NCBI GenBank assembly: GCA_003221515.1
Contig: QHSI01000128.1
Location: 1-55,722, forward strand
Reading direction: 5' to 3'
Origin: Candidatus Rokuibacteriota bacterium
GTDB taxonomy: Bacteria > Methylomirabilota > Methylomirabilia > Rokubacteriales > CSP1-6
DNA length: 55,722 bases
The notes below the pieces were generated by a model. That model was not told where the DNA came from. It saw only the letters and a program-made list of their open reading frames with translations, and made no database searches. Shown here piece after piece: positions 1-55,722 of the stretch. Position numbers and translations under genes: made by a program. Every line of letters starts with the position of its first letter. Positions within the stretch are counted from its first letter, which is position 1.

Positions 1-1
1 A

Positions 2-373
2 CGCCCGGATCTGGTCGAGACGGCGCTCTCGGCGCCTCCAGCCACGATCGCACGTGGGGCGAGCTTCTCGGTGACGGACACCGTGCTCAATCAGGGAGCC
101 GTCGCCGCCGGCGCGTCGACGACACGGTACTATCTCTCGGCGGATCAGCTCAAGGACGGGAGCGACCGCTTGCTCACCGGCGCCCGGGCGGTGCCTGCAC
201 TCGGCCCGTCGGCAACATCCACCGGCACCGTCAGCGTGACGGTGGCGACGAACATGGCGCTCGGTACGTACTACCTGATCGCCTGCGCCGACAACACGAC
301 GACCGTCACCGAGAGCAACGAGACCAACAACTGTCGGGCCTCGGTGACGACCATTCAGGTCACCGTCCCGTAG
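2..373 (+). CDS. CARDB-domain secreted protein, C-terminal fragment
   Basis: The frame is open from the window edge to a TAG at 371-373, so this is the last roughly 123 codons of a longer protein. It begins RPDLVETALSAPP and continues with a glycine/threonine-rich beta-sandwich pattern (GASFSVTDTVLNQG, TTRYYLS, GTYYLIACADN, ESNETNNC). This is the classic CARDB (cell-adhesion-related, bacterial) repeat, an Ig-like fold found in tandem in large exported proteins. The paired cysteines in the ACAD and NNC segments suggest an extracytoplasmic disulfide. The start, signal peptide and any further repeats lie outside the window, so the substrate or partner cannot be inferred. An internal ATG at 71 is inside the domain and is not a plausible start. 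Confidence 0.8.
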   Translation, partial: RPDLVETALSAPPATIARGASFSVTDTVLNQGAVAAGASTTRYYLSADQLKDGSDRLLTGARAVPALGPSATSTGTVSVTVATNMALGTYYLIACADNTTTVTESNETNNCRASVTTIQVTVP

Positions 374-396
374 ACGCTGACGGGGTCTCAGGAGAT

Positions 397-420
397 CGAC
401 GCCGACGTCGGCCGGCGTCG
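397..420. terminator. Hairpin between convergent genes
   Basis: CGACGCCG at 397-404 pairs perfectly with CGGCGTCG at 413-420 across an 8-base loop. It sits between the stop of the CARDB gene and the stop of the convergent enolase-superfamily gene. No T-tract follows on either side, so Rho-independent termination is possible but not proven. Confidence 0.4.
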
Positions 421-444
421 CCGCCGGGATGATCTTCACCGGCG

Positions 445-1560
445 TCAGGTCAGGTAGAAGGGCCGGGCCGCTTCGCGCCGATACGGATACCGCGCGAGAA
501 CGTCGGGATCGGGGTCGGCGCCCAGACCCGGGCCCTCGGGCACGCTGATCGCGCCTCCGCTCCGGCGGATCGGCTCGCCCAGGAGCGGCGCCGCCAGATC
601 CATCGACGGGAATTCGACGTAGGGCACGCCGGGGGTCGAGGCGACCACATGGACCGTCGCGGCCAGCCCGGGGCCGTAGTAGAACGAGTGCGGGACGAAG
701 GTCACGTTGGCCGCGGCCGCGAGCGCGGCGATCTTCTTGGTCTCGAGGATGCCTCCTACCTTCGTGACGCTCGGCTGGACGATGTCGGCCGCGCCGTGGG
801 CGATCAGGTCGCGAAACCCGAACACGGTCGCGTCGTTCTCGCCGGCGGCGATCGGAATCGTGAGGGCCGCGCGAACGCGGGCGAGCCCGGCGTAGTCCTC
901 GGGCGGCCACACGGGCTCCTCGAGCCACCGCAGCTCGAATCGCTCGAGCTGGCGGCCCATGCGGATCGCGTCTTCCACGGACCACGGGCAGTTGGTGTCG
1001 AGCATCAGCTCCACACCCCCGCCGGCGACTTCCCGAGCGCCCGCCACCGACTCGACGTCGATCTGATGAAGCTTGATCGCCGTGTGGCCGAGCACGAGCG
1101 CGGCCGACACGGCCTGGCGGACCTGGGTCGGTGTCTCGTAGCGCAGCAGGCTCGAGTACACGCGGGCCCGCGACTGGCAGAGCCCTCCGAGCAGCTGGTA
1201 GACCGGCACGCCCCGCGCCTTGCCGGCCAGGTCCCAGAGCGCCAGCTCGACGCCGCTCAGGGCCATCATCGCGAGGCCGCGACGCCCCCAGATCATCAGC
1301 GCGCGATGCATGCGATCGACTAGGCTCTCGATCTGCGAGGGGTCCTGACCGACCACGATCGGCGCGAGCGCGTCGTCGATCACGTCGCACACGGCGAGCG
1401 TAGCGCCGTACGCAAAGCTCTCGCCCCATCCGATGAGCCCGTCGTCGGTGGTCACGCGCACGAGGATCTGTTTGCCGGCGCCGGCCGCCCACGTCGAGGG
1501 CGGCGTGGTCGGGCGCAGCGGAATCGCGAGCGGGATCGCGCGGACCTCGGTGACCTTCAC
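445..1560 (-). CDS. Mandelate racemase/muconate lactonizing enzyme family protein
   Basis: This 371-residue protein has the two-part architecture of the enolase superfamily: an N-terminal capping domain to about residue 125, then a TIM-barrel domain. Visible signatures are GWGE near residue 45, the ALWDLAGK helix, IKLHQ at the second-strand lysine position, and three metal ligands in LDTN, EEP and GEN. VPHSF comes later. Members abstract a proton alpha to a carboxylate (racemases, dehydratases, cycloisomerases). The family motif is usually PDVTKVGG at the sixth strand; here it reads PSVTKVGG, so the common Asp is Ser. The substrate cannot be named. The start is GTG, one base past the UbiD stop. 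It is the last gene of a long catabolic operon. Confidence 0.85.
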   Translation of the reverse strand: MKVTEVRAIPLAIPLRPTTPPSTWAAGAGKQILVRVTTDDGLIGWGESFAYGATLAVCDVIDDALAPIVVGQDPSQIESLVDRMHRALMIWGRRGLAMMALSGVELALWDLAGKARGVPVYQLLGGLCQSRARVYSSLLRYETPTQVRQAVSAALVLGHTAIKLHQIDVESVAGAREVAGGGVELMLDTNCPWSVEDAIRMGRQLERFELRWLEEPVWPPEDYAGLARVRAALTIPIAAGENDATVFGFRDLIAHGAADIVQPSVTKVGGILETKKIAALAAAANVTFVPHSFYYGPGLAATVHVVASTPGVPYVEFPSMDLAAPLLGEPIRRSGGAISVPEGPGLGADPDPDVLARYPYRREAARPFYLT

Positions 1561-1561
1561 C

Positions 1562-3052
1562 TCAGAGGTCTCCGAGCCCCAGCTCCTCCCAGCGCTCGCG
1601 CACCCGCGCCTCGTCCTCGGGCGCCGGGCGCACGGTCGGCGGGAACCGCTCGCCGCCCCACGCCTCGCGGCGCTCGAACTTCCACGAGCGCGTGGCGTCG
1701 ATCAGCACCCGGTTCCAGAGGCCCGTGCCGAGCTGTGCCACGTCCCGCTCCTCGAGCGGCGTGCTCGGATCGATCGGCGAGCCGAAGATCCCGGGAAAGA
1801 CCACGATGCCCTCGTGGCCCGCGTTCACCCGGTGGGCGAACGCCCAGTCGACCTGCTCGTAGGAGGACGGATCGATATCCTCCTCGACCACGATGACGTT
1901 CTTGTAGCGGAACTGGGCGGCGCTGGCGCCCCACAGCGCCGCCGCGATCTGCTTGGGCTGGCCCTGGTAGGCCTTCTTGATCTGCACGACGATGTTGACG
2001 CCGTTGGTGATGGGCGGCACGAAGACGTCGCGCACACCCGGAATTCCCGCCGCCGTCAGGATGTTCCAGGCGATCGCGGCGCGCTGCACCGAGGACATCA
2101 CGCTGTTCTCGCTGTAGGAGCCGGGCAGCGTGCCCTCGAGGCAGCCGCGGAAGATCGGCTCGCGCCGGTGCGTGATGCAGGTGATCCGCATCGACGGGCG
2201 CGGCGTCGGGATGTCGGAGACGTAGCCCGTGAACTCGCCGAACGGTCCCTCGGTCTCGTACGTCGCCGGGTCGTCGCTGATGAACCCCTCGATCACGATC
2301 TCGGCGCTGGCCGGGACCTCGAGGTCGACGGTCTCGCAGCGGATCAGCTCGGCGGGCTCGCCGCGATAGGCTCCCATCACGTCCCACTCGCAGACGCCCG
2401 GCGGGATCGGCGAGCCGGCCAGGAACGGCATGATCGGGTCCCAGCCGATCACGCAGGCCACCGGCATCGGCTCCTTGCGCGCCGAATATTTCAGGAAGTG
2501 CTGGCCCCAGTGCTGGCCGCCCTTGATCAGGAGGAAGGGCGTCGTGTTCTTCTGGCCGATCATCCCGCGGTAGATCCCGACGTTCATCACGCGCGTCTCC
2601 GGGTCGCGGGTGACGACCCCGGAGAACGTGTGGATGTACCGCCCGCCCTCGAGGTAGTGCCACCGCGGGACCGGGAACTCCGTCTGGTCGATATCGCGGC
2701 CGCTGATGATCACGTCCTTCACCGATCCCTCGGTGACGAGCCGCGGAGGAATCGTCTCGCGGTTCTTCTTCATGACGTGCTGGACCAGGTCGCCGTTGGA
2801 GACGTCGCGCGGGAACCCGAGCGCCAGGGCGAGACGATCGCGGTTGCCGAGCCCGCTGGCCAGGAGCTTCGTACAGCGCCCGGTCTTGTATCCCGTGATG
2901 TTCTCGAACAGCAAGGCCGGGCCCTTCTTCTCGAGCACGCGGCGCGTGATGGCGCCGAGCTCGCGGTCCCAGTGGACCTCGGCCGTGATCCGCCGGAGCT
3001 CGCCTTCCTTCTCGAGCCGGCCGATCCACTGCCGCATGTCCGTGAAGCTCAT
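1562..3052 (-). CDS. UbiD-family prenyl-FMN-dependent decarboxylase
   Basis: This 496-residue protein has the length and fold signatures of UbiD/FDC-type decarboxylases. It starts MSFTDMRQWIGRLEKEGEL and carries GPALLFENI near residue 45, RWHYLEGGRYIH, NVGIYRGM, GPFGEFTGY and LEGTLPGSYSENS. UbiD enzymes use prenylated FMN to remove or add CO2 on aromatic or alpha,beta-unsaturated acids. The ATG overlaps the stop of the upstream luciferase-like gene as ATGA, implying translational coupling. No UbiX flavin prenyltransferase is visible in the window. The open frame extends far upstream to 3838, but that part has no family similarity. The position behind a CoA ligase, hydratase and dehydrogenase suggests aromatic or unsaturated acid catabolism (inference). 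Confidence 0.88.
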   Translation of the reverse strand: MSFTDMRQWIGRLEKEGELRRITAEVHWDRELGAITRRVLEKKGPALLFENITGYKTGRCTKLLASGLGNRDRLALALGFPRDVSNGDLVQHVMKKNRETIPPRLVTEGSVKDVIISGRDIDQTEFPVPRWHYLEGGRYIHTFSGVVTRDPETRVMNVGIYRGMIGQKNTTPFLLIKGGQHWGQHFLKYSARKEPMPVACVIGWDPIMPFLAGSPIPPGVCEWDVMGAYRGEPAELIRCETVDLEVPASAEIVIEGFISDDPATYETEGPFGEFTGYVSDIPTPRPSMRITCITHRREPIFRGCLEGTLPGSYSENSVMSSVQRAAIAWNILTAAGIPGVRDVFVPPITNGVNIVVQIKKAYQGQPKQIAAALWGASAAQFRYKNVIVVEEDIDPSSYEQVDWAFAHRVNAGHEGIVVFPGIFGSPIDPSTPLEERDVAQLGTGLWNRVLIDATRSWKFERREAWGGERFPPTVRPAPEDEARVRERWEELGLGDL

Positions 3053-4059
3053 CGCCGCGTGACCGCCGGCGCCACCTCGGTCAGGAAGCGCTTGAACTGC
3101 CCCCGCTGGTCCCACGAGCCCAGGCGGAGCGCCATGTGCCCGACCCCGGCCTCGAAGTACGCGCGCAGCTCCTCCGCGCACCGCTTCGGATCGCCGGCCA
3201 CGGTCCACTGCTCGACGAAGCTCGGGCTGAACTTGGCGGTGTAGTAGGTGTCGAGGAACGCCTTCGTCTCCTCGAGCGCCTTCTGGCGGTCCTCGTTGAT
3301 GTTGATGTTGTGGTAGAGCGCGCTTCCGAGCTTCGCCGGGTCGCGGCCCTCCTCGCGCGCCATCGTCGCGATGCGCCCCCACTGCTGGCGGAACTCGCCC
3401 GGCGAGAGCTTGTTGGTCATCCAGCCGTCGGCGTAGCGCGCGATCCGCCGGAACGAGCGCTCGATCACCGCCTCCGAGGCGGACGCGCCGCCCTTCCACG
3501 TGAGGCCGGTCGGGTTGGACGCGATCCACACCGGACACGGTTGCTGCACCGGCGGCGGTTCGAGCGTGACGCGATCGAACGAGTAGAACCGGCCGTGGTG
3601 CGAGACGTTCTTCTCCGCGAAGAGCTTTCGCAAGATCACGATCCCTTCCTCGAGGCGGCCGACACGCTCGGCGGACGGGATGCTCATGACCTGGTGCTCC
3701 GCGGCCTGCGCCGCGTTCGCCTCGCTGGGCCCACCGAGGCACACCGCGAGCCACGTGCGGCCGCCCGAGAGGACGTCGAGGCTCGCCCACTGATGCGCGA
3801 GCATGACCGGGTGGCGATGGACGAAGGTCGCCATGCACCCGACGGCCAGACGCAGCCGCGACGTGACCCCGGCCAGCGCGGACAGCAGCGTCACCGACTC
3901 CAGGCGCGGCTTCGCCAGCAGGCTGTCGCCCGCCCAGGCGGCGTCGAAGATCCCGGAGCGCTCGGCCTCCACGGCGAGCTCCACGAGGTCACTCGCCTTG
4001 ACGGCGCCGAGAACCACGGCGCGATTGGCGAGGATGAGTCCGAACGAGGGCTTGGTCAC
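3049..4059 (-). CDS. LLM-class (luciferase-like) flavin-dependent oxidoreductase
   Basis: This 336-residue TIM-barrel protein belongs to the bacterial luciferase/F420-dependent oxidoreductase superfamily. Typical segments are SFGLILANR at the start, FDAAWAGDSLL, RLRLAVGCMATFVHRHPVMLAHQWASLD, GRTWLAVCLGG, PVWIASNP and RYADGWMTNK. It should bind FMN or F420; the cofactor cannot be decided from sequence by eye. The start is a GTG with GGGAGG upstream. The stop overlaps the UbiD start (ATGA). It is one of three family members in the window (also 23143-24054 and 43876-44886), which are diverged rather than recent copies. A monooxygenase or reductase step in the same pathway as the decarboxylase is likely but unproven. 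Confidence 0.87.
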   Translation of the reverse strand: MTKPSFGLILANRAVVLGAVKASDLVELAVEAERSGIFDAAWAGDSLLAKPRLESVTLLSALAGVTSRLRLAVGCMATFVHRHPVMLAHQWASLDVLSGGRTWLAVCLGGPSEANAAQAAEHQVMSIPSAERVGRLEEGIVILRKLFAEKNVSHHGRFYSFDRVTLEPPPVQQPCPVWIASNPTGLTWKGGASASEAVIERSFRRIARYADGWMTNKLSPGEFRQQWGRIATMAREEGRDPAKLGSALYHNININEDRQKALEETKAFLDTYYTAKFSPSFVEQWTVAGDPKRCAEELRAYFEAGVGHMALRLGSWDQRGQFKRFLTEVAPAVTRR

Positions 4060-4064
4060 GGAGG

Positions 4065-4832
4065 CTACCTCCCGGTGTAGTTCGGCGGCCGCTTCTCGAG
4101 GAACGACGTCACGCCCTCGGCGTAGTCGTGCGTCGAACGCAGCCACGCATACGCCTTGCGCTCCAGCTCGAGGGCGGTCTCGAGCGGCGCCTCCGCCCCC
4201 CGATTGAGCACCATCTTGAGCGTGCGGAGCGCCAGCGGCGCGCGCGCCGCCAGCTCGCCGGTGAGCGCCGCCACCGCCTCGTCGAGCTTGTCGTTGGGGA
4301 CCGCCAGCGTGACGAGCCCCCACGCTTCGGCGCGCTCGGCGCCGATGCGCTGGCCCGTCATCATGAAGAGCTTGCCGCGCGTCATGCCCATGAGCCGCAA
4401 GGCGCGCTGGGTTCCGCCGCTGCCGGGAATCATGCCCAACCTCACCTCGGGGAAGGCGAACTCGGACCGGAGCGTAGCGATCCGGAAGTCGCACGCGACC
4501 GCCAGCTCGAGACCGGCCCCCATCGTATACCCGTCGATCGCCGCGACGACGGGCTTCCGGCAGCGCTCGGCGGCGGTGAGCGTGTCGCCCCAGAGCTCGA
4601 GATCGGCCGGCGCCAGCGTCAGGAACTCGGCGACGTCTCCGCCCGCGCTGAACGCCTTGCCGCCGGCGCCGCGCACCACGACGACCCGCACCGACTCGTC
4701 GGCCTCGAGCCCCGCGAAGATCCCGGGGAACTCGTTGCGCATCGCGACGGTCATCGTGTTCATCTTGGGCTGGCGGTCGATCCAGATCGTCGCCACCGCC
4801 CCGGCCCGCTCGACCCTGAGGAACTCGCTCAT
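4065..4832 (-). CDS. Enoyl-CoA hydratase/isomerase family protein
   Basis: This 255-residue crotonase-fold protein shows the oxyanion-hole and catalytic regions: AFSAGGDVAEF, AIDGYTMGAGLELAVACDFRIAT and FAFPEVRLGMIPGSGGTQRAL. Both glutamates used for water addition in classical hydratases are present (in GLELA and FPEV). It ends with the usual helical segment YAEGVTSFLEKRPPNY. The expected reaction is hydration of trans-2-enoyl-CoA, or a related isomerisation. The ATG at 4832 overlaps the stop of the zinc dehydrogenase gene (ATGA). The upstream CoA ligase in the same operon would supply a CoA thioester. The downstream gap to the luciferase-like gene is 5 bases and holds part of its ribosome binding site. 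Confidence 0.9.
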   Translation of the reverse strand: MSEFLRVERAGAVATIWIDRQPKMNTMTVAMRNEFPGIFAGLEADESVRVVVVRGAGGKAFSAGGDVAEFLTLAPADLELWGDTLTAAERCRKPVVAAIDGYTMGAGLELAVACDFRIATLRSEFAFPEVRLGMIPGSGGTQRALRLMGMTRGKLFMMTGQRIGAERAEAWGLVTLAVPNDKLDEAVAALTGELAARAPLALRTLKMVLNRGAEAPLETALELERKAYAWLRSTHDYAEGVTSFLEKRPPNYTGR

Positions 4833-5863
4833 GAGGGATTCACCAGGAGGACCTTTCCCTTGTTCTTCCGGTCGAGCACGTGCTGCACCGCCGCGCGCGC
4901 GTCCTTCAACGGAAACGCGCGGTCGACGACCGGCGTGAGCCGTCCCTGCACGACGTGGTCGAGCACCGTTTGCAGCTCGAGAATCGATCCGAGGTTGGTG
5001 CCGAGGATCCGGAGGTTCTTCGAGTACACGTGCCGGAGATCGAGGCGGCCCCAGTGGGTGTCGTGTGAGCCGATGGTGACGAGCTTGCCGAGCCGCGTGA
5101 GGGCGTAGGCCGAGCGCTCGAAGGTGTCGCCGCCGATGTGCTCGACGACGACATCCACACCGCGCTTGCCCGACCACTTCTTCGTCTCCTCGACGAAATC
5201 CTGCGTCCGGTAGTTCACGACGTGCTCGGCGCCGAGCGAACGGGCGAACTCGATCTTGTCGTCGGCGCCGACCGTGGTGATGACCCGGGCGCCGCAGAGC
5301 CGCGCGATCTGGATCGCCGCGCTTCCGACGCCGCTGCCCGCGGCCTGAACGAGGACGGTCTGGCCCGGCCTCACCTCGGCCTGGGCCACCAGCGCGTGCC
5401 ACGAGGTGAGCATGGCCAGCGGCACCGCGGCGCCCGCCTCGAAGGCGATCGCCGCGGGGAGCGGCAGGAGGTTCGCCGCCGGCGCCCGCACGAGCTCGGC
5501 GTAGCCGCCGTCCTTGTGGGCGCCGAGATAGCCGTAACGGACGCACACGGTCCGCTCGCCGCGCAGGCAGTACTCGCAGCTGCCGCACGCGAAGCCGGGA
5601 AAGATGATCACGCGCTGGCCGCGCTCCCAGCCCTTCACGCCGGCGCCGAGGGCCTCGATCGTGCCGGTCACCTCGCACCCGTTGACGTGGGGCAGCCCCT
5701 CCGGCGGCGGAAAGCGCCCGTCGAGCAGCAGCATGTCCACGTGGTTGAGCGCGCACGCCTTCACGCGCACCAGCACGTCGGCGGGCCCGAGCGTCGGGTC
5801 GCGGTACTCGTCGTAGAGGATCTTCTCGCTGCCGCCGTGCTCCTTGAAAAACGCGGCCTTCAA
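4829..5863 (-). CDS. Zinc-binding alcohol dehydrogenase / quinone oxidoreductase family (MDR)
   Basis: This 344-residue medium-chain dehydrogenase/reductase has a catalytic-zinc region in CALNHVD and HVNGCEVTGTIEALG. Its structural zinc lobe is CGSCEYCLRGERTVC, and the Rossmann motif is VLVQAAGSGVGSAAIQIA. It oxidises or reduces an alcohol, aldehyde or enoyl substrate with NAD(P). I place the start at a TTG preceded by GGAGG seven bases upstream; the first residues read LKAAFFKEHGG. The TTG overlaps the stop of the CoA ligase (TTGA). Overlaps with both neighbours show a single translationally coupled unit with the ligase and the enoyl-CoA hydratase. Confidence 0.88.
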   Translation of the reverse strand: MKAAFFKEHGGSEKILYDEYRDPTLGPADVLVRVKACALNHVDMLLLDGRFPPPEGLPHVNGCEVTGTIEALGAGVKGWERGQRVIIFPGFACGSCEYCLRGERTVCVRYGYLGAHKDGGYAELVRAPAANLLPLPAAIAFEAGAAVPLAMLTSWHALVAQAEVRPGQTVLVQAAGSGVGSAAIQIARLCGARVITTVGADDKIEFARSLGAEHVVNYRTQDFVEETKKWSGKRGVDVVVEHIGGDTFERSAYALTRLGKLVTIGSHDTHWGRLDLRHVYSKNLRILGTNLGSILELQTVLDHVVQGRLTPVVDRAFPLKDARAAVQHVLDRKNKGKVLLVNPS

Positions 5864-7254
5864 AACGGCACCTCCGTCCGCTCGTCCCGGACGCGCCGGG
5901 CCTTGTGGTCCCACCGCGGGAGCGATCCGGGCTCGCCGATCTCGACGGTGGCCCGGATGCCGAGCCCGGTGCGGAGGTCGGCGGCGAGCCGGGTGCGCAG
6001 GCCGTCGCGCTCGATGAGCGAGAGCGAGGGCGACGGATCGATGCGGATCAGGATGTCGTCGAGACCATCGTGACGGCGGAAGACGATCTGGAACTCGTCG
6101 ACGTCGGCGTGGGGACGCACCAGCTCTTCCACGCGACGCGGGTAGACGATCACGCCACGGATCTTCTTCATGTCGTCGAGCCGCGCGAGCACGCCGCCCT
6201 CGAACGCCACGAGCGTGCGGCCGCACGGGCAGGGGCGATCGGCCCGCTGGACGACGTCGCGGGTGCGGTACCGGATGAGCGGCATCGCCTTCCGGTACAG
6301 ACTCGTGAAGACCAGCTCGCCGCGCTCGCCGGGCCGCACTGGCTGGTCTCGCTCGTCGAGCACCTCGGGGTAGCAGTAGTCCTCGTTGACGTGGGTCAGT
6401 CCGGCCCGCGCGCCGCACTCGAATCCCCAGGCGGCGATCTCGGTGAGCCCCGGCAGGTCGTACGCCTGGGCGCCGAACGCCGCCTCGATCTTCGCCCGGG
6501 TCGCCGGGATCGACGCGCCGGGCTCTCCGGTGTGCCAGGTGATCCGGACCTTCGTGTCCTTCGCGAGGTCGATCCCCTTGCGGGCCGCCGCCTCGGCGAG
6601 GAAGAGCGCGTACGACGGCGTGCAGCCGAGCACCGTGATCGGGTAGGTCAGCAGCGCGTCGATCCGCTGGTCGGTGGAGAGGCCGCCGACCGGGAACACC
6701 AGACACCCGAGGTCCTGCGCCGCGTAAAAGCCGGACCAGTAGCCGATCCACGGGCCGTACGAGAAGGCGGCCATGACCATGTCGGGCCGGCGAACACCGA
6801 ACGCGTGCAGCGCGCGGGCGTAGGAATGATAGAAGCCGTACCAGTCGTCCTTCGTGTCGAGGAACGCGAGCGGACGACCCGTCGTGGCCGAGGTCATGTG
6901 GATGCGGAGCACGTCGTCCATCGGGACGGCCAGCAGGTCGCCCCACGGCGGCGCCGCCGCCTGGTTTTCCTTCAGCTCGTCCTTGGTCGTGAACGGAAGC
7001 TTGTCGAGATCGGCGAGTGTCCGGATCGCCCCCGGCTTGACGCCCGCTGCTTTGAGCTTGCGCCGGTAGAAGGGGCTGTGCGCCGCCGCGTGACTCACCT
7101 GCTCGCGCAGGCGCCGGGCCTGCAGCCGCGTCAACTCGGCGCGGGACGCGCGCTCCAGCCGCGGCTCGAGCGCGGTGCGTGCGGCAGGCCGTCGCGGGGC
7201 TGGGGCGCCGCCGGCCGAGGCGCGCCTACGAAAAGACGCAGCGCGCGCAGTCAT
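5860..7254 (-). CDS. Phenylacetate-CoA ligase family (PaaK-like) acyl-CoA synthetase
   Basis: This is an ANL adenylate-forming enzyme of 464 residues from the ATG. Recognisable parts are HSPFYRRKL, DLDKLPFTTKDELK, the P-loop-like TSATTGRPL, YDLPGLTE in place of the usual YGLTE core, ELVFTSL, LIRYRTRDV, CPCGR and MKKIRGVIVYPRRVEE. The family activates aryl or acyl acids to CoA thioesters with ATP. The first 27 residues (RRRASAGGAPAPRRPAAR region) are encoded by a dispersed repeat. A second copy (47772-47812) lies just upstream of another gene, so translation may really begin later, perhaps at a TTG near 7134. The upstream gene ends 4 bases before this ATG. Confidence 0.85.
   Translation of the reverse strand: MTARAASFRRRASAGGAPAPRRPAARTALEPRLERASRAELTRLQARRLREQVSHAAAHSPFYRRKLKAAGVKPGAIRTLADLDKLPFTTKDELKENQAAAPPWGDLLAVPMDDVLRIHMTSATTGRPLAFLDTKDDWYGFYHSYARALHAFGVRRPDMVMAAFSYGPWIGYWSGFYAAQDLGCLVFPVGGLSTDQRIDALLTYPITVLGCTPSYALFLAEAAARKGIDLAKDTKVRITWHTGEPGASIPATRAKIEAAFGAQAYDLPGLTEIAAWGFECGARAGLTHVNEDYCYPEVLDERDQPVRPGERGELVFTSLYRKAMPLIRYRTRDVVQRADRPCPCGRTLVAFEGGVLARLDDMKKIRGVIVYPRRVEELVRPHADVDEFQIVFRRHDGLDDILIRIDPSPSLSLIERDGLRTRLAADLRTGLGIRATVEIGEPGSLPRWDHKARRVRDERTEVPF
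7183..7224. repeat. Dispersed GC-rich palindromic repeat A, copy 1
   Basis: About 41 bases beginning GGCAGGCCGTCGCGGGG match 47772-47812 in the same orientation with only a few differences; GCCGTCGCGGGGCTG and CGCCGGCCGAGGCGCG are identical. It lies inside the annotated 5' end of the CoA ligase gene. In the second copy the element sits directly before the start codon of a lipoprotein gene. The content is palindrome-rich (CGGCCG, GCGGGGC/GCCCCGC), like REP elements. Confidence 0.7.
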
Positions 7255-7258
7255 TCGT

Positions 7259-7696
7259 TCAGGACGTGAGCAGCTCGGTCATCCGGTTGAAGAACTGGTC
7301 GGCCATCATCTTCGACACGCCGCCCAGCATCCGCTGGCCCACACCGGCGATGAGCCCGCCGATCTGCACGTCGGCGCTGTACGAGACACGCGTGCCGCCC
7401 TCGGCGTCGCTCAGCGTGATCAGCGTGTCCGCGCGTACGAATCCCGGGCCGCCGCTGCCCTCGGCGGCGAGGCGGTAGGAGTCGGGCGCCTTCTTGTCCA
7501 ACAGCCGCACCTTGCCCTCGAAGGTCCCCTTCACCGCCGCGACGCCGATCTTGAGCGTGGCCTTGTACTCGTCGCCGCCGACCAGCTCGAGCTTCTCGCA
7601 GCCGGGAATCGCCTGGCGGAGTATCTCGGGATCGAGGAAGGCGGCCCACACCTTGGACCGCGGCGCCCGCACGTCGTAGGAGCCTTCGAGCTTCAT
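7259..7696 (-). CDS. SRPBCC-family protein, CoxG-like
   Basis: This 145-residue protein matches the CoxG / carbon-monoxide-dehydrogenase subunit G group of the START/SRPBCC hydrophobic-pocket fold. Segments are SYDVRAPRSKVWAAFLDPEILRQAIPGCEKLE, VRLLDKKAPDSYRLAAEG, and a C-terminal helix GVGQRMLGGVSKMMADQFF. Members bind a lipid, quinone or membrane, or help insert oxidoreductases; no CO dehydrogenase subunits are nearby. Here it more likely serves the catabolic operon (inference). The ATG is preceded by AAGGAG and overlaps the aminotransferase stop (ATGA). Confidence 0.82.
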   Translation of the reverse strand: MKLEGSYDVRAPRSKVWAAFLDPEILRQAIPGCEKLELVGGDEYKATLKIGVAAVKGTFEGKVRLLDKKAPDSYRLAAEGSGGPGFVRADTLITLSDAEGGTRVSYSADVQIGGLIAGVGQRMLGGVSKMMADQFFNRMTELLTS

Positions 7697-8910
7697 CCGT
7701 GAGTCTCCTTGGTAGAGAGCCCTCGCAGCGCCGCCGCCATGCGCGCCAGTCCCTCGACGATCAGCGGCTCGCTGGTGGCGTACGACAGGCGCACGTGATC
7801 GTCGGAGCCGAAATCGACGCCCGGCACTACCGCCACCTTGGCCTGCTCGAGCAAGAAGGCGGCGACGCCGACCGATCCCTTGATGGTCGCCGGTCCGTCG
7901 GCGGACCTCCACGTGCGCCCGAACAGGCGCGACACGTTGGGAAACACGTAGAACGCGCCCTTCGGCATGATGCACGACACCCCGGGCAGCTCGTTGAGCC
8001 CCCGCACGATCAGGCGCCGGCGCCGGTCGAACTCGCCCGCCATCTTCGCGACCTCATCTTGGGGACCGACGAGCGCCTCGATCGCGGCCCACTGGGCGAT
8101 CGACGAGGGGTTCGACGTCACCTGGCTCTGGATGTCGGTCATCGCGCGGATGAGCTCGCGCGGCCCGGCCGCGAAGCCGATCCGCCAGCCGGTCATCGCG
8201 TAGGCCTTCGAGCACGTGTTGATCGTGAGGGTCCGCGCCTTGATCTCCGGGCCGAGGCCGGCGATCGACACGTGACGCCCCTCGAAGGTCAGCGCCTCGT
8301 AGCACTCGTCGGAGACGACGAACAGGTTCGCCTCGACCGCGAGCTTCGCCACCGCCGCGATCGCCGCCGGCGAGAACACGGCGCCGGTGGGATTGTTCGG
8401 GCTGTTGAGGACGATCACCTTCGTGCGCGGCGTGACCGCGGCGCGAAGCGTCTCGGGGTCGAGGTCGAACCCGGTCGCCTCTCGCGTCGGCACCGCCACC
8501 GGCACGGCGCCGATGAGCCGCGCCTGCTCCGGGTACGAGACCCAGAACGGGCTCGGCACCAGCACCTCGTCGCCGGGGTTGAGCATCGCGACGGCCAGGT
8601 TGAAGAGCGTGTGCTTGGCGCCGCACGAGACCAGCACGTCGGCCGGCTCGTAGGTCAGGCCGTTGTCGCGCTTGAACTTGGCGCACACCGCCGCCCGCAG
8701 CTCGGGCACGCCGCCGACCTCGGTGTATTTCGTGTGGCCGCGCCGCATCGCCTGGATCGCGGCCTCTTTGATCCGCTCGGGCGTGTCGAAGTCGGGCTCG
8801 CCGGCGCCGAACGAGATCACGTCGACGCCCTGTCGCTTGAGCTCCTTCGCCTTCGCCTGCACGGCGAGCGTCGACGATGGGGCAAGCGTCTTCAGGCGAT
8901 CGGCCAGCAC
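7693..8910 (-). CDS. Class I/II pyridoxal-phosphate aminotransferase (aspartate aminotransferase group)
   Basis: This 405-residue fold-type I aminotransferase is similar to the Ib-type aspartate aminotransferases of many bacteria. Signatures are ISFGAGEPDFDTP (residues 32-44), YTEVGG, NSPNNPTGA around residue 170, SDECYEAL (about 200-207) and the PLP lysine in TCSKAYAMTGWRIGF (Lys about 235). RLSYATS carries the carboxylate-binding Arg. It would exchange the amino group between aspartate or another amino acid and 2-oxoglutarate. It follows coaD by 31 bases and overlaps the CoxG-like gene, so it bridges housekeeping and catabolic genes. Substrate preference (Asp, prephenate or aromatic) cannot be read by eye. 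Confidence 0.9.
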   Translation of the reverse strand: MLADRLKTLAPSSTLAVQAKAKELKRQGVDVISFGAGEPDFDTPERIKEAAIQAMRRGHTKYTEVGGVPELRAAVCAKFKRDNGLTYEPADVLVSCGAKHTLFNLAVAMLNPGDEVLVPSPFWVSYPEQARLIGAVPVAVPTREATGFDLDPETLRAAVTPRTKVIVLNSPNNPTGAVFSPAAIAAVAKLAVEANLFVVSDECYEALTFEGRHVSIAGLGPEIKARTLTINTCSKAYAMTGWRIGFAAGPRELIRAMTDIQSQVTSNPSSIAQWAAIEALVGPQDEVAKMAGEFDRRRRLIVRGLNELPGVSCIMPKGAFYVFPNVSRLFGRTWRSADGPATIKGSVGVAAFLLEQAKVAVVPGVDFGSDDHVRLSYATSEPLIVEGLARMAAALRGLSTKETHG

Positions 8911-8941
8911 GGCGTGGCTCCTTCGGCGGTGGCCCGCCGGG

Positions 8942-9427
8942 TTACTTGGGGGGGTACTTCTCGGCCAGTCGCTTCTCGACGATCGGCGGCACCATGCCGG
9001 CCACCGACGTTCCGAAGCTGGCGACTTCCTTGATCAGGCGCGACGCGATGTACGTGTACTTCTCGTGCGGCATCAGGAACACCGTCTCGACGGTGGACCG
9101 GAGCTTGCGGTTCATGAGCGCCATCTGGAATTCGTACTCGAAATCCGACACGGCGCGGATGCCACGCACGATGCAGGTGGCGCGCTCGCGGGCCACCAGG
9201 TCGATCAGGAGGCCGTCGAACGCGACAATCCGGAAATTGCTCAGATCCGACGTCGCTTCGTCGATCATCTCCAGCCGCTCCTTCACCGTGAAGAGCGGCT
9301 CCTTGGACGGGTTGGCGACGACCGCCACGATCAGCTCGTCGAAGATCTGGAGACTACGCTGGATCACGTCCACGTGCCCGTTGTGGATCGGATCGAACAT
9401 GCCGGGATAGACGGCGCGCTTTGCCAC
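8942..9427 (-). CDS. coaD: Phosphopantetheine adenylyltransferase
   Basis: This 161-residue nucleotidyltransferase carries YPGMFDPIHNGHVDVI at the N terminus (HxGH motif), RGIRAVSDFEYEFQMALMNRKL in the middle, and YIASRLIKEVASFG (the variant of ISSTLIKE). It catalyses the penultimate step of coenzyme A synthesis: 4'-phosphopantetheine plus ATP to dephospho-CoA. The start codon is GTG. It follows rsmD closely, the arrangement seen in many bacteria. Length and motifs are normal. Confidence 0.96.
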   Translation of the reverse strand: MAKRAVYPGMFDPIHNGHVDVIQRSLQIFDELIVAVVANPSKEPLFTVKERLEMIDEATSDLSNFRIVAFDGLLIDLVARERATCIVRGIRAVSDFEYEFQMALMNRKLRSTVETVFLMPHEKYTYIASRLIKEVASFGTSVAGMVPPIVEKRLAEKYPPK

Positions 9428-9437
9428 GACCCGTAAG

Positions 9438-9992
9438 CTACCCTCCGGCTTGAAAGAAAGTCAAGGTCGTCTCCCCGAAACGCCGCTCCCGAAAGGCTCG
9501 CAGGGCGCCGTATTCTTCGCCCGGCTTTCGTTTGGTGAAGTGCTGGGCGACGACGAGCCCGCCGGGCACCAGGAGGTCACCGGCGCCCAGCGCCGCCAGC
9601 GTCTGCTCGACGCCGTCCTCGGCGTACGGCGGATCGAGGAACACGATCTCGAAGCGCTCGCCCAGACCGGCGAGGCGCGTGAGCTCGCGTCCGACGTCGC
9701 CGCGCAGGACGCGCGCGCGGCCGGCCACGCCGAGCTCCCGGACGTTCTGGACCAGGGCGGCCGCGGCGCGGCCGTCGCGCTCCACGAACGTCGTGTGCGC
9801 GGCGCCGCGCGAGAGGGCCTCGAGCCCGACGGCGCCCGCGCCTGCGAAGAGGTCGAGCATGCGGGCGCCGGGCAGCCGGGGCGCCAACGTGTCCATCAGC
9901 GCGGTCCGCACCTGGTCGGCCGTCGGCCTGGTGGTGGCGCCGCGCGGCGTCACCAGCCGCCGGCCCTTCAGTGCTCCGGCGATCACGCGCAT
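9438..9992 (-). CDS. rsmD: 16S rRNA (guanine966-N2)-methyltransferase RsmD
   Basis: This 184-residue Rossmann methyltransferase begins MRVIAGALKGRRLVTPRG and then carries TRPTADQVRTALMDTL, the SAM-binding MLDLFAGAGAVGLEALSRG and the catalytic FLDPPY. It methylates G966 of 16S rRNA in 30S particles. It lies 8 bases after the recG stop and just before coaD. The protein happens to end in Gly-Gly, but it is a folded enzyme and not a candidate proteasome modifier. Confidence 0.95.
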   Translation of the reverse strand: MRVIAGALKGRRLVTPRGATTRPTADQVRTALMDTLAPRLPGARMLDLFAGAGAVGLEALSRGAAHTTFVERDGRAAAALVQNVRELGVAGRARVLRGDVGRELTRLAGLGERFEIVFLDPPYAEDGVEQTLAALGAGDLLVPGGLVVAQHFTKRKPGEEYGALRAFRERRFGETTLTFFQAGG

Positions 9993-10000
9993 GCGCCGCC

Positions 10001-12088
10001 CTACCCGGCCGTCGCCAGCGCGAGCTTGCCGCGCCACCGGGTCAGCAGCGCCTGGCGCAACGGCCGGTGGGCGGGGTCGCTCAGCTCGGGATCGCGGGCG
10101 ACGATGGCGCTGGCGTCCCGCCGCGCGTCTTCCAGGAGGCTCGCGTGACGCAGCAGATCGACCACGCGGAACTCGGGCAGCCCCGACTGGCGCGTGCCGA
10201 AGAACTCGCCCGGACCGCGCAGCTCCAGGTCGGCCTCGGCGATCTTGAAGCCGTCGTTCGTGGCGGTCATCGCGTCGATCCGCCCCTGGGCCTCCTCGCC
10301 GAGGCGGCCGGCCGTGAGCAGGATGCAGTACGACTTCCACTCGCCGCGGCCGACGCGCCCGCGCAGCTGGTGCAGCTGCGAGAGGCCGAAACGCTCGGCG
10401 TGCTCGATCAGCATCACCGACGCGTTCGGCACGTCGATGCCGACCTCGATCACCGTCGTCGAGACCAGGACGTGAACCTCGCCGGCCTTGAACCGGCGCA
10501 TGATCGCGTCCTTGTCCTCGAAGCCGAGCCGCCCGTGCAGCAGCCCGACCGTCAAATCGGGAAAGACCTCGTCGGCCAGATGGCGCGCCATGTCGGTCGC
10601 CGCCTTGAGGTCGAGCGCCTCGGACTCCTCGACCAGCGGGTACACGACGTAGATCTGGCGGCCGCCCGCCACCTGCTCGCGCAGGAACTTGTAGATCGCC
10701 CGCCGCTTCGACTCCAAACGCGCCACCGTGACCACCGGACGGCGCCCCGGCGGGAGCTCGTCGAGGACGGAAACGTCCAGGTCTCCGTAGATGGTGAGGG
10801 CGAGCGTGCGCGGGATCGGCGTCGCCGTCATCACCAGGAGATCGGGATGCTCGCCCTTGCCGCGGAGGCGTGCCCGCTGCTCGACACCGAACCGGTGCTG
10901 CTCGTCGACGACCACGAGCCCGAGACGACGGAACTCGACCGCCTCCTGGACGAGGGCGTGGGTGCCGACCGCGCAGCCGATCTCGCCCCCGGCCAGCGCG
11001 GCGCGCCGGACCGCCCGCTCGCGCGGCTTCAGGGAGGAGGTCAGCAGCGTGACGGGCACGCCGAGCGGCTCGAGGAGCTGGCGGAACGTCATGAAGTGCT
11101 GTTCGGCCAGGATCTCGGTGGGGGCCATGACCGCCGCCTGGTGGCCAGACTCGACCGCGGTCAGGACGGCGAGCGCGGCCACGATCGTCTTGCCCGATCC
11201 GACGTCCCCCTGAAGGAGCCGATGCATCGGGTACGGCGCCGCCATGTCGCGTCGGATCTCGTCCCAGACCCGCTCCTGGGCGCCCGTGAGCTTCCACGGC
11301 AACGCCGCGCGCAGCCGCGCGACCAGGTCGCCGCGCGGATTCATCGCGACGCCGCGGGCGCGAGCGACGCGCGACCGCAAGATCGCGAGCCCGAGCTGGA
11401 GCAACAGCCCCTCGTCGAACGCGATGCGGTGGCGTGCGGCGGCTAGCGCGTCGTCAGTCTCGGGGAAGTGCGCCTCGCGAATCGCCTGCGCCAGGCCGAC
11501 GAGCCCGCGCCGCTGGCGCACGCCGTCGGGCAGCACCTCGGGTAAGGTGGACGCGAACGTGTCGACCAGCCGCCACATGAGCGAGCGAAGCGCGCGTTGC
11601 GGGAGTCCCTCGGTGAGCGAGTACACCGGCACCAGCCGGCCGGTGTGGAGCCGCTCGTCCTCGTCGTTCTCGACGATCTCGTAGTCGGGCTGCTGGAGCA
11701 CTGTCACGCCCTTGTACCGCGCGACACGCCCGTGCAGCACGAGCCGCTGGCCGCGCTTGAGGACGCGAGCCAGGTAACGCCAGCCGAACCAGCTCGCGGT
11801 GGCGTACCCGCTCGGATCCCGCAGCATCACGGTGAACGGCAGCCGTGAGCGGCCGGGCGGCGGCGGGCTCACGCCGACGACGACCCCCGAGCACGTCGCG
11901 GCCACTCCGGGTACGAGCGAGCGGAACGGGGTCAGCCGCGTCCGATCCTCGTGGCGGAGGGGCACGAAGTGGAGGGCGTCCTCGACGGTGCGGAGCCCCT
12001 TGCGCTCGAGCTGGCCCGCACGATGGGGCCCCACGCCCTTGATGAACTGCAGCGGCGTGTGCAGGTCGGGCGCGGAGGTTTGCGTCAC
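10001..12088 (-). CDS. recG: ATP-dependent DNA helicase RecG
   Basis: This is a roughly 695-residue superfamily 2 helicase for branched DNA and stalled forks. It opens with a helix-hairpin-helix-like TPLQFIKGVGPHRAGQL. The OB wedge follows (PFTVMLRDPSGYATASWFG), then Walker A LLQGDVGSGKT, DEQH in VVVDEQHRFG, MTATPIPRTLALTIYGDLD, and the C-terminal motifs HGRLGFEDKDAIM and HQLRGRVGRG. I prefer the GTG at 12088. The longer frame to a GTG at 12151 adds 21 non-conserved residues and would run through the opposite-strand rpmB promoter. Its upstream region is shared with rpmB, divergently. Confidence 0.93.
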   Translation of the reverse strand: MTQTSAPDLHTPLQFIKGVGPHRAGQLERKGLRTVEDALHFVPLRHEDRTRLTPFRSLVPGVAATCSGVVVGVSPPPPGRSRLPFTVMLRDPSGYATASWFGWRYLARVLKRGQRLVLHGRVARYKGVTVLQQPDYEIVENDEDERLHTGRLVPVYSLTEGLPQRALRSLMWRLVDTFASTLPEVLPDGVRQRRGLVGLAQAIREAHFPETDDALAAARHRIAFDEGLLLQLGLAILRSRVARARGVAMNPRGDLVARLRAALPWKLTGAQERVWDEIRRDMAAPYPMHRLLQGDVGSGKTIVAALAVLTAVESGHQAAVMAPTEILAEQHFMTFRQLLEPLGVPVTLLTSSLKPRERAVRRAALAGGEIGCAVGTHALVQEAVEFRRLGLVVVDEQHRFGVEQRARLRGKGEHPDLLVMTATPIPRTLALTIYGDLDVSVLDELPPGRRPVVTVARLESKRRAIYKFLREQVAGGRQIYVVYPLVEESEALDLKAATDMARHLADEVFPDLTVGLLHGRLGFEDKDAIMRRFKAGEVHVLVSTTVIEVGIDVPNASVMLIEHAERFGLSQLHQLRGRVGRGEWKSYCILLTAGRLGEEAQGRIDAMTATNDGFKIAEADLELRGPGEFFGTRQSGLPEFRVVDLLRHASLLEDARRDASAIVARDPELSDPAHRPLRQALLTRWRGKLALATAG

Positions 12089-12108
12089 CTGGAGCCCTGT
12101 GCTATAGC
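12080..12108 (+). promoter_or_regulatory. Sigma70-type promoter for rpmB
   Basis: A -35-like TTGCGT (12080-12085) and a -10 TATAGC (12103-12108) are separated by exactly 17 bases. They lie about 46 bases before the rpmB ATG, giving a predicted transcript start near 12115. The -35 region overlaps the preferred recG start on the other strand, so the two genes may interfere. Confidence 0.55.
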
Positions 12109-12153
12109 TTCCGATTGGTTCGATCGCCGGGAAACCTGGCTCAGGGAGCACTC

Positions 12154-12345
12154 ATGGCTCAGCGATGCGATATCTGCAGCAAGGGTCCTTCGGTCGGTCA
12201 CAAGATCAGCCACGCGCACAAGCTCACCAAGCGGCGCTGGCTGCCGAATCTCGTGTCGATGCGCGCGCTGGTCGACGGCCGGGCTCGACGCCTCCGCGTC
12301 TGCACGCGCTGCCTCAAAGCGGGCAAGGTCACGAAGGTCATTTAA
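12154..12345 (+). CDS. rpmB: 50S ribosomal protein L28
   Basis: This 63-residue protein reads MAQRCDICSKGPSVGHKISHAHK near its start, with the L28 core RRWLPNL and RRLRVCTRC. Two Cys pairs (C5/C8 and C50/C53) form the zinc ribbon, making it the C+ version of L28. It sits in the large ribosomal subunit near the E site. The ATG at 12154 is chosen over the upstream in-frame ATG at 12115 because AGGGAG precedes it and homologues start here. It is a single-gene unit closed by the hairpin at 12354-12378. Confidence 0.96.
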   Translation: MAQRCDICSKGPSVGHKISHAHKLTKRRWLPNLVSMRALVDGRARRLRVCTRCLKAGKVTKVI

Positions 12346-12353
12346 GCACAGCC

Positions 12354-12378
12354 GGGAGGGGGCAGCGCGCCCCCTCCC
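12354..12378. terminator. Bidirectional hairpin between rpmB and the micro-ORFs
   Basis: GGGAGGGGG (12354-12362) pairs with CCCCCTCCC (12370-12378), a perfect 9-bp stem that a C-G pair can extend into the loop. It lies 8 bases after the rpmB stop and also downstream of the minus-strand lysine micro-ORFs, so it can close both transcripts. No poly-T tail follows. Confidence 0.55.
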
Positions 12379-12428
12379 GAGCAGTACCTGGTGGGAGGCC
12401 GCCACCCCCCACCCAGAAACCAGCGTTG

Positions 12429-12461
12429 CTACTTCTTCTTCTTCTTGGCCTTCTTCTTCAT
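12429..12461 (-). CDS. Lysine-rich micro-ORF 2 (10 codons)
   Basis: The frame reads ATG, three AAG, GCC, five AAG, TAG, which is the peptide MKKKAKKKKK. It is far too short for normal gene calling. It is preceded by AGGAGGTGA (12470-12478), a 9-base match to the end of 16S rRNA, eight bases before the ATG. A very similar 12-codon frame lies 51 bases upstream, which looks like a tandem duplication. Eight of ten residues are lysine, all encoded AAG. Possible roles are a ribosome-pausing leader, a cationic micropeptide, or a translation decoy. I do not recognise it as a known family. The case for translation rests on the Shine-Dalgarno sequence and the duplication, not on homology. Confidence 0.5.
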   Translation of the reverse strand: MKKKAKKKKK

Positions 12462-12469
12462 CGAGCGTC

Positions 12470-12478
12470 TCACCTCCT
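12470..12478 (-). promoter_or_regulatory. Strong Shine-Dalgarno of micro-ORF 2
   Basis: AGGAGGTGA on the minus strand, eight bases before the ATG of the 10-codon frame. It is complementary over nine bases to the usual anti-SD end of 16S rRNA, better than nearly every full-length gene in the window. Confidence 0.65.
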
Positions 12479-12512
12479 CTCGTAGCTAGATTCACCGCGT
12501 CGTCGATCCGCC

Positions 12513-12551
12513 CTACTTCTTCTTCTTCTTCGTGGCCTTCTTCTTCGCCAA
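12513..12551 (-). CDS. Lysine-rich micro-ORF 1 (12 codons)
   Basis: The frame reads TTG GCG, three AAG, GCC ACG, five AAG, TAG, giving the peptide MAKKKATKKKKK. AAGGAGGTGA (12557-12566) lies five bases before the TTG, an essentially perfect anti-SD complement at good spacing. That Shine-Dalgarno starts 11 bases after the stop of the AbiEi-like gene, so the frame is probably cotranscribed with it. The shared pattern with the 10-codon frame (three Lys, Ala, five Lys, stop) supports a duplicated functional unit. No known function can be assigned. Confidence 0.5.
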   Translation of the reverse strand: MAKKKATKKKKK

Positions 12552-12556
12552 TTGCG

Positions 12557-12566
12557 TCACCTCCTT
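12557..12566 (-). promoter_or_regulatory. Near-perfect Shine-Dalgarno of micro-ORF 1
   Basis: AAGGAGGTGA on the minus strand, a 10-base complement of the 16S rRNA 3' end. Together with the AGGAGGTGA of the next frame it makes two maximal ribosome-binding sites within 97 bases. Confidence 0.65.
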
Positions 12567-12577
12567 CCGTCGATCGC

Positions 12578-13627
12578 TCAGTAGCCCATGGCTTCGCGGC
12601 GTAGATGCTCGGCCTGCTCGGGCCCGCGCCGCTCGTAATGCACGAGGTCGGCGTAGAGCTGCGGCAGGGACACGACTTTGAGTCCGCCCTTCTCGAGCGC
12701 GCCGTGGAAGACCCCGAGGTCGTACGGCGCCAGGAAGTGGAGCGCGCCATCGGCCTCGGCGGCCGCGCGCAGCCCGAGCGCCTGGGCGAGCGGCGCCGGA
12801 TCACCCTCGAGGTAGCAGTGCACCGCGGGCAGCCGGAGGTTCGCCGCCAGGAGCGCGGCGCCCGCGTTCAGCGTGAAGGCGTAGCGGCGGCCCGCGCCAG
12901 CGGCGACGCGGGCGACTTCCCCCATGAGCTTGCGTGTCCCGCGCTCGGGGGCGAAGTACGAGGTGACCTCGTTCACGCGATAGGTGTAGGACTCGCACCA
13001 CGCTTCGAGCAGGTCCGACGGCTTCGAGAGCCGGATGCGCTGGCTGTCGTCCCGCTCGACCCACGCGAGCGCCTCGAGCCGCTTCACGACGTTGTGGGAG
13101 TGCCCGAGACTGACTTCCCCGGCCTTCGCCAGCTCCTCGAGCCGCCAGGCTCGGCCCGGCTCGACCAGCAGCGCCCGGACGACGCGGGTCGCGCGCGGCG
13201 CGAAGAGCGAGCGGAGCGGGCGCGTCGAAGGTCGGACGTTCCGCTTCCCCTCCTTCTCGATCAGCACGTTCTCGAAGGCGAGATAGCAGTTGCCCGACAG
13301 ATCGACGAACCCGAGGTTGTTGTTCTTGAGGATCCGGGCGCTCTGGGGCCCGATGTAGACCGCCGCCGCGACGGGATACGCGCCGGGAAGCTCGCGCCGA
13401 ATCTCTTCGAGGCGCGTCACGGACGCCCGGATCTGGCGGGGCTGGCCGAGCGAGCTCACCTCAACGACCAGGGTGTGCTCCTGGCCGGCGAGCTGGAACT
13501 TCGCCAGTAAATCCGCGGTCTGATGGCCTATCTTGGTGTCGGCGCTCTCCTGCCAGTTGCTGGCTCGCGGGAGGAGCTCCCGCAGCCGTTGCACCACCTG
13601 GCGCCGAACCTCCACGGATTTCAGCAT
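12578..13627 (-). CDS. AbiEi-like (type IV TA antitoxin family) DNA-binding protein
   Basis: This 349-residue protein has three visible parts. Residues about 1-125 resemble the restriction-endonuclease-like region seen in some AbiEi-type proteins (HTLVVEVSSLGQPRQIR, GFVDLSGNCYLAF); the place where nucleases carry ExK reads EVS, so cleavage activity is unlikely. Residues about 140-200 form a winged helix (RATRVVRALLVEPGRAWRLEELAK, LGHSHNVVKRLE). The C-terminal part ends LPQLYADLVHYERRGPEQAEHLR, the AbiEi C-terminal pattern. No AbiEii nucleotidyltransferase toxin is adjacent; two lysine micro-ORFs follow instead. A palindromic operator overlaps its own promoter, suggesting autorepression. Family assignment is by motif resemblance. 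Confidence 0.68.
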   Translation of the reverse strand: MLKSVEVRRQVVQRLRELLPRASNWQESADTKIGHQTADLLAKFQLAGQEHTLVVEVSSLGQPRQIRASVTRLEEIRRELPGAYPVAAAVYIGPQSARILKNNNLGFVDLSGNCYLAFENVLIEKEGKRNVRPSTRPLRSLFAPRATRVVRALLVEPGRAWRLEELAKAGEVSLGHSHNVVKRLEALAWVERDDSQRIRLSKPSDLLEAWCESYTYRVNEVTSYFAPERGTRKLMGEVARVAAGAGRRYAFTLNAGAALLAANLRLPAVHCYLEGDPAPLAQALGLRAAAEADGALHFLAPYDLGVFHGALEKGGLKVVSLPQLYADLVHYERRGPEQAEHLRREAMGY

Positions 13628-13637
13628 GTTTCTCTGG

Positions 13638-13674
13638 GTCCACCTCTTTCAGCATCTGCTGAAACAATATGGAC
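13638..13674. promoter_or_regulatory. Compound palindromic operator
   Basis: TTTCAGCA (13647-13654) and TGCTGAAA (13657-13664) form a perfect inverted repeat with a 2-base centre. It is nested within GTCCA (13638-13642) and TGGAC (13670-13674), which are also complementary. The element overlaps the -10 region and leader of the AbiEi-like gene, as expected for autoregulation by a dimeric winged-helix protein. Confidence 0.65.
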
Positions 13675-13693
13675 CATTGAAACTCCGTGTCAA
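13664..13693 (-). promoter_or_regulatory. Sigma70-type promoter of the AbiEi-like operon
   Basis: On the minus strand TTGACA (13693-13688) and TATTGT (13669-13664) are separated by 18 bases. The -35 hexamer is consensus. The -10 abuts the palindromic operator. Confidence 0.65.
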
Positions 13694-13752
13694 GTCAAAA
13701 CTTATGGACTACGACTAGAAGACTCTACCCGGTGATCGAGAAGCCCCCGGCA

Positions 13753-15408
13753 TCAGGCGCTCGTGAGGGCTTCGAGGCTCCGACGCAGGCGCCGGTGCCC
13801 GTCCAGCTGGTGCGCGTATCGCATCTCGCTGCTCGCCCCCTTCGCGCGCATCACCGCGACGAGCGCCCGCCGCGCGGCAACGGGCCACCTCGCGAGATCC
13901 TCGATGAGCGCGGCGACGAGCGACATCCCCTCGAAGGCGCGCCGCTCGCTCAGAGGCCACGACGCGCGACGGGGTACACCGAGGACGAGCCCTACCCGCG
14001 CGGCCGTTTCCCTGACCGCTGCCACGCGGTCGCCGCCGTACTCGCGCGCCACGAAGCGCGCGACCAGCGCCGCGACGTCCGTCGCGCGGAGACGCTTCTC
14101 GGGCGCGGGGAGTCCTCCGGGGAGCGACAGGAAAACCTCGTCGCCGGCCAGCTGCTCGAGAACACGAACCGGCGAGCGGTACGACGCGTCGGCGGCGATC
14201 TTCGTCCGCTCGGTCTCCAGGACGCGCAGGACGTCGGGATTGCGCGGCCGAAACCCGAGGCGGTGATAGAAGTAAAAGGATCCGGAGCGGAGCGCCTCGG
14301 TGCTCTCGTGGCCCAGCTGGTAGCGATCGACGACGACGGTCCGCATGCCGAAGATCCGACGGTACGCGCGCAGCAGCTGAGTCGCGAGATACGCCGACTC
14401 GCCCTGGCGGAACGACGCGAAGATGTTGACCGCGAAGTCCAGGGTGCCGAACAGCTCCCAGCCGCCGCCGTAGCTCACCGGCACGCCGTTCTTCAGCGCC
14501 AGGAATCCATAGTAGGCCTCCAGTGGCAGGCGGAAGTCCGGCGCGATCCCGATGAAGGCCAGCACGAGCCCGCGGCCGCCCCGGACGACGAGAACGTCAT
14601 CCGGGTTGGGATACGAGAAGGCGTGGAGCTCCCGCTGACGCGTCGCCATCGCGACGCGCGCCGAGTCGATCAGCGACTCGGCCAGCTCACGGGGCGCGCG
14701 CGCGAGCGCCGGCAGAGGCCGGCTGAGCGCGTCGACGAGGTCTCCCGCGCTCCGGTCCAGTCCGGCCTCGTGAAAGAAGACGCGCGGCGGCGCGCCCCGC
14801 GCGAGCGTGCGTGACGCGCCGGGGCCGCGTGGCCGCCACTGGATCGGGAGCCCCAGGCTCTCGAAAAGCCAGTCGCGCGCCTCCGTCGGCAACCCGGTCC
14901 GCCCGAACACCTCGAGCAGCAGCTGTAGATCGGTGAGCCGGCGTCCGCCTTTCGCCACGCGCAGCCACTCGCGCCATCCCATGCCGCCCTCGCTGAAGGC
15001 GTCGCCTTCGGCGGTCGTGGCCAGGAGCGAGAGGGTCTCGTCGAGCCGGTCCTCGTCGTGGAACCGCCGCCAGGCAACGTCGGCGTCGGCGGGAAAGCGC
15101 GAGGCGAGCCAGCGCGCCATCGGCAGGCCGAAGGGATAGTCGAGCGTGGTGCTCGCGATGCCCGAATCGTGGAGGCGGCGGCGCGCGCCGGGGCCGAGAC
15201 GCGTCACCCGCGCGGGTATCGCCTCCAGGGCGCGGTCGACGAGGGCCAGGACCTCCGCGTCGTCCGGATGCGCCTGCAGGAAGCAGAGCGTCTCGTGCAG
15301 GCGCCGGAGCGTCGCCGCGTGGCCTACGGAGGTCCGCTCGAGGGCTTCGAGGAGCGCGCGCTTCTCTTTCCGACTTTCGGGCGAGTAGCGGGGGGCCACC
15401 GCAGCCAA
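13753..15408 (-). CDS. Hypothetical protein with GNAT-like C-terminal region
   Basis: This is a 551-residue protein I do not recognise as a named family. The first 250 residues are helical, with many Arg/Leu/Ala. Residues about 275-400 look like an acyl-CoA N-acyltransferase fold: LVLAFIGIAPDFRLPLEAYYGFLALKNG, then SYGGGWELFGTLDFAVNIF, FRQGESAYLATQLLRAYRRIFG and SGSFYFYHRLGFRP. The last is the typical end of GNAT domains. The final 100 residues are helical again. The start is a TTG at 15408, 26 bases after the metallopeptidase stop, so it is probably in the same transcript. No transmembrane segments or signal peptide are seen. Substrate unknown. Confidence 0.7.
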   Translation of the reverse strand: MAAVAPRYSPESRKEKRALLEALERTSVGHAATLRRLHETLCFLQAHPDDAEVLALVDRALEAIPARVTRLGPGARRRLHDSGIASTTLDYPFGLPMARWLASRFPADADVAWRRFHDEDRLDETLSLLATTAEGDAFSEGGMGWREWLRVAKGGRRLTDLQLLLEVFGRTGLPTEARDWLFESLGLPIQWRPRGPGASRTLARGAPPRVFFHEAGLDRSAGDLVDALSRPLPALARAPRELAESLIDSARVAMATRQRELHAFSYPNPDDVLVVRGGRGLVLAFIGIAPDFRLPLEAYYGFLALKNGVPVSYGGGWELFGTLDFAVNIFASFRQGESAYLATQLLRAYRRIFGMRTVVVDRYQLGHESTEALRSGSFYFYHRLGFRPRNPDVLRVLETERTKIAADASYRSPVRVLEQLAGDEVFLSLPGGLPAPEKRLRATDVAALVARFVAREYGGDRVAAVRETAARVGLVLGVPRRASWPLSERRAFEGMSLVAALIEDLARWPVAARRALVAVMRAKGASSEMRYAHQLDGHRRLRRSLEALTSA

Positions 15409-15434
15409 GGCCTCGACCAGGCGGCCGCCGCGGG

Positions 15435-15809
15435 TCAGGGTTCGGAGTCCTCGATGCGCTCCATCGTGTCGTCGTCGAGGCCGAAGTAGTGGCCGAGCTC
15501 GTGGACGACCGTGTCGCGCACGAGCTCGGCCATCTCGGCCTCGTCAACGCAGTCCTCCTCGATCGGCCCCTGGTAGATCGTGATCGTGTCGGGCAGGACG
15601 TTGCCGTAGCTCGAGTCGCGCCGCGTGAGGTCGACGCCGCGATAGAGCCCGTACAGCGTGTCGGGCGGCTCGATGCCGAGATCCGTCAGCGTCTCGTCGT
15701 CGGCCCAATCCTCCACGACGACGGCGATGTTGGCGATCTTGGCCTTGAACGTCTTCGGCAGGCGGCGCAGCGCCTTCTCGACCAGCCCCTCGAACTGTCG
15801 CCGCGTCAT
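15435..15809 (-). CDS. Metallopeptidase family protein (MpnA/zincin_1 type)
   Basis: This 124-residue minimal zincin carries VVHELGHYFGLDDDTMERIE near the C terminus (HExxH plus a downstream acidic region). RRQFEGLVEKALRRLP at the N terminus is the usual opening of the family. NIAVVVEDWADDETL and LYGLYRGVDLTRR are also typical. It is a predicted small cytoplasmic zinc-dependent protease of unknown target. It lies 15 bases after rel. Confidence 0.88.
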   Translation of the reverse strand: MTRRQFEGLVEKALRRLPKTFKAKIANIAVVVEDWADDETLTDLGIEPPDTLYGLYRGVDLTRRDSSYGNVLPDTITIYQGPIEEDCVDEAEMAELVRDTVVHELGHYFGLDDDTMERIEDSEP

Positions 15810-15824
15810 GAGCGGCGCGCCCCC

Positions 15825-17969
15825 CTAGAGTCCTCGCACGCGCTCGACGTTGATGACGTCTTTGACTTCGCGGATCTTGGCGATGATGTCCTGGAGCTGG
15901 CGGAGATCGGCGACCTCGATGACGAAGTGGTTGATGCCGCGCCGGTCGTCGGTCACGGTGACCTCGGCCTTCGTGATGTTGCCGTTGCGGGCCGAGATGG
16001 CGCCCGTGATCTCCGACAGGAGCCCCGGTCGGTCCTTGCCGATGTAGACGGCGATGCGGACCGGCCGCTTGCCGGGCTCCTCCACGTCCCACTCGACGTC
16101 GATCAACCGCTCGCGGTCCAGGACGCTCTTGGCGACGGTCAGGCAATCGCGCGCGTGCACCGTGAGCCCGCGGCCGCGCGTGATGAAGCCGACGATCGGA
16201 TCACCGGGCAGCGGATTGCAGCACCGCGCGAACCGCACCAGCAGGTCGTCGACACCGCGGATCCGGACACCGTCGGCGGTCTTGGGACGCGTCGCGGTCG
16301 AGCGCGGCTTCTCCGGCGTCTCCAGCAGCGCGTTCGGGGCGAGCTTGTTCAGCACCTGGTGGGCCGAGCTCTTGCCGTAGCCGATCGCCGCCAGCAGGTC
16401 GTCGGCGCCGCCCGAGAACCCGGAGTCGGCGGCGATCTTCTTGAGCTCGTCGCCGCCGAGCAGGGGCGTCGGATTCAGGTGGTACTTCCTCGCCTCGCGC
16501 TCGAACATCTCGCGGCCCAGCTCGATCGAGCGGGCGCGCTCCTCGACCTTGAGCCACTGGTTGATCTTCGCCCGGGCGCGCGTGGACTTGACGATCTTCA
16601 GCCAGTCGCGGCTCGGGTGCTGGTTCGGGGAGGTGACGATCTCGACGATGTCGCCCTGCCGCAAGGTGTAGCGGAGCGGGACGAGCTTGCCGTTCACCTT
16701 CGAGCCCACGCAGTGCTCACCGACCTTCGTGTGCACCGCGTACGCGAAGTCGAGCGGCGTCGCCCCCTCGGGGAGCGCCTTCACGTCGCCCTTGGGCGTG
16801 AAGACGTAGACCTCGTCCGGGAACAGGTCGACCCGCACCGTGTCCATGAACTCGCGCGGGTCCTTCGTATCCTGCTGCGTCTCGATGAGCTGGCGGAGCC
16901 ACACCAGCGACTCGTCGAGCTTGTCCTTCCCGGCTTTCTTCTCCTTGTAGAGCCAGTGCGCGGCGATGCCCTCCTCGGCGATCCGGTGCATCTCGCGGGT
17001 CCGGATCTGGATCTCCGACGGGTCGCCCTTGGGGCCGATCACCGTCGTGTGGAGCGACTGGTACATGTTGACCTTGGGCATCGCGATGAAGTCTTTGAAG
17101 CGGCCGGGGACGGGCTTCCACAGCGAGTGGATCACGCCGAGGGCGCCGTAGCAGTCGCGCACCGAGGCGGTGACCACCCGGACCGCCGTGAGGTCGTAGA
17201 TCTCGTCGAACTCGCGGCCCTGGTCGTGCATCTTCTTCCAGATCGAGTAGAAGTGCTTGGGCCGGCCCCGGATCTGCGAGTCGATGCCGACCTCGGAGAG
17301 CTTGCGCTGGAGGATCGCGATCACCTGGTTGATGTCCGCCTCGCGCTCGAGGCGGCGCTTGGCGACGCGCTTCTGGAGGTCGACGTAGTCGCCCGGGTTG
17401 AGCGAGCGGAGCGCCAGGTCCTCCAGCTCGGCCTTCACCTTGGCCATGCCGAGCCGGTGCGCCAGCGGCGCGTAGATGTCGAGCGTCTCCTGCGCGATCT
17501 TCTTGGCCCGGTCCGACGGCAGGTAGTCGAGCGTGCGCATGTTGTGGAGCCGGTCGGCGAGCTTGATCATGAGCACGCGCAGATCGCGCGCCATCGCCAC
17601 CAGCATCTTCCGGAAATTCTCGGCCTGCCGCTCCTCCCGGGACGAGAACGCCAGCTTGCCGATCTTGGTGACCCCGTCGACCAGCTCGGCGATCTCGCCG
17701 CCGAACTCGCGCTCGAGGTCGGCCTTGGTGGCCGCGGTGTCCTCCAGGACGTCGTGGAGGAGCCCGGCCGTCACCGTGGTGACGTCCATCTTGAAGTCGA
17801 CGAGGAGGTTGGCGACCTCCAGCGGGTGGCTCAGGTACGGCTCGCCCGAGGCGCGTTGCTGACCCTGGTGCGAGGCGGCCGAGAACTTGTAGGCGCGCGC
17901 CAGGACGCCGAGGTCAGCCCCCGGCTGGTACTTCGGAATCGCCTCGATCAGCGTTTCTAGTTGGGTCAT
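15825..17969 (-). CDS. rel: Bifunctional (p)ppGpp synthetase/hydrolase, RelA/SpoT family
   Basis: This 714-residue long RSH protein is complete. An HD hydrolase domain carries HPLEVA and LLHDVLEDT (His72-Asp73, Glu76-Asp77). The synthetase domain carries IYDLTAVRV and RFKDFIAMPKVNMYQSLHTTV. The TGS domain (DEVYVFTPKGDVKALPEGATPLDFAY), a helical region, a zinc-finger-like ARCCNPLPGD and a C-terminal ACT domain follow. Intact HD residues indicate that it can both make and degrade the stringent-response alarmone. It lies between secF and the zincin gene in the same direction; the 39-base gap to secF suggests readthrough from the sec operon. Confidence 0.96.
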   Translation of the reverse strand: MTQLETLIEAIPKYQPGADLGVLARAYKFSAASHQGQQRASGEPYLSHPLEVANLLVDFKMDVTTVTAGLLHDVLEDTAATKADLEREFGGEIAELVDGVTKIGKLAFSSREERQAENFRKMLVAMARDLRVLMIKLADRLHNMRTLDYLPSDRAKKIAQETLDIYAPLAHRLGMAKVKAELEDLALRSLNPGDYVDLQKRVAKRRLEREADINQVIAILQRKLSEVGIDSQIRGRPKHFYSIWKKMHDQGREFDEIYDLTAVRVVTASVRDCYGALGVIHSLWKPVPGRFKDFIAMPKVNMYQSLHTTVIGPKGDPSEIQIRTREMHRIAEEGIAAHWLYKEKKAGKDKLDESLVWLRQLIETQQDTKDPREFMDTVRVDLFPDEVYVFTPKGDVKALPEGATPLDFAYAVHTKVGEHCVGSKVNGKLVPLRYTLRQGDIVEIVTSPNQHPSRDWLKIVKSTRARAKINQWLKVEERARSIELGREMFEREARKYHLNPTPLLGGDELKKIAADSGFSGGADDLLAAIGYGKSSAHQVLNKLAPNALLETPEKPRSTATRPKTADGVRIRGVDDLLVRFARCCNPLPGDPIVGFITRGRGLTVHARDCLTVAKSVLDRERLIDVEWDVEEPGKRPVRIAVYIGKDRPGLLSEITGAISARNGNITKAEVTVTDDRRGINHFVIEVADLRQLQDIIAKIREVKDVINVERVRGL

Positions 17970-18008
17970 GGCGTCAAAACATCCGATTAACCTAGTAGTT
18001 TTGCACGC

Positions 18009-18947
18009 TCATTGGGCTTTCGCCACCGCTTTCTTCCCGCGCCGGAGCCGCCCTTCGACGTAGCTCGTCCAATCGACGACCAGCGCCGCCGCCACGTACG
18101 TGGTGGAGTAGGTGCCGGTGATCACCCCCACCAGGAGGACGAAGGCGAAGTCCTCCAGCACGCGGCCCGCGAAGAAGAACAGGATCACCGTGGAGAAGAA
18201 CACGGTCAGCGAAGTGAGGACCGTCCGCGACAGGGTCTGGTTGACGGCGTCGTTCATCTGATCCGCGAAGGTCTTGCCCTTGGGGGCGAACTTGCCGCGG
18301 TTCTCCCGCAGCCGGTCGTAGGCCACGATCGTGTCGTTCACGGAGAAGCCGATGATCGTGAGCAGCGCGGCCAGAACCGGGAGCGAGAACTCGCGGTGGC
18401 TGAGCGAGATCGCTCCCATGCACACCAGCACGTCGTGAAAGACCGCGACGACCGCGGCCACGCCCCCCTTGAGATCGAAGCGGAAGGCGATGTAGACGAG
18501 GATGCCGATGAGGCTCCACAGGACCGCCTTCATGGCCTCCCACTGGAGCTCCTTGCCGACCTGGGGCCCCACGAACTCGACCCGGCGGATCTCGAACGGG
18601 CCCAGCCCCGACTCCCCCGACAGCGCCCCCTGCACCTTCTTGGCGATCTCCTCCGACTTCGCCGCCGTCAGCGGCAGCCGGAGGATGAATTCCTCCGAGG
18701 CGCCGAACTCCTGGATGACGCTCTCGCCGAGGCCGATCTTCGACAGGCCGGCGCGGATGGCCGCCACCGAGGGCGGCTTCTCGAAGCGCACCTGGATGAG
18801 CGTCCCGCCGGTGAAGTCGATGTCGTAGTGGAGCCCCTGCGTGAGCAGGGTCACCAGACCGATCAGCGTCGCCAGCCCCGAGACCAGGTAGGCCCAGCGC
18901 CGCTTGCCGATGAAGTCGTATTTCGGATTCCGGAAGAGCTCGATCAT
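18009..18947 (-). CDS. secF: Protein translocase subunit SecF
   Basis: This 312-residue inner-membrane RND-type protein has six transmembrane segments. Signatures are YDFIGKRRWAY, IDFTGGTLIQVRFEK in the first periplasmic loop, FDLKGGVAAVVAVFHDVL, IGFSVNDTIVAYDRLREN and a C-terminal TM pair. With SecD it uses the proton-motive force to drive late protein translocation. It follows the secD stop by four bases. The lysine-rich tail (RRGKKAVAKAQ) is cytoplasmic. Confidence 0.95.
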   Translation of the reverse strand: MIELFRNPKYDFIGKRRWAYLVSGLATLIGLVTLLTQGLHYDIDFTGGTLIQVRFEKPPSVAAIRAGLSKIGLGESVIQEFGASEEFILRLPLTAAKSEEIAKKVQGALSGESGLGPFEIRRVEFVGPQVGKELQWEAMKAVLWSLIGILVYIAFRFDLKGGVAAVVAVFHDVLVCMGAISLSHREFSLPVLAALLTIIGFSVNDTIVAYDRLRENRGKFAPKGKTFADQMNDAVNQTLSRTVLTSLTVFFSTVILFFFAGRVLEDFAFVLLVGVITGTYSTTYVAAALVVDWTSYVEGRLRRGKKAVAKAQ

Positions 18948-18951
18948 CGCG

Positions 18952-20508
18952 CTAGATCGAGATCGTCTGGACCTTGGTGCGGCCCTGGTAGACGACGTCG
19001 AAGAGTAGGCGCGTGAAGAAGTACGCCGTGAAGAGGCTGGCGGCGAGGCCGACGAACAGCGAGACCGCGAAACCTTTCACGGGGCCGGTGCCGAAGTTGT
19101 ACAGGATCGCCGCCGTGACCATGACGGTCAGGTGGGTGTCGATGATCGTGCGGAACGCGCGGGTGAAGCCCGCGTCGATGGCGGAGCGCGGCGTCTTGCC
19201 GACGCGCAGCTCCTCGCGGATCCGCTCGAAGATCAGGATGTTCGTGTCGACCGCCATCCCGATGGTCAGCGCGATCCCGGCGATGCCCGGCAGGGTCAGC
19301 GTGGCCCCGAACGCCGCCATACAGGCGAGCAGGATCAGGAGGTTCAGGGTGAGCGCCACGTCGGCGATCAAGCCGGCAAGGCGGTAGTAGACCATCATGA
19401 AGAGCACGACGACCACGGCCGAGGCGACGATCGCGGTGATTCCGCGGCGGACGGAGTCGGCGCCCAGCGACGGGCCCACCGTGCGTTCTTCGAGGATGAC
19501 GACCGGCGCCGGCAGGGCGCCGGCGCGCAGGACGATCGCGAGGTCGCGCGCGTCGTCCACCGTGAACTGCCCGGTGATCACCGCGCGCCCGCCCGGAATG
19601 CGCTCGTTCATGCGCGGCGCCGAGTACACGTTGCCGTCGAGGATGATGGCCAGGTGCTTGCCGACGTTCTGCTCGGTCACCTCGCCGAAGATCCGCGTGC
19701 CGGTCGGCGTGAACTCGATCGCCACCTGCCAGTTGCCGGGCGAGTTCGGGTCGGCCTGCACCTCGGCGCGCGTGAGCTCGGCGCCGCTCAATAGACTACG
19801 CTTCTGGACGACGTAGGGCGTCTTGCGCTCGACCTTGGTCTGCTTGTCGACGTCGCGGCGATACAGGATCTCGGACGTCTCCGGCCGCTGCCCGGCCAGC
19901 GCCTGCTCCACCGAGGTCCGCTCGTCGAGCAGCTTGAACTCGAGCAGCGCGGTCTTGCCGATCAGCGCCTTGGCCCGCGCCGGATCCTGCACGCCCGGCA
20001 GCTGGATGAGGATCCGGTCGTTGCCCTGGCGCGTGATCGTCGGCTCGGCCACGCCGAACTGGTCGACGCGGTTGCGAATCGTCTCGAGCCCCTGGCGGAC
20101 CGCGTCGTCGCGCAGCTGGTTGATGCGACGCTGGGTCGCCACGAGCTTGAAGCGGCCGGCCGCCTGGTCTTCCTCGCGGCGCTCGAAGGCGCTGAATTCC
20201 GACACGACCGTGAGCACGTCGTTCCACGATTGTGGGTTGGCCAGCTCCACCTGGATCGTGGTGTCGCCCTCGCGGGCGATCCGCCGGACGCCGATGCCCT
20301 TGCGCTCGAGCGCGGATTTCAGATCTTCGGCCGCGCGGTCGGTCTGGCTGGCGACGTGCTTGTCGGCTTCCACGCCGAGCATCAGGTGGATGCCGCCCTG
20401 CAGGTCGAGCCCGAGGTTGATGGTCTTCTTCGGCGGGTAGAGGTACCAGATGGAGACGGCCACGACGACGGCGACGAGGGCCACGCGCACCCGAAGGTGC
20501 TTAGGCAT
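18952..20508 (-). CDS. secD: Protein translocase subunit SecD
   Basis: This 518-residue protein has an N-terminal TM helix (LRVRVALVAVVVAVSIWYL) and the P1 head signature NLGLDLQGGIHLMLGVE. The periplasmic domain includes ILIQLPGVQDPARAKALIGKTALLEF. Six C-terminal TM helices follow, with LTLPGIAGIALTIGMAVDTNILIFERIREELR. It pairs with SecF and YajC. The ATG overlaps the last 8 bases of yajC. Length is normal for a compact SecD. Confidence 0.95.
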   Translation of the reverse strand: MPKHLRVRVALVAVVVAVSIWYLYPPKKTINLGLDLQGGIHLMLGVEADKHVASQTDRAAEDLKSALERKGIGVRRIAREGDTTIQVELANPQSWNDVLTVVSEFSAFERREEDQAAGRFKLVATQRRINQLRDDAVRQGLETIRNRVDQFGVAEPTITRQGNDRILIQLPGVQDPARAKALIGKTALLEFKLLDERTSVEQALAGQRPETSEILYRRDVDKQTKVERKTPYVVQKRSLLSGAELTRAEVQADPNSPGNWQVAIEFTPTGTRIFGEVTEQNVGKHLAIILDGNVYSAPRMNERIPGGRAVITGQFTVDDARDLAIVLRAGALPAPVVILEERTVGPSLGADSVRRGITAIVASAVVVVLFMMVYYRLAGLIADVALTLNLLILLACMAAFGATLTLPGIAGIALTIGMAVDTNILIFERIREELRVGKTPRSAIDAGFTRAFRTIIDTHLTVMVTAAILYNFGTGPVKGFAVSLFVGLAASLFTAYFFTRLLFDVVYQGRTKVQTISI

Positions 20509-20833
20509 CCTTCTCGCCCTGCCCCGCGACGACGCGCCCGATGGCGCCGCGGTCGAATTCGAGCTTCACCTGATTGTCGACGCGGAGGGTGACGGTATGC
20601 TCGTTGAGGCCGGTGACGGTCCCGTGAAGCCCGCCCGACGTCACGACGCGGTCGCCCTTCTTGATCGACGACAGCATCCGCTCCCGCTCCTGCTTCTGCT
20701 TCTGCTGCGGGCGGAGCAGGAGGAAATAGAAGATGGCGAGCATCGCCGCCACCATGACGATCGTGGGCAGCATGCTCTGGGCGCCGCCGCCCGGCGGCGA
20801 CGCTGCGGCGTACGCGAGATCGGGAAAGAGCAT
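20501..20833 (-). CDS. yajC: Preprotein translocase subunit YajC
   Basis: This 110-residue single-pass membrane protein has the TM segment TIVMVAAMLAIFYFLLLRPQQKQ (about residues 24-46), then the cytoplasmic SH3-like part IKKGDRVVTSGGLHGTVTGL. It is an accessory to SecDF. It overlaps secD by 8 bases, 23 bases downstream of tgt, in the standard tgt-yajC-secD-secF order. Confidence 0.93.
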   Translation of the reverse strand: MLFPDLAYAAASPPGGGAQSMLPTIVMVAAMLAIFYFLLLRPQQKQKQERERMLSSIKKGDRVVTSGGLHGTVTGLNEHTVTLRVDNQVKLEFDRGAIGRVVAGQGEKDA

Positions 20834-20856
20834 GAAGCGTCGGGCCTCCGCCGGCG

Positions 20857-21984
20857 TTAGTCGCGCGAAACTTCTGGGGATGATACTGCATATCGAGACA
20901 AAAACCGAGCCTGGAATGGGCCGAAGGCGCCCTCGACGATCGCCGCGCGCATCTCGCGCATGAGCCGGAGGAAGAACGTGACGTTGTGGAGCGACAGGAG
21001 CCGGTACGCGAGCAGCTCACCCGCCATGAACAAGTGGCGCAGGTACGCGCGCGAGAAGCCGCGGCACGCGTAGCAGCGGCACTCGGCGTCGAGCGGCGCG
21101 CCGTCGGTCGCGTACCGTGCCTGCTTGAGCGTGAGCGGCCCGTCCGGGGTGAAGCACTGGCCGTTGCGCGCGTTGCGCGTCGGCAGCACGCAGTCGAACA
21201 TGTCGACGCCGCGCGCGACCGACTGCACGAGGTCGTCGGGCTTGCCGACGCCCATGAGATAGTGCGGCCGGTCGGCGGGCAACGCGCGCGCCACCAGCTC
21301 GGTGAGGTCGTACATCATCTCCTTCGGCTCGCCCACCGCCATGCCGCCGATCGCGTAGCCGTCGAAGCCGAGCTCGACGGTGGCGGCGGCGGCGCGGCCC
21401 CGCAGCCCCTCGTCGGTCCCGCCCTGGACGATCCCGAAGAGCGTCTGGTCGCCGGGACCCGCGGCGTGCGCGGCCTTCGACCGCGCCGCCCACTGGAGCG
21501 TGAGCGCGAGCGAGCGCTCGGTGGCTTCGCGCGTGGCCGGGTACGCGAGACACTCGTCGAGCGGATGGATGATGTCGCTGCCGAGCGCCCGCTGGACCGC
21601 GACGGCGGTCTCGGGCGACAGGAAATGTACGGATCCGTCGACGGGAGAGCGAAACTCGACGCCGGCGTCCGTGATCTTTCTGAGCTTCGCGAGGCTCCAG
21701 ACCTGGAAGCCGCCCGAGTCAGTGAGGATCGCACGGTCCCAGCCCATGAAGCGATGCAGCCCACCCAGCGCGCCGATGACGTCGGGTCCCGGCCGGAGGA
21801 ACAGATGATAGGTGTTCGCGAGCACGATGGGCGCGCCCGCCGCGACGAGGTCGTCCGGCGCCAGCGCCTTCACCGTCCCGTGCGTTCCAACGGGCATGAA
21901 GATCGGCGTCTCCACGACGCCGTGGGCCGTCGTGAGACGACCGGCCCGCGCGGCGCCGTCCCTGGCGACGATCGTGAAGTTCAC
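20857..21984 (-). CDS. tgt: tRNA-guanine(34) transglycosylase
   Basis: This 375-residue TIM-barrel enzyme exchanges G34 for preQ1 in GUN-anticodon tRNAs. Seen are VETPIFMPVGTHGTVKAL, the substrate-pocket DSGGFQVWSL, FGIVQGG, GGMAVGE, the nucleophile region FDCVLPTRNARNGQ, and the zinc site CRCYACRGF with the downstream His. The start is a GTG that overlaps the queA stop (GTGA), so queA and tgt are translationally coupled. Confidence 0.96.
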   Translation of the reverse strand: MNFTIVARDGAARAGRLTTAHGVVETPIFMPVGTHGTVKALAPDDLVAAGAPIVLANTYHLFLRPGPDVIGALGGLHRFMGWDRAILTDSGGFQVWSLAKLRKITDAGVEFRSPVDGSVHFLSPETAVAVQRALGSDIIHPLDECLAYPATREATERSLALTLQWAARSKAAHAAGPGDQTLFGIVQGGTDEGLRGRAAAATVELGFDGYAIGGMAVGEPKEMMYDLTELVARALPADRPHYLMGVGKPDDLVQSVARGVDMFDCVLPTRNARNGQCFTPDGPLTLKQARYATDGAPLDAECRCYACRGFSRAYLRHLFMAGELLAYRLLSLHNVTFFLRLMREMRAAIVEGAFGPFQARFLSRYAVSSPEVSRD

Positions 21985-23012
21985 AGGATCAGCGTCGCGT
22001 CGCCGTACGAGTAGAAGCGGTAGCCCGCGTGGACCGCGTGCGCATACGCCTTGAGGATCAGCTCCTTCCCCGCGAGAGCCGCGACGAGCACGAGCAGCGA
22101 CGAGCGCGGCAGGTGGAAGTTTGTCAGGAGCGCGTCCACCACCTGGAACGTGTAGCCGGGCGTGATGTAGATCCGGGCGGTGCTGTCGAGCGGCTGCACG
22201 CGGCCGCGCTCGGCCGCGCTCTCTAGCGCCCGCGCCGTCGTGGTGCCGACGGCGACGACCCGGCGGCCCTCGGCCCGCGCCCGGCTCACGCCGTCGGCCA
22301 CGCTCGACGGCACGACGACGCGTTCCGGCGGCAGGACATGCTCCTCGACCGTCGCGGTCTTGATCGGGCGAAACGTGCCGGGGCCGACGTGAAGCGTGAG
22401 CTCGTGCACCTCGACGCCGCGCCGCCGGAGCGTGTCGAGGAGTGCCGGCGTGAAATGCAGGCCGGCGGTCGGCGCCGCGATCGAGCCCGGTGGCCGCGCG
22501 TAGACGGTCTGGTAGCGATCGTGATCCTCCGCGGTCGGCGCCGCGAACCGGCCGATGTACGGCGGCAGCGGTGGCCGACCGTGCGTCGCCATCAAGCTCT
22601 CGAGCGTGCCGTCCAATCGTTCGACGACACGCGAGCCGTCGGCCTCGACGCCGACGATGCGCAGTCTCGCCGCCGGCGCGTCGCCTACCACGAGCTCCAC
22701 GCCCGCGCGGCCGCGACGCCCCGGCCGCAACAGCGCCCGCCACCGACTGCGGCCGACCGACTCGATGAACAGCAGCTCGACCGAGCGTCCGCCGGCGTCG
22801 TGCGTCATCACGCGCGCCGGGATCACGCGCGAGTTGTTCACGACGAGACAGTCTCCGGCCCGCAGCAGATCCGGGAGCTCGGCGAACCGGCGATCCTCGA
22901 ACACCCCGCGCTCGCGGTCGATCACGAGCAGCCGGGAGGCGTCGCGTGACGGGGTGGGCGTCTGCGCGATCAGCTCGGGCGGCAGGACGTAGTCGAGCTC
23001 GGCCAGCTCCAC
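21981..23012 (-). CDS. queA: S-adenosylmethionine:tRNA ribosyltransferase-isomerase
   Basis: This 343-residue protein converts preQ1-tRNA to epoxyqueuosine-tRNA. Typical parts are LDYVLPPELIAQTP, DCLVVNNSRVIPAR, YQTVYARPPGSIAAPTAGLHFT, VGPGTFRPIKT and TNFHLPRSSLLVLV. I start it at a GTG (23012) because family members begin with this segment. The frame remains open upstream to 23123, but those residues are low-complexity Arg/Gly. The queuosine pair sits between ruvB and secDF, a common bacterial arrangement. Confidence 0.95.
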   Translation of the reverse strand: MELAELDYVLPPELIAQTPTPSRDASRLLVIDRERGVFEDRRFAELPDLLRAGDCLVVNNSRVIPARVMTHDAGGRSVELLFIESVGRSRWRALLRPGRRGRAGVELVVGDAPAARLRIVGVEADGSRVVERLDGTLESLMATHGRPPLPPYIGRFAAPTAEDHDRYQTVYARPPGSIAAPTAGLHFTPALLDTLRRRGVEVHELTLHVGPGTFRPIKTATVEEHVLPPERVVVPSSVADGVSRARAEGRRVVAVGTTTARALESAAERGRVQPLDSTARIYITPGYTFQVVDALLTNFHLPRSSLLVLVAALAGKELILKAYAHAVHAGYRFYSYGDATLIL

Positions 23013-23142
23013 GACGCCGCTAGTGTACTCCGCGCCGTCGCGCCCGGGCCGCTCTCGGCGTCGTGCCCGCTGACTCGTGGAGCGCGGTCCGCCGTCGGGC
23101 AGCAGATGCTCCGCCGGCGCCAACCCTGACCGCGCCGCGAGC

Positions 23143-24054
23143 CTACACGCCCTTGAGCGCCTCCCTCACCTCGCGCAGGCGGGCGAGCGAGCCGAGGACT
23201 CTCGCGTGGTCGGTCGTGAGGTGGCGGACGATGACGTCGGTGTAACCGAGGGCCGCGAGCGCGCGAAAGCGCTCGACGACTTCGGCGACCGAGCCGGAAA
23301 CCAGCGCCGGCGGCGCGATGCCCCGGTAGCCGGCGGCGAGGACGCCCTTCAAGACCTGCTCGGCCTCGGCGGCCGACTCCCCGACGTAGATGTCGCGACG
23401 GATCGCGACGGCGGTCGGCTTGCGTCCGTGGGCCTTGCAGCGCTCGAGATAGTAGGCCGCCTGGTCTCGCGCCTCGTCCACGGTGAGGCCGGGCGCGGCG
23501 AGCCAGCCGTCGCCCAGGCGCGCGGTGCGGTCGATCGCCGGACGCGCGCTAGCGCCGATCCAGTACTCGACGCTCTCGGCCGGGCGCGGCGCGACGCGAG
23601 CCTCGCGAAACACGAAGCGACCCGACGAGCTGACGGTCTCGCCACGCAGCAGCCGCTGCACGATCGAGAGCGACTCCTCGAAGGCCGACGGGCGATACTT
23701 CGTGCTCGTCCCCATCGCCGCGAACTGCGGCTCGTCGTAGCCGAGGCCGCACTGGACGATGAAGCGGCCGCGCGCGATCGCCGCGAGCGTGCCGACCTGC
23801 TCGGCCACCAGGACCGGGTTCCAGAGCGGCAGCAGGAACAGGCACCCGGCCGGCGCCCCGCCCCACTCGGCCAGCAGGCGGCCGAGGATGGGGACGTTCT
23901 GATAGTAGGGCGCCGGCGTCGAGTGGTGGTCGCCGACGAAGAGCGAGTCGAGGCCCGAGCGATGCGCGGCGGCGGCGCGCTCGATCATGAAGCGCGCGCC
24001 CTCGCGGGGATCCTTCACGGCGTGACTGCTGGTCAGCGAGATGCCCACTCTCAT
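23143..24054 (-). CDS. LLM-class flavin-dependent oxidoreductase
   Basis: This 303-residue luciferase-like TIM-barrel protein has MRVGISLTSSHAV, LDSLFVGDHHST, NVPILGRLLAEW, LLPLWNPVLVAEQVGTLAAIARGRFIVQCGLGY, EYWIGASARPAIDRTARLGDGWL and a C-terminal VIVRHLTTDH. The pattern resembles the F420-dependent group of the family, but the cofactor is not certain. It lies between the CsaA-like gene and queA, with 130 bases of gene-free sequence towards queA. It is not obviously functionally linked to either neighbour and looks like an insertion into the conserved ruv-que block. Confidence 0.85.
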   Translation of the reverse strand: MRVGISLTSSHAVKDPREGARFMIERAAAAHRSGLDSLFVGDHHSTPAPYYQNVPILGRLLAEWGGAPAGCLFLLPLWNPVLVAEQVGTLAAIARGRFIVQCGLGYDEPQFAAMGTSTKYRPSAFEESLSIVQRLLRGETVSSSGRFVFREARVAPRPAESVEYWIGASARPAIDRTARLGDGWLAAPGLTVDEARDQAAYYLERCKAHGRKPTAVAIRRDIYVGESAAEAEQVLKGVLAAGYRGIAPPALVSGSVAEVVERFRALAALGYTDVIVRHLTTDHARVLGSLARLREVREALKGV

Positions 24055-24108
24055 GGTCGGGACTCCTTCGGCGCGATTGACGCCCGTGCCCAGGGACGCG
24101 GCGAGAGC

Positions 24109-24579
24109 TTAGCCGATCTTCGAGCCGGGCGCGACGGGCTTGTCCGGATGGAGCAGGATCACCTCGCCCGCCTCGTCGTAGGCGCCGAGAACGAGGACCT
24201 CCGACCGAAACGGCCCGATCTGCTTGGGCGGAAAATTGACGACCGCGATCACTCGCCGGCCGATCAACTCAGCGGGCTGGTAGTGCCGGGTGATCTGGGC
24301 GCTCGCGCGCTTGACGCCGAGGGAGCCGAAGTCGATCCACAGTTGGTAGGCGGGGCGGCGCGCCTCGGGAAACTCGCGCGCGTCGGTGACGACGCCGACG
24401 CGCATGTCGACTTTTTCAAAGTCTGGATATTGGAGCGGGTGACTCGAGGTCGGCTCGGACCGAGGGTGGCCTGATGTAGGCGCGGAGTGGCTCCGCTCGC
24501 CCGGTCCACCCTTCCGAGCGGCGTCGTCGCCCGGGTCATCCTTTCCGGCGGCGTGGCTCTGCTCGGCCGGTCCATCCAT
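24109..24579 (-). CDS. CsaA-like tRNA-binding-domain protein with a disordered N-terminal extension
   Basis: Residues about 51-156 form an OB-fold of the CsaA / EMAP-II type: YPDFEKVDMRVG, AYQLWIDFGSLGVKRASAQIT, GRRVIAVVNFPPKQIGPFRSEVLVLGAYD and VILLHPDKPVAPGSKIG. CsaA has been described as a secretion-related chaperone with tRNA-like binding. The only in-frame start is an ATG that overlaps the spoIID stop (TGATG). This adds about 50 polar residues containing three imperfect repeats of a 10-12-residue unit. Whether the extension is translated is unproven, but no alternative ATG, GTG or TTG exists before the domain. Confidence 0.8.
   Translation of the reverse strand: MDGPAEQSHAAGKDDPGDDAARKGGPGERSHSAPTSGHPRSEPTSSHPLQYPDFEKVDMRVGVVTDAREFPEARRPAYQLWIDFGSLGVKRASAQITRHYQPAELIGRRVIAVVNFPPKQIGPFRSEVLVLGAYDEAGEVILLHPDKPVAPGSKIG
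24484..24579. repeat. Three imperfect tandem repeats of about 30-36 bases
   Basis: Three units (about 24484-24519, 24520-24549 and 24550-24579) share a GGCGTGGCTC-like start, CGCCCGGTCCA and a TTCCGGCG-like end. In the minus frame they encode related units with GPGERSHSA, DPGDDAARK and GPAEQSHAAGK. They form the N-terminal extension of the CsaA-like protein. Confidence 0.55.
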
Positions 24580-25694
24580 CACCGCGAGCCGAGGGAGCCG
24601 AGCGTCGTCCCCGGGTAGTAGTACTCGAGGATCTGCTCGGCCTTGTATCCTTGCTCCCCCATCCCCTTGGCGCCCCACTGCGACATACCCACGCCGTGGC
24701 CGTAGCCACGCCCCGAGAAGTGCGCGACGGCGCCATCCACGGCGACGGCGAAGAGCGTGGACTTGATGGTCTCGTAGCCGATCATCCGCCGGAAGTCGTT
24801 GCCGCGGAGCCGGGCCGAGCCGCGCGCCCCGTGCACCATGAGCATCGCGACGCGAAGCGACGGCGTGCGCTCGACGACTTCGATCGCCGTCACCGCCCCC
24901 ACGTCGTAGCCGTTGCGCCGAAGGACCTCGGTCAGGTCGGCGAGCCGGAGATCGAGGCTCCAGTAGAAGTGGGGTGACGCCGTGGAGAAATCGTCGCGAA
25001 TCGCCTTGAGGGCGGGCATGTTCCGGGCCGCGAACACCGTGCGCGGATCCTCCGTGTAGCCGCCGCTCGCCGAGTGGTAGAACGCCGGGAACAGCTCGCC
25101 CTCCCAGAAGAGCACGCGCCCGGTGGTGTCGCGGACCGCGTTCCAGACGGGCGACGACGCGGCCACGCGCCCCGTGTACATCTGATGGGTGGTCGAGGCG
25201 ATGATGTGGTACGGCTTGGCCACGTTCAGGGACCGGTGGTATGCGGCATAGGTCCGGGCCACGATCGCCTGAGCGCGCAGCGCTTCGCTCGGCCATCGGT
25301 CACCGGTTTCGGCCTGGAGCACCCCGGTCAGATACTCGTCCAGACGCAGCTCGTTGACGATCGTGAGGGCGTCGCCGGTCCTGACGACCTCCAGCGCGGC
25401 GGGGTACTCGCGTCCGTTCAGCCGGATCGGAGAATCGCTCGTGAGGCGGAAGCCTGTCGCCGACCGTCCATCGATCTCGACGCCCTGCCCGGTCGCGACC
25501 GCCTTCACGCTGTCCGCGCGCCAGGCACGCCGCGGGCACGTGGGACAGCCGCCGAGCTCCCGCACTTCAATGTCGACGCCTCGAAACTCTGCGACCCGCG
25601 CGTTCTCTACCAGCGCCACGCGGATCGTGTCGGACGCGACCGCCGCGGTCTCGAGGAGCGCCAGCATGGCGGTCGCCGCGAGCAGGCGCGTCAC
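24579..25694 (-). CDS. SpoIID/LytB-domain protein, exported
   Basis: This 371-residue protein has an N-terminal hydrophobic signal-like segment (TRLLAATAMLALLETAAVAS) followed by the SpoIID domain. Seen are LRLDEYLTGVLQAETGDRWPSEALRAQAIVARTYA, YHSASGGYTEDPRTVF, and near the end SGRGYGHGVGMSQWGAKGMGEQGYKAEQILEYYYPG. SpoIID proteins are peptidoglycan lytic transglycosylases or modifiers; LytB-type members occur in non-sporulating bacteria. I place the start at the GTG overlapping the stop of the DUF2905 gene. The hydrophobic leader suits export to the periplasm. Coupled downstream to the CsaA-like gene. Confidence 0.88.
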   Translation of the reverse strand: MTRLLAATAMLALLETAAVASDTIRVALVENARVAEFRGVDIEVRELGGCPTCPRRAWRADSVKAVATGQGVEIDGRSATGFRLTSDSPIRLNGREYPAALEVVRTGDALTIVNELRLDEYLTGVLQAETGDRWPSEALRAQAIVARTYAAYHRSLNVAKPYHIIASTTHQMYTGRVAASSPVWNAVRDTTGRVLFWEGELFPAFYHSASGGYTEDPRTVFAARNMPALKAIRDDFSTASPHFYWSLDLRLADLTEVLRRNGYDVGAVTAIEVVERTPSLRVAMLMVHGARGSARLRGNDFRRMIGYETIKSTLFAVAVDGAVAHFSGRGYGHGVGMSQWGAKGMGEQGYKAEQILEYYYPGTTLGSLGSR

Positions 25695-25906
25695 CGGCGG
25701 CCTATCAGGTAGAAGATCAGCGTGAGCGCGACGCTCAGCAGCAGCGACGTCGCGAGCGGGAAGTAGAAGGTCCAGCTGCCGCGCTGGATGTGGATGTCGC
25801 CGGGCAGCCGCCCGAGCCACGGCACCCGTCCGGCCAGCACGAGCACGACGCCGACGAGGGCCAGCAGCGCCCCCAGCGCGATGAGCGCCTTGCCGACGTC
25901 GTTCAG
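25691..25906 (-). CDS. DUF2905-family small membrane protein, CTG start
   Basis: This 71-residue frame between ruvB and spoIID has no ATG, GTG or TTG start. The first residues read LNDVGKALIALG, from a CTG at 25906. It matches the DUF2905 pattern clearly: one TM helix (ALLALVGVVLVLAG), the motif RVPWLGRLPGDIHIQRG, the aromatic FYFPLATSLLLS, and a second TM helix ending YLIGRR. The function of the family is unknown. The stop overlaps the spoIID GTG (GTGA), and it begins 5 bases after the ruvB stop, so coupling with ruvB may help the weak start. Confidence 0.82.
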   Translation of the reverse strand: MNDVGKALIALGALLALVGVVLVLAGRVPWLGRLPGDIHIQRGSWTFYFPLATSLLLSVALTLIFYLIGRR

Positions 25907-25910
25907 GAGA

Positions 25911-26957
25911 TCACTCGAAGAGGCCGGCCTGGCCCGTGGCCGCCGCCGGCGGCCGCTTGCCCAGGTGCAGATACGCCTCGCGGGTCACGCGCCGACCGTT
26001 CGGCGTCCGCACGACGAAGCCGATCTTGAGGAGATACGGCTCGACCATCTCGGACAGCGTCTCCGCCTCGTCGTTGATGGTGGCGGCGATCGCTTCGAGG
26101 CCGACCGGCCCGCCGCCGTAATGGTCGATGATCGCGGTGAGGAAGCGCCGGTCGAGCCGGTCGAGACCCCGCACGTCCACGCCCTCGCTGTCGAGGGCCC
26201 CCCGCGCGATCGCTTCGGTGACGACGCCGTCGCCCTTCACCTGCGCGTAGTCGCGCACGCGCCGGAGGAGACGGTTGGCGATGCGCGGCGTGCCGCGCGC
26301 GCGGTGCGCGATCTCCCCGGCGCCGTCTGGCGCGATCTTCGCTTCCAGGATCACCGCCGAGCGCATCACGATCCGGGCAAGCTCGCTCTCCGAGTAGAAG
26401 TCCAGGTGATGGAAGATCCCGAAGCGCTCCCGCAGCGGCGCCGACAGCATGCCCGGGCGCGTGGTGGCCGCCACCAGCGTGAACGGCCGCAGCGCGTACT
26501 TGAGGGCGCGCGCATGCATGCCCTTGTCGATGACGAAGTTGACGGCGAAGTCTTCCATCGCCGGGTACAGGAGCTCTTCCACCGGCCGTGGGAGCCGGTG
26601 GACCTCGTCGATGAAGAGCACGTCGTGCTCGCCGAGGTTGGTCAGGATGCCCATCAGGTCGCCGCCGCGCTCGATCGCCGGCCCGGAGGTGGTCACGAGC
26701 GTCGTGCCCATCTCGTTGGCGATGATCCCGGCGAGCGTGGTCTTGCCGAGCCCGGGCGGACCGTACAGGAGCACGTGGTCCACGCACTCGCGGCGGAGCT
26801 TGGCCGCCTCGACCGAGACCCGGAGGCTCGCGACCGCCTGCTCCTGGCCGACGTACTCCTCGAACGTGCGGGGCCGCAGCTGGCGCTCGAACTGCGCCTC
26901 TTCCGGCGCCGCCACCCGGCTCATGATCTTGCCCTCGTCGGCCGGCGCCGCGCTCAC
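25911..26957 (-). CDS. ruvB: Holliday junction branch migration ATPase RuvB
   Basis: This 348-residue AAA+ motor has [20 protein letters not shown], Walker [13 protein letters not shown], Walker [10 protein letters not shown], the RuvB beta-hairpin region [22 protein letters not shown], sensor [18 protein letters not shown], and a C-terminal winged helix ([20 protein letters not shown]). It drives branch migration with RuvA. The GTG start overlaps the ruvA stop as GTGA. Confidence 0.97.
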
Positions 26958-27604
26958 CGCTTCTCCCCGCGGTAGATCTCGTCGAAGAGCTCCTCCGGCG
27001 TCATCACCGACGGGCAGCGGCGGAGCGCGTCGGCGATCAGCTGCGACGCCTCCGACGGCCGGTGGCCCAGCTGCTTGACCATGATCTCCCACACGAGCTC
27101 GCGCAGCCCCTCGACGCCAATGGGCGCCGGGGCGGCGGTGATCGGCTCCGCTACGGCGTCGGGACGCGCCAGGGCGAACTTGGCGACCTTGCCCTGGAGC
27201 TGCGCCACGATGTTCTTGGCTTTCTGCGGGCCGATCCCGGGCAGGCCACGCAGGAACTTCTCGTCCTGTCGCGCGATCGCGCCGGCCAGCTCGGCCACCG
27301 GCAGCGCGAGCGCGCGCGCCGCGACCATCGGCCCGATGTCCTTCACGGTGATCAGCTTCTCGAAGAACTCCTTGTCGAGATCCGACGTGAAGCCGATCAG
27401 CACCGGCCGCGGCTGGTCGCGCGTCGCGTGGTAGTAGATGACGAGCTCAAGCTCGCTCCCCTTGTCGCCGGGCCCGGCGGTGACGTGCTCGATCTGCCGG
27501 TAGGTGATCGGCGACAAGAAGACCTCGTAGCCGATGCCTCCGCACTCGAGGATCACGCGGTCCTCGACCTTGCGCCGCAACCGGCCGGTGAGCGTCGCGA
27601 TCAC
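26954..27604 (-). CDS. ruvA: Holliday junction-binding protein RuvA
   Basis: This 216-residue protein starts [11 protein letters not shown] with the N-terminal OB domain ([15 protein letters not shown]), two helix-hairpin-helix motifs ([16 protein letters not shown] and [17 protein letters not shown]) and the C-terminal RuvB-contact domain ([10 protein letters not shown]...[10 protein letters not shown]). It forms the tetramer that holds the four-way junction. The GTG start overlaps the ruvC stop (GTGA). Confidence 0.96.
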
Positions 27605-28095
27605 GTCAGCCGGCCGCCCAGGCGCGAGAATCCGGTGAGGGCCAGGGCGAGCGCGTCCGCGACGTGGGACGGCCTGGGCAGTTCGCCGAGCTTGAGGAGC
27701 CGCTGGACCGAGTGCTGGATCTGGTGCTTCGAGGCGGCGCCGTGGGCGGTGACCGCGCGCTTGACCTCCGCCGGCGCCAGCGCGAGCACCTTCACGTCGC
27801 ACTGGCTCGCGGCCAGACAGATCACCCCGCGGGCGTGGGCCATGAGCAGCGCCGTCCGCGGGAACCGATATTCGGTGTAGAGATCCTCGAGGACAAGGAG
27901 CGCCGGGGCGGACGCCTCGATCAGGCGCCGGATCTCGTCGTGGATGAGGCGCACGCGCGCTTCGAGCGGCAGGGCGGCCCCCGTTGCAATGACGCCGCGG
28001 TCGAGCACGACGACCCCGCCGGGGCCGGGCTCGATCAGTCCATAGCCGGTCCCGACCAGACCGGGATCGACGCCGAGGACCCGGAGGCTAGGCAG
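27601..28095 (-). CDS. ruvC: Holliday junction resolvase RuvC
   Basis: This protein of about 164 residues has the RNase H fold. It carries the first catalytic Asp in RVLGVDPGLVGTGYGLIE, the Glu in LVLEDLYTEYRFPRTALLMAHARGV, and the C-terminal HVADALALALTG acidic pair. Family members begin right at RVLGVDPG. No ATG, GTG or TTG lies there, so I propose the CTG at 28095, nine bases after GAGG. The alternative ATG at 28170 adds 25 unlike residues inside yebC. It overlaps the yebC stop by 8 bases. Confidence 0.9.
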   Translation of the reverse strand: MPSLRVLGVDPGLVGTGYGLIEPGPGGVVVLDRGVIATGAALPLEARVRLIHDEIRRLIEASAPALLVLEDLYTEYRFPRTALLMAHARGVICLAASQCDVKVLALAPAEVKRAVTAHGAASKHQIQHSVQRLLKLGELPRPSHVADALALALTGFSRLGGRLT

Positions 28096-28840
28096 CCGAG
28101 ATTGCCTCGAGGACCTCGTCAGGAATGTCGTAGTTAGCGTAGACGGACTGGACGTCGTCCAACTCCTCAAGCGCCTCGACCAGGCGCACCACGGCGGTCG
28201 CGTCCTTGCCCTCGACCCGCACCGTCGACTGCGGCACGAAGCTGACTTGCCCCTCGAGCACCGGCACGCCCGCGCGCTGGAGCGCCTCGCGGACGGTGTC
28301 CATTTCAGCAGGTGCGGTCGTGATCTCGAAAGCTTTTTCGACCTGGCGCATATCGGTGGCGCCCGCGTCGAGCGCCTTGCCGAGCAGATCGTCTTCTCCG
28401 ATCTTGGCCGCGTCCACCTGGATGATCCCCTTGCGCTCGAACATCCAGGCGACGGCGCCCGAGGATCCCATGTTGCCGCCGAACTTCTCGAAGGCGTGCC
28501 GGAGCTCCGGGCCGGTGCGATTCCGGTTGTCGGTCAGGACCTGGACGAGGATGGCGACACCGCCGGGCGCGTAGCCCTCGTACGTCACCTCTTCGTATGA
28601 CTCACCCGGGAGCTCACCGGTGCCCTTCTGGATCGCCCGCTTCATGTTGTCCTGCGGCATGTTCGCTTCCTTGGCAGATTCCATCGCGGCCTTGAGACGC
28701 ATGTTGGCCTTGGGATCGCCGCCGCCGTTGCGCGCCGCCACCGTGATCTCGCGGAGGATCTTCGAGAAGAGCTTGCCGCGCTGGACGTCCGTCTTGCCCT
28801 TCTTGCGCTTGATCTGGGACCATCGAGAGTGCCCTGACAT
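28088..28840 (-). CDS. yebC: YebC/PmpR-family DNA-binding regulatory protein
   Basis: This 250-residue protein begins MSGHSRWSQIKRKKGKTDVQRGKLFSKILREI, the invariant opening of the YebC/TACO1 family. KANMRLKAAMESAKEANMPQDNMKRAIQKGTGE and YEGYAPGGVAILVQVLTDNRNRT follow. Members act as transcription regulators and, for some, as translation factors on proline stretches. It heads the yebC-ruvC-ruvA-ruvB series and lies just after the thioesterase gene. Confidence 0.96.
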   Translation of the reverse strand: MSGHSRWSQIKRKKGKTDVQRGKLFSKILREITVAARNGGGDPKANMRLKAAMESAKEANMPQDNMKRAIQKGTGELPGESYEEVTYEGYAPGGVAILVQVLTDNRNRTGPELRHAFEKFGGNMGSSGAVAWMFERKGIIQVDAAKIGEDDLLGKALDAGATDMRQVEKAFEITTAPAEMDTVREALQRAGVPVLEGQVSFVPQSTVRVEGKDATAVVRLVEALEELDDVQSVYANYDIPDEVLEAISAA

Positions 28841-28844
28841 CGTC

Positions 28845-29843
28845 CTACCCTCTTTCGTTGTGCAGCATCGCCTTGAGTCCCTTCACCCGCTCGAGCCTCC
28901 GCTCCCGCCGCGCCAGCGCGGCCTCCCATCGGCGCCGCGCGCCCGCGGTGGCCGGAGTGTACGGCGGACACGGCCGCGGTTTCAGATCCGGCCCCAGGTG
29001 CACGTACGTCAGGAACGCCGTGCACGCGTGGCGGGTCTCGCCCGACCACGGCACCTCCGCCAGCACCTTCACGCCGACCTCGAGGGACGACGTGCCCACG
29101 TGGTTGAGCCCAGCCTTGAACGTGACGACCTCGTGCGTGAAGATCGGCGAGTAGAAGTCCATCGCGTCCAGGCACGCCGTCATCACGAGCCCCCGGCAGT
29201 ATCGCATCGAGAGGATCCCACCCGCCTCGTCGACCGCCATCAGCATCTTACCCACGAACATGGTGTTGCCGAACAGGGCGTCCTCGGGCAGCACGCTGCG
29301 CGCGGACTCGAAGCGCCAGCCGACGTCGACGTCGCTCGCGTCCTGGTCGACCTCGGCGCTCTCGGCGAGGCGCGCCGCGCGCTCCGCGAAGCGGGCCAGT
29401 CGCTGCTCGCGGCGCGCCCGCGCGGCCTCGACCAGCGCGGCCTCGGCCGCGCCCTGCGGCTCGATCTTGGCCCCGACGGGCCGCGGGCGGACGTCGTCAC
29501 CGACCTTGACGAACACGAGGTGCGAGTTCAAGGTGACCTGACGCTCTCCGGTCAGGACGTCCTCGGCGAAGACCCGCACACCCACTTCCAGCGAGCTCGT
29601 CCCCACGTACTCGACCTGCGCCCGGAGGATCGCGATCCGTCCGACCTTGACCGGGTGGAGAAAGTCGATGTCGTCCATGGCGCCGAGGACGACGGTGCCG
29701 TGCGCGACGCGCGAGGCGGCCAGCGTGCCGGCCTTGGTGATCCACTCCATCATCCGTCCGCCGTGGATCTGCCCCGGCCCCCCCGCGTGTTCCGGGAAGA
29801 CCCATTCGATCATCTCGACGGCCGTCTCGGCGATGGAGGGCAT
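28845..29843 (-). CDS. Double-hotdog acyl-CoA thioesterase
   Basis: This 332-residue protein has two tandem hotdog domains of the acyl-CoA hydrolase (BFIT/ACOT) type. The N half has HAGGPGQIHGGRMMEWITKAGTLAASRVAHG and YVGTSSLEVGVRVFAED; the C half repeats FGNTMFVGKMLMAVDEAGG and HVGTSSLEVGVKVLAEV. The internal duplication is plain. Both halves are linked by an Arg/Ala-rich helix. It hydrolyses an acyl-CoA of unknown chain length in the cytoplasm. The ATG at 29843 is 30 bases from the solute-binding protein stop, and yebC follows after 4 bases. Confidence 0.87.
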   Translation of the reverse strand: MPSIAETAVEMIEWVFPEHAGGPGQIHGGRMMEWITKAGTLAASRVAHGTVVLGAMDDIDFLHPVKVGRIAILRAQVEYVGTSSLEVGVRVFAEDVLTGERQVTLNSHLVFVKVGDDVRPRPVGAKIEPQGAAEAALVEAARARREQRLARFAERAARLAESAEVDQDASDVDVGWRFESARSVLPEDALFGNTMFVGKMLMAVDEAGGILSMRYCRGLVMTACLDAMDFYSPIFTHEVVTFKAGLNHVGTSSLEVGVKVLAEVPWSGETRHACTAFLTYVHLGPDLKPRPCPPYTPATAGARRRWEAALARRERRLERVKGLKAMLHNERG

Positions 29844-29873
29844 GTGTCAGAACAATAGCACTGCGGCGTGGCG

Positions 29874-31475
29874 CTATCGCGCCGGGTCGAGGCTGACGGT
29901 GTCGAGGCGGTGGAATCCGGTCGGATGAAGGCGCAGGCCTCTGACCTCCGCGCGCGCCACGGCCCAATGGAGGCGCACGTAGATCGGGATCCACGGCAGA
30001 TCGTCGGCCAGCAGCGCCTGGGCGCGCTGGTAGAGCCGCTGGCGTTCGGAGCGGAGCGACAGCTGACTGGCCCGGATCAGGATGTCGTCGAGCCGCGGGT
30101 TTCTATAAAAGGAGAAGTTCAGCGCGCGTGGACCCTTCGTCGCGCCCTCGCTGGTCGAGAGCGGGAACAAGAGCAGATGCGGGTCGCCGCCGACCACCGT
30201 GGCCTCGGCGAGTGCCATGTCGTAGGCACCGGCTTGGAGAAGCGTACGCACCGCGGGCTCGGGCTCCGGCTGGACGCTCAACGGCATCGAGTCCGAACCG
30301 AGGAGCAGCTGAATCGCTTCGGCCAGCTTGGGCAGATCGAGCGGGACGGTCTGGGTCGGGACCAGCAGCGTGATCTTCGATTCCTTCGGCCAACCGCCCT
30401 CGCGGGCCAGCGCGCGTGCCGTCGCGCGGCTTCCGCCGAGGATCGGCGAGCCTTCGCGGCGTGCCCAGATGCCCGGTGGTAGGAACGACTGGAGGGGCAC
30501 CGCCGCCCGATCGAGCGTCACGCCGAGAACGGCGGGATCCAGCGCGGCGGCGACCGCGTGACGGAGCGGCTTGCGAGAGAAAGGCTCCTTCTCGGTCTGG
30601 AACGCGAGATATCCGATGCGGAGCCCCGGTGTCGAGAGCGCGCCATCTGAGCGCCGGGGCGGGCCCGCCGGAAACCAGATGTCGAGCGATCGGGAGTCGA
30701 TCTCGGCCTCGGCCTGGTCGTCGGTGCTCACCTCGAGAAAGACCAGCCGATCCGACCGCGGCTGCCCTGCCCAGTGACCGGAAATCGCCTCGAGGGCCAG
30801 TCGGCCACCGGAGGCGTCGACGATGCGATAGGGACCGGTGCCCACGAGGCGTCCGGTGCCGTCGGCCGCCGTCGAGAGCTTGGCGACGCCCAGACCTGGA
30901 TGGGCGAGCACGGTGAGCAACGGCGAGTAAGGCTGCGACAGGACGATCTGAACGGTCCGTGGGCTCGGCGTCCGGAACTCCTTCACGACGCCGGGAGCCC
31001 CTCGGAGCAGCGCCGGCCAGGCCCGGCCCGCGCTCTGGGTCTCGGGCTGCAGCTGGCGCTCGAAGCTTGCGGCGACCTCTGTCGAGGTGAGCGGCGTCCC
31101 GTCGTGGAATTTGACACCTTCGCGCAGGGTGAACGACCACACGAGTCCATCCCGGGACGCGGTCCAGCGGGTGGCCAGCGCCGGATCGATCTCGGTGCTC
31201 CCCTCGCGCCAGACCACCAGCGTGTCGAAGACCTGGCGGGCGATGAGCGGGACGGTTCCCTCGAGCGCGGTGCCGGGATCGAGGACGGACGGAACGCCCG
31301 GCGCGCCGATGCGCACTTCACGGCGGACTCCGGCGTCCGGCGGGACGCCCTGCGCCGACGAGGGCACGGGCGGGCGTACGACCAGGAGCGTCACCACGAT
31401 GACCAGGAACGTCACAATGACCGTCACGAGTGGAGCCAGAACGGCAGTGACGCGATCCAGCGAAGGCACTCGCAT
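29874..31475 (-). CDS. ABC transporter substrate-binding protein, family 5 (peptide/oligosaccharide type)
   Basis: This 533-residue protein starts at an ATG (RVPSLDRVTAVLAPLVTVIVTFLVIVVTLLVV), a hydrophobic signal or anchor segment. The family 5 body follows: VLDPGTALEGTVPLIARQVFDTLV, WSFTLREGVKFHDGTPLTSTEVAASFERQL, GTGPYRIVDASGGRLALEA, LRHAVAAALDPA and RAQALLADDLPWIPIYVRLHWAVA. It should bind peptides or other ligands in the periplasm. No permease or ATPase gene is adjacent, so it is an orphan. It is divergent from the proteasome operon and shares a roughly 290-base upstream region with it. Confidence 0.85.
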   Translation of the reverse strand: MRVPSLDRVTAVLAPLVTVIVTFLVIVVTLLVVRPPVPSSAQGVPPDAGVRREVRIGAPGVPSVLDPGTALEGTVPLIARQVFDTLVVWREGSTEIDPALATRWTASRDGLVWSFTLREGVKFHDGTPLTSTEVAASFERQLQPETQSAGRAWPALLRGAPGVVKEFRTPSPRTVQIVLSQPYSPLLTVLAHPGLGVAKLSTAADGTGRLVGTGPYRIVDASGGRLALEAISGHWAGQPRSDRLVFLEVSTDDQAEAEIDSRSLDIWFPAGPPRRSDGALSTPGLRIGYLAFQTEKEPFSRKPLRHAVAAALDPAVLGVTLDRAAVPLQSFLPPGIWARREGSPILGGSRATARALAREGGWPKESKITLLVPTQTVPLDLPKLAEAIQLLLGSDSMPLSVQPEPEPAVRTLLQAGAYDMALAEATVVGGDPHLLLFPLSTSEGATKGPRALNFSFYRNPRLDDILIRASQLSLRSERQRLYQRAQALLADDLPWIPIYVRLHWAVARAEVRGLRLHPTGFHRLDTVSLDPAR

Positions 31476-31674
31476 CGAAGTCTTTATACGTGGAACCCCC
31501 CTATTCATGCCACTCGTTTCGAGAGGAGAGCAGAACATCGAGCGGGTACGAAAATTGCTGACGATATGAGCAGAGTGAGTCGTTCGCAGGGGGCCGGGGT
31601 GGCAATGGAGCTGACGGGTGTCGAAAAACGCAGCAAATTCAGCGCGTCAACTGGCGGTAAGTTACCGACCAACC

Positions 31675-31704
31675 TTGACTTTCTTTTTCAGTGCCGCCTA
31701 TACT
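31675..31704 (+). promoter_or_regulatory. Sigma70-type promoter of the proteasome operon
   Basis: TTGACT (31675-31680) and TATACT (31699-31704) are separated by 18 bases. A transcript would start near 31711, leaving a leader of about 57 bases before the ATPase ATG. The rest of the gap (31476-31674) shows no other clear feature. Confidence 0.65.
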
Positions 31705-31767
31705 TTGAGCACGGCGAATGCGTGTGCTTGAGCGGCGCACAGGGGGTCAAGTGAGAAGGGATGGGCT

Positions 31768-33579
31768 ATGAAGGAGTTCGACAAGAAGAGTAGCCCGAGT
31801 CGCGAGGGCTTCTCAAAGTTCCTCCCCGCTTCTATGTCAGATTCCAGTTCGCGCCGTCGTCTCACGGAGTACGAGATCCAAGTCCAGGACCTCCAAGCGT
31901 ACATCCGGTCGCTCGAGGCCGAGACCGTTCACCTGCGCAAGAAGCTCGAGGACACGCCCAAAGATTTCATGGTCCTCGAGAACAAATTACGCGAGGCGAA
32001 TCGGCAGCTCGTGCAGGCCTTCAACCAGAACGAGAAGCTCGTCAACGCGCTCTACGAGGCGCGCGAGCAGATCACCGCGTTGAAGGAAGAAGTCGACAAG
32101 CTCTGCGCGCCGCCGTCGACGTACGGCGTGTACCTGGCCGTCAACGAGGACAACACCGTCACCATTCTCTCGCAGGGCCGCAAGGTGAAGGTGAACCTCC
32201 ATCCCTCGATCAAGGCGGAGACGCTGAAGCCCGGACAAGAGCTCATCCTCAACGAGGGGCTCAACGTCATCGAGGCGGCCAGCTACGAGATCCAGGGCGA
32301 GGTCGTCATCCTCAAGGAGCAGCTCGACACCGAGCGCGCGCTCGTCACGCTCCGCGCCGACGAGGAGAAAGTCGCCATCATCGCCGAGCCGCTGCGCACG
32401 CTGCGCCTGAAGACCGGCGATCACCTGCTCCTCGACGCGAAGAGCGGATACCTCCTCGAGAAGCTGCCGAAGAGCGAGGTCGAAGACCTCACGCTCGAAG
32501 AGGTGCCCGACATCGGCTACGACGATATCGGTGGCCTCGGCGACCAGATCGAGGCAATCAAGGACGCGGTGGAGCTCCCGTACCTCTACGCGGACTACTA
32601 CAAGGAGCACAAGCTCACGCCGCCCAAGGGCGTGCTGCTCTACGGGCCTCCCGGCTGCGGCAAGACCATGATCGCCAAGGCGGTGGCCAACAACCTCGCC
32701 GAGAAGATCTCCGAGAAGCGGGGCGAGAAGATCAAGGGCTTCTTCCTCAACATCAAGGGTCCGGAGCTCCTCAACAAGTACGTCGGCGAGACCGAGCGCA
32801 AGATCCGCGAGATCTTTCTCAAGGCCAAGGAGAAGGCGGCCGAGGACGTGCCGGTCATCGTCTTCTTCGACGAGATGGACGCGCTGTTCCGCACCCGCGG
32901 TACCGGCATCTCCTCCGACGTCGAGACCACGATCGTGCCGCAGCTGCTGGCCGAGATCGACGGCGTCGAGGGGCTGAAGAACGTCATCGTCGTTGGCGCC
33001 TCCAACCGGCAGGACCTCATCGATCCGGCCATCCTGCGGCCGGGCCGTCTCGACGTGAAGATCAAGATCGAGCGTCCGGACCGCCCCGCGGCGGCCGACA
33101 TCTTCGCCAAGTACCTGACCGCGGACATCCCGTTCGCCAAGTCGGAGACCCAGGGCGCCGAGATCGCGACCGTGATCCCGTCGATGATCAGCACGACGGT
33201 GGAAGCCATGTACAGCCTCAGCGAGGAGAACCGCTTCCTGGAAGTCACCTACGCGAACGGTGACAAGGAGGTCCTGTACTTCAAGGACTTCTCCTCGGGC
33301 GCCATGATCGAGTCGGTCGTTCGCCGAGCCAAGAAGCTCGCGCTGAAGCGCTACATCGCGGGCGGCGAGAAGGGCATCATGGTCGACGACCTGCTCACCG
33401 CCGTTCGCGAGGAGTTCAAGGAGAACGAAGACCTGCCCAACACCACCAACCCCGACGACTGGGCGAAGATCGCCGGCAAGAAGGGCGAGCGCATCGTGTA
33501 CGTCAAGCCGCTCATGGGCGAGACGAAAGAGAAGCAGCGGAGCGTGGAGAAAGTCGTCAACACGGGTCAGTACCTGTAA
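31768..33579 (+). CDS. mpa: Proteasome-associated AAA ATPase (Mpa/ARC)
   Basis: This 603-residue hexameric unfoldase feeds substrates to the bacterial 20S proteasome. Residues about 33-112 form a coiled coil ([18 protein letters not shown]...), the region that captures the Pup-like tag in known homologues. OB-like domains follow to about 240, then the AAA domain: [11 protein letters not shown], Walker A GPPGCGKT (293-300), Walker B VIVFFDE (363-369) and [19 protein letters not shown]. The C terminus ends NTGQYL; GQYL is the motif that docks Mpa on the proteasome alpha ring. GAGAAGGGA precedes the ATG. The alternative start is Met23. Confidence 0.95.
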
Positions 33580-33636
33580 CGACGAGGGGGCGTCGCGCCC
33601 CCCAGCCAATGGGGGGTGCGCGGTGCCCCCAATTTT

Positions 33637-33672
33637 CGCCCCCGGGGCCCGTCGACCGGGGGCGTTCTTTCT
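33637..33672 (+). terminator. Hairpin with T-rich tail between mpa and dop (possible attenuator)
   Basis: CGCCCCCGG (33637-33645) pairs perfectly with CCGGGGGCG (33656-33664) over a 10-base loop and is followed by TTCTTTCT. A second hairpin-capable stretch (CCCCCCA and TGGGGGG, about 33598-33616) precedes it. Together they resemble an intrinsic terminator, so expression of dop-prcB-prcA-pafA could be lower than that of mpa, or dop could have its own promoter. Confidence 0.6.
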
Positions 33673-33692
33673 AGCCTTCAGAGAGGACAGCA

Positions 33693-35189
33693 ATGGCGAT
33701 CCCGAAAGTCATGGGTATCGAGACCGAGTACGGGATCACGGTCAAGAATCAGCCGGACTTCAATCCGATCCTGTCCTCCCTGTTGCTGATCAACTCCTAC
33801 GAGACGTTCCGCTCGTCGCGCGTCCGATGGGATTACGAGGCGGAGAGCCCGCTGCGCGACGCTCGGGGGTTCGAGTACATGGAGGAGAAGGAGGGCACCT
33901 CGAAAGAGGAATCGCGCCTCATCAACCTCATCCTGTCGAATGGCGCGCGCTTCTACGTCGACCACGCGCACCCGGAGTACTCGAGCCCGGAGACGACGAA
34001 CCCCCGGGATCTGGTCATCTGGGACCGCGCCGGCGAGCGGATCCTGAACCTGTCGCGGCAGCGCGCCGAGGCCGTCTCGCCCCCCGAGCAACGGATCCTG
34101 ATCTACAAGAACAACACGGACAGCAAGGGCAACTCGTACGGCACCCACGAGAACTACCTGATGGATCGGAAGGTGCCGTTCGCCCGCATCGTCCAGCACA
34201 TGATGCCGTTCTTCGTGAGCCGCCAGATCTTCACCGGGGCCGGCAAGGTGGGCGCCGAGAACAACGCCGATCCCTGCGACTACCAGATCTCGCAGCGGGC
34301 CGACTTCCTGGAGACCGAAGTCGGCCTCGAGACGATGCACTCGCGCCCGATCATCAACACACGCGACGAGCCGCACGCCGACCCCGAGAAGTATCGGCGG
34401 CTCCACGTCATCGTCGGTGACGCCAACATGAGCGAGGTCTCGAACTACCTCAAGGTCGGCACGATGGCGATCGTGCTCAGCATGGTGGAGGACGATTTCA
34501 TCGAGCGCGACCTCTCGGTGGATGGGCCGGTGGGCGCCTTCCGCGTGGCATCGCGCGACCTCACCTGCCGCGAGACGATCCGGCTCAAGGACGGCCGCTC
34601 CATCACCGCGGTGGACCTGCAGCGGGAGTTCCTGGCGATGGCGCATCGCTACTACCGCGACCGGGAGGCCGAGCCGTGGGTGCGCGAGGTGATGGCGCGG
34701 TGGGAGTCGACCCTCGACCGCCTGGCCGACGACCCGATGCAGCTCGGGCGCGAGCTCGACTGGGTCATCAAGCGCCAGCTGATCGAGAACTACATGGCGA
34801 AGCACGACCTCGAGTGGAACGACTCGCGCGTGCAGATGATCGATCTGCAATTCCACGACATCCGCCCCGGCAAGGGCCTCTTCTACAAGCTCGAGGAGTC
34901 CGACGCGGTGGACCGGATCGCGACCGACGACGAGATCGCCAAGGCCATGTACGATCCGCCCAAGGACACCCGCGCGTACTTCCGGGGCATGTGCCTGCAG
35001 CGCTACGCGGACGAGATCGTCTCGGCGAGCTGGGACTCCGTGATCTTCGATCTGAAGGAGGGCCCGCTCAAGAAGATCTTCATGCTGGAGCCGCTGCGTG
35101 GCACCGAGGCGCACGTCCGCCAGCTGCTGACCGAGTCGCCGACCGCCGCCGACCTGCTGCGCAACATCTCGCGCGCCTCCGGGATGTGA
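33693..35189 (+). CDS. dop: Depupylase/deamidase Dop
   Basis: This 498-residue glutamine-synthetase-like enzyme removes (and in Pup systems deamidates) the modifier. It begins MAIPKVMGIETEYGITVKN with the nucleotide-binding Glu residues. It contains the Dop-specific loop (about residues 40-78), which PafA lacks, then NGARFYVDHAHPEYSSPET with the key Asp about 90. [40 protein letters not shown] and [10 protein letters not shown] also occur. The presence of the loop distinguishes it from the ligase at 36725. The next gene starts 2 bases after its stop, exactly where pup lies in actinobacterial operons. Confidence 0.95.
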   Translation: MAIPKVMGIETEYGITVKNQPDFNPILSSLLLINSYETFRSSRVRWDYEAESPLRDARGFEYMEEKEGTSKEESRLINLILSNGARFYVDHAHPEYSSPETTNPRDLVIWDRAGERILNLSRQRAEAVSPPEQRILIYKNNTDSKGNSYGTHENYLMDRKVPFARIVQHMMPFFVSRQIFTGAGKVGAENNADPCDYQISQRADFLETEVGLETMHSRPIINTRDEPHADPEKYRRLHVIVGDANMSEVSNYLKVGTMAIVLSMVEDDFIERDLSVDGPVGAFRVASRDLTCRETIRLKDGRSITAVDLQREFLAMAHRYYRDREAEPWVREVMARWESTLDRLADDPMQLGRELDWVIKRQLIENYMAKHDLEWNDSRVQMIDLQFHDIRPGKGLFYKLEESDAVDRIATDDEIAKAMYDPPKDTRAYFRGMCLQRYADEIVSASWDSVIFDLKEGPLKKIFMLEPLRGTEAHVRQLLTESPTAADLLRNISRASGM

Positions 35190-35191
35190 CC

Positions 35192-36004
35192 GTGAACGAC
35201 GAGCGCTGGCGTTCGCTGTTCAGCGACTACTCGAACTCGAGCTTCGTCGACCTGCTGCGCCGGGAGTCGCCGCACCTGGTCCCGGGCGTGACGCCAGCGC
35301 CGACGCCCAACGTGGTCGAGCCCGTCCACGGCACCACCGTCCTCTCCGTGCGCTATCGTGACGGCGTGATCATGGCCGGCGACCGCCAGGCGACCGCCGG
35401 CTATCAGGTGGCCAGCCGCCGCATCGAGAAGATCTTCAAGTCGGACGAGCTCTCCGGCGTCGGCATCGCCGGCGCCGCCGGCCCGGCCATGGAAATGGCC
35501 AAGCTGTTCCAGACCGAGCTCGAGCACTACGAGAAGGTCGAGGGCGAGAACCTCTCGCTCGACGGCAAGGCGAACCGCCTGAGCCAGATGATCCGGATGA
35601 ACCTGCCGGCCGCGATGCAGGGGCTGGTGGTGGTCCCGATCTTCGCCGGATTCGACGAGAAGGCCGGCGCGGGGCGGCTGTTCAAGTACGACATCACCGG
35701 CGGCCGCTACGAGGAGACCAACTTCGACGCGCAGGGCTCGGGCTCGAAGGACGCGCGGGACTCGCTGAAGAAGCTCTGGAAGCGCGACATGGGACGCGAC
35801 GAAGCGCTGCGCGTCGCCCTCGAGGCGCTCATCGACGCCGCCGACGAGGACGTCGGCACCGGCGGTCCCGACCTGGTGCGCGGAATCTTCCCGTCGGTGA
35901 AGACCATCACCCGCTCCGGCTTCGGCGACGTGCCCGAGGAGGAAGTGCGACGCGTCTGCGAGGAGATCCTGAGCGAGCGAACCCGCACCGGAAACGGGGC
36001 CTAG
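35192..36004 (+). CDS. prcB: 20S proteasome beta subunit
   Basis: This 270-residue protein starts at a GTG directly after dop. A 47-residue propeptide ends PVHG, and cleavage would expose Thr48 (GTTVLSVRYRDG). Counting from that Thr as 1, Asp17 (AGDRQAT) and Lys33 (RIEKIFK) fall at the canonical catalytic positions, so it should be an active N-terminal threonine protease. GIAGAAGPAMEMAKLFQTELEHYE and YDITGGRYEETNFDAQGSGS are further beta-subunit features. It forms the inner rings of the core particle with PrcA. Confidence 0.96.
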   Translation: MNDERWRSLFSDYSNSSFVDLLRRESPHLVPGVTPAPTPNVVEPVHGTTVLSVRYRDGVIMAGDRQATAGYQVASRRIEKIFKSDELSGVGIAGAAGPAMEMAKLFQTELEHYEKVEGENLSLDGKANRLSQMIRMNLPAAMQGLVVVPIFAGFDEKAGAGRLFKYDITGGRYEETNFDAQGSGSKDARDSLKKLWKRDMGRDEALRVALEALIDAADEDVGTGGPDLVRGIFPSVKTITRSGFGDVPEEEVRRVCEEILSERTRTGNGA

Positions 36005-36007
36005 ATC

Positions 36008-36700
36008 ATGCCGCTGCCCTACTACGTGAGCCCCGAGCAGATGATGAAGGACAAGGCCGAGTATGCCCGCAAGGGCATTGCGCGCGGCCGGTCCATCGTC
36101 ACCCTCGAGTACGGCGAAGGCATTCTCCTGGTGGCCGAGAACCCGTCCACGCTCCTGCACAAGATCTCGGAGATCTACGATCGGATCGCGTTCGCCGGCG
36201 TCGGCAAGTACAACGAGTTCGAAAACCTCCGGATCGCCGGCATCCGCCACGCCGACGTGAAGGGCTACTCGTACAGCCGCGGCGACGTGACGGCCAAGGC
36301 GCTGGCCAACGCGTATTCCCAGGCGCTCGGCAACATCTTCACGCAGGACATCAAGCCGTTCGAGGTCGAGGTGCTGGTGGCCGAGGTCGGCGACGCCAAC
36401 GGCCTGAAGAGCGAGATCTATCACATCCTCTACGACGGCACGATCGAGGACGAGCGGAACTACGCGGCGATGGGTGGCCAGGCCGACGAGATTCGCCGCT
36501 TTCTCAAGGATCACTACCGCGAGAACATGACGCTCAACGACGCGGTGCAGCTCGGCGTGCGCGCGTTGACCGTGACGCAGAACAAGACGCTGACGGAGCG
36601 CGACCTCGAGGTCGCGGTCCTGGACCGCACCAAGGCTCGGCGCAAGTTCCGGCGGATCCCGCTGGAGGCGCTCAGCCAACTCTTGGGCACGGCGAGGTAA
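36008..36700 (+). CDS. prcA: 20S proteasome alpha subunit
   Basis: This 230-residue protein begins MPLPYYVSPEQMMKDKAEYARKGIARGRSIVTLEYGEGILLVAEN, the alpha-type N-terminal helix that gates the pore. It has no catalytic Thr. LHKISEIYDRIAFAGVGKYNEFENLR, DIKPFEVEVLVAEVG and YDGTIEDERNYAAMGG follow the actinobacterial PrcA pattern. It starts 4 bases after prcB. It forms the outer rings that receive the GQYL tail of the ATPase. Confidence 0.95.
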   Translation: MPLPYYVSPEQMMKDKAEYARKGIARGRSIVTLEYGEGILLVAENPSTLLHKISEIYDRIAFAGVGKYNEFENLRIAGIRHADVKGYSYSRGDVTAKALANAYSQALGNIFTQDIKPFEVEVLVAEVGDANGLKSEIYHILYDGTIEDERNYAAMGGQADEIRRFLKDHYRENMTLNDAVQLGVRALTVTQNKTLTERDLEVAVLDRTKARRKFRRIPLEALSQLLGTAR

Positions 36701-36724
36701 GCCGTGCTAGTCTGAAGCAGGCTC

Positions 36725-38080
36725 ATGAAGCGGCGGATCTTCGGCCTCGAGAACGAGTACGGTCTCACCTGCACCCTGAACGGCCAGCGCCGCTTGTCCC
36801 CGGACAACGTCGCTCGCTACCTGTTCGAGAAGGTCATTCCCGGCGCCCGCAACGCCAACGTGTTCCTGGAAAACGGCGCCCGGCTGTATCTGGACACCGG
36901 ATTCCACCCGGAATACGCGACGCCCGAGTGCGACGACGTCGCCGAGCTGGTCATCCACGACAAGGCCGGCGAGCGAATCGTCGAGGATCTGCTGCACCAG
37001 GCCGAGAAGCGTCTGCGCGAGGACGGGATCTCCGGCAACATCCTGCTCTTCAAGAACAACACCGATTCGGCCGGGAATTCCTACGGCTGCCACGAGAACT
37101 ACCTGGTGAGCCGCGACGTGTCGTTCCAGCGGCTCGCCGAGGCCCTGATCCCCTTCTTCGTCACCCGGCAGATCTTCGCGGGCGCCGGCAAGGTGCTCCA
37201 GACGCCGCGGGGCTTCCACTATTGCCTCTCGCAGCGCGCGCAGCACATCTGCCAGGAGATCTCGGGCGCCACGACGTCATCGCGCTCGATCATCAACACG
37301 CGCGACGAGCCGCACGCCGATGCCGAGCGATATCGCCGCCTTCACGTCATCGTCGGCGATTCGAACATGTCCGAGGTCGCCACCTATCTCAAGATCGGTA
37401 CGACCGCGCTCGTGCTCGACATGATCGAGGACGGCTTCTTCGACCGTGATTACTCACTGCAGTCGCCGGTCCAGGCGATTCGCGATATCTCGCACGATCC
37501 GACGCTGCGGGAGGCGATCAAGCTGAAGGACGGGCGCTCGATCACGGCGCTCCAGCTGCAGCTCGAGTACCTCGAGTACGCCACGCGCTACGTCAACTCG
37601 ATCAGCGCCGATCCCACGACCAAAGACGTGCTGGTGCGCTGGACGGACACCCTCACCAAGCTCGAGAGCGACCCGATGCAGCTCGGGCGCGAGCTCGACT
37701 GGGTCATCAAGCGGCAGCTCATCGACAACTTCATGAACCGGCACCGCCTCTCCTGGCGTGACCCGAAGGTGTCGCTGCTGGACCTGCAGTACCACGACAT
37801 CCGGCCCGACAAGGGCGTCTACTACCGCCTGGTCAGCAACGACCACGTGGACCGGATCACCGACGACGAGACGATCGAGCAGGCCAAACACGTGCCGCCT
37901 CAGACCACCCGAGCCCGGCTGCGCGGCGAGTTCATCCGGCAGGCGAACTTGAAGGGCAAGGACTATCGCGTCGACTGGGTCTACCTGAAGCTCAACGACC
38001 CGGAGCGCGAGACGATCCTCTGCAAGGATCCGTTCCAGTCCCACGACGAGCGGGTCGAGCGCCTGATCCGTTCCTTTTAG
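36725..38080 (+). CDS. pafA: Proteasome accessory factor A, Pup-type ligase
   Basis: This 451-residue ligase, related to glutamine synthetase, attaches the C-terminal Glu of Pup-like modifiers to substrate lysines. It opens [20 protein letters not shown] and lacks the Dop loop. It carries [19 protein letters not shown] (Asp about 57), [59 protein letters not shown] and [13 protein letters not shown]. It ends the operon, 25 bases after prcA. Its presence implies that a protein modifier exists in this organism, although none is encoded here. Confidence 0.95.
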
Positions 38081-38118
38081 TTCGCTGGCGGGCCTCGGCG
38101 GGCCCCCCCAACCCCCCG

Positions 38119-38150
38119 CGCTCGGAAGCGCCCCGGCGGAGCCGGCGCTC
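38119..38150 (+). repeat. Direct repeat B, copy 1
   Basis: GCGCTCGGAAGCGCCCCGGCGG and the following AGCCGGCGCTC match 39428-39457 nearly base for base, with upstream C-runs also shared. The copy lies just before the flavoprotein gene, in direct orientation to copy 2, which lies just after it. Confidence 0.65.
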
Positions 38151-38184
38151 TGTGAGCGATTTCATTGGAGCGAGAGGCTAGCCG

Positions 38185-39390
38185 ATGCAGAAACAGGACG
38201 CCATTGTCGTGGGCGCGGGCCCCTATGGGCTGAGCATCGCCGCATATCTACAGGAGGCGGATGTCGAGCCGTACGTCATCGGCCGACCGATGGCGTTTTG
38301 GAAGGAGCACATGCCGAGACGGATGCTCCTCCGCTCGCACATCGAGGCATCCAGTATCGCCGCGCCGCACGAGCAGCTATCGCTCGCCGCCTACCAGCGA
38401 ATGACGGGAAGCCCAGTGACGGAACCGATCCCCGTAGAGGACTTCATAGCCTATGGGCAGTGGTTCCAGCGGCAGGTCGTTCGGAATCTCGATACCCGCC
38501 AGGTGCGAAGCATCGCCTACGACGGCGATGTCTTCGCTCTCTCCCTGGAGGACGGCGAGCGACTTCTGGCGCGCTCTGTCGTCCTGGCGCTCGGTATCGG
38601 ACTATTCACGCACCGACCGCCGCAATTCGCGCATGTGCCTCGAGAGCTCGCGCCTCACTCCTCGGATCTCGCTGATCCTGCGCAATTCAGGGGCAAGCGC
38701 GTCGCGGTCCTGGGGAGAGGGCAGAGCGCACTCGAGGGTGCGGCGCTCCTCCATGAAAGCGGCGCGGACGTTGAGATCCTCACGCGCTCGGCGGGCATCG
38801 AGTATCTCGCCTATCCGTGGCGGACGAAGCTCTTCAGGAAACTCACCCCGGGACCGCTGACGCGATTCTCCCACATGGTGATACCGCCGACCGACCTGGG
38901 CCGATTCAGGACGGTCAGAATAATTGCGGATCCTGACAAGTTCCGGCGGCGATCCCCCGAAGCCCAGGCGGCTCTGGCGAAGGTGGCCACGAAGCCGATC
39001 GGCGCGTACTGGCTACCGACCAGGCTCAAGGGCGTGCCGGTGAGAGCGGGGGTCCGTGTGGAACGTGTGGACGTGGTCGCGGATGGCCTGAAGCTCGCGC
39101 TGAGCGACGGTGGCACGACGTGCGTGGACCGAGTCGTGCTGGGGACCGGCTACACCGTCGATGTCTCGAAGTACGACATTCTCGACGGGTCGCTGCGGCG
39201 GGCAATCCGAACGTGCGACGACGGATATCCAGTGCTCACCACGGGCCTTCAGACCTCGGTCAACGGGCTCTACATGGCGGGAGTGATCGGGGAGAAGGCG
39301 CTGGGGCCGACGTTGAGATTCGTCACGGGAACCAGCAATGCCGGGCCGCGGGTCGCCGCGGCGATCGCCGGCAAACCGGTCCGTCGGTAG
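38185..39390 (+). CDS. FAD/NAD(P)-binding flavoprotein monooxygenase-like protein
   Basis: This 401-residue two-dinucleotide-fold flavoprotein starts QDAIVVGAGPYGLSIAAYLQ (FAD GxGxxG). It has a second Rossmann motif in KRVAVLGRGQSALEGAALLHESG (NADPH) and a C-terminal VLGTGYTVDVSKYDILDG with LYMAGVIG. It resembles flavin monooxygenase / thioredoxin-reductase-like oxidoreductases; the substrate is unknown. Codon use looks less GC-biased than in its neighbours (more A/T at third positions), and direct repeats flank it on both sides. This suggests separate acquisition between pafA and the bactofilins. GAGAGG precedes the ATG. Confidence 0.85.
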   Translation: MQKQDAIVVGAGPYGLSIAAYLQEADVEPYVIGRPMAFWKEHMPRRMLLRSHIEASSIAAPHEQLSLAAYQRMTGSPVTEPIPVEDFIAYGQWFQRQVVRNLDTRQVRSIAYDGDVFALSLEDGERLLARSVVLALGIGLFTHRPPQFAHVPRELAPHSSDLADPAQFRGKRVAVLGRGQSALEGAALLHESGADVEILTRSAGIEYLAYPWRTKLFRKLTPGPLTRFSHMVIPPTDLGRFRTVRIIADPDKFRRRSPEAQAALAKVATKPIGAYWLPTRLKGVPVRAGVRVERVDVVADGLKLALSDGGTTCVDRVVLGTGYTVDVSKYDILDGSLRRAIRTCDDGYPVLTTGLQTSVNGLYMAGVIGEKALGPTLRFVTGTSNAGPRVAAAIAGKPVRR

Positions 39391-39406
39391 CTCCGAGGGG
39401 CCCCGA

Positions 39407-39459
39407 CCGGCCCCCCGCAGCCCCGTCGCTCGGAAGCGCCCGGCGGAGCCGTGACGCTC
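39407..39459 (+). repeat. Direct repeat B, copy 2
   Basis: It shares GCTCGGAAGCGCC, CGGCGGAGCCG and a flanking C-rich block with 38119-38150 in the same orientation. It begins 16 bases after the flavoprotein stop. Confidence 0.65.
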
Positions 39460-39637
39460 CTCGACTTCGCTTCGCGTCCGCGGGGTCCTCGACGGGCCGA
39501 CGGCGGTCGGTGCGGTCGTTCGCACGCGATTTTCGTAACGTCCACGGGCCTTTTGCGATTTCGCCGGAGACGCGCGCGATACAACGGGAGGCGTGAATCG
39601 CGCGCGAATACACGACCCGCGGTGTGGCCCTTCGAAG

Positions 39638-39666
39638 TTGACACCCCGCGCGCGGGGGTGCAATTC
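39638..39666 (+). promoter_or_regulatory. Possible promoter/operator of the bactofilin pair
   Basis: A consensus TTGACA (39638-39643) is followed by a nearly perfect palindrome (CACCCCGCG/CGCGGGGGTG) and then a weak AATTCT-like -10. A second -10-like TATAAG lies just before the Shine-Dalgarno. It is a weak but suggestive arrangement for a regulated promoter. Confidence 0.35.
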
Positions 39667-39714
39667 TGATCTCCCGCGCTCATTCGAGCGGACTCACAGT
39701 ATAAGGAGCTCTCG

Positions 39715-40179
39715 ATGTTCACGACTCAGAAAGGCGCCCAGAAGCAGGGGCCGCTGCCAGCCTCGGAAAACGGCAAGCCCACCGCTTCGGTCCCGCTGCT
39801 GACGATCATCGGCGAGCGCGCCCGCATTGATGGCAAGTTCGACATCGCGGACTCGATCCAAGTCGAGTGCGAGGTCGGCGGCGAGCTGAACGTCGGCGGC
39901 AAGCTGGTCATCGGCGAGAAAGGAATCGTGCACGCCAACGTCCAGACCGTCGACGCGATCATCATGGGGCACTACGAGGGCACCATGGTCGCGACCGGCA
40001 ACGTCGAGATCACCGAGACCGGCCACGTCAGCGGCAGCATCACGACCGATTCGCTGGTGATCTCCAAGGGTGGCTTCTTCAACGGCAACGTCACGAAGAT
40101 GAACGAGCTGACACACGACTCGCGGCCCGTCTACATGGCCGACGACAAGCAACCGGTGCATTTCGGCGCGCCGCGATAG
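39715..40179 (+). CDS. Bactofilin family cytoskeletal protein (first copy)
   Basis: This 154-residue protein has a disordered Pro/Lys/Gly-rich N terminus (to about residue 27) and then a bactofilin beta-helix: LLTIIGERARIDGKFDIADSIQVECEVGGELNVGGKLVIGEKGIVHANVQTVDAIIMG, continuing with short glycine-spaced strands. Bactofilins self-assemble without nucleotide into membrane-associated filaments that place cell-wall or polar proteins. The second copy starts 25 bases downstream; the two share the IGEKG-HANV turn and probably co-polymerise. Confidence 0.92.
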   Translation: MFTTQKGAQKQGPLPASENGKPTASVPLLTIIGERARIDGKFDIADSIQVECEVGGELNVGGKLVIGEKGIVHANVQTVDAIIMGHYEGTMVATGNVEITETGHVSGSITTDSLVISKGGFFNGNVTKMNELTHDSRPVYMADDKQPVHFGAPR

Positions 40180-40203
40180 CCAGGCCCGCGGGAGACGACG
40201 CCC

Positions 40204-40647
40204 ATGATGTGGAAGAAGCGTAAGCACGCGGCCACGCCCAAAGGCAGCGACCTCACCGCCTTCATCGACGAAGGATCCGAGATCGAGGGGAAGTTCACCT
40301 TCCACGGGACGGTCATGATGAACGGCAAGTTCAGCGGCGAGATCGTCTCCAGTGACACCCTGATCATCGGCGAGAAGGGCGCCGTCCACGCCAACGTCCG
40401 CGCCGGCATCGTCTTCATCAATGGCGAGGTGGTCGGCAACGTCGTGGCCAGCGAGCGCGTCGAGCTACGCGGCTCGGCGCGGGTCTTCGGCGACGTGGAG
40501 GCGCCGGTGGTGGTCGTCGAGGAAGGCGTCTTCTTCGAGGGCAACTGCAAGATGACCAAGATGCAGGGAGCCGACGGGCCCCCGGCCGCCCGGCCCGAGC
40601 CGCTAGATCGACCAGCCTCTCGTCACCTCACGAACGCTCGCCAGTAG
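40204..40647 (+). CDS. Bactofilin family cytoskeletal protein (second copy)
   Basis: This 147-residue bactofilin has a basic N terminus (MMWKKRKHAATPK), possibly for membrane contact. The beta-helix reads SDLTAFIDEGSEIEGKFTFHGTVMMNGKFSGEIVSSDTLIIGEKGAVHANVRAGIVFINGEVVGNV. The last roughly 28 residues are Pro/Arg-rich and disordered. Its 3' end overlaps the convergent amidohydrolase gene by 45 bases. It differs enough from the first copy not to be a recent duplicate. Confidence 0.92.
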   Translation: MMWKKRKHAATPKGSDLTAFIDEGSEIEGKFTFHGTVMMNGKFSGEIVSSDTLIIGEKGAVHANVRAGIVFINGEVVGNVVASERVELRGSARVFGDVEAPVVVVEEGVFFEGNCKMTKMQGADGPPAARPEPLDRPASRHLTNARQ

Positions 40648-41904
40648 CGCGCCCGCGTCGACCGTCACGAGCCGCCCGCGCGCGACGACTCGGCGCCCGT
40701 GGACCCACACGTCCGTCACCGCGCGCGGCGACATCGCGTAGACGATCGATTTCAACACGTCCGTCCTCGGGTGGAGCGACGCGTCGTCGAGGTCCACCGC
40801 GACGAGGTCGGCGAGCGCGCCCGGCGCCAGCACACCGGCCTCGAGGCCGAGCACCTCGGCGCCCGACCGGGTGCCGAGCCCGAACACCGTGGCGGCGTCG
40901 ATCGCCCCGCCGTCGAGGAGGCGCACGCGCTGCAGCAGCGACGTCATCCGCATCTCCTCGAAGACCGAGAGGCGGTTGTTGGTGCAGCCGCCGTCGGTGC
41001 CGAGCGCGACCCGAACTCCCGCGGCCAGGAGCTCCGGCACCCGCGTGATCCCGTCACCCAGGAACATGTTGGAGCTGGGGCAGTAGGCGAGCGCGGCGCG
41101 CCGGGCGCCCATCAGCCTGACTTCCTCGTCGTCCAGCCAAACGCAGTGGACACCGATCATCCGCGGGCCGAGCACGCCGAGGCCGTCGAGATAGCGGATG
41201 GGGGTGGCGCCGTGCTCGCGTCGCGTCCGCTCGCCCTCGTACTGTCCCTCGGCCACGTGGATGTGGAAGCGCGTGTCCTCATCCTCCGCGAGCTCCCACC
41301 CCGCCCTGATCATCGCCGGCGACGCGCCGTGCGGGCTGTGCGGCGCGGGCTGGATCAGCGTGGTCTCGGCGCGCCGATGTGCGGTCATCAGCTCGCGCGT
41401 CCGGCGGGTCGCATCGGCCACCGTCTCCCGGTAGCGCGCGGGCGCGCCCTCCCAATCGTACATGGCGCGTGCGAGGACGAGACGGATCCCGACGGCGCGC
41501 GCCGCCTCGATCACCGCCTCGGCGTTCTCGTTGCCGTCGTCCTGGAGGTAGAAGAAATCCACACAGGTCGTGGCCCCGTGCAGGAGCATCTCGGCGAACG
41601 CGAAGGAGGCGCCGAGCGCGATCGCGCGGCGGCTCAGCCGCTGCGAGAACGGGTACAGCACGCGATCGCGCCAGCCCATGAAGTCGAGGTCGTCGCCCAG
41701 GCCCCGCAGGAGCGACTGGAAGGTGTGGCAGTGCGCGTTGACCGTGCCGGGCAGCAGCGCCTTGCCGGCCAGCGCGACGTCGCCGGGTCGGAGGCGCTCG
41801 AGGGGCTCGATCGATGCGATGCGTCCGCCGTCGATGGTCACCACTCGGCCCGAGGCCAGGCCCGTCTCGGTCAGGACGAGCTCGGGAGCGAGCCGCGAGA
41901 TCAC
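40603..41904 (-). CDS. Amidohydrolase family protein (S-adenosylhomocysteine/cytosine-deaminase-like)
   Basis: This 433-residue metal-dependent hydrolase has the metal-binding NAHCHTFQSLLRG near residue 57, FHIHVAEGQYEGERTRREHG, GVHCVWLDDEEV, and the catalytic Asp in LGTDGGCTNNRLSVFEEMR. The small beta-sandwich domain is formed by the two termini. It likely deaminates an N-heterocycle or hydrolyses a cyclic amide. SAH/MTA deaminase, guanine deaminase and formimidoylglutamate deiminase are related options that cannot be separated by eye. It lies 20 bases after the fabI stop in the same direction. Confidence 0.85.
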   Translation of the reverse strand: MISRLAPELVLTETGLASGRVVTIDGGRIASIEPLERLRPGDVALAGKALLPGTVNAHCHTFQSLLRGLGDDLDFMGWRDRVLYPFSQRLSRRAIALGASFAFAEMLLHGATTCVDFFYLQDDGNENAEAVIEAARAVGIRLVLARAMYDWEGAPARYRETVADATRRTRELMTAHRRAETTLIQPAPHSPHGASPAMIRAGWELAEDEDTRFHIHVAEGQYEGERTRREHGATPIRYLDGLGVLGPRMIGVHCVWLDDEEVRLMGARRAALAYCPSSNMFLGDGITRVPELLAAGVRVALGTDGGCTNNRLSVFEEMRMTSLLQRVRLLDGGAIDAATVFGLGTRSGAEVLGLEAGVLAPGALADLVAVDLDDASLHPRTDVLKSIVYAMSPRAVTDVWVHGRRVVARGRLVTVDAGALLASVREVTRGWSI

Positions 41905-41924
41905 TCCGTCGCCGGCCAGGACGC

Positions 41925-42698
41925 TCAGACCGCCATGATGCGGTAACCGCAGTCGACGTAGATCACCTCGCCAGTGATCCCCGAGGCCATGCGGGACGCG
42001 AGGAACAGCGCCGTGTCCCCGATCTCGCGCAGCTCGACGTTGCGGCGCAGCGGCGCCCTGTCCGCGTGGTGCTTGAGCATGTCGGTGAAGCCGCGGATGC
42101 CGCGGGCGGCGAGCGTGTTGACCGGGCCGGCCGAGATCGCGTTCACGCGAATCCCGCGCGGGCCGAGATCGGCCGCGAGGTAGCGCACCGCGGCCTCGAG
42201 CGAGGCCTTGGCGACGCCCATGACGTTGTAGCCGGCAGCGACGCGCTCGGAGCCCAGGTACGTCATCGCGAGCACCGACGGCCCGTCGGACCGCTCGAGC
42301 AGGGGCAGCGCGGCGCGCGTCAGCCCGACCAGCGAGTAGGCCGACACGTCGTGCGCGACTCGAAACCCCTCACGCTCGGTCGTGACGAAGGTGCCCTCGA
42401 GGTCCTCGCGCCGGGCGAAGCCGACGGAGTGGACGAGCGTGTCGAGCCGCTCGAGGTCGCGCCCGACGCTCGCGAAGACGGCCGCGACCTCGCCGTCGGA
42501 GCTGACGTCACACGGATAGACCAGCGAGCCGGGCAGCGTGGCCGCGAGCTCCTCCACGTTCTCCTTCAGCCGCTCCCCTTGATAGGTGAACGCGAGCCGC
42601 ATGCCGGCGCCGGAGAGCGCCTGAGCGATCGCCCACGCGATCGACCGCTTGTTGGCGACGCCGAACACGATCCCTCGCTTGCCGTCGAGCAGACCCAT
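41925..42698 (-). CDS. fabI: Enoyl-[acyl-carrier-protein] reductase (NADH), FabI type
   Basis: This 257-residue short-chain dehydrogenase starts MGLLDGKRGIVFGVANKRSIAWAIAQAL, the FabI nucleotide-binding signature. HSVGFA lies near residue 90. The catalytic set is Tyr147 in MTYLGSERV, Tyr157 and Lys164 in YNVMGVAKA (Tyr-x6-Lys spacing). ISAGPVNTLAARGI is the mobile substrate loop. It reduces enoyl-ACP in the last step of fatty-acid elongation. It starts 95 bases from the divergent transporter gene. Confidence 0.95.
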   Translation of the reverse strand: MGLLDGKRGIVFGVANKRSIAWAIAQALSGAGMRLAFTYQGERLKENVEELAATLPGSLVYPCDVSSDGEVAAVFASVGRDLERLDTLVHSVGFARREDLEGTFVTTEREGFRVAHDVSAYSLVGLTRAALPLLERSDGPSVLAMTYLGSERVAAGYNVMGVAKASLEAAVRYLAADLGPRGIRVNAISAGPVNTLAARGIRGFTDMLKHHADRAPLRRNVELREIGDTALFLASRMASGITGEVIYVDCGYRIMAV

Positions 42699-42764
42699 GC
42701 GTGGAGCCTCCGGTGGCCATGATACGGCGAGCCGCGCGCCTCACGCGTCACTCTCTCGAGGGGT

Positions 42765-42793
42765 GACGTTGAGTACAATGGCGGCGCAACGTC
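42765..42793. promoter_or_regulatory. Inverted repeat around the -10 of the transporter gene
   Basis: GACGTTG (42765-42771) and CAACGTC (42787-42793) are perfect inverted repeats flanking TACAAT (42774-42779), a -10-like hexamer. The right arm ends at the ATG. The layout would suit repression at the start site. The -35 is not clear. Confidence 0.4.
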
Positions 42794-43825
42794 ATGGCGA
42801 TCCTCTATGCGCTGATCGCGGCGCTCGGGTTCGGGCTGAGCGCTCCGCTCGCGAAGTTATTGCTCGCCTCGGCGTCCCCCCTGCTGCTCGCCGGGTTGCT
42901 CTATCTGGGCGCCGGCGCGTTCCTCGGGCTCGCCCGCGTGGGGTGGCGTCGCCGGCCCGCGGTCGGCCGGCGGTTGACGGCGCGCGACCGATGGATTCTC
43001 GCCGGCGTCGTGCTGGCCGGCGGCGTGCTGGCGCCGCCGCTGCTCCTCTGGGGTCTCTCGCGAAGCCCGGCGGCGTCCACGGCGCTGCTGCTCAACCTCG
43101 AGGTCGTCTTCACAGCCCTGTTGGCCGGCGCCGTCTTCGGCGAGCACCTGGGCGCGCGCGTCGGCGGCGCCGCCGTCGTCATGGCGCTCGGTGGGGTCGC
43201 GCTCGGCTGGGCGCCCGGCAGCCTGACGAGCGTCGCCGGGTTCGTCGCGGTCGCCCTCGCGTGCGTGCTGTGGGCGCTCGACAACAACCTGACGAGCCTC
43301 ATCGCCGAGGGTGACCCGCTGCTCATCGTGATGGTCAAGGGGCTCGGCGCCGGGACCGTCAACACCGTCCTGGCGCTCGCCGCGGGCGAGTCGCTGCCGG
43401 GGCCGCGGACGATCGGCCTCGGGATGGCCCTCGGCGCGGTGAGCTATGGCACGAGCCTCGCCCTGTTCATCCTCGCGATGCGCGATCTGGGCGCCGCGCG
43501 GACCGGCGCCTACTTCGCCACCGCGCCGTTCTTCGGCGCGGCCGGTGGCATTCTGCTGCTCGACGAGCCGCCCACGCCGGGCCTCCTCGTGGCCGCGGGG
43601 CTGATGGCGCTCGCGACCTGGCTGCTGGTCGGCGAGCGCCACGCGCACACGCACCGACACGCGGCGGCCAGCCATGCGCACGTGCACGTCACCGACGCGC
43701 ATCACCGGCACGCGCACTCGGGTCGGGAGGGGGCGGAGCCCCACGGCCATACGCATTCGACGGGCGCGCTGGAGCACGAGCACCCGCACACTCCGGACAT
43801 CCACCACGATCACGGTCACCCCTGA
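42794..43825 (+). CDS. EamA/DMT-family transporter with histidine-rich C-terminal tail
   Basis: Residues 1 to about 279 are a ten-TM DMT carrier with two EamA repeats (LYALIAALGFGLSAPLAKLLL; ALLLNLEVVFTALLAGAVFGEHL; TGAYFATAPFFGAAGGILLLDEP). Residues 280-343 are cytoplasmic or periplasmic and contain 21 histidines in 64 residues in HxH and HH patterns (RHAHTHRH, HHRHAHS, HEHPH, HHDHGHP). Such tails bind Ni, Co or Zn in other transporters. EamA carriers usually move metabolites, so a metal role or metal-sensing role is an inference. The tail is GC-rich but in frame and runs to the natural stop. Confidence 0.88.
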   Translation: MAILYALIAALGFGLSAPLAKLLLASASPLLLAGLLYLGAGAFLGLARVGWRRRPAVGRRLTARDRWILAGVVLAGGVLAPPLLLWGLSRSPAASTALLLNLEVVFTALLAGAVFGEHLGARVGGAAVVMALGGVALGWAPGSLTSVAGFVAVALACVLWALDNNLTSLIAEGDPLLIVMVKGLGAGTVNTVLALAAGESLPGPRTIGLGMALGAVSYGTSLALFILAMRDLGAARTGAYFATAPFFGAAGGILLLDEPPTPGLLVAAGLMALATWLLVGERHAHTHRHAAASHAHVHVTDAHHRHAHSGREGAEPHGHTHSTGALEHEHPHTPDIHHDHGHP

Positions 43826-43875
43826 CGCGCTATACTCGCGGCGCGCCACCGACACATCCACGAAGGGAAATCCAC

Positions 43876-44886
43876 GTGAACGATCAGAAGGCGCGGCTGG
43901 GTATCGTCCTGGCGCCGTTCGCCGCACTCCCCGCGGCCGAGTTCGTGGCCGTCGCGCGCGAGACGGAGGCGCGTGGCTACCACATGGCGTGGACCGGCGA
44001 GGCCTCGGGCTACGACGCGATCAGCCTCATGACCACGATCGCCGGCCACACCGAGCGGCTCCACGTGGGCTCGGCGGTCCTGCCGGTCCAGACGCGCACG
44101 CCGGTCGTCTTGGGCCAGACCGCGGCGACCCTCAACCATCTGGCACCGGGCCGCGTCGTACTCGGCATCGGACTCTCGAGCCGCGTGATCGTCGGCGACT
44201 GGCACGGGCTCACGTTCGCGCCGGCCATCCAGCAGATCCGCGAAGCGGTGCAGGTGATCCGCATGGTCGCCTCCGGAGAGCGCGTCACCTTCGAGGGCAA
44301 GTTCTACCGGGTGAAGAACTTCCGGCTGACGGCGCCGCCACCGGCCCGGCCGGTGCGCGTCGTGCTGGCGGCGCTCGGCCCCGAGATGCTGGAGCTGGCG
44401 GGAGAGATCGCCGACGGCGTCGTGCTGAACTGGATCCCGCCCGAGACCGTTCCCGTCTCGATCCAGCATCTGGAAGGCGGCGCGCGCAAGGCGGGCCGGA
44501 CGCTCGCCGACTTCGAGATCGCGTCGTTCATCCGCACGTGCGTCACCGACGACGCGGCCGGAGCGCGCGAGGCGCTGGCGCGCGACATCACGGGCTACGC
44601 GACCGTGGACGTCTACGCGAGCTTCTTCCGGGGCGCCGGCTTCGCCGACGAGGTCGACGCGGTCAACGCCGCGTGGCGCGCCGGCGACCGTGCCGGCGCG
44701 GTCAAGCAGGTGTCGCGACGGTTCCTCGACGGCCTCGGTGTCGTGGGGCCAGGGGCGTTCTGCCGCGAGCGCATCGCCGAGTTCGCGCGCGCCGGGCTCA
44801 CGCAGCCGGTGATTGTGCCGTTCGCGCCCGGCGCCGGCGCCGACGCGCGCGCGTCGCAGCTCCGCACCCTGCGCACCTTCCCGTGA
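43876..44886 (+). CDS. LLM-class flavin-dependent oxidoreductase
   Basis: This 336-residue luciferase-like protein has ARLGIVLAPFAALPAAEFV, YHMAWTGEASGYDAI, LHVGSAVLPVQTRTPVVLGQTAATLNHLAPGRVVLGIGLSS, VTFEGKFYRVKNFRL, PVRVVLAALGPEMLELAGEIADGVVLNWIP and a C-terminal TQPVIVPFAPG. The sequence resembles F420-dependent members (methylenetetrahydromethanopterin-reductase-like), but F420 use is unproven. The start is GTG, with GAAGGGAA upstream. The last codon overlaps the kdsB start (GTGA), an unexpected coupling with lipopolysaccharide synthesis. Confidence 0.86.
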   Translation: MNDQKARLGIVLAPFAALPAAEFVAVARETEARGYHMAWTGEASGYDAISLMTTIAGHTERLHVGSAVLPVQTRTPVVLGQTAATLNHLAPGRVVLGIGLSSRVIVGDWHGLTFAPAIQQIREAVQVIRMVASGERVTFEGKFYRVKNFRLTAPPPARPVRVVLAALGPEMLELAGEIADGVVLNWIPPETVPVSIQHLEGGARKAGRTLADFEIASFIRTCVTDDAAGAREALARDITGYATVDVYASFFRGAGFADEVDAVNAAWRAGDRAGAVKQVSRRFLDGLGVVGPGAFCRERIAEFARAGLTQPVIVPFAPGAGADARASQLRTLRTFP

Positions 44887-45656
44887 GCGAGAGATCCCCG
44901 CTTCGCGTCTTGGGAGTCATTCCCGCGCGGCTCCAATCCACGCGGCTGCCGCGCAAGGTCCTGCGCGAGATCGTCGGGAAGCCCCTGCTCGTCCACGTGT
45001 GGGAGGCGGCGCGCCGGGCACCGGACCTGGACGACCTGCTGGTGGCCACGGATTCCCCGGAGGTCGTGAGCGCCTGCACCCGCTTCGGCATCCCCGCGGT
45101 CATGACCTCGTCCGACCATCCGTCGGGAACGGACCGGATCTGGGAGGTCGCCCAGACGCACGCCGCCGACGTCTACGTGAACATCCAGGGCGACGAGCCG
45201 CTGACGACGCCCTCCCACATCCGCTTGCTGGTCGCGCCGTTCCGCGAGCGCCCGGACACCCAGGTGTCGACACTCCGGATCCGCCTCTTGCCCGACGAGG
45301 CGGACAACCCGAACGTGAACAAGGTCGTCTGCGGCGTGGACGGCCGCGCGCTGTACTTCTCCAAGTATCCGGTCCCGTACGACCGGGACGGGATCGGCGT
45401 CGTCCGCTGGAAGCATCCGGGCTTCTACGCGTATCGGAAGGCGGCGCTCGACGCCTTCCATCGCCTGGCTCCCTCGCCGCTCGAGCTCACCGAGAAGCTC
45501 GAGCAGCTCAGGTTCCTCGAGAACGGCATCGCGATCGTCGCGACGGAGACGACCGAGCCGACGATCGGCGTGGACACGGAAGCCGACCTGCGAGCCGTCG
45601 AGAGCCTCCTGAGCGCGCGCGAGGCCGCGAAGGGTGGCCGCGCTACACTGCGATGA
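44883..45656 (+). CDS. kdsB: 3-deoxy-manno-octulosonate cytidylyltransferase
   Basis: This 257-residue nucleotidyltransferase carries LGVIPARLQSTRLPRKVLREIVGKPLL (CTP-binding loop), LVATDSPEV, DHPSGTDRIWEVA, VYVNIQGDEPL and FSKYPVPYDR. It activates Kdo as CMP-Kdo for lipid A-core assembly, and therefore indicates an outer membrane. The start is a GTG overlapping the preceding stop. Its own stop overlaps the ATG of the TPR gene (ATGA). Confidence 0.94.
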   Translation: MSERSPLRVLGVIPARLQSTRLPRKVLREIVGKPLLVHVWEAARRAPDLDDLLVATDSPEVVSACTRFGIPAVMTSSDHPSGTDRIWEVAQTHAADVYVNIQGDEPLTTPSHIRLLVAPFRERPDTQVSTLRIRLLPDEADNPNVNKVVCGVDGRALYFSKYPVPYDRDGIGVVRWKHPGFYAYRKAALDAFHRLAPSPLELTEKLEQLRFLENGIAIVATETTEPTIGVDTEADLRAVESLLSAREAAKGGRATLR

Positions 45657-46120
45657 GGATGAGATTCGCGGTGGCGGTCGCGCTGACGGTCGCGATGCTG
45701 ACGCCCGCCGTGTGCCTGGCCGAGCCCAGCTCGCCCGCTGCGGATCCAGTCCGGCAGCCGCCGGCCGAAGGCAGTGCGGAGAGCGAGTTCAATCGAGGCG
45801 TCCGCGCCCGCGTCGCGAAGGACTGGTCCACGGCCGTCGCCGCGTTCCGCGACGCGATCACCGCGCGCGCCGCGTTCCCGGAGGCGTGGAACGAGCTCGG
45901 CTACGCGCTGCGCAACCAGGGGCGGTACGTGGAATCCCTCCAGGCCTACGACGAGGCGTTGCGGCTGCGGCCGAACTTCCCCGAGGCGCTCGAGTATCTA
46001 GGCGAGGCGTACGTCCTGATGGGCCGACTGGACGACGCCCGGCGAGTCCTCGAGCGCCTCGGCGCGCTCGACGCCGAGCGGGCGCGCGAGCTCGCCGAGG
46101 TCATCCAGAAGAGAAAGTAA
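45653..46120 (+). CDS. Exported tetratricopeptide-repeat protein
   Basis: This 155-residue protein has an N-terminal signal peptide (MRMRFAVAVALTVAMLTPAVCLA). Three TPR motifs follow (SEFNRGVRARVAKDWSTAVAAFRDAI; AWNELGYALRNQGRYVESLQAYDEAL; ALEYLGEAYVLMGRLDDARRVLERL). It probably acts as a periplasmic protein-interaction scaffold. It is translationally coupled to kdsB. The next gene converges on it with a gap of only 3 bases and no terminator. Confidence 0.87.
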   Translation: MRMRFAVAVALTVAMLTPAVCLAEPSSPAADPVRQPPAEGSAESEFNRGVRARVAKDWSTAVAAFRDAITARAAFPEAWNELGYALRNQGRYVESLQAYDEALRLRPNFPEALEYLGEAYVLMGRLDDARRVLERLGALDAERARELAEVIQKRK

Positions 46121-46123
46121 CGC

Positions 46124-47764
46124 CTAGAACCTCGACGCCGTGAGCGTCACGTCGGCCTGCGCCCACGCCTGCCGAAAGCGCTCGGCGGCCCTCGCGGCAT
46201 CGGCGGTCTTGCCCTGCGCTCTCAGGGCCTGCGCGAGACCGAAGAGCGACCAGCCGTTGCCGGGATTACGCTCGAGGTCCTCCCGATAGACCCGCTCGGC
46301 GTCGGCGGCGCGGCCGGCCTGGAGCAGCACGGCCCCGAGGGCCTGGCGCACGGGGAAATACCAGGGCGGCGGCTCGGTGAACCAGTGGCCGTCCTGCTCG
46401 GCCACCGCGGCTCGCAGGAGGCGCTCGGCGGTGACGCCGTCGCCGGCCTTCGCCGCGATCTCTCCCGCCAGCACGTTCGCCGCCAGCTGCAGGACGTTCT
46501 TCGCGCGGAAGAAGAAGGCGAGGCTGCGCGCGGGCGACACCGAGCGCAGCAAGGTCTCGAGCTCCGCCAGCTCGCGGCGGGCGCCGGCCGCATCGCCCTT
46601 CGCGTTGAAGGCCAGGCCGCGCGCGTACCGCCAGACGCCGGTCGTGTAGATCCACTCGGCGGGCGGCGCCGCGAGCCCGAGCACGTCGTCCCAGCGGCCG
46701 AATCGGGCGAGGACGACGATGGGGGCCACCGGCGCCGTCTCCATGTCCGGCATCTGCTTGATCATCTCGGGCGGCGCCGAGGCCGCGAACTCACGAGCGG
46801 CGCGAATGGTCAGAGCGCTCCGCCCCTGCATGCTCGCCGACTGCCAGATGAAGTCGATGTTGTGGGGATGGTAGAGCCCCCGGTAGATCGGGCTCGGCGT
46901 GGACGTCTTGAAGTACGCGCGATCCGCCTCGACCGCCGCCGTGTTGGCGGCCACCGCGTCCGCGTAGCGCCCCACACGCCAGTAGATGTGGGACGGCATG
47001 TGGACGACGTGCCCGGCGCCGGGCATGAGCTTGAGCAAGCGGTCGGCGGCCGCTTCGGCGCGGCCCGGCTTGGCGCTCGCCTCGACAGCGTGGATGTAAA
47101 GATGGATGGCGCCGGGGTGATTCGGCGCTCGAGCGAGCACGCCCTCGAGGGTCTGGACGATTTCCTCCGTGCCCGGATTGGGCGTCCCATCGGGCGCCCA
47201 CAGATTCCAGGGACGCAGGTTCATCGCGGCGTCGGCGAAAAACGTCGCCGCTTCGAGATCGTCCGGAAACTGCCGCGAGACCTCGCGCATCGCGTCGGCG
47301 TACGCGCGATCGAGATCGGCCCGCGTCGCGCCTGACTCCCCCGAGTGGCGCTTCGCGAGTGCCAGGATCAGCGCGCGCTCGCCCGGGCCAACGCCGGCCG
47401 CGAGCGCCCGCGCCGCCTGCACCGCGGACAGCGCCTTCTTCTCACGGTCGGCGTCGGTCGGGTCGTTGTAGTTGCCGCCCTCGGTCAGCGCGACGCCCCA
47501 GAAGCACATGGCGCAGCTCGGATCGAGCCGCACCGCCTCGCGGAACGCGCGCTGCGCCTCGGCGTGATTGAAGGCATAGACCAGGCGGAGGCCCTGATCG
47601 AACCAGCGCTGGGCGGTCGGCGTCGTCGTCGTGATCCGATACGAGTAGCTGCCGAGCGAGTCGTAGAGAGGCGGCGGCCCATCGGGGCCCTGGTGTCCGT
47701 GAACGGCTTCGCGTTGCTGAGTCGAGCAGCCGGCCAGCACGACGACGAGCGCAGCGATGGCCAT
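46124..47764 (-). CDS. TPR-repeat lipoprotein
   Basis: This 546-residue protein starts MAIAALVVVLAGCSTQQ; LAGC is a lipobox, so it is likely a lipid-anchored envelope protein. The mature part holds TPR-like repeats, including RWFDQGLRLVYAFNHAEAQRAFREAVRLDP and CAMCFWGVAL. The HMPSHIYWRVGRYADAVAANTAAVEADRAYF section is characteristic of a widespread family of uncharacterised large TPR proteins. TPRs recur at the C terminus (LGAVLLQAGRAADAERVYREDLERNPGNGWSLFGLAQAL). The longer upstream frame to 47845 runs through dispersed repeat A, which I regard as leader. Its role is unknown. Confidence 0.85.
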   Translation of the reverse strand: MAIAALVVVLAGCSTQQREAVHGHQGPDGPPPLYDSLGSYSYRITTTTPTAQRWFDQGLRLVYAFNHAEAQRAFREAVRLDPSCAMCFWGVALTEGGNYNDPTDADREKKALSAVQAARALAAGVGPGERALILALAKRHSGESGATRADLDRAYADAMREVSRQFPDDLEAATFFADAAMNLRPWNLWAPDGTPNPGTEEIVQTLEGVLARAPNHPGAIHLYIHAVEASAKPGRAEAAADRLLKLMPGAGHVVHMPSHIYWRVGRYADAVAANTAAVEADRAYFKTSTPSPIYRGLYHPHNIDFIWQSASMQGRSALTIRAAREFAASAPPEMIKQMPDMETAPVAPIVVLARFGRWDDVLGLAAPPAEWIYTTGVWRYARGLAFNAKGDAAGARRELAELETLLRSVSPARSLAFFFRAKNVLQLAANVLAGEIAAKAGDGVTAERLLRAAVAEQDGHWFTEPPPWYFPVRQALGAVLLQAGRAADAERVYREDLERNPGNGWSLFGLAQALRAQGKTADAARAAERFRQAWAQADVTLTASRF

Positions 47765-47771
47765 GCGCGCT

Positions 47772-47812
47772 GCCGGCCGTCGCGGGGCTGCGGCCCCGCC
47801 GGCCGAGGCGCG
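47772..47812. repeat. Dispersed GC-rich palindromic repeat A, copy 2
   Basis: About 41 bases beginning GCCGGCCGTCGCGGGGCTGC match 7183-7224. In this copy GCGGGGC and GCCCCGC are separated by four bases, forming a perfect hairpin flanked by CGGCCG on both sides. It ends 7 bases before the lipoprotein start codon on the minus strand, so it lies in the untranslated leader. Confidence 0.7.
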
Positions 47813-47894
47813 GTTATTACAAGATGTCCCGCGGCCATATTCCACGTGCGCACCTCCCCTGCGCCTGCAGCATAGCCGATCATCGCCGCGGCGG

Positions 47895-49112
47895 TCATCG
47901 GTAGGCGCACGGCGGCACCGGCGTCCGGAAGGGCGCCTGAGTCAGGTGCTGACCGTGCGGGAAGAGCCGGAGCTGGCGCGGCGCCGGCGCGCTCGCAAGC
48001 CGCCGGCCGCGAAGCGTGAGGAACCAGCCCGCCCGCGCGACGTCCACGCCCGCTGCTCGCAGATCGCCCGATCCACGGATCACGGTTCGACCGCGCTCGG
48101 CGACGAGCGTTCGGGCGGCCGTCGGGCCGATACCCGGGACGCGCACCAGGCCCTCATACGGCGCCCGATAGATCTCGATCGGGAAGCGCTCCGGGTGCGC
48201 GAACGCCCATGCCGTCTTGGGATCGTCGTCCAGCGGCAGGTTGCCGTCGGCGGTGAAGACGATTTCGTCGTAGGAGAACCCGTACTGTCGAAGCAGATGC
48301 TCGGCCTGGTAGAGACGGAACTCGCGCACCGCGGGCGTGGATCGCCGCTCCGCGAATGGCGTTCCCGCCACCGGCTGGAACGCGCTGAAGTGCGCGTGAT
48401 GGAGGAGGCGCTCACCCTCGAGGCGGGCCACCAGCCCGAGGATCTCGCGGTCTCGCTCTCCCGCGGCGCCGACCACGAACTGCGTGGTCGTGCCCACTGA
48501 GCCGATGTCGGCGGGGTCACCGCGCAGCCGCCGCTCTCGCATGAGGCGGCCGGCGCGCTCGAGGTTCGGCAGCAGGTCACCGGAGAGATCCTTCTCGCGC
48601 GCGAGCGCCCTCACGTAGGTGTCGGCGGGCGCCTCGAGGTTCACCGACACGCGATTGGCCAGGCGAACCGCCGCATCCACCTGGTCGGGCTCGGTGCCCG
48701 GCAGGAGCTTCAGGTGTATGTAGCCGTCGAATTTTTCCCGCCGGCGCAGCAAGTCGACCGCCGCGAGCATCCGGTCGGTCATCTTTGCGGCGCGACCGGG
48801 AACGCCCGACGTCAGGAATAGCCCGTCGGCGAGACCGCCGCGCCTGGCGTCCATGAACACGCGCGCGACCTCTTCGGGCGCGAGGAAGGTGCGGCGCACC
48901 TTCCCGCCGCAGAACGTCGGGCAATAGCCGCAGGAGAGCGAGCAGGCGTTGGTCTGCATGATCCGCATGAGGCGCGTGGCACCGTGGCCGGGATGACGCA
49001 CCCGGGTGATGCCGACCGGGTCTCCGGGGCGCGTCACGGCGCCAGCCGGCCCGTCGCGATCGGCCGACTCCGAGAGAATCGTCACTCGCGTCCTGAGGTC
49101 CATCGGAGCCAT
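47895..49112 (-). CDS. Radical SAM protein with helix-hairpin-helix, putative DNA modification/repair
   Basis: This 405-residue protein carries the 4Fe-4S motif CSLSCGYC (Cys57, 61, 64) after LMRIMQTNA. DGLFLTSGVP and VSVNLEAPADTYVRAL belong to the radical SAM barrel. A C-terminal helix-hairpin-helix (GLVRVPGIGPTAARTLVAERGR) follows. This combination matches the putative DNA modification/repair radical SAM family (TIGR03916-like) and usually pairs with an uracil-glycosylase-like partner; none is visible here. The nearby -10 (TATAGT) ends 2 bases before the first ATG, so translation may begin at the second ATG (49103) on an almost leaderless message. Confidence 0.85.
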   Translation of the reverse strand: MAPMDLRTRVTILSESADRDGPAGAVTRPGDPVGITRVRHPGHGATRLMRIMQTNACSLSCGYCPTFCGGKVRRTFLAPEEVARVFMDARRGGLADGLFLTSGVPGRAAKMTDRMLAAVDLLRRREKFDGYIHLKLLPGTEPDQVDAAVRLANRVSVNLEAPADTYVRALAREKDLSGDLLPNLERAGRLMRERRLRGDPADIGSVGTTTQFVVGAAGERDREILGLVARLEGERLLHHAHFSAFQPVAGTPFAERRSTPAVREFRLYQAEHLLRQYGFSYDEIVFTADGNLPLDDDPKTAWAFAHPERFPIEIYRAPYEGLVRVPGIGPTAARTLVAERGRTVIRGSGDLRAAGVDVARAGWFLTLRGRRLASAPAPRQLRLFPHGQHLTQAPFRTPVPPCAYR

Positions 49113-49167
49113 ATACTATACACAAGACGAGTAGTAGTCCAGAACGTCTCACCGAGGAGCGCGGGGT

Positions 49168-49182
49168 CGAACGCAGCGTTCG
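49168..49182. promoter_or_regulatory. 15-base perfect palindrome upstream of the radical SAM gene
   Basis: CGAACGC and GCGTTCG flank a single A. It lies about 56 bases upstream of the radical SAM ATG, in the position of an operator. It resembles the GAAC...GTTC class of SOS-type boxes in outline only; the spacing is shorter. Confidence 0.4.
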
Positions 49183-49209
49183 GGATTGTCTCGATTGCCG
49201 ACGCTGACG

Positions 49210-49256
49210 GCGCGAGACCGGGACCAGCTCGTCACGAGCCAGCTCCCGTCTCGCGC
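49210..49256. terminator. Long hairpin downstream of the mscS-like gene
   Basis: GCGCGAGAC (49210-49218) pairs with GTCTCGCGC (49248-49256). After a one-base bulge GGGA pairs with TCCC, and an inner GCTCG/CGAGC stem forms the tip. It starts 10 bases beyond the MscS stop on the minus strand. There is no T-run. Confidence 0.5.
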
Positions 49257-49265
49257 GCCACGGTT

Positions 49266-50306
49266 CTAGCCTGACCGATCGGCGCCCGCGCTTCGCAACT
49301 CCGCAGCTCTCACCTGCACCGGGATCCGGATCCCCTCGACACCCAGCCGACGCAGGATGCGCTTGCGCAGCTCGTGCTGGACGGCGAACTGCTCGGTGAA
49401 GGACGCCACCTGGCACGACAGCGTGAAATCGAGCGAGAAGTCGCCGAAGCCGGGGATCAGCCGCGCCGAGGGCGAGGGGGTTGCCATCAGCCCGGCCACC
49501 TCTCCGACCGCGCCCGTCGCTTCCTCGATCAGGAGGCGCTCGACCAGTTCGACGTCCGAGCCGTAGTCCACGCTGACGCGGATCAGCAGCGTCAGCCTCG
49601 GGTCGGGCAGGTCGTAGTTGGTGATGATCGACTCCGCCACGCGCTTGTTCGGAATCGTCACCACCATGTTCTGGAGCATGCGCACCCGCGTCGAGCGCCA
49701 CCCGATGTCGACCACGTAGCCCTCGACGGTGTCCGCGACCTTCACGTAGTCCCCCACGCGGATCGGCTTGTCGGCGAGCAAATGGGCGCCCGCGAACAAG
49801 TTCGACAGCGTGTCCTGCAGCGCGAGCGCCACGGCCAGACCGCCCACGCCCAGCGCCGTGAGGATCGGCGTGATTTGGATCCCGAGCGCGGCGAGCAGTA
49901 CCAGAAACCCCACGATGAGCACGACGCCGCGGACCACGGCCTGGCCGAGCCCGGTGATCGGGCCGCCGAGCGCCTGGCGCTCGCTCGCGCGCTGAATGAG
50001 CGTGCTCAGGATGCCGGCGACCGTCAGGGTGACCGACAGGATGATCGCGACCTCGAGGATGAGGCCGAACTGCTGCGAGAGCCGCCGCGGCAGCTGCTCG
50101 GTCTCGCCGGCGACGTCGATCGCGATCCACAACCCGAGCACGATCGACCAGAGGACCGAGGGTACCCGCACCGCCTGGGCCAGCGAGGACCAGCCGTTCG
50201 GCGCGCGGGCCCATCGACGGATGCCCGACAGCAGCAGGGCGCGAACGAGGAGCGCGATAGCGGTGGCGGCGACGAACAGGAGGGCCGGCCACACGAGATA
50301 CCGCAT
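49266..50306 (-). CDS. Small-conductance mechanosensitive channel (MscS family)
   Basis: This 346-residue membrane protein has an N-terminal TM pair (YLVWPALLFVAATAIALLVRALL; VLWSIVLGLWIAIDV), then further TMs. The pore helix reads TPILTALGVGGLAVALALQDTLSNLFAGAHLL. The MscS beta domain has IRVGDYVKVADTVEGYVVDIGWRSTRVRMLQNMVVTIPNKRVAESIITNY. It relieves osmotic downshock at the inner membrane. I place the start at ATG 50306; the larger open frame continues far upstream without similarity. It is divergent from the MFS carrier, with 27 bases between starts. Confidence 0.93.
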   Translation of the reverse strand: MRYLVWPALLFVAATAIALLVRALLLSGIRRWARAPNGWSSLAQAVRVPSVLWSIVLGLWIAIDVAGETEQLPRRLSQQFGLILEVAIILSVTLTVAGILSTLIQRASERQALGGPITGLGQAVVRGVVLIVGFLVLLAALGIQITPILTALGVGGLAVALALQDTLSNLFAGAHLLADKPIRVGDYVKVADTVEGYVVDIGWRSTRVRMLQNMVVTIPNKRVAESIITNYDLPDPRLTLLIRVSVDYGSDVELVERLLIEEATGAVGEVAGLMATPSPSARLIPGFGDFSLDFTLSCQVASFTEQFAVQHELRKRILRRLGVEGIRIPVQVRAAELRSAGADRSG

Positions 50307-50333
50307 CGCGCTCCATGCTATCGTAGTTCGCCC

Positions 50334-51563
50334 ATGAGTCAGCGCGGACTCTTCTACGGCTGGGTGATCCTGGCCGCCGCCGCCACCGTCGTCGCCATCG
50401 GACAGGGCGCCCTGTTCTCCCTCGGCGTCTTCCTCAAGCCGCTCGAGGACTCGATGCACTGGAGCCGGAGCGCGATCTCGGTGATCGCCCTCATCAACTG
50501 GATGGCGATGGGCGCGGGCTCGTTCTTCTGGGGCGCGGTGTCCGACCGGCTCGGGAGCCGCGCCGTGACGATCGCGGGTGGCGCGCTGCTGGGTCTGGGC
50601 CTCGTGATGTCCAGCCAGGCGACCGCGCTCTGGCAGCTCCACGTGTCGTTCGGCCTGGCGGTCGGGTTCGCGGCGGGCGCGTTTCTCACCCCGCTCTCGG
50701 CGACGGCGACGAAGTGGTTCACCACCAACCGGGGGCTCGCCGTGGGCATCGTGTCCGCCGGCGGCGGCGCCGGCATACTCCTGATCTCGCCCCTCGTCCG
50801 CTGGCTCACGTCGGCGTTCGACTGGCGGGTTGCGATGCTCGTGTTGGGCGACCTGGCCTGGCTGGTGACGATCCCGGTCGCGTTGCTGATCCGGAACGCG
50901 CCGGGCGAGATGGGCGCGGTCGCCCTCGGTGGCAGCGCGGCGGCTCATCGCGACTACTCCACCGGCCAGGTGCTGCGCGCGCCGCAGTTCTGGGCGATCG
51001 CCCTCACCCACTTCGCGTGCTGCGCCGCGCACGCCGGGCCGATTTTCCACATGGTGACTCACGCGATCGACCAGGGCGTGCCGGCGATGCTCGCCGCAAC
51101 GGTCCTCGGAGTCTCCGGGCTCTCGTCGATCGCCGGACGGATCGGCTGCGGGCTGATCGCCGACCGCTACGGCGCCAAGCTCACGTTGATCGTCGGGCTC
51201 GCGCTGCAGGCCATCATGGTCTTCTCTTACCTCTTCACGCACGACACGTGGAGCTTCTACGCCGCCGCCGTCGTGTTCGGCATCTCGTACGGCGGCGTCA
51301 TGCCTCTCTACGCGCTCGTGACGCGCGAGTACTTCGGCGAACGGGTGATGGGCTCGGCCTATGGCGCGGTGTTCCTCGTCTCGACGGTCGGGATGGGGAT
51401 CGGGTCGTGGGCCGGGGGCTGGATACACGACGCCCTGGGGACATACGTGTGGCTCTTCATCAGCTCCGCCGCGATCGGGGTGATGGCGATGATCCTGGCG
51501 CTGACGTTCCGGTCGCCCCGCCGGGCGGCGGCGCCGGCGCCCGTCCCCGCCGCGGCGCACTAG
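50334..51563 (+). CDS. Major facilitator superfamily transporter (oxalate/formate- or monocarboxylate-type)
   Basis: This 409-residue carrier has twelve predicted TM segments. Typical motifs are YGWVILAAAATVVAIGQGALFSLGVFLKPL (TM1), WGAVSDRLGSRAVTIAGG (the GxxxDRxGxR loop) and KWFTTNRGLAVGIVSAGGGAG. The second half has GLIADRYGAKLTLIVGLALQ and YGGVMPLYALVTREYFGERVMGSAYG. This pattern is common in the OFA/monocarboxylate subgroup. The substrate cannot be defined. The C terminus is Pro/Ala-rich. The sugar-binding protein gene begins 126 bases downstream with its own promoter. Confidence 0.9.
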   Translation: MSQRGLFYGWVILAAAATVVAIGQGALFSLGVFLKPLEDSMHWSRSAISVIALINWMAMGAGSFFWGAVSDRLGSRAVTIAGGALLGLGLVMSSQATALWQLHVSFGLAVGFAAGAFLTPLSATATKWFTTNRGLAVGIVSAGGGAGILLISPLVRWLTSAFDWRVAMLVLGDLAWLVTIPVALLIRNAPGEMGAVALGGSAAAHRDYSTGQVLRAPQFWAIALTHFACCAAHAGPIFHMVTHAIDQGVPAMLAATVLGVSGLSSIAGRIGCGLIADRYGAKLTLIVGLALQAIMVFSYLFTHDTWSFYAAAVVFGISYGGVMPLYALVTREYFGERVMGSAYGAVFLVSTVGMGIGSWAGGWIHDALGTYVWLFISSAAIGVMAMILALTFRSPRRAAAPAPVPAAAH

Positions 51564-51593
51564 TCATCTTTGCCGCAGCCGCGCCCTTGTCGG

Positions 51594-51623
51594 TTGACAC
51601 CTTCGAGCCGAGGATGGTACTAA
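51594..51623 (+). promoter_or_regulatory. Probable promoter of the sugar ABC transporter operon
   Basis: Consensus TTGACA (51594-51599) and TACTAA (51618-51623) are separated by 18 bases, 65 bases before the first binding-protein ATG. AAGGAGGATC precedes that ATG. Confidence 0.5.
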
Positions 51624-51688
51624 TTCGTCGCCTTTCCCAAAGGTTAGAGCGCGCCCGTTTCGGCAATCCTGATCAAGGAGGATCACGC

Positions 51689-53023
51689 ATGGATGCTCAG
51701 GACCAGAACCGCCGTCACTTCATCAAGGTCTCCGGGACCGCGGCCGTTGTCCTGACCACCGGGATCGAGGGTATCGTGGCGGCGCGCCGGGCTCCCGCCT
51801 GGGCGCAGGGCACCAAGCTCCACATCGTTCGCTGGGTCGACTTCATCCCCGAGGCCGACGTCGAGCTCAAGCGCCAGGCGCCGGAGGCCTCGAAAGCCCT
51901 CGGAGCCGAGGTCACCTTCGAGTTCATCAACGCCAACGACCTGCAGCCGCGCATCACGGCCGCCATCCAGTCGGGCTCCGGCGCCGACATCATCCAGATG
52001 CTGTGGAACTGGGCGCAGCTCTACGCCAATGGCCTCGTCGACGTCTCCGACGTGGCCGACCCGATCGGCAAGGCGCAAGGCGGCTTCTACGAGGTGTTCG
52101 AAGCCAGCGCCAGGGTCGGCAGCCGCTGGCTCGCGGTACCCCACGCCGTCATCGGCAACGCCGTCGCGTATCGGCGCTCGTGGTTCAACGAGATCGGCTC
52201 CAAGGAGTTCCCGAAGACCTGGGACGAATACCGCGAGGTCGGCAAGAAGCTCAAGGCCAAGGGCAAGCCGGTCGGCCAGGCGCTCGGTCACAGCTTCGGG
52301 GATCCGCCGACCTTCGCCTACCCGTTCCTGTGGGATTTCGGCGGTGCCGAGGTCGACAAGAGCGGCAAGAAGGTCGCGATCAACTCGAAGGGCACGCTCG
52401 ACTCCGTGAAATTCTTACAATCCTTCTGGAAGGACGCCTGCGACGAGGGCGGGCTGGCCTGGGACGACACCAACAACAACCGCGCCTTCCACGCCGGCGA
52501 GATCAGCGCGACGCTCAACGGCGCCTCGATCTACATCGTCGCCAAGCGCCAGAAGGACAAGATCAAGGACGACAAGGGCGAGCCGCTCTTCCAGGACATC
52601 GAGCACGCCGCGCTGATGCCCAAGGGGCCGGCCGGCCAGTTCGCCCTCTATGGCGGTCAGCAGCACTCGATCATGAAGTATTCGAAGAACCAGAAGCTCG
52701 CGAAGGACTTCTTGAGGTGGCTGCATCAGGACACCAACTACAGCAAGTGGTTCGAGGTCAACGAGGGCTATAGCGTCGGCGCCACCAAGAAGTGGGAAGA
52801 GCATCCGATGTGGGCCAAGGTCGACAAGCCCCTTCAAGTATTCCGCCAGGCCGCGCGCCTCACCCGCGCCTTCGGGCACCCGGGCCCGGCGTCGGCCAAG
52901 GCCACCGAGGCCTACACGAAATACATCATCGTCGACATGTACGCCAAAGCCGTCCAGGGCATGAAGGCCGAGGACGCCGTGAAGTGGGCCGAAGGCGAGC
53001 TGAAGAAGATCTACGAGGGCTGA
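51689..53023 (+). CDS. Sugar ABC transporter substrate-binding protein, paralogue 1 (Tat-type signal)
   Basis: This 444-residue family 1 extracellular binding protein has a twin-arginine-like leader, NRRHFIKVSGTAAVV, ending WAQG. The mature part starts TKLHIVRWVDFIPEADVELKRQAPEASKALG. Characteristic blocks are NANDLQPRITAAIQSGSGADIIQM, AYRRSWFNEIG, NNNRAFHAGEISATLNGASIYI and YSVGATKKWEEHPMW. It delivers an unknown sugar or polyol to the permeases downstream. It is almost identical to the next gene in most of its length, but differs in MLWNWAQLYANG, HAVIGNAV and YGGQQHSIMK. The Shine-Dalgarno is strong (AAGGAGG). Confidence 0.9.
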   Translation: MDAQDQNRRHFIKVSGTAAVVLTTGIEGIVAARRAPAWAQGTKLHIVRWVDFIPEADVELKRQAPEASKALGAEVTFEFINANDLQPRITAAIQSGSGADIIQMLWNWAQLYANGLVDVSDVADPIGKAQGGFYEVFEASARVGSRWLAVPHAVIGNAVAYRRSWFNEIGSKEFPKTWDEYREVGKKLKAKGKPVGQALGHSFGDPPTFAYPFLWDFGGAEVDKSGKKVAINSKGTLDSVKFLQSFWKDACDEGGLAWDDTNNNRAFHAGEISATLNGASIYIVAKRQKDKIKDDKGEPLFQDIEHAALMPKGPAGQFALYGGQQHSIMKYSKNQKLAKDFLRWLHQDTNYSKWFEVNEGYSVGATKKWEEHPMWAKVDKPLQVFRQAARLTRAFGHPGPASAKATEAYTKYIIVDMYAKAVQGMKAEDAVKWAEGELKKIYEG

Positions 53024-53043
53024 TGGCTAACCAGGGGGACAGA

Positions 53044-54336
53044 ATGCAGCGACGCACGTTTCTAAAAGCGGCCGGCGTAGCCGGCATCGTGGCGGCGGGC
53101 CGGGCTCCCGCGTTCGCGCAAGGGACCAAGCTTCACATCGTCCGGTGGGTCGACTTCATTCCCGAGGCCGACGTCGAGCTCAAGCGCCAGGCCCCGGAAG
53201 CCTCGAAGGCGCTCGGCGCCGAAGTCACCTTCGAGTTCATCAACGCCAACGACCTGCAGCCCCGGATCACCGCGGCGATTCAGTCGGGTTCCGGCGCCGA
53301 CATCATCCAGATGCCCTGGAACTGGCCGCAGCTCTACGCGAACGCCCTCGTGGACGTCTCGGACGTGGCGGAGCCGATCGGGAAGGCCCAGGGCGGCTAC
53401 TACGACGTCTTCAACGCGAGCGCCAAGGTCGGGGGAAGGTGGCTGGCCGTGCCCCACGGTTGCGGCGGAAACGCCGTCGCGTATCGGCGGTCGTGGTTCA
53501 ACGAGATCGGCGTCAAGGAATTCCCAAAGACCTGGGACGAGTATCGCGAGGTCGGCAAGAAGCTCAAGGCCAAGGGCAAGCCGATCGGCCAGGCGCTCGG
53601 CCACAGCTTCGGTGATCCGCCCGTCTTCTCGTATGCGTTCCTCTGGGACTTCGGGGGCGCCGAGGTCGACGCGAGCGGGAAGAAGGTCGCGATCAACTCC
53701 AAGGGCACGCTGGAGTCCGTGAAGTTCTTGCAGGCGTTCTGGAAGGACGCGTGCGACGAGGGCGGGCTCGCGTGGGACGACACCAACAACAACCGCGCGT
53801 TCCACGCGGGCGAGCTCAGCGCGACGCTCAACGGCGCCTCGATCTACATCGTGGCCAAGCGCCAGAAGGACAAGATCAAGGACGAGAAGGGCGAGCCGCT
53901 CTTCCAGGACATCGAGCACGCCGCGCTGATGCCGAAGGGCCCGGCGGGTCAGTTCGCCCTGTACTTGCCCTTCCAGCACTCCGTGATGAAGTACTCGAAG
54001 AACCAGAAGCTCGCCAAGGACTTCTTGAAGTGGCTGCACCAGGACGCCAACTACGGAAAGTGGTTCGAGGTCAACGAGGGCTACAGCGTCGGCGCAGCCA
54101 AGAAGTGGGAAGACCACCCGATGTGGGCCAGGGTCGACAAGCCCCTTCAAGTATTCCGGCAGGCGGCCCGCCTGACTCGCGCCTTCGGGCATCCGGGCCC
54201 GGCGTCGGCCAAGGCCACCGAGTCCTACACGAAGTACGTCATCGTCGATATGTACGCCAAGGCCGTCCAGGGCATGAAGGCCGAGGACGCGGTGAAGTGG
54301 GCCGAAGGCGAGCTGAAGAAGATCTACGAAGGCTGA
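53044..54336 (+). CDS. Sugar ABC transporter substrate-binding protein, paralogue 2 (Tat signal)
   Basis: This 430-residue tandem paralogue has a clear twin-arginine leader (QRRTFLKAAGVAGIVAAGRAPAFAQ). I choose the ATG at 53044, preceded by GGGGGA, over the ATG that overlaps the previous stop (53023). The mature part is almost co-linear and near-identical to paralogue 1, with long blocks unchanged (NANDLQPRITAAIQSGSGAD, LTRAFGHPGPASAKAT). Differences cluster in MPWNWPQLYANA, HGCGGNAV, GYYDVFNAS and YLPFQHSVMK. Some of these are likely to line the ligand cleft, so the two proteins may bind different ligands. Confidence 0.9.
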   Translation: MQRRTFLKAAGVAGIVAAGRAPAFAQGTKLHIVRWVDFIPEADVELKRQAPEASKALGAEVTFEFINANDLQPRITAAIQSGSGADIIQMPWNWPQLYANALVDVSDVAEPIGKAQGGYYDVFNASAKVGGRWLAVPHGCGGNAVAYRRSWFNEIGVKEFPKTWDEYREVGKKLKAKGKPIGQALGHSFGDPPVFSYAFLWDFGGAEVDASGKKVAINSKGTLESVKFLQAFWKDACDEGGLAWDDTNNNRAFHAGELSATLNGASIYIVAKRQKDKIKDEKGEPLFQDIEHAALMPKGPAGQFALYLPFQHSVMKYSKNQKLAKDFLKWLHQDANYGKWFEVNEGYSVGAAKKWEDHPMWARVDKPLQVFRQAARLTRAFGHPGPASAKATESYTKYVIVDMYAKAVQGMKAEDAVKWAEGELKKIYEG

Positions 54337-54352
54337 TCGACAGGTAGATCGC

Positions 54353-55324
54353 TTGAAGAATCCGATCGCCGGAGGTGCCGGGAGCGCCGCCCGAGTCGAG
54401 GTGGCGCTCCCGCACTCCGGCGCCGTGCGCCGCCGACGTGCGTTGGAGCGCCTCCTCGAAAACGAGAGGCTCCTCGCCTTCGCCCTCCTGACCCCGACCG
54501 TCGTTCTTCTCGGCGCGTTCATCGCGTATCCGTTCGTGATGGGGGTGTGGTTTTCGCTCTCGAGCATCAGCGTCGGCAATCCCGCCGAGTTCGTCGGCCT
54601 CAAGAACTTCGTCAAGGCGTGGAACGACTCGATCTTTCGGACGGCGTTCTGGAACACGACCTTCTACACGTTCTGGGCGACGATCTTCAAGTTGGCGCTC
54701 GGGATGTGGCTCGCGATCATCCTCAACCGGCACTTCCGCGGCAAGCGTCTCGTCCGGGCTTCCATGCTGCTCCCGTTCATCATCCCCACCGTGCTCTCGA
54801 CCTTCGCGTGGCGCTGGATGTTCGATCCGACCTTCAGCGTCCTCAACTGGACTCTGTACACAGCGGGGATGATCGTGACCAAGCTCCCGTTCCTGTCCAA
54901 CGGCGACTGGGCGCTCTGGTGCGCGATCGTGGTCAACACCTGGCGCGGCATGCCGTTCTTCGCGATCACGCTGCTGGCGGGGCTACAGACGATCAACACC
55001 GACCTGCACGAGGCGGCGTCGCTGGACGGCGCCAACGGCTGGAAGCGGTTCTGGCACGTGACGTGGCCGCTCCTGAAGCCGGTCACCGTCGTCGTGGTGG
55101 TGTTCTCGATCATCCAGACGTTCTCCGATTTCCAGCTGATCTACGTCCTGACCGGCGGCGGCCCCGCGAACTCCACGCATCTGCTGGCGACCTACGCCTA
55201 TCAGATCGGTGTGGCCACGGGCCTCCTCGGCGAGGGCGCCGCGATCTCGCTCTTCATGCTGCCGGTTCTCTTTCTCGTCGTGTGGGTCCAGCTCCGCTAC
55301 CTGCGTCGCCTGGAGGGCGCGTGA
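54353..55324 (+). CDS. Sugar ABC transporter permease 1 (MalF-like)
   Basis: This 323-residue inner-membrane permease has a TTG start. The first TM is LLAFALLTPTVVLLGAFIAYPFVMGVWFSL. Five more follow, with the EAA loop in TDLHEAASLDGANGWKRFWHVTWPLLKPV, the contact for the ATPase. YVLTGGGPANSTHLLATYAYQIG is a MalF-type periplasmic/TM segment. It pairs with the partial permease at 55459. The ATPase gene is not in the window and may lie beyond its end or be shared. Confidence 0.92.
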   Translation: MKNPIAGGAGSAARVEVALPHSGAVRRRRALERLLENERLLAFALLTPTVVLLGAFIAYPFVMGVWFSLSSISVGNPAEFVGLKNFVKAWNDSIFRTAFWNTTFYTFWATIFKLALGMWLAIILNRHFRGKRLVRASMLLPFIIPTVLSTFAWRWMFDPTFSVLNWTLYTAGMIVTKLPFLSNGDWALWCAIVVNTWRGMPFFAITLLAGLQTINTDLHEAASLDGANGWKRFWHVTWPLLKPVTVVVVVFSIIQTFSDFQLIYVLTGGGPANSTHLLATYAYQIGVATGLLGEGAAISLFMLPVLFLVVWVQLRYLRRLEGA

Positions 55325-55458
55325 TATCCACGGCCGAACGGAGAGAGGAAGGGGCTCTCGACGCGGCCGAACGGGTTGAATGGGCTGTCCGCGGAGCGGA
55401 GCCCCGAGCATCTAAAGCAGGCCACCCGCGGTTGGAACCGGCCTCGAGCCCTCGATAA
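55325..55458. other. Non-coding spacer between permease genes with direct repeats
   Basis: A 134-base gap inside an otherwise tight operon. It contains two copies of GGCCGAACGG and a GCGGAGCGGAGCC-type palindromic stretch, but no convincing reading frame. It looks like a dispersed repeat insertion. Confidence 0.45.
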
Positions 55459-55722
55459 ATGGTCATCGAGCGGCGCTGGAAGAAGTGGGTGTTCTTCTAC
55501 ATCCCGCTGACCGTCTTCGTCATCGGCACCTTGTTCCCGTTCTACTGGATGCTCGTCACGGCGATCCGACCGGACGCCGAGCTCTATCGTTCCTGGCGGG
55601 CGGTGAACAATGCGCCCTTCTGGACGCTCCAGCCGACGCTCGAACACTTCCGTGACCTGATGGCCAAGACCATGTTCCCCCGGTGGCTGTGGAACACGTT
55701 CTACATCGCGGTGGCCTCGACG
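55459..55722 (+). CDS. Sugar ABC transporter permease 2 (MalG-like), cut by the window end
   Basis: The first 88 codons are present. MVIERRWKKWVFFYIPLTVFVIGTLFPFYWMLVTAIRPDAELY forms the first TM of a MalG-type permease with its typical FPFYWM segment. TLEHFRDLM precedes the second TM region (WLWNTFYIAVAST), where the sequence ends. The conserved EAA loop is beyond the window. It completes the heterodimeric membrane part of the importer. Confidence 0.85.
   Translation, partial: MVIERRWKKWVFFYIPLTVFVIGTLFPFYWMLVTAIRPDAELYRSWRAVNNAPFWTLQPTLEHFRDLMAKTMFPRWLWNTFYIAVAST

Follow-up and report, generated by a model that had tools for sequence, protein, structure and literature searches.

Several described systems share enzyme families with the locus reported herein. 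The 2-furoate/HMF pathway (HmfABCDE and HmfFG) comprises a CoA ligase, a molybdenum hydroxylase whose substrate is the aryl-CoA, a partner gene of the maturation type and the decarboxylase HmfFG, according to the available text of PMC6678421, and HmfF (structure 6H6V) is treated as a UbiD enzyme in the accessible part of PMC8988006, which also names the E-R-E catalytic network of these enzymes. CoxG proteins are reported to tether or link dehydrogenases of the molybdenum and flavin types to the membrane or the quinone (excerpts of PMC11962113 and PMC13240472), and SAR202, whose uncultured members are presumed to degrade recalcitrant organic matter, has expanded sets of paralogues of the luciferase-like (LLM/FMNO) and enolase superfamilies (excerpts of PMC5395668 and PMC6946804). 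No described pathway with the gene set analyzed in the present study was found in literature searches, among the matches listed, consistent with an earlier note on this DNA, which knew of none. The carbon sources of Rokubacteria have largely been guessed from genomes. The stretch analyzed here, referred to as the window, is a 55.7-kb piece of a Candidatus Rokubacteria metagenome-assembled genome (MAG), which represents an uncultured bacterium from soil.

Eight open reading frames occupy positions 445-8910 on the reverse strand, and each belongs by Pfam to the family that the earlier note had named. In the direction of reading, these frames encode a class I aminotransferase (7693..8910; Aminotran_1_2, 256 bits), a CoxG-like SRPBCC protein (7259..7696; COXG, PF06240, 103.7 bits, cut-off 22.2), a PaaK-like acyl-CoA ligase (5860..7254; AMP-binding and AMP-binding_C_2), an MDR-superfamily oxidoreductase resembling PIG3/quinone reductase and starting with TTG (4829..5863; ADH_zinc_N, 108 bits), a crotonase-family enoyl-CoA hydratase (4065..4832; ECH_1, 187 bits), an LLM flavin or F420 oxidoreductase (3049..4059; Bac_luciferase, 161 bits), a UbiD-family decarboxylase of the prFMN-dependent type (1562..3052; UbiD, 199 bits, plus the N and C domains) and a mandelate-racemase-like enolase-superfamily protein (445..1560; MR_MLE_C, 209 bits, and MR_MLE_N, 85 bits). 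The tight coupling described previously is borne out, with ATGA overlaps at the aminotransferase/CoxG, MDR/crotonase and LLM/UbiD junctions, a TTGA overlap between ligase and MDR, and gaps of 4, 5 and 1 bases at the CoxG/ligase, crotonase/LLM and UbiD/enolase junctions, respectively. The run follows, on the same strand and after 31 bases, the housekeeping gene coaD for pantetheine-phosphate adenylyltransferase (8942..9427; TIGR01510, 198 bits, cut-off 103), preceded by rsmD-like (9438..9998) and recG-like (10001..12151) genes, which were placed by open reading frame and synteny and carry the names of the earlier note. A scan of positions 100-12700 found no sigma-70-like promoter and nine terminator-like sites on both strands, compared with 4.0 (sd 2.0) in shuffles; six lie on the opposite strand, and the three on the operon strand were not read as terminators because all are inside coding sequence (rsmD, ligase and MDR).

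The locus was compared with the 57 genomes of the family and 38 other genomes of the class. Most of these genomes are fragmented MAGs, in which absence at the locus often means a contig end, and related genomes are not independent, so numbers of genera are given beside those of genomes. Thresholds were set separately for each search, the genome-by-genome searches covered the genes other than CoxG and crotonase, and gene borders in relatives came from a home-made GC3 caller, with family scans for the named genes only. In 79 of the 82 genomes of the class having both genes, among them 44 without a UbiD orthologue, no more than 300 bases separate the aminotransferase from coaD, and outside the family the two genes adjoin in 29 of 31 genomes having both. 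Of 22 fetched stretches, 2 have a gap of 10 bases or fewer between the aminotransferase and CoxG, and 10 have one of over 1 kb. Because the coaD adjacency is conserved and the spacing to CoxG is not, we judge from gene context that the aminotransferase belongs to a housekeeping run beside coaD, outside the catabolic unit in which it had been placed, and it was rejected as a pathway enzyme.

The remaining genes behave differently. Across 57 fetched stretches, own genome excluded, the order MDR-crotonase-LLM was shared by 25 genomes from 12 genera, LLM-UbiD by 25 genomes from 13 genera, and CoxG-MDR-crotonase-LLM-UbiD by 14 genomes from 7 genera, and 19 genomes from 10 genera had MDR-crotonase-LLM-UbiD in order on a single stretch; among the 45 stretches carrying two or more of 11 genes, only 3 were flipped or out of order. 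The UbiD paralogue loci L070-L072 (40-53%) were excluded from these counts and from those of gene spacing, and ligase genes on other contigs of genomes G042, G086 and G087 from the fetched stretches. Orthologues are nearly confined to the family, which holds 37 of the 37 genomes bearing UbiD, 36 of 37 for the ligase, 43 of 44 for LLM and 39 of 40 for MDR (own genome included; paralogues excluded, namely LLM at 50% or less, one MDR at 67% and UbiD at 53% or less), and a match to the enolase-superfamily protein (E<=1e-100, at least 55% identity) occurs in 34 of the 57 family genomes. Since the gene order recurs in relatives, the seven-gene set CoxG-ligase-MDR-crotonase-LLM-UbiD-enolase is more than chance. 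Thus, a conserved catabolic-type block is indeed found behind recG-rsmD-coaD and its order recurs across genera, whereas the exact set of eight genes is not the conserved unit.

The conserved set is also modular and has been pared down in this genome. Relatives carry up to seven or more extra genes inside the locus, including a second acyl-CoA synthetase (ACS2), VOC, a TAXI binding protein, a fused TRAP permease, amidohydrolases and sometimes molybdenum hydroxylase subunits; no relative of the molybdenum hydroxylase, TAXI, TRAP or second-synthetase genes was found in the 55.7-kb window. In G088 and G090, the opposite strand bears an LLM-VOC-TAXI-TRAP unit, molybdenum hydroxylase L-M-S genes precede CoxG-ligase-MDR in G092, and the ligase adjoins molybdenum hydroxylase genes in G079, G040 and G041, where, as in others, it is away from the coaD locus; such a displaced ligase with these neighbours occurs in four genomes. 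Neither G038, where LLM is followed directly by the enolase-superfamily gene, nor G091, where just CoxG-LLM-enolase is left, yielded a UbiD orthologue. CoxG-enolase is separated from the remaining genes in G064 and G065, and UbiD is present without an LLM match in G044 and G058. The breaking up of the set in relatives, which the earlier note had named as a finding that would speak against it, is therefore partly observed, through inserted genes and through UbiD, ligase, MDR, LLM or enolase genes that are absent or elsewhere in some relatives. Given the genomes in which no UbiD orthologue was found, the displaced ligases and the split loci, the seven genes need not share one substrate.

Gene loss can be followed within the genus. 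The second acyl-CoA synthetase is a single open frame in G049 and G053 (556 aa in G053). Contig ends truncate it in G052, it is shorter in G050 and G051, and it is nearly gone in G054; in the window and G048, MDR and crotonase have no such gene between them. This gene has been lost within the genus. The TAXI gene was found in 0 of 9 genus genomes, an empty search that on its own shows nothing, and a control search of the family recovered it in 28 of 57 genomes, with 25 of the 28 matches at 67% identity or more. The enolase reading frame is broken in G048. Compared with G048, all seven genes are under purifying selection, with dN/dS values of 0.065-0.153 (the enolase value from the longer intact piece) and 0.118 for coaD.

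The UbiD protein exceeds the cut-off of TIGR00148 (294 bits, cut-off 245) and the curated cut-offs of three Pfam domains. The E-R-E residues R162, E268 and E273 are invariant in 14 aligned proteins, and the N-x4-R and EGPFGE motifs are present in 33 of 33. The ubiX gene that the earlier note suggested looking for is present in this genome, above both model cut-offs (NF004685, 239 bits, cut-off 188; TIGR00421, 225 bits, cut-off 109). Orthologues at 76% identity or more were observed in 37 of the 57 family genomes and in none of the other 38 genomes of the class. The protein matched the solved structures 7PDA and 6H6V with 236 and 179 bits; with 7PDA, PA0254 and E. coli UbiD it shares the full-length three-domain match and the E-R-E residues, and it differs in belonging to a subfamily in which ten Rokubacteria orthologues aligned to it show 80-96% identity. 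The closest UbiDs outside Rokubacteria (64-82%) have different neighbours, including OMPdecase/HUMPS-like, aldehyde dehydrogenase, amidohydrolase, nitrile hydratase alpha chain, branched-chain-type ABC transporter and MFS genes; inferring the substrate from these relatives was rejected, as the neighbours differ and the scanned loci L075, L080, L082 and L088, which amount to three families, point to no common substrate.

The ligase resembles PaaK and 2-hydroxyisobutyryl-CoA synthetase in family and in the C-terminal Lys motif, which is kept in 15 of 15 sequences, and its P-loop reads TSATTGRP in 14 of 15. Its best solved relatives are 2-hydroxyisobutyryl-CoA synthetase and phenylacetate-CoA ligase, but it scores far below the PaaK equivalogs, at 277-280 bits for cut-offs of 646 and 700 (TIGR02155, 277 versus 646 bits). 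The CoxG-like protein shares family PF06240 with the CoxG-type partner proteins and is a probable membrane/quinone partner of an oxidoreductase; no molybdenum enzyme lies beside it in the window. Enoyl-CoA hydratase catalysis uses two Glu, and both catalytic Glu motifs are present in 25 of 25 crotonase sequences; the best solved relative is 3-hydroxypropionyl-CoA dehydratase. The MDR protein falls below the cut-offs of TIGR02824 (248 bits, cut-off 297) and the acryloyl-CoA reductase model (165 bits, cut-off 500). The four Cys of the structural zinc site are kept in 21 of 21 orthologues. In an alignment with 1RJW (and 2EIH), the window protein has Asn, Cys and a non-ligand at the three catalytic zinc positions, which we take to be Cys, His and Cys in 1RJW; the reading of the third position covers only the window protein. 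The ADH-type first catalytic zinc motif was found in 0 of 21 orthologues, and the second reads GCE in 21 of 21. Because these ligands are missing, zinc-dependent alcohol oxidation is doubtful, and a zinc alcohol dehydrogenase was rejected on the catalytic ligand positions; the family and the four structural Cys of the "zinc dehydrogenase" assigned previously stand, whereas the catalytic zinc positions of 1RJW are lost.

The best NCBIfam match of the LLM protein, among the best 25 of 29 matches listed, is TIGR03619 (141.5 bits, cut-off 166.9), and none of the curated F420-LLM models was above its cut-off among these matches. In searches with the predicted structure (pLDDT 83), the top PDB folds are F420-dependent dehydrogenases (TM about 0.76). 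A luciferase and the FMN enzymes MsuD and SfnG score nearly as high, so that the folds fit either F420 or flavin as the cofactor; F420 biosynthesis is indicated in this genome by CofD (TIGR01819, 309 bits, cut-off 257). The enolase-superfamily protein has its best NCBIfam matches far under the cut-offs, and its top 50 folds are all enolase-superfamily entries. Residues K163-x-H165, D188, E214, E241, S264, K267 and H291 are invariant in 16 aligned proteins, so that the metal-ligand acids D188, E214 and E241 are kept. The mandelate-racemase subgroup is characterized by a His-Asp dyad; here, His291 is kept and Ser264 stands at the Asp position in 16 of 16. Among three aligned sequences of solved relatives, Asp is found in 5OLC and 3BJS and Ala in 3RCY, and the departure is therefore not unique, since 3RCY also lacks the dyad Asp.

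Herein, we tentatively propose a lineage-specific, modular catabolic locus of a Rokubacteria family, located downstream of recG-rsmD-coaD-aminotransferase and shortened by gene loss, a reading that we consider plausible if slightly short of probable. The seven-gene set probably serves to degrade an acid of the aromatic or unsaturated kind. The substrate might be a (hetero)aromatic or alpha,beta-unsaturated carboxylic acid, which in relatives would be imported by a TAXI-type TRAP transporter. The PaaK-like ligase would convert the acid to its CoA thioester, in relatives a molybdenum hydroxylase might hydroxylate the acyl-CoA, and CoxG would dock an oxidoreductase on the membrane or the quinone pool. 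The crotonase may hydrate or dehydrate, the MDR protein, devoid of its catalytic zinc site, may donate hydride to an enone or enoyl-CoA or accept it from one, and the LLM enzyme may perform one flavin or F420 redox step. UbiD with prFMN would remove a carboxyl group, the enolase-superfamily protein would perform alpha-proton chemistry on a free carboxylate, and the aminotransferase would play no part. A further reading, which we regard as unlikely, is a new aryl-CoA degradation route confined to Rokubacteria, in which a prFMN decarboxylase would be combined with the PaaK-like ligase, an F420/flavin LLM enzyme and an oxidoreductase docked by CoxG, in some relatives a molybdenum hydroxylase. This route would also include an enolase-superfamily enzyme, whose chemistry would be unusual because the dyad reads His-Ser.

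Other explanations fit parts of these results. Two or more separate modules, such as CoxG/ligase/MDR, crotonase-LLM and UbiD-enolase(-TRAP), each with its own substrates, could share the locus through regulation or a hot spot, which is possible but on the unlikely side; the ligase beside molybdenum hydroxylase genes away from coaD in four genomes, CoxG-enolase alone in two, LLM-enolase without UbiD in G038 and G091, and the LLM-VOC-TAXI-TRAP unit on the other strand are consistent with this explanation, but the 19 genomes from 10 genera that keep MDR-crotonase-LLM-UbiD in order on a single stretch argue against it. CoA activation, dehydration and enoyl-CoA reduction are the steps from 3-hydroxypropionate to propionyl-CoA, and a similar reductive module might be encoded here, in which a hydroxy acid activated by the ligase would be dehydrated by the crotonase and the enoyl-CoA then reduced by MDR, with UbiD, LLM and the enolase-superfamily protein as accessories. 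The best solved relatives of the ligase and crotonase, together with the weak acryloyl-CoA reductase match of an MDR protein devoid of the catalytic zinc site, point in this direction; however, the matches are far below equivalog level, the recurring molybdenum hydroxylase neighbours of the ligase fit an aryl-CoA better, and UbiD is left unexplained, so that such a module appears decidedly improbable.

A decaying remnant, in which the transporter and the second ligase are gone and the remaining genes form no working pathway in the genus, would account for the eroded ACS2, the TAXI gene found in 0 of 9 genus genomes compared with 28 of 57 in the family, and the broken enolase frame of G048, but the kept active-site residues and dN/dS values close to that of coaD make decay highly improbable. 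In the reading of the earlier note, all eight genes would serve a single route that runs from CoA activation through hydration, zinc-dependent oxidation and flavin oxidation to decarboxylation; their common strand and tight junctions speak for it. This route is hardly credible given the aminotransferase-coaD adjacency in 44 genomes without a UbiD orthologue and in 29 of 31 outside the family, the variable aminotransferase-CoxG spacing and the missing catalytic zinc ligands of MDR. Thus, the conserved catabolic-type block and ubiX survive from that reading, the aminotransferase, zinc oxidation and eight-gene unit do not, and the reaction order and substrate are matters that we infer.

For the modular catabolic locus that we favor, an order-conserved set recurring beside molybdenum hydroxylases would narrow the enzymes for one carbon source of Rokubacteria to a few that can be tested, and it presents a UbiD subfamily and a group within the enolase superfamily as targets for substrate assignment. 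Moreover, a compact operon with overlapping genes can partly result from gene loss, and therefore tight junctions in one genome do not amount to a full pathway. Compared with SAR202, the LLM (FMNO) and enolase superfamilies are common to both, but the SAR202 expansions are genome-wide paralogues, unlike this gene set, according to the available portions of PMC5395668 and PMC6946804; the term "UbiD" has no occurrence in the available portion of the latter. The 2-furoate/HMF pathway, as far as its available descriptions go, shares with the window a CoA ligase and a UbiD-type decarboxylase, and ligase/molybdenum hydroxylase neighbours occur in several Rokubacteria. The window UbiD matches HmfF (6H6V) less than 7PDA (179 versus 236 bits), and the window holds no match to any subunit of a molybdenum furoyl-CoA dehydrogenase; molybdenum subunits occur in the loci of some relatives. 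Relative to that pathway, the window adds the crotonase, MDR, LLM and enolase-superfamily genes.

The locus at 445-8910 on the minus strand is a true, family-restricted catabolic locus of known enzyme families, which is uncharacterised and has been trimmed in the window's genus. All eight genes reported in the earlier note were confirmed there, and the families that it named were borne out by Pfam for every protein; in order from coaD (8942-9427), these are an aminotransferase, a CoxG protein, a PaaK-like ligase, the MDR protein, a crotonase, a luciferase-like protein (LLM), UbiD and an enolase-superfamily protein. Four of the junctions overlap by 4 bases and the other three leave 1, 4 and 5 bases, with 31 bases between coaD and the aminotransferase. 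The window is one entire contig (C139, 55,722 bases), and its genome comprises 5.1 Mb in 191 contigs and is 95% complete. Among the matches listed, a curated NCBIfam cut-off was passed by coaD and UbiD only, and LLM (141.5 vs 166.9 bits) and MDR (248 vs 297 bits) came nearest to broad subfamily models below the cut-off, so that these models point to no specific function. A description of this gene set was not found in the open-access literature among the matches listed, in agreement with the earlier note, which knew of no described pathway with exactly these genes.

The inclusion of the aminotransferase in the pathway falls away. When the aminotransferase and CoaD were searched in the 95 genomes of the class, the two genes lay no more than 300 bases apart in 79 of the 82 genomes having both (the exceptions are G006, with 308 bases, and G020 and G073, with separate contigs). 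Forty-four of these pairs occur in genomes without a UbiD orthologue, and the pair was kept in 29 of 31 genomes outside the window's family having both. The aminotransferase is a housekeeping neighbour of coaD. Because of this pairing, and because the spacing to CoxG is not kept (an ATGA junction in the window, at most 10 bases in 2/22 stretches fetched and over 1 kb in 10/22), the catabolic unit was ended at CoxG. In several of the cases above 1 kb, a CLP1-like NTPase gene lies between the two. This CLP1-type (polynucleotide-kinase-like) gene was seen in several genera (L048 1060-1917, L060 631-1644 and others), with the family scan made on the L048 copy.

With thresholds of at least 72% identity for LLM, MDR and ligase and at least 76% for UbiD, and with the window's own genome counted, orthologues were borne by 37 (UbiD), 37 (ligase), 44 (LLM) and 40 (MDR) of the 95 genomes, confined to the 57-genome family except for ligase, LLM and MDR in G092, a genome of another family in the same order. 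In the window's genome the ligase and LLM queries had first-look counts of 99 and 97 candidates, a loose sign that both families are very numerous there, and co-occurrence at one place therefore says little by itself; the set is credible because the gene order persists over genera. In 57 stretches from relatives (L033-L069 and L153-L172, excluding the three paralogue stretches L070-L072), the order MDR-crotonase-LLM was observed in 25 genomes (12 genera), LLM-UbiD in 25 (13 genera), MDR-crotonase-LLM-UbiD in 19 (10 genera), UbiD-enolase in 18 (8 genera), and coaD-aminotransferase-CoxG-ligase-MDR-crotonase-LLM in 12 (5 genera). Among 45 stretches that carry two or more of the 11 genes, flipped or out-of-order genes were observed in three (G082, G088, G090). 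Several exceptions count against a single unit: in G038 the enolase gene directly follows LLM and a UbiD orthologue was not found in the genome, CoxG-LLM-enolase alone remain in the G091 locus, CoxG-enolase lie at the coaD locus of G064 and G065 with the remaining genes elsewhere, the ligase is off the coaD locus in G040, G041 and G079, and G044 and G058 have UbiD and no LLM match. Of the proposed eight genes, the seven from CoxG to enolase form a genuine set conserved over genera, though a loose one, with genes missing or displaced in some genomes.

The window's locus is a shortened version of the block in relatives. There, a second acyl-CoA synthetase (ACS2, ~515 aa), whose best relative of solved structure is 4-chlorobenzoate-CoA ligase, lies between MDR and crotonase, and the LLM-UbiD interval holds a VOC protein, a TAXI-type TRAP binding protein (TIGR02122, 169 bits vs a cut-off of 84), amidohydrolases, a TRAP fused permease (TIGR02123, 638 bits vs 321) and, in some genera, molybdenum hydroxylase subunits. 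In the genomes of the window's genus other than G055, ACS2 is a single open frame in G049 (533 aa stop-free) and G053 (556 aa stop-free), and G052 has it truncated at contig ends. Shortened copies leave MDR-crotonase gaps of 653 bases in G050 and 826 in G051; the gene is nearly lost in G054 (105 bases), and in the window and G048 it is absent from the MDR-crotonase interval. The MDR/crotonase overlap in the window accordingly arises at least partly from gene loss. The TAXI gene was found in 28/57 family genomes at E<=1e-80 and in 0/9 genus genomes at this or the looser E<=1e-40. The seven genes that the window's genome retains are not in decay, since dN/dS against G048 is 0.065-0.153, compared with 0.118 for coaD; the enolase value was taken on the longer piece of a G048 copy split into two frames. 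That copy (L033 892-2002) is broken at ~1404 by a true frameshift or an assembly error.

The window's UbiD retains the E-R-E network of its family (R162, E268, E273), as set out in a part of PMC8988006. The proposed genome search for ubiX succeeded, as UbiX is encoded on another contig. Both catalytic Glu were present in 25/25 crotonases and the C-terminal Lys motif in 15/15 ligases; among solved structures, the ligase is closest to 2-hydroxyisobutyryl-CoA synthetase and phenylacetate-CoA ligase. The MDR structural four-Cys site is kept in 21/21, and Asn, Cys and a non-ligand align with the three catalytic zinc ligand positions of 1RJW; 2EIH, the nearest solved chain, also has no catalytic zinc ligands. 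Quinone and enoyl reductases perform hydride transfer without a catalytic zinc, and, because the ligands are missing from the aligned sequence, such transfer would be likelier for MDR than zinc alcohol oxidation. The zinc dehydrogenase step proposed earlier is accordingly no longer retained. In the enolase-superfamily protein, K-x-H, D, E, E and the late His are present, and Ser264, invariant in 16, stands at the Asp position (Asp in 5OLC and 3BJS, Ala in 3RCY, the three aligned solved relatives). The nearest folds to LLM are those of F420-dependent dehydrogenases, with a luciferase and FMN monooxygenases close behind; CofD is encoded in the genome, and Rokubacteria are among the phyla listed as encoding F420 biosynthesis in a part of PMC8498797.

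Two further luciferase-like proteins in the window, at 23143-24054 (-) and 43876-44886 (+), are ~26% and ~23% identical to LLM. Elsewhere in the window, a proteasome-type AAA ATPase gene followed by two Pup-ligase-family genes (33693-35189, 36725-38080), with two ORFs between these two, occupies 31768-38080 (+), likely a bacterial Pup-proteasome cluster in Rokubacteria. Two adjacent family 1 solute-binding protein genes with a one-base overlap (51689-54336, +) are possibly a tandem duplication. A protein encoded at 12578-13627 (-), upstream of the recG-like gene, matches AbiEi_2 (type IV antitoxin/regulator) weakly (29.6 bits vs a cut-off of 21), and a CARDB-domain ORF at 71-373 (+), near the contig end, is convergent with the operon.

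The UbiD contig scan across genomes gave at least 79 loci. Among the matches listed, UbiDs at least 79% identical to the window's came from six Candidatus Rokubacteria/Rokuibacteriota MAGs and three Xanthobacteraceae MAGs, and those 64-82% identical came from Xanthobacteraceae and Betaproteobacteria MAGs and a Pseudonocardia (L074-L076, L080, L081, L088, L124). In the flanks of these seven stretches, short in L074 and L076, a match of at least 45% to LLM, ligase, MDR, crotonase or CoxG was found in 0/7. In L080, UbiD is followed by genes for an OMPdecase-family protein, HAD hydrolase, aldehyde dehydrogenase and ABC transporter, and in L075 by a nitrile hydratase alpha chain gene. Two Betaproteobacteria MAGs (L080 8454-13146, L088 7378-11485) have a same-subfamily UbiD by an OMPdecase/HUMPS-family protein and aldehyde dehydrogenase in differing arrangements. 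A second, distant UbiD (~29-31% identical) was seen near the operon's UbiD in L066 6111-7409 (G083), L062 and L065.

Parts of PMC11962113 and PMC13240472 describe CoxG proteins as membrane or quinone-pool anchors or connectors of molybdenum and flavin dehydrogenases. In G092, molybdenum hydroxylase large, medium and small subunits are followed by CoxG, ligase and, after 54 bases, MDR, with 4-base overlaps of the predicted gene borders at large/medium, small/CoxG and CoxG/ligase. The large subunit resembles chains of CO dehydrogenase and quinoline 2-oxidoreductase, with a more distant likeness to those of 4-hydroxybenzoyl-CoA reductase. The ligase off the coaD locus adjoins molybdenum hydroxylase genes in G079, G040 and G041, in G083 one ORF separates the ligase from a small-subunit match ~1.5 kb upstream, and molybdenum subunits lie between the TAXI and TRAP genes inside the main locus in three genera (g13, g14, g21). 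Against a ligase-molybdenum link count G088, G090 and G064, where the sequence fetched upstream of the ligase has no molybdenum match, and G058, where the sole match in the fetched sequence is ~7 kb from it; a molybdenum gene is also absent from the 55.7 kb of the window. By analogy with furoate degradation, in which the ligase gene is accompanied by those of a molybdenum hydroxylase and a maturation-type partner (as described in a part of PMC6678421), the position of ligase and CoxG beside the molybdenum hydroxylase in relatives favours an aryl- or heteroaryl-CoA intermediate.

Follow-up and report, generated by a model that had tools for sequence, protein, structure and literature searches.

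Conserved lysine-rich micro-genes behind an AbiEi-like gene in Rokubacteria and their candidate functions

Background

Can reading frames of ten or twelve codons that encode almost nothing but lysine be genes, and if so, what might they do? The question is raised by a Rokubacteria MAG, in which an original prediction, made from the letters alone, had picked out two tandem frames of this kind on the minus strand of a 55,722-nucleotide stretch of DNA (hereafter, the window). Genes of 10–12 codons are too short for standard gene finders and are usually dismissed, and standard gene-calling is likely to miss these micro-genes. A search of the literature, restricted to open-access papers, found no description of such polylysine units.

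Results

Two near-pure-lysine frames end an operon

The two minus-strand frames were recovered exactly as predicted, and are the last two cistrons behind an AbiEi-like gene, pointing to a convergent rpmB, with recG beyond rpmB on the micro-ORF strand (Table 1). Read from the sequence, micro-ORF 1 runs TTG GCG (AAG)3 GCC ACG (AAG)5 TAG and micro-ORF 2 runs ATG (AAG)3 GCC (AAG)5 TAG, giving peptides of 12 and 10 codons that are ~ 80% lysine. The TTG start of micro-ORF 1 was absent from the original prediction. The Shine-Dalgarno (SD) sequences, described there as about as complementary to 16S rRNA as possible, have 10 and 9 contiguous bases matching the 16S 3' end GGATCACCTCCTTTCTAAGG of a complete phylum member (the window's own MAG has no 16S gene), vs 3–6 bases at 11 neighbouring gene starts. 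Only 19 of 20,000 random 30-mers drawn from the window contained a match of at least 9 bases. Averaged over the units, the SD has 8.4 nt of perfect complementarity, compared to 3–6 for neighbouring genes, and many units have matches of 9–13 nt to the phylum member's 16S. A unit model built from sequence alone found micro-ORFs 1 and 2 in their own genome with E-values of 7e-14 and 1e-10, respectively, both window sequences having been part of the training set of the model.

Table 1. Features of the locus in the window
Feature	Position	Strand	Description
rpmB (ribosomal protein L28)	12154..12345	+	PF00830; convergent neighbour
Second inverted repeat	12353..12379	-	G-run/C-run; terminator-like, without long T-tract
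Hairpin	12390..12413	-	GGTGGGGGGTGGCGGCCTCCCACC; 15 nt after the stop of micro-ORF 2; 9-bp stem, near-invariant
Micro-ORF 2	12429..12461	-	ATG start, MKKKAKKKKK, stop TAG; hairpin-proximal unit
SD of micro-ORF 2	12470..12478	-	AGGAGGTGA; 9-nt perfect match to 16S 3' end
Micro-ORF 1	12513..12551	-	TTG start, MAKKKATKKKKK, stop TAG
SD of micro-ORF 1	12557..12566	-	AAGGAGGTGA; 10-nt perfect match to 16S 3' end
AbiEi-like regulator (AbiEi_2)	12578..13627	-	First cistron; PF09952, 29.6 bits (cut-off 21)
Palindrome	13647..13664	-	TTTCAGCAGATGCTGAAA; putative AbiEi operator, at -10 and downstream
Promoter	13664..13693	-	TTGACA - 18 nt - TATTGT; AbiEi/micro-ORF operon

The gene upstream of the units had been called AbiEi-like, and its match to PF09952 bears this out. 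The protein is predicted to carry an endonuclease-like N-domain, a winged helix near residues 144–200, and an AbiEi_2 C-terminal part. No relatives were found in the PDB by sequence, and an AlphaFold model of moderate confidence (pLDDT 66) gave fold matches to the N-domain and the winged helix only. In this model, the N-domain resembles EndoMS and archaeal repair endonucleases, fused to the winged helix and AbiEi_2. An AbiEii (DUF1814) gene was not found beside it; downstream there are only the micro-ORFs, rpmB, and recG, while the two upstream genes gave no AbiEii match. The promoter was conserved in 31 of the 31 orthologs checked. The palindrome has its sole match in the window at this position and was observed in essentially all AbiEi loci, and AbiE-type inverted repeats are present in the promoter (TTTCAGCNNNNGCTGAAA). 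AbiEi proteins autoregulate via inverted repeats in their promoters (PMC7319586), and on its sequence the near-invariant palindrome is likely an autoregulatory operator.

Units are retained in all orthologous loci with an intact 3' end

Through the AbiEi-like protein, 33 Rokubacteria loci were gathered, 32 of which contain the 3' end of the gene. All 32 keep one or two units, and these close relatives, checked for a lost frame or SD, showed neither. Counted over 33 regions (the 32 loci and the window, 60 units), two units were present in 27 and one in 6; the hairpin-proximal unit, in the position of micro-ORF 2, was found in every region, and the first unit, in the position of micro-ORF 1, in 27. 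The peptides at this site are all variants of M(A)KKK(K)A(T/A/K)KKKK(K), with a terminal G, R, or S now and then. The inter-unit spacers diverge in sequence, while frame, SD, start, lysine content, and stop are retained, which upholds the earlier view of a duplicated functional unit rather than random repeats.

The amino-acid sequence appears to be under selection

We pooled 122 distinct units over all contexts, three of which (22–23 codons) came from outside the main set; the sequences are related, and the counts below are not independent events. The frame was kept in all 122, with lengths of 10–25 codons that change by whole codons, and the units swap AAG and AAA, GCN codons, ATG, GTG, and TTG starts, and TAG and TAA stops. 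Their 1,426 residues comprise 1,002 K, 306 A, 49 T, 30 R, 21 G, 9 P, 6 S, and 3 V, with no Asp, Glu, aromatic, or other large residue among them. A single transition turns AAG into GAG (Glu), yet this was seen in none of the 122 units; the substitutions observed are to R, A, G, T, S, and P, and 111 units have 8 or 9 K+R. TAG ends 72 units and TAA 50, while TGA ends none, vs 105 of 201 flanking large genes at the same loci. A codon-position test over ungrouped columns was weak, as grouping by length only mixes Ala, Thr, and Lys positions, so the informative coding tests are the counts of K columns and of acidic residues.

It had been pointed out that all lysines are encoded by AAG. This is true of both window ORFs, but it is not special: AAA accounts for 8.2% of the units' lysine codons and 10.9% of those in flanking genes. 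Such ordinary usage fits selection on amino acids, and a device that depends specifically on AAG codons was rejected, AAA being as frequent in the units as in the genes beside them. The units thus conserve their frame, start, stop, and amino-acid class while varying at synonymous positions, behind a ribosome-binding site of host type. On this sequence record, both frames are genuine, conserved micro-genes, and the units are microprotein genes extreme in length and composition.

A hairpin lies at a constant distance from the last stop

The hairpin behind micro-ORF 2 contains G-U pairs (7-18 and 6-19) that are sensible only in RNA from the micro-ORF strand. It occurs in 53 of 95 genomes of the phylum, all belonging to the window's own family and mostly with one copy, and is single-copy in the genome of the window. 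Its positions were paired in 98.4% of cells, vs 55–79% in slid controls; the sequence is near-invariant, and covariation was not significant (46 of 500 shuffles reached the score). Rfam covariance models had no match in the window region or nine related loci, and a known RNA family was rejected as the identity of the region.

The last stop and the hairpin are separated by 15.7 ± 1.8 nt (13–20 nt; 32 loci), although the sequence of this spacer is not conserved. By comparison, the standard deviation is 3.5 for the inter-unit spacer and 11.5 for the distance from AbiEi to the unit. From sequence, the constant distance suggests that translation is coupled in cis to the structure at the 3' end, and it is the strongest evidence for such coupling.

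Units recur in three settings in the phylum and in other phyla

The unit model has hits in 89 of the phylum's 95 genomes and in only 5 of about 195 genomes from outside it (E 1e-5). Within the phylum, three settings were observed: the AbiEi site, an MNT-HEPN site, and a stand-alone gene. The AbiEi site has the order AbiEi, unit(s), hairpin, convergent rpmB, recG in four families (f1–f4).

The stand-alone unit is found in the window's own genome (C47:118128-118185) and in about 30 relatives, between a divergent B12-radical-SAM gene and, usually, nrdR. In 20 of 31 loci nrdR is directly convergent with the unit, and in 8 of 31 (L125, L127, L128, L131, L136, L137, L150, L156) an EamA/DMT transporter follows it. 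A consensus promoter, TTGACA...TAnnnT, lies 37–82 nt upstream of the start in 27 of 30 loci, the 5' UTR is not conserved, and a conserved terminator-like hairpin, GGCCCTGTCGG...CGGCAGGGCC, follows the stop in most loci. The palindrome of the AbiEi promoter was found in no second-site locus. This copy is present in most genomes of the window's family without a repressor gene, and no other finding argues as strongly that the unit is an independent gene and not a leader.

In other families of the class (loci of f5, f7, and f10 were read), two or three units directly follow a winged-helix MNT and HEPN pair, which PADLOC calls PDC-M05A/B. A Methylomirabilis-type genome (G025) is among those with a unit behind MNT-HEPN. 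A TTGACA promoter with a GTTG...CAAC repeat is conserved across these operons, and at most of these sites an aldehyde dehydrogenase lies downstream. The catalytic motifs of HEPN (R-X4-6-H) and MNT (GSX10DXD) are as given in PMC11586414. Histidine is absent from nine of ten HEPN sequences, the sole motif match being a C-terminal EEH, and GSX10DXD was found in no MNT sequence examined. Methylomirabilia pairs without catalytic motifs (L115-L123, L167) always stand ahead of lysine-rich micro-ORFs; going by these sequences, they are apparently domesticated toxin-antitoxin genes. At both the AbiEi and the MNT-HEPN sites, the units would be co-transcribed with a DNA-binding gene that probably represses itself.

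Outside the phylum, 25 of 47 genomes of a second phylum carry a K-rich unit of 50–75 bases, mostly of 21–22 aa (e.g., MAAKKKAAKKKATKKKAAKKKK). In the loci read, it sits mostly behind an NtrC-type regulator and is followed by a conserved GGACCTGGCACGTCC and a terminator-like repeat. In a third phylum, 4 of 20 genomes match the unit model. The sequences are short and of low complexity, and the units of other phyla are possibly convergent with those of the window; even between sites, homology is not provable from twelve low-complexity residues.

Discussion

Coding-level conservation, the conserved promoter, palindrome, and hairpins, and the recurrence in independent contexts support the reading of the units as micro-genes with a peptide product. 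We lean slightly toward these genes making a free lysine-rich micropeptide that acts in trans as a polycation. The AbiEi-like repressor would lead a small operon with the two micro-ORFs as its last cistrons, and their very strong ribosome-binding sites would give high translation of free peptides of 10–12 residues. The peptide itself would be the selected product, and it would persist and act as a mobile polycation, binding a polyanion (ribosome/RNA, DNA, or polyphosphate) by charge rather than by a defined sequence. How much of it is made would depend on the autoregulated AbiEi promoter and on the second, stand-alone copy. Against this, a free lysine 12-mer may be quickly degraded, and neither the extreme SD nor the frequent tandem layout is needed for a peptide product alone. 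The constant stop-to-hairpin distance is the main reason why our confidence in a peptide acting in trans rises to little better than even.

Known polycations offer a partial parallel. The KPAA tails of AlgP and PhaF and chlamydial Hc2 (histone-H1-like) are likewise K/A-rich, disordered polycations, and lysine-rich tails of the AlgP/PhaF type are thought to bind DNA or polyphosphate (PMC9239181). With 1,002 lysines and 306 alanines in 1,426 residues, the units share this composition, and in Methylomirabilia, where units are richer in alanine (MATKKAAAKKPAKKKK), these resemble a histone-H1-like tail. However, the histone-H1-like examples are long tails or proteins, whereas here the entire product has 10–18 residues (up to 25 in other phyla) and no other domain. 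If the peptide is the product, we know of few conserved non-leader genes as small as these, which would provide a genetically encoded polycation.

A broader version of the micropeptide reading, which we hold only tentatively and consider unlikely as a whole, is that polylysine micropeptides are made throughout the phylum as a genetically encoded polycation, under domesticated antitoxin-type repressors and from a constitutive stand-alone copy. The repressors would be AbiEi_2 in one order and catalytically degenerate MNT-HEPN elsewhere in the class, and the shortest peptide would have 10 residues. If this were true, the occurrence of similar units in one or more further phyla would point to a general bacterial device.

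The main rival, improbable in our estimate but the one to be taken most seriously, is a ribosome pause acting in cis beside the 3' hairpin. Ribosomes would load at the SD, pause on the lysines, and stop at a fixed distance from the hairpin, and the effect would be 3'-end protection, modulation of termination, or decay control of the upstream repressor mRNA, with the peptide as a by-product. A hairpin does stand close behind the last unit in most contexts, at 13–20 nt in the 32 window-type loci. E. coli ribosomes stall at consecutive AAA or AAG lysine codons in toeprints (PMC4363877), and there is a precedent in a toxin-antitoxin operon, where a mini-ORF affects mRNA stability in cis (PMC8708949). 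However, upstream of the stand-alone gene there is no cistron that could be regulated, the units range in length from 10 to 25 codons, there is no bias to the slower AAA codons, and short stop-to-terminator distances may be common in last cistrons. The original prediction had raised a pausing device; its codon-specific (AAG) form is weakened by the ordinary AAA/AAG usage and by the finding in E. coli that AAG-encoded polylysine lowers protein output less than AAA-encoded polylysine (PMC4363877). If the units do act in cis, they would amount to a novel type of translation device at the 3' end. Whichever reading holds, they are a concrete case of selection on a near-pure polylysine frame, in which degenerate toxin-antitoxin genes gain a new partner.

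Less probable still is a module resembling a toxin-antitoxin pair, with the micropeptides in the place of the toxin after a domesticated repressor of antitoxin type. Released on de-repression, they would slow translation or compact nucleic acid. The order of repressor and micro-ORFs parallels abiEi-abiEii. As in AbiE type IV systems, an AbiEi_2-type winged-helix gene comes first and the promoter has a palindrome, and both the promoter and the palindrome are conserved, as the autoregulation described for AbiEi would predict (PMC7319586). The polylysine micro-ORFs, however, stand in the position of the absent AbiEii. Elsewhere in the class, the units follow the MNT-HEPN pair of a type VII system (PADLOC PDC-M05), but the HEPN protein is without the catalytic histidine of R-X4-H and the MNT without GSX10DXD. 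The stand-alone copy, free of a repressor in most genomes of the family, and a universal vertical conservation unlike that of mobile toxin-antitoxin modules both count against this reading. If the pairing with degenerate antitoxin-type genes is functional, it would be a new kind of module.

A lysine leader peptide, in which the supply of charged tRNA-Lys would set termination at the hairpin and so the expression of a downstream gene, seems very unlikely. Amino-acid leader peptides share with the units a short ORF, a strong SD, a run of one codon, and a hairpin right after the stop, which in the units has no long U-tract. Downstream genes that could be cited in favour are the EamA-type transporters after 8 of 31 second-site units, speD after the unit in three examined loci of another phylum, the aldehyde dehydrogenase at most MNT-HEPN sites, and recG beyond rpmB in the window. 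However, the downstream gene varies by site, and none has a known role for lysine; there is no conserved codirectional downstream gene, and the unit persists where none follows. The suggestion that a stalling leader affects a neighbouring gene is not supported at the window's locus, where rpmB is convergent, or at the second site, a stand-alone gene with its own promoter that, across most of the family's genomes, converges on nrdR (20 of 31 loci). With neighbours convergent or not conserved, a leader of a downstream gene was rejected.

We give slightly less credence again to a minigene effect, in which repeated initiation and drop-off of peptidyl-tRNA-Lys would titrate tRNA-Lys or ribosomes. 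The very strong SDs and very short ORFs are what such a sink would use, but the units have 10–25 codons, an intact stop, and a strict composition free of acidic residues. Drop-off minigenes typically have a few codons only. Known minigenes (mg2 of the axe-txe toxin-antitoxin operon, PMC8708949; lambda bar) share a tiny ORF with an SD, and the operon is toxin-antitoxin-like; mg2, however, is two codons long and affects the toxin gene downstream of it, whereas the units in the window have 10–12 codons, lie at the 3' end, and encode a conserved peptide.

Finally, chance AAG repeats beside SD-like purine runs, or a conserved untranslated nucleotide element, can be set aside almost entirely: slippage can create purine-rich low-complexity DNA, but frame, stop, and amino-acid class are fixed while synonymous sites, starts, and stops vary (122 units; 89 of 95 genomes), so that the sequences already contradict this reading, and a random AAG repeat is rejected by the conservation in the 32 orthologs as well as in those 89 genomes.

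Further observations

Several other lysine-rich micro-ORFs were seen in the loci examined. In the second phylum (L173-L186), a short hairpin, GGACCTGGCACGTCC or, in another family, GGATTGGGCACGTCC, lies between the K-rich micro-ORF and the terminator, and by its sequence it could be an RNA element. At another locus (L133), a K-rich micro-ORF, MAKKKAAKKKATKKKGAAKKKK, precedes a speD-like S-adenosylmethionine decarboxylase gene by ~ 100 nt; a hairpin lies between them, and a link to polyamines is possible there. In the window's own genome (C39:24988-25064; L040, ~ 1490–1570), a lysine-rich mini-ORF of a different pattern, MAKGTGMRKEKKKPKKTKK, has an SD and lies just upstream of, and codirectional with, an apparent ABC-F-type ATPase gene.
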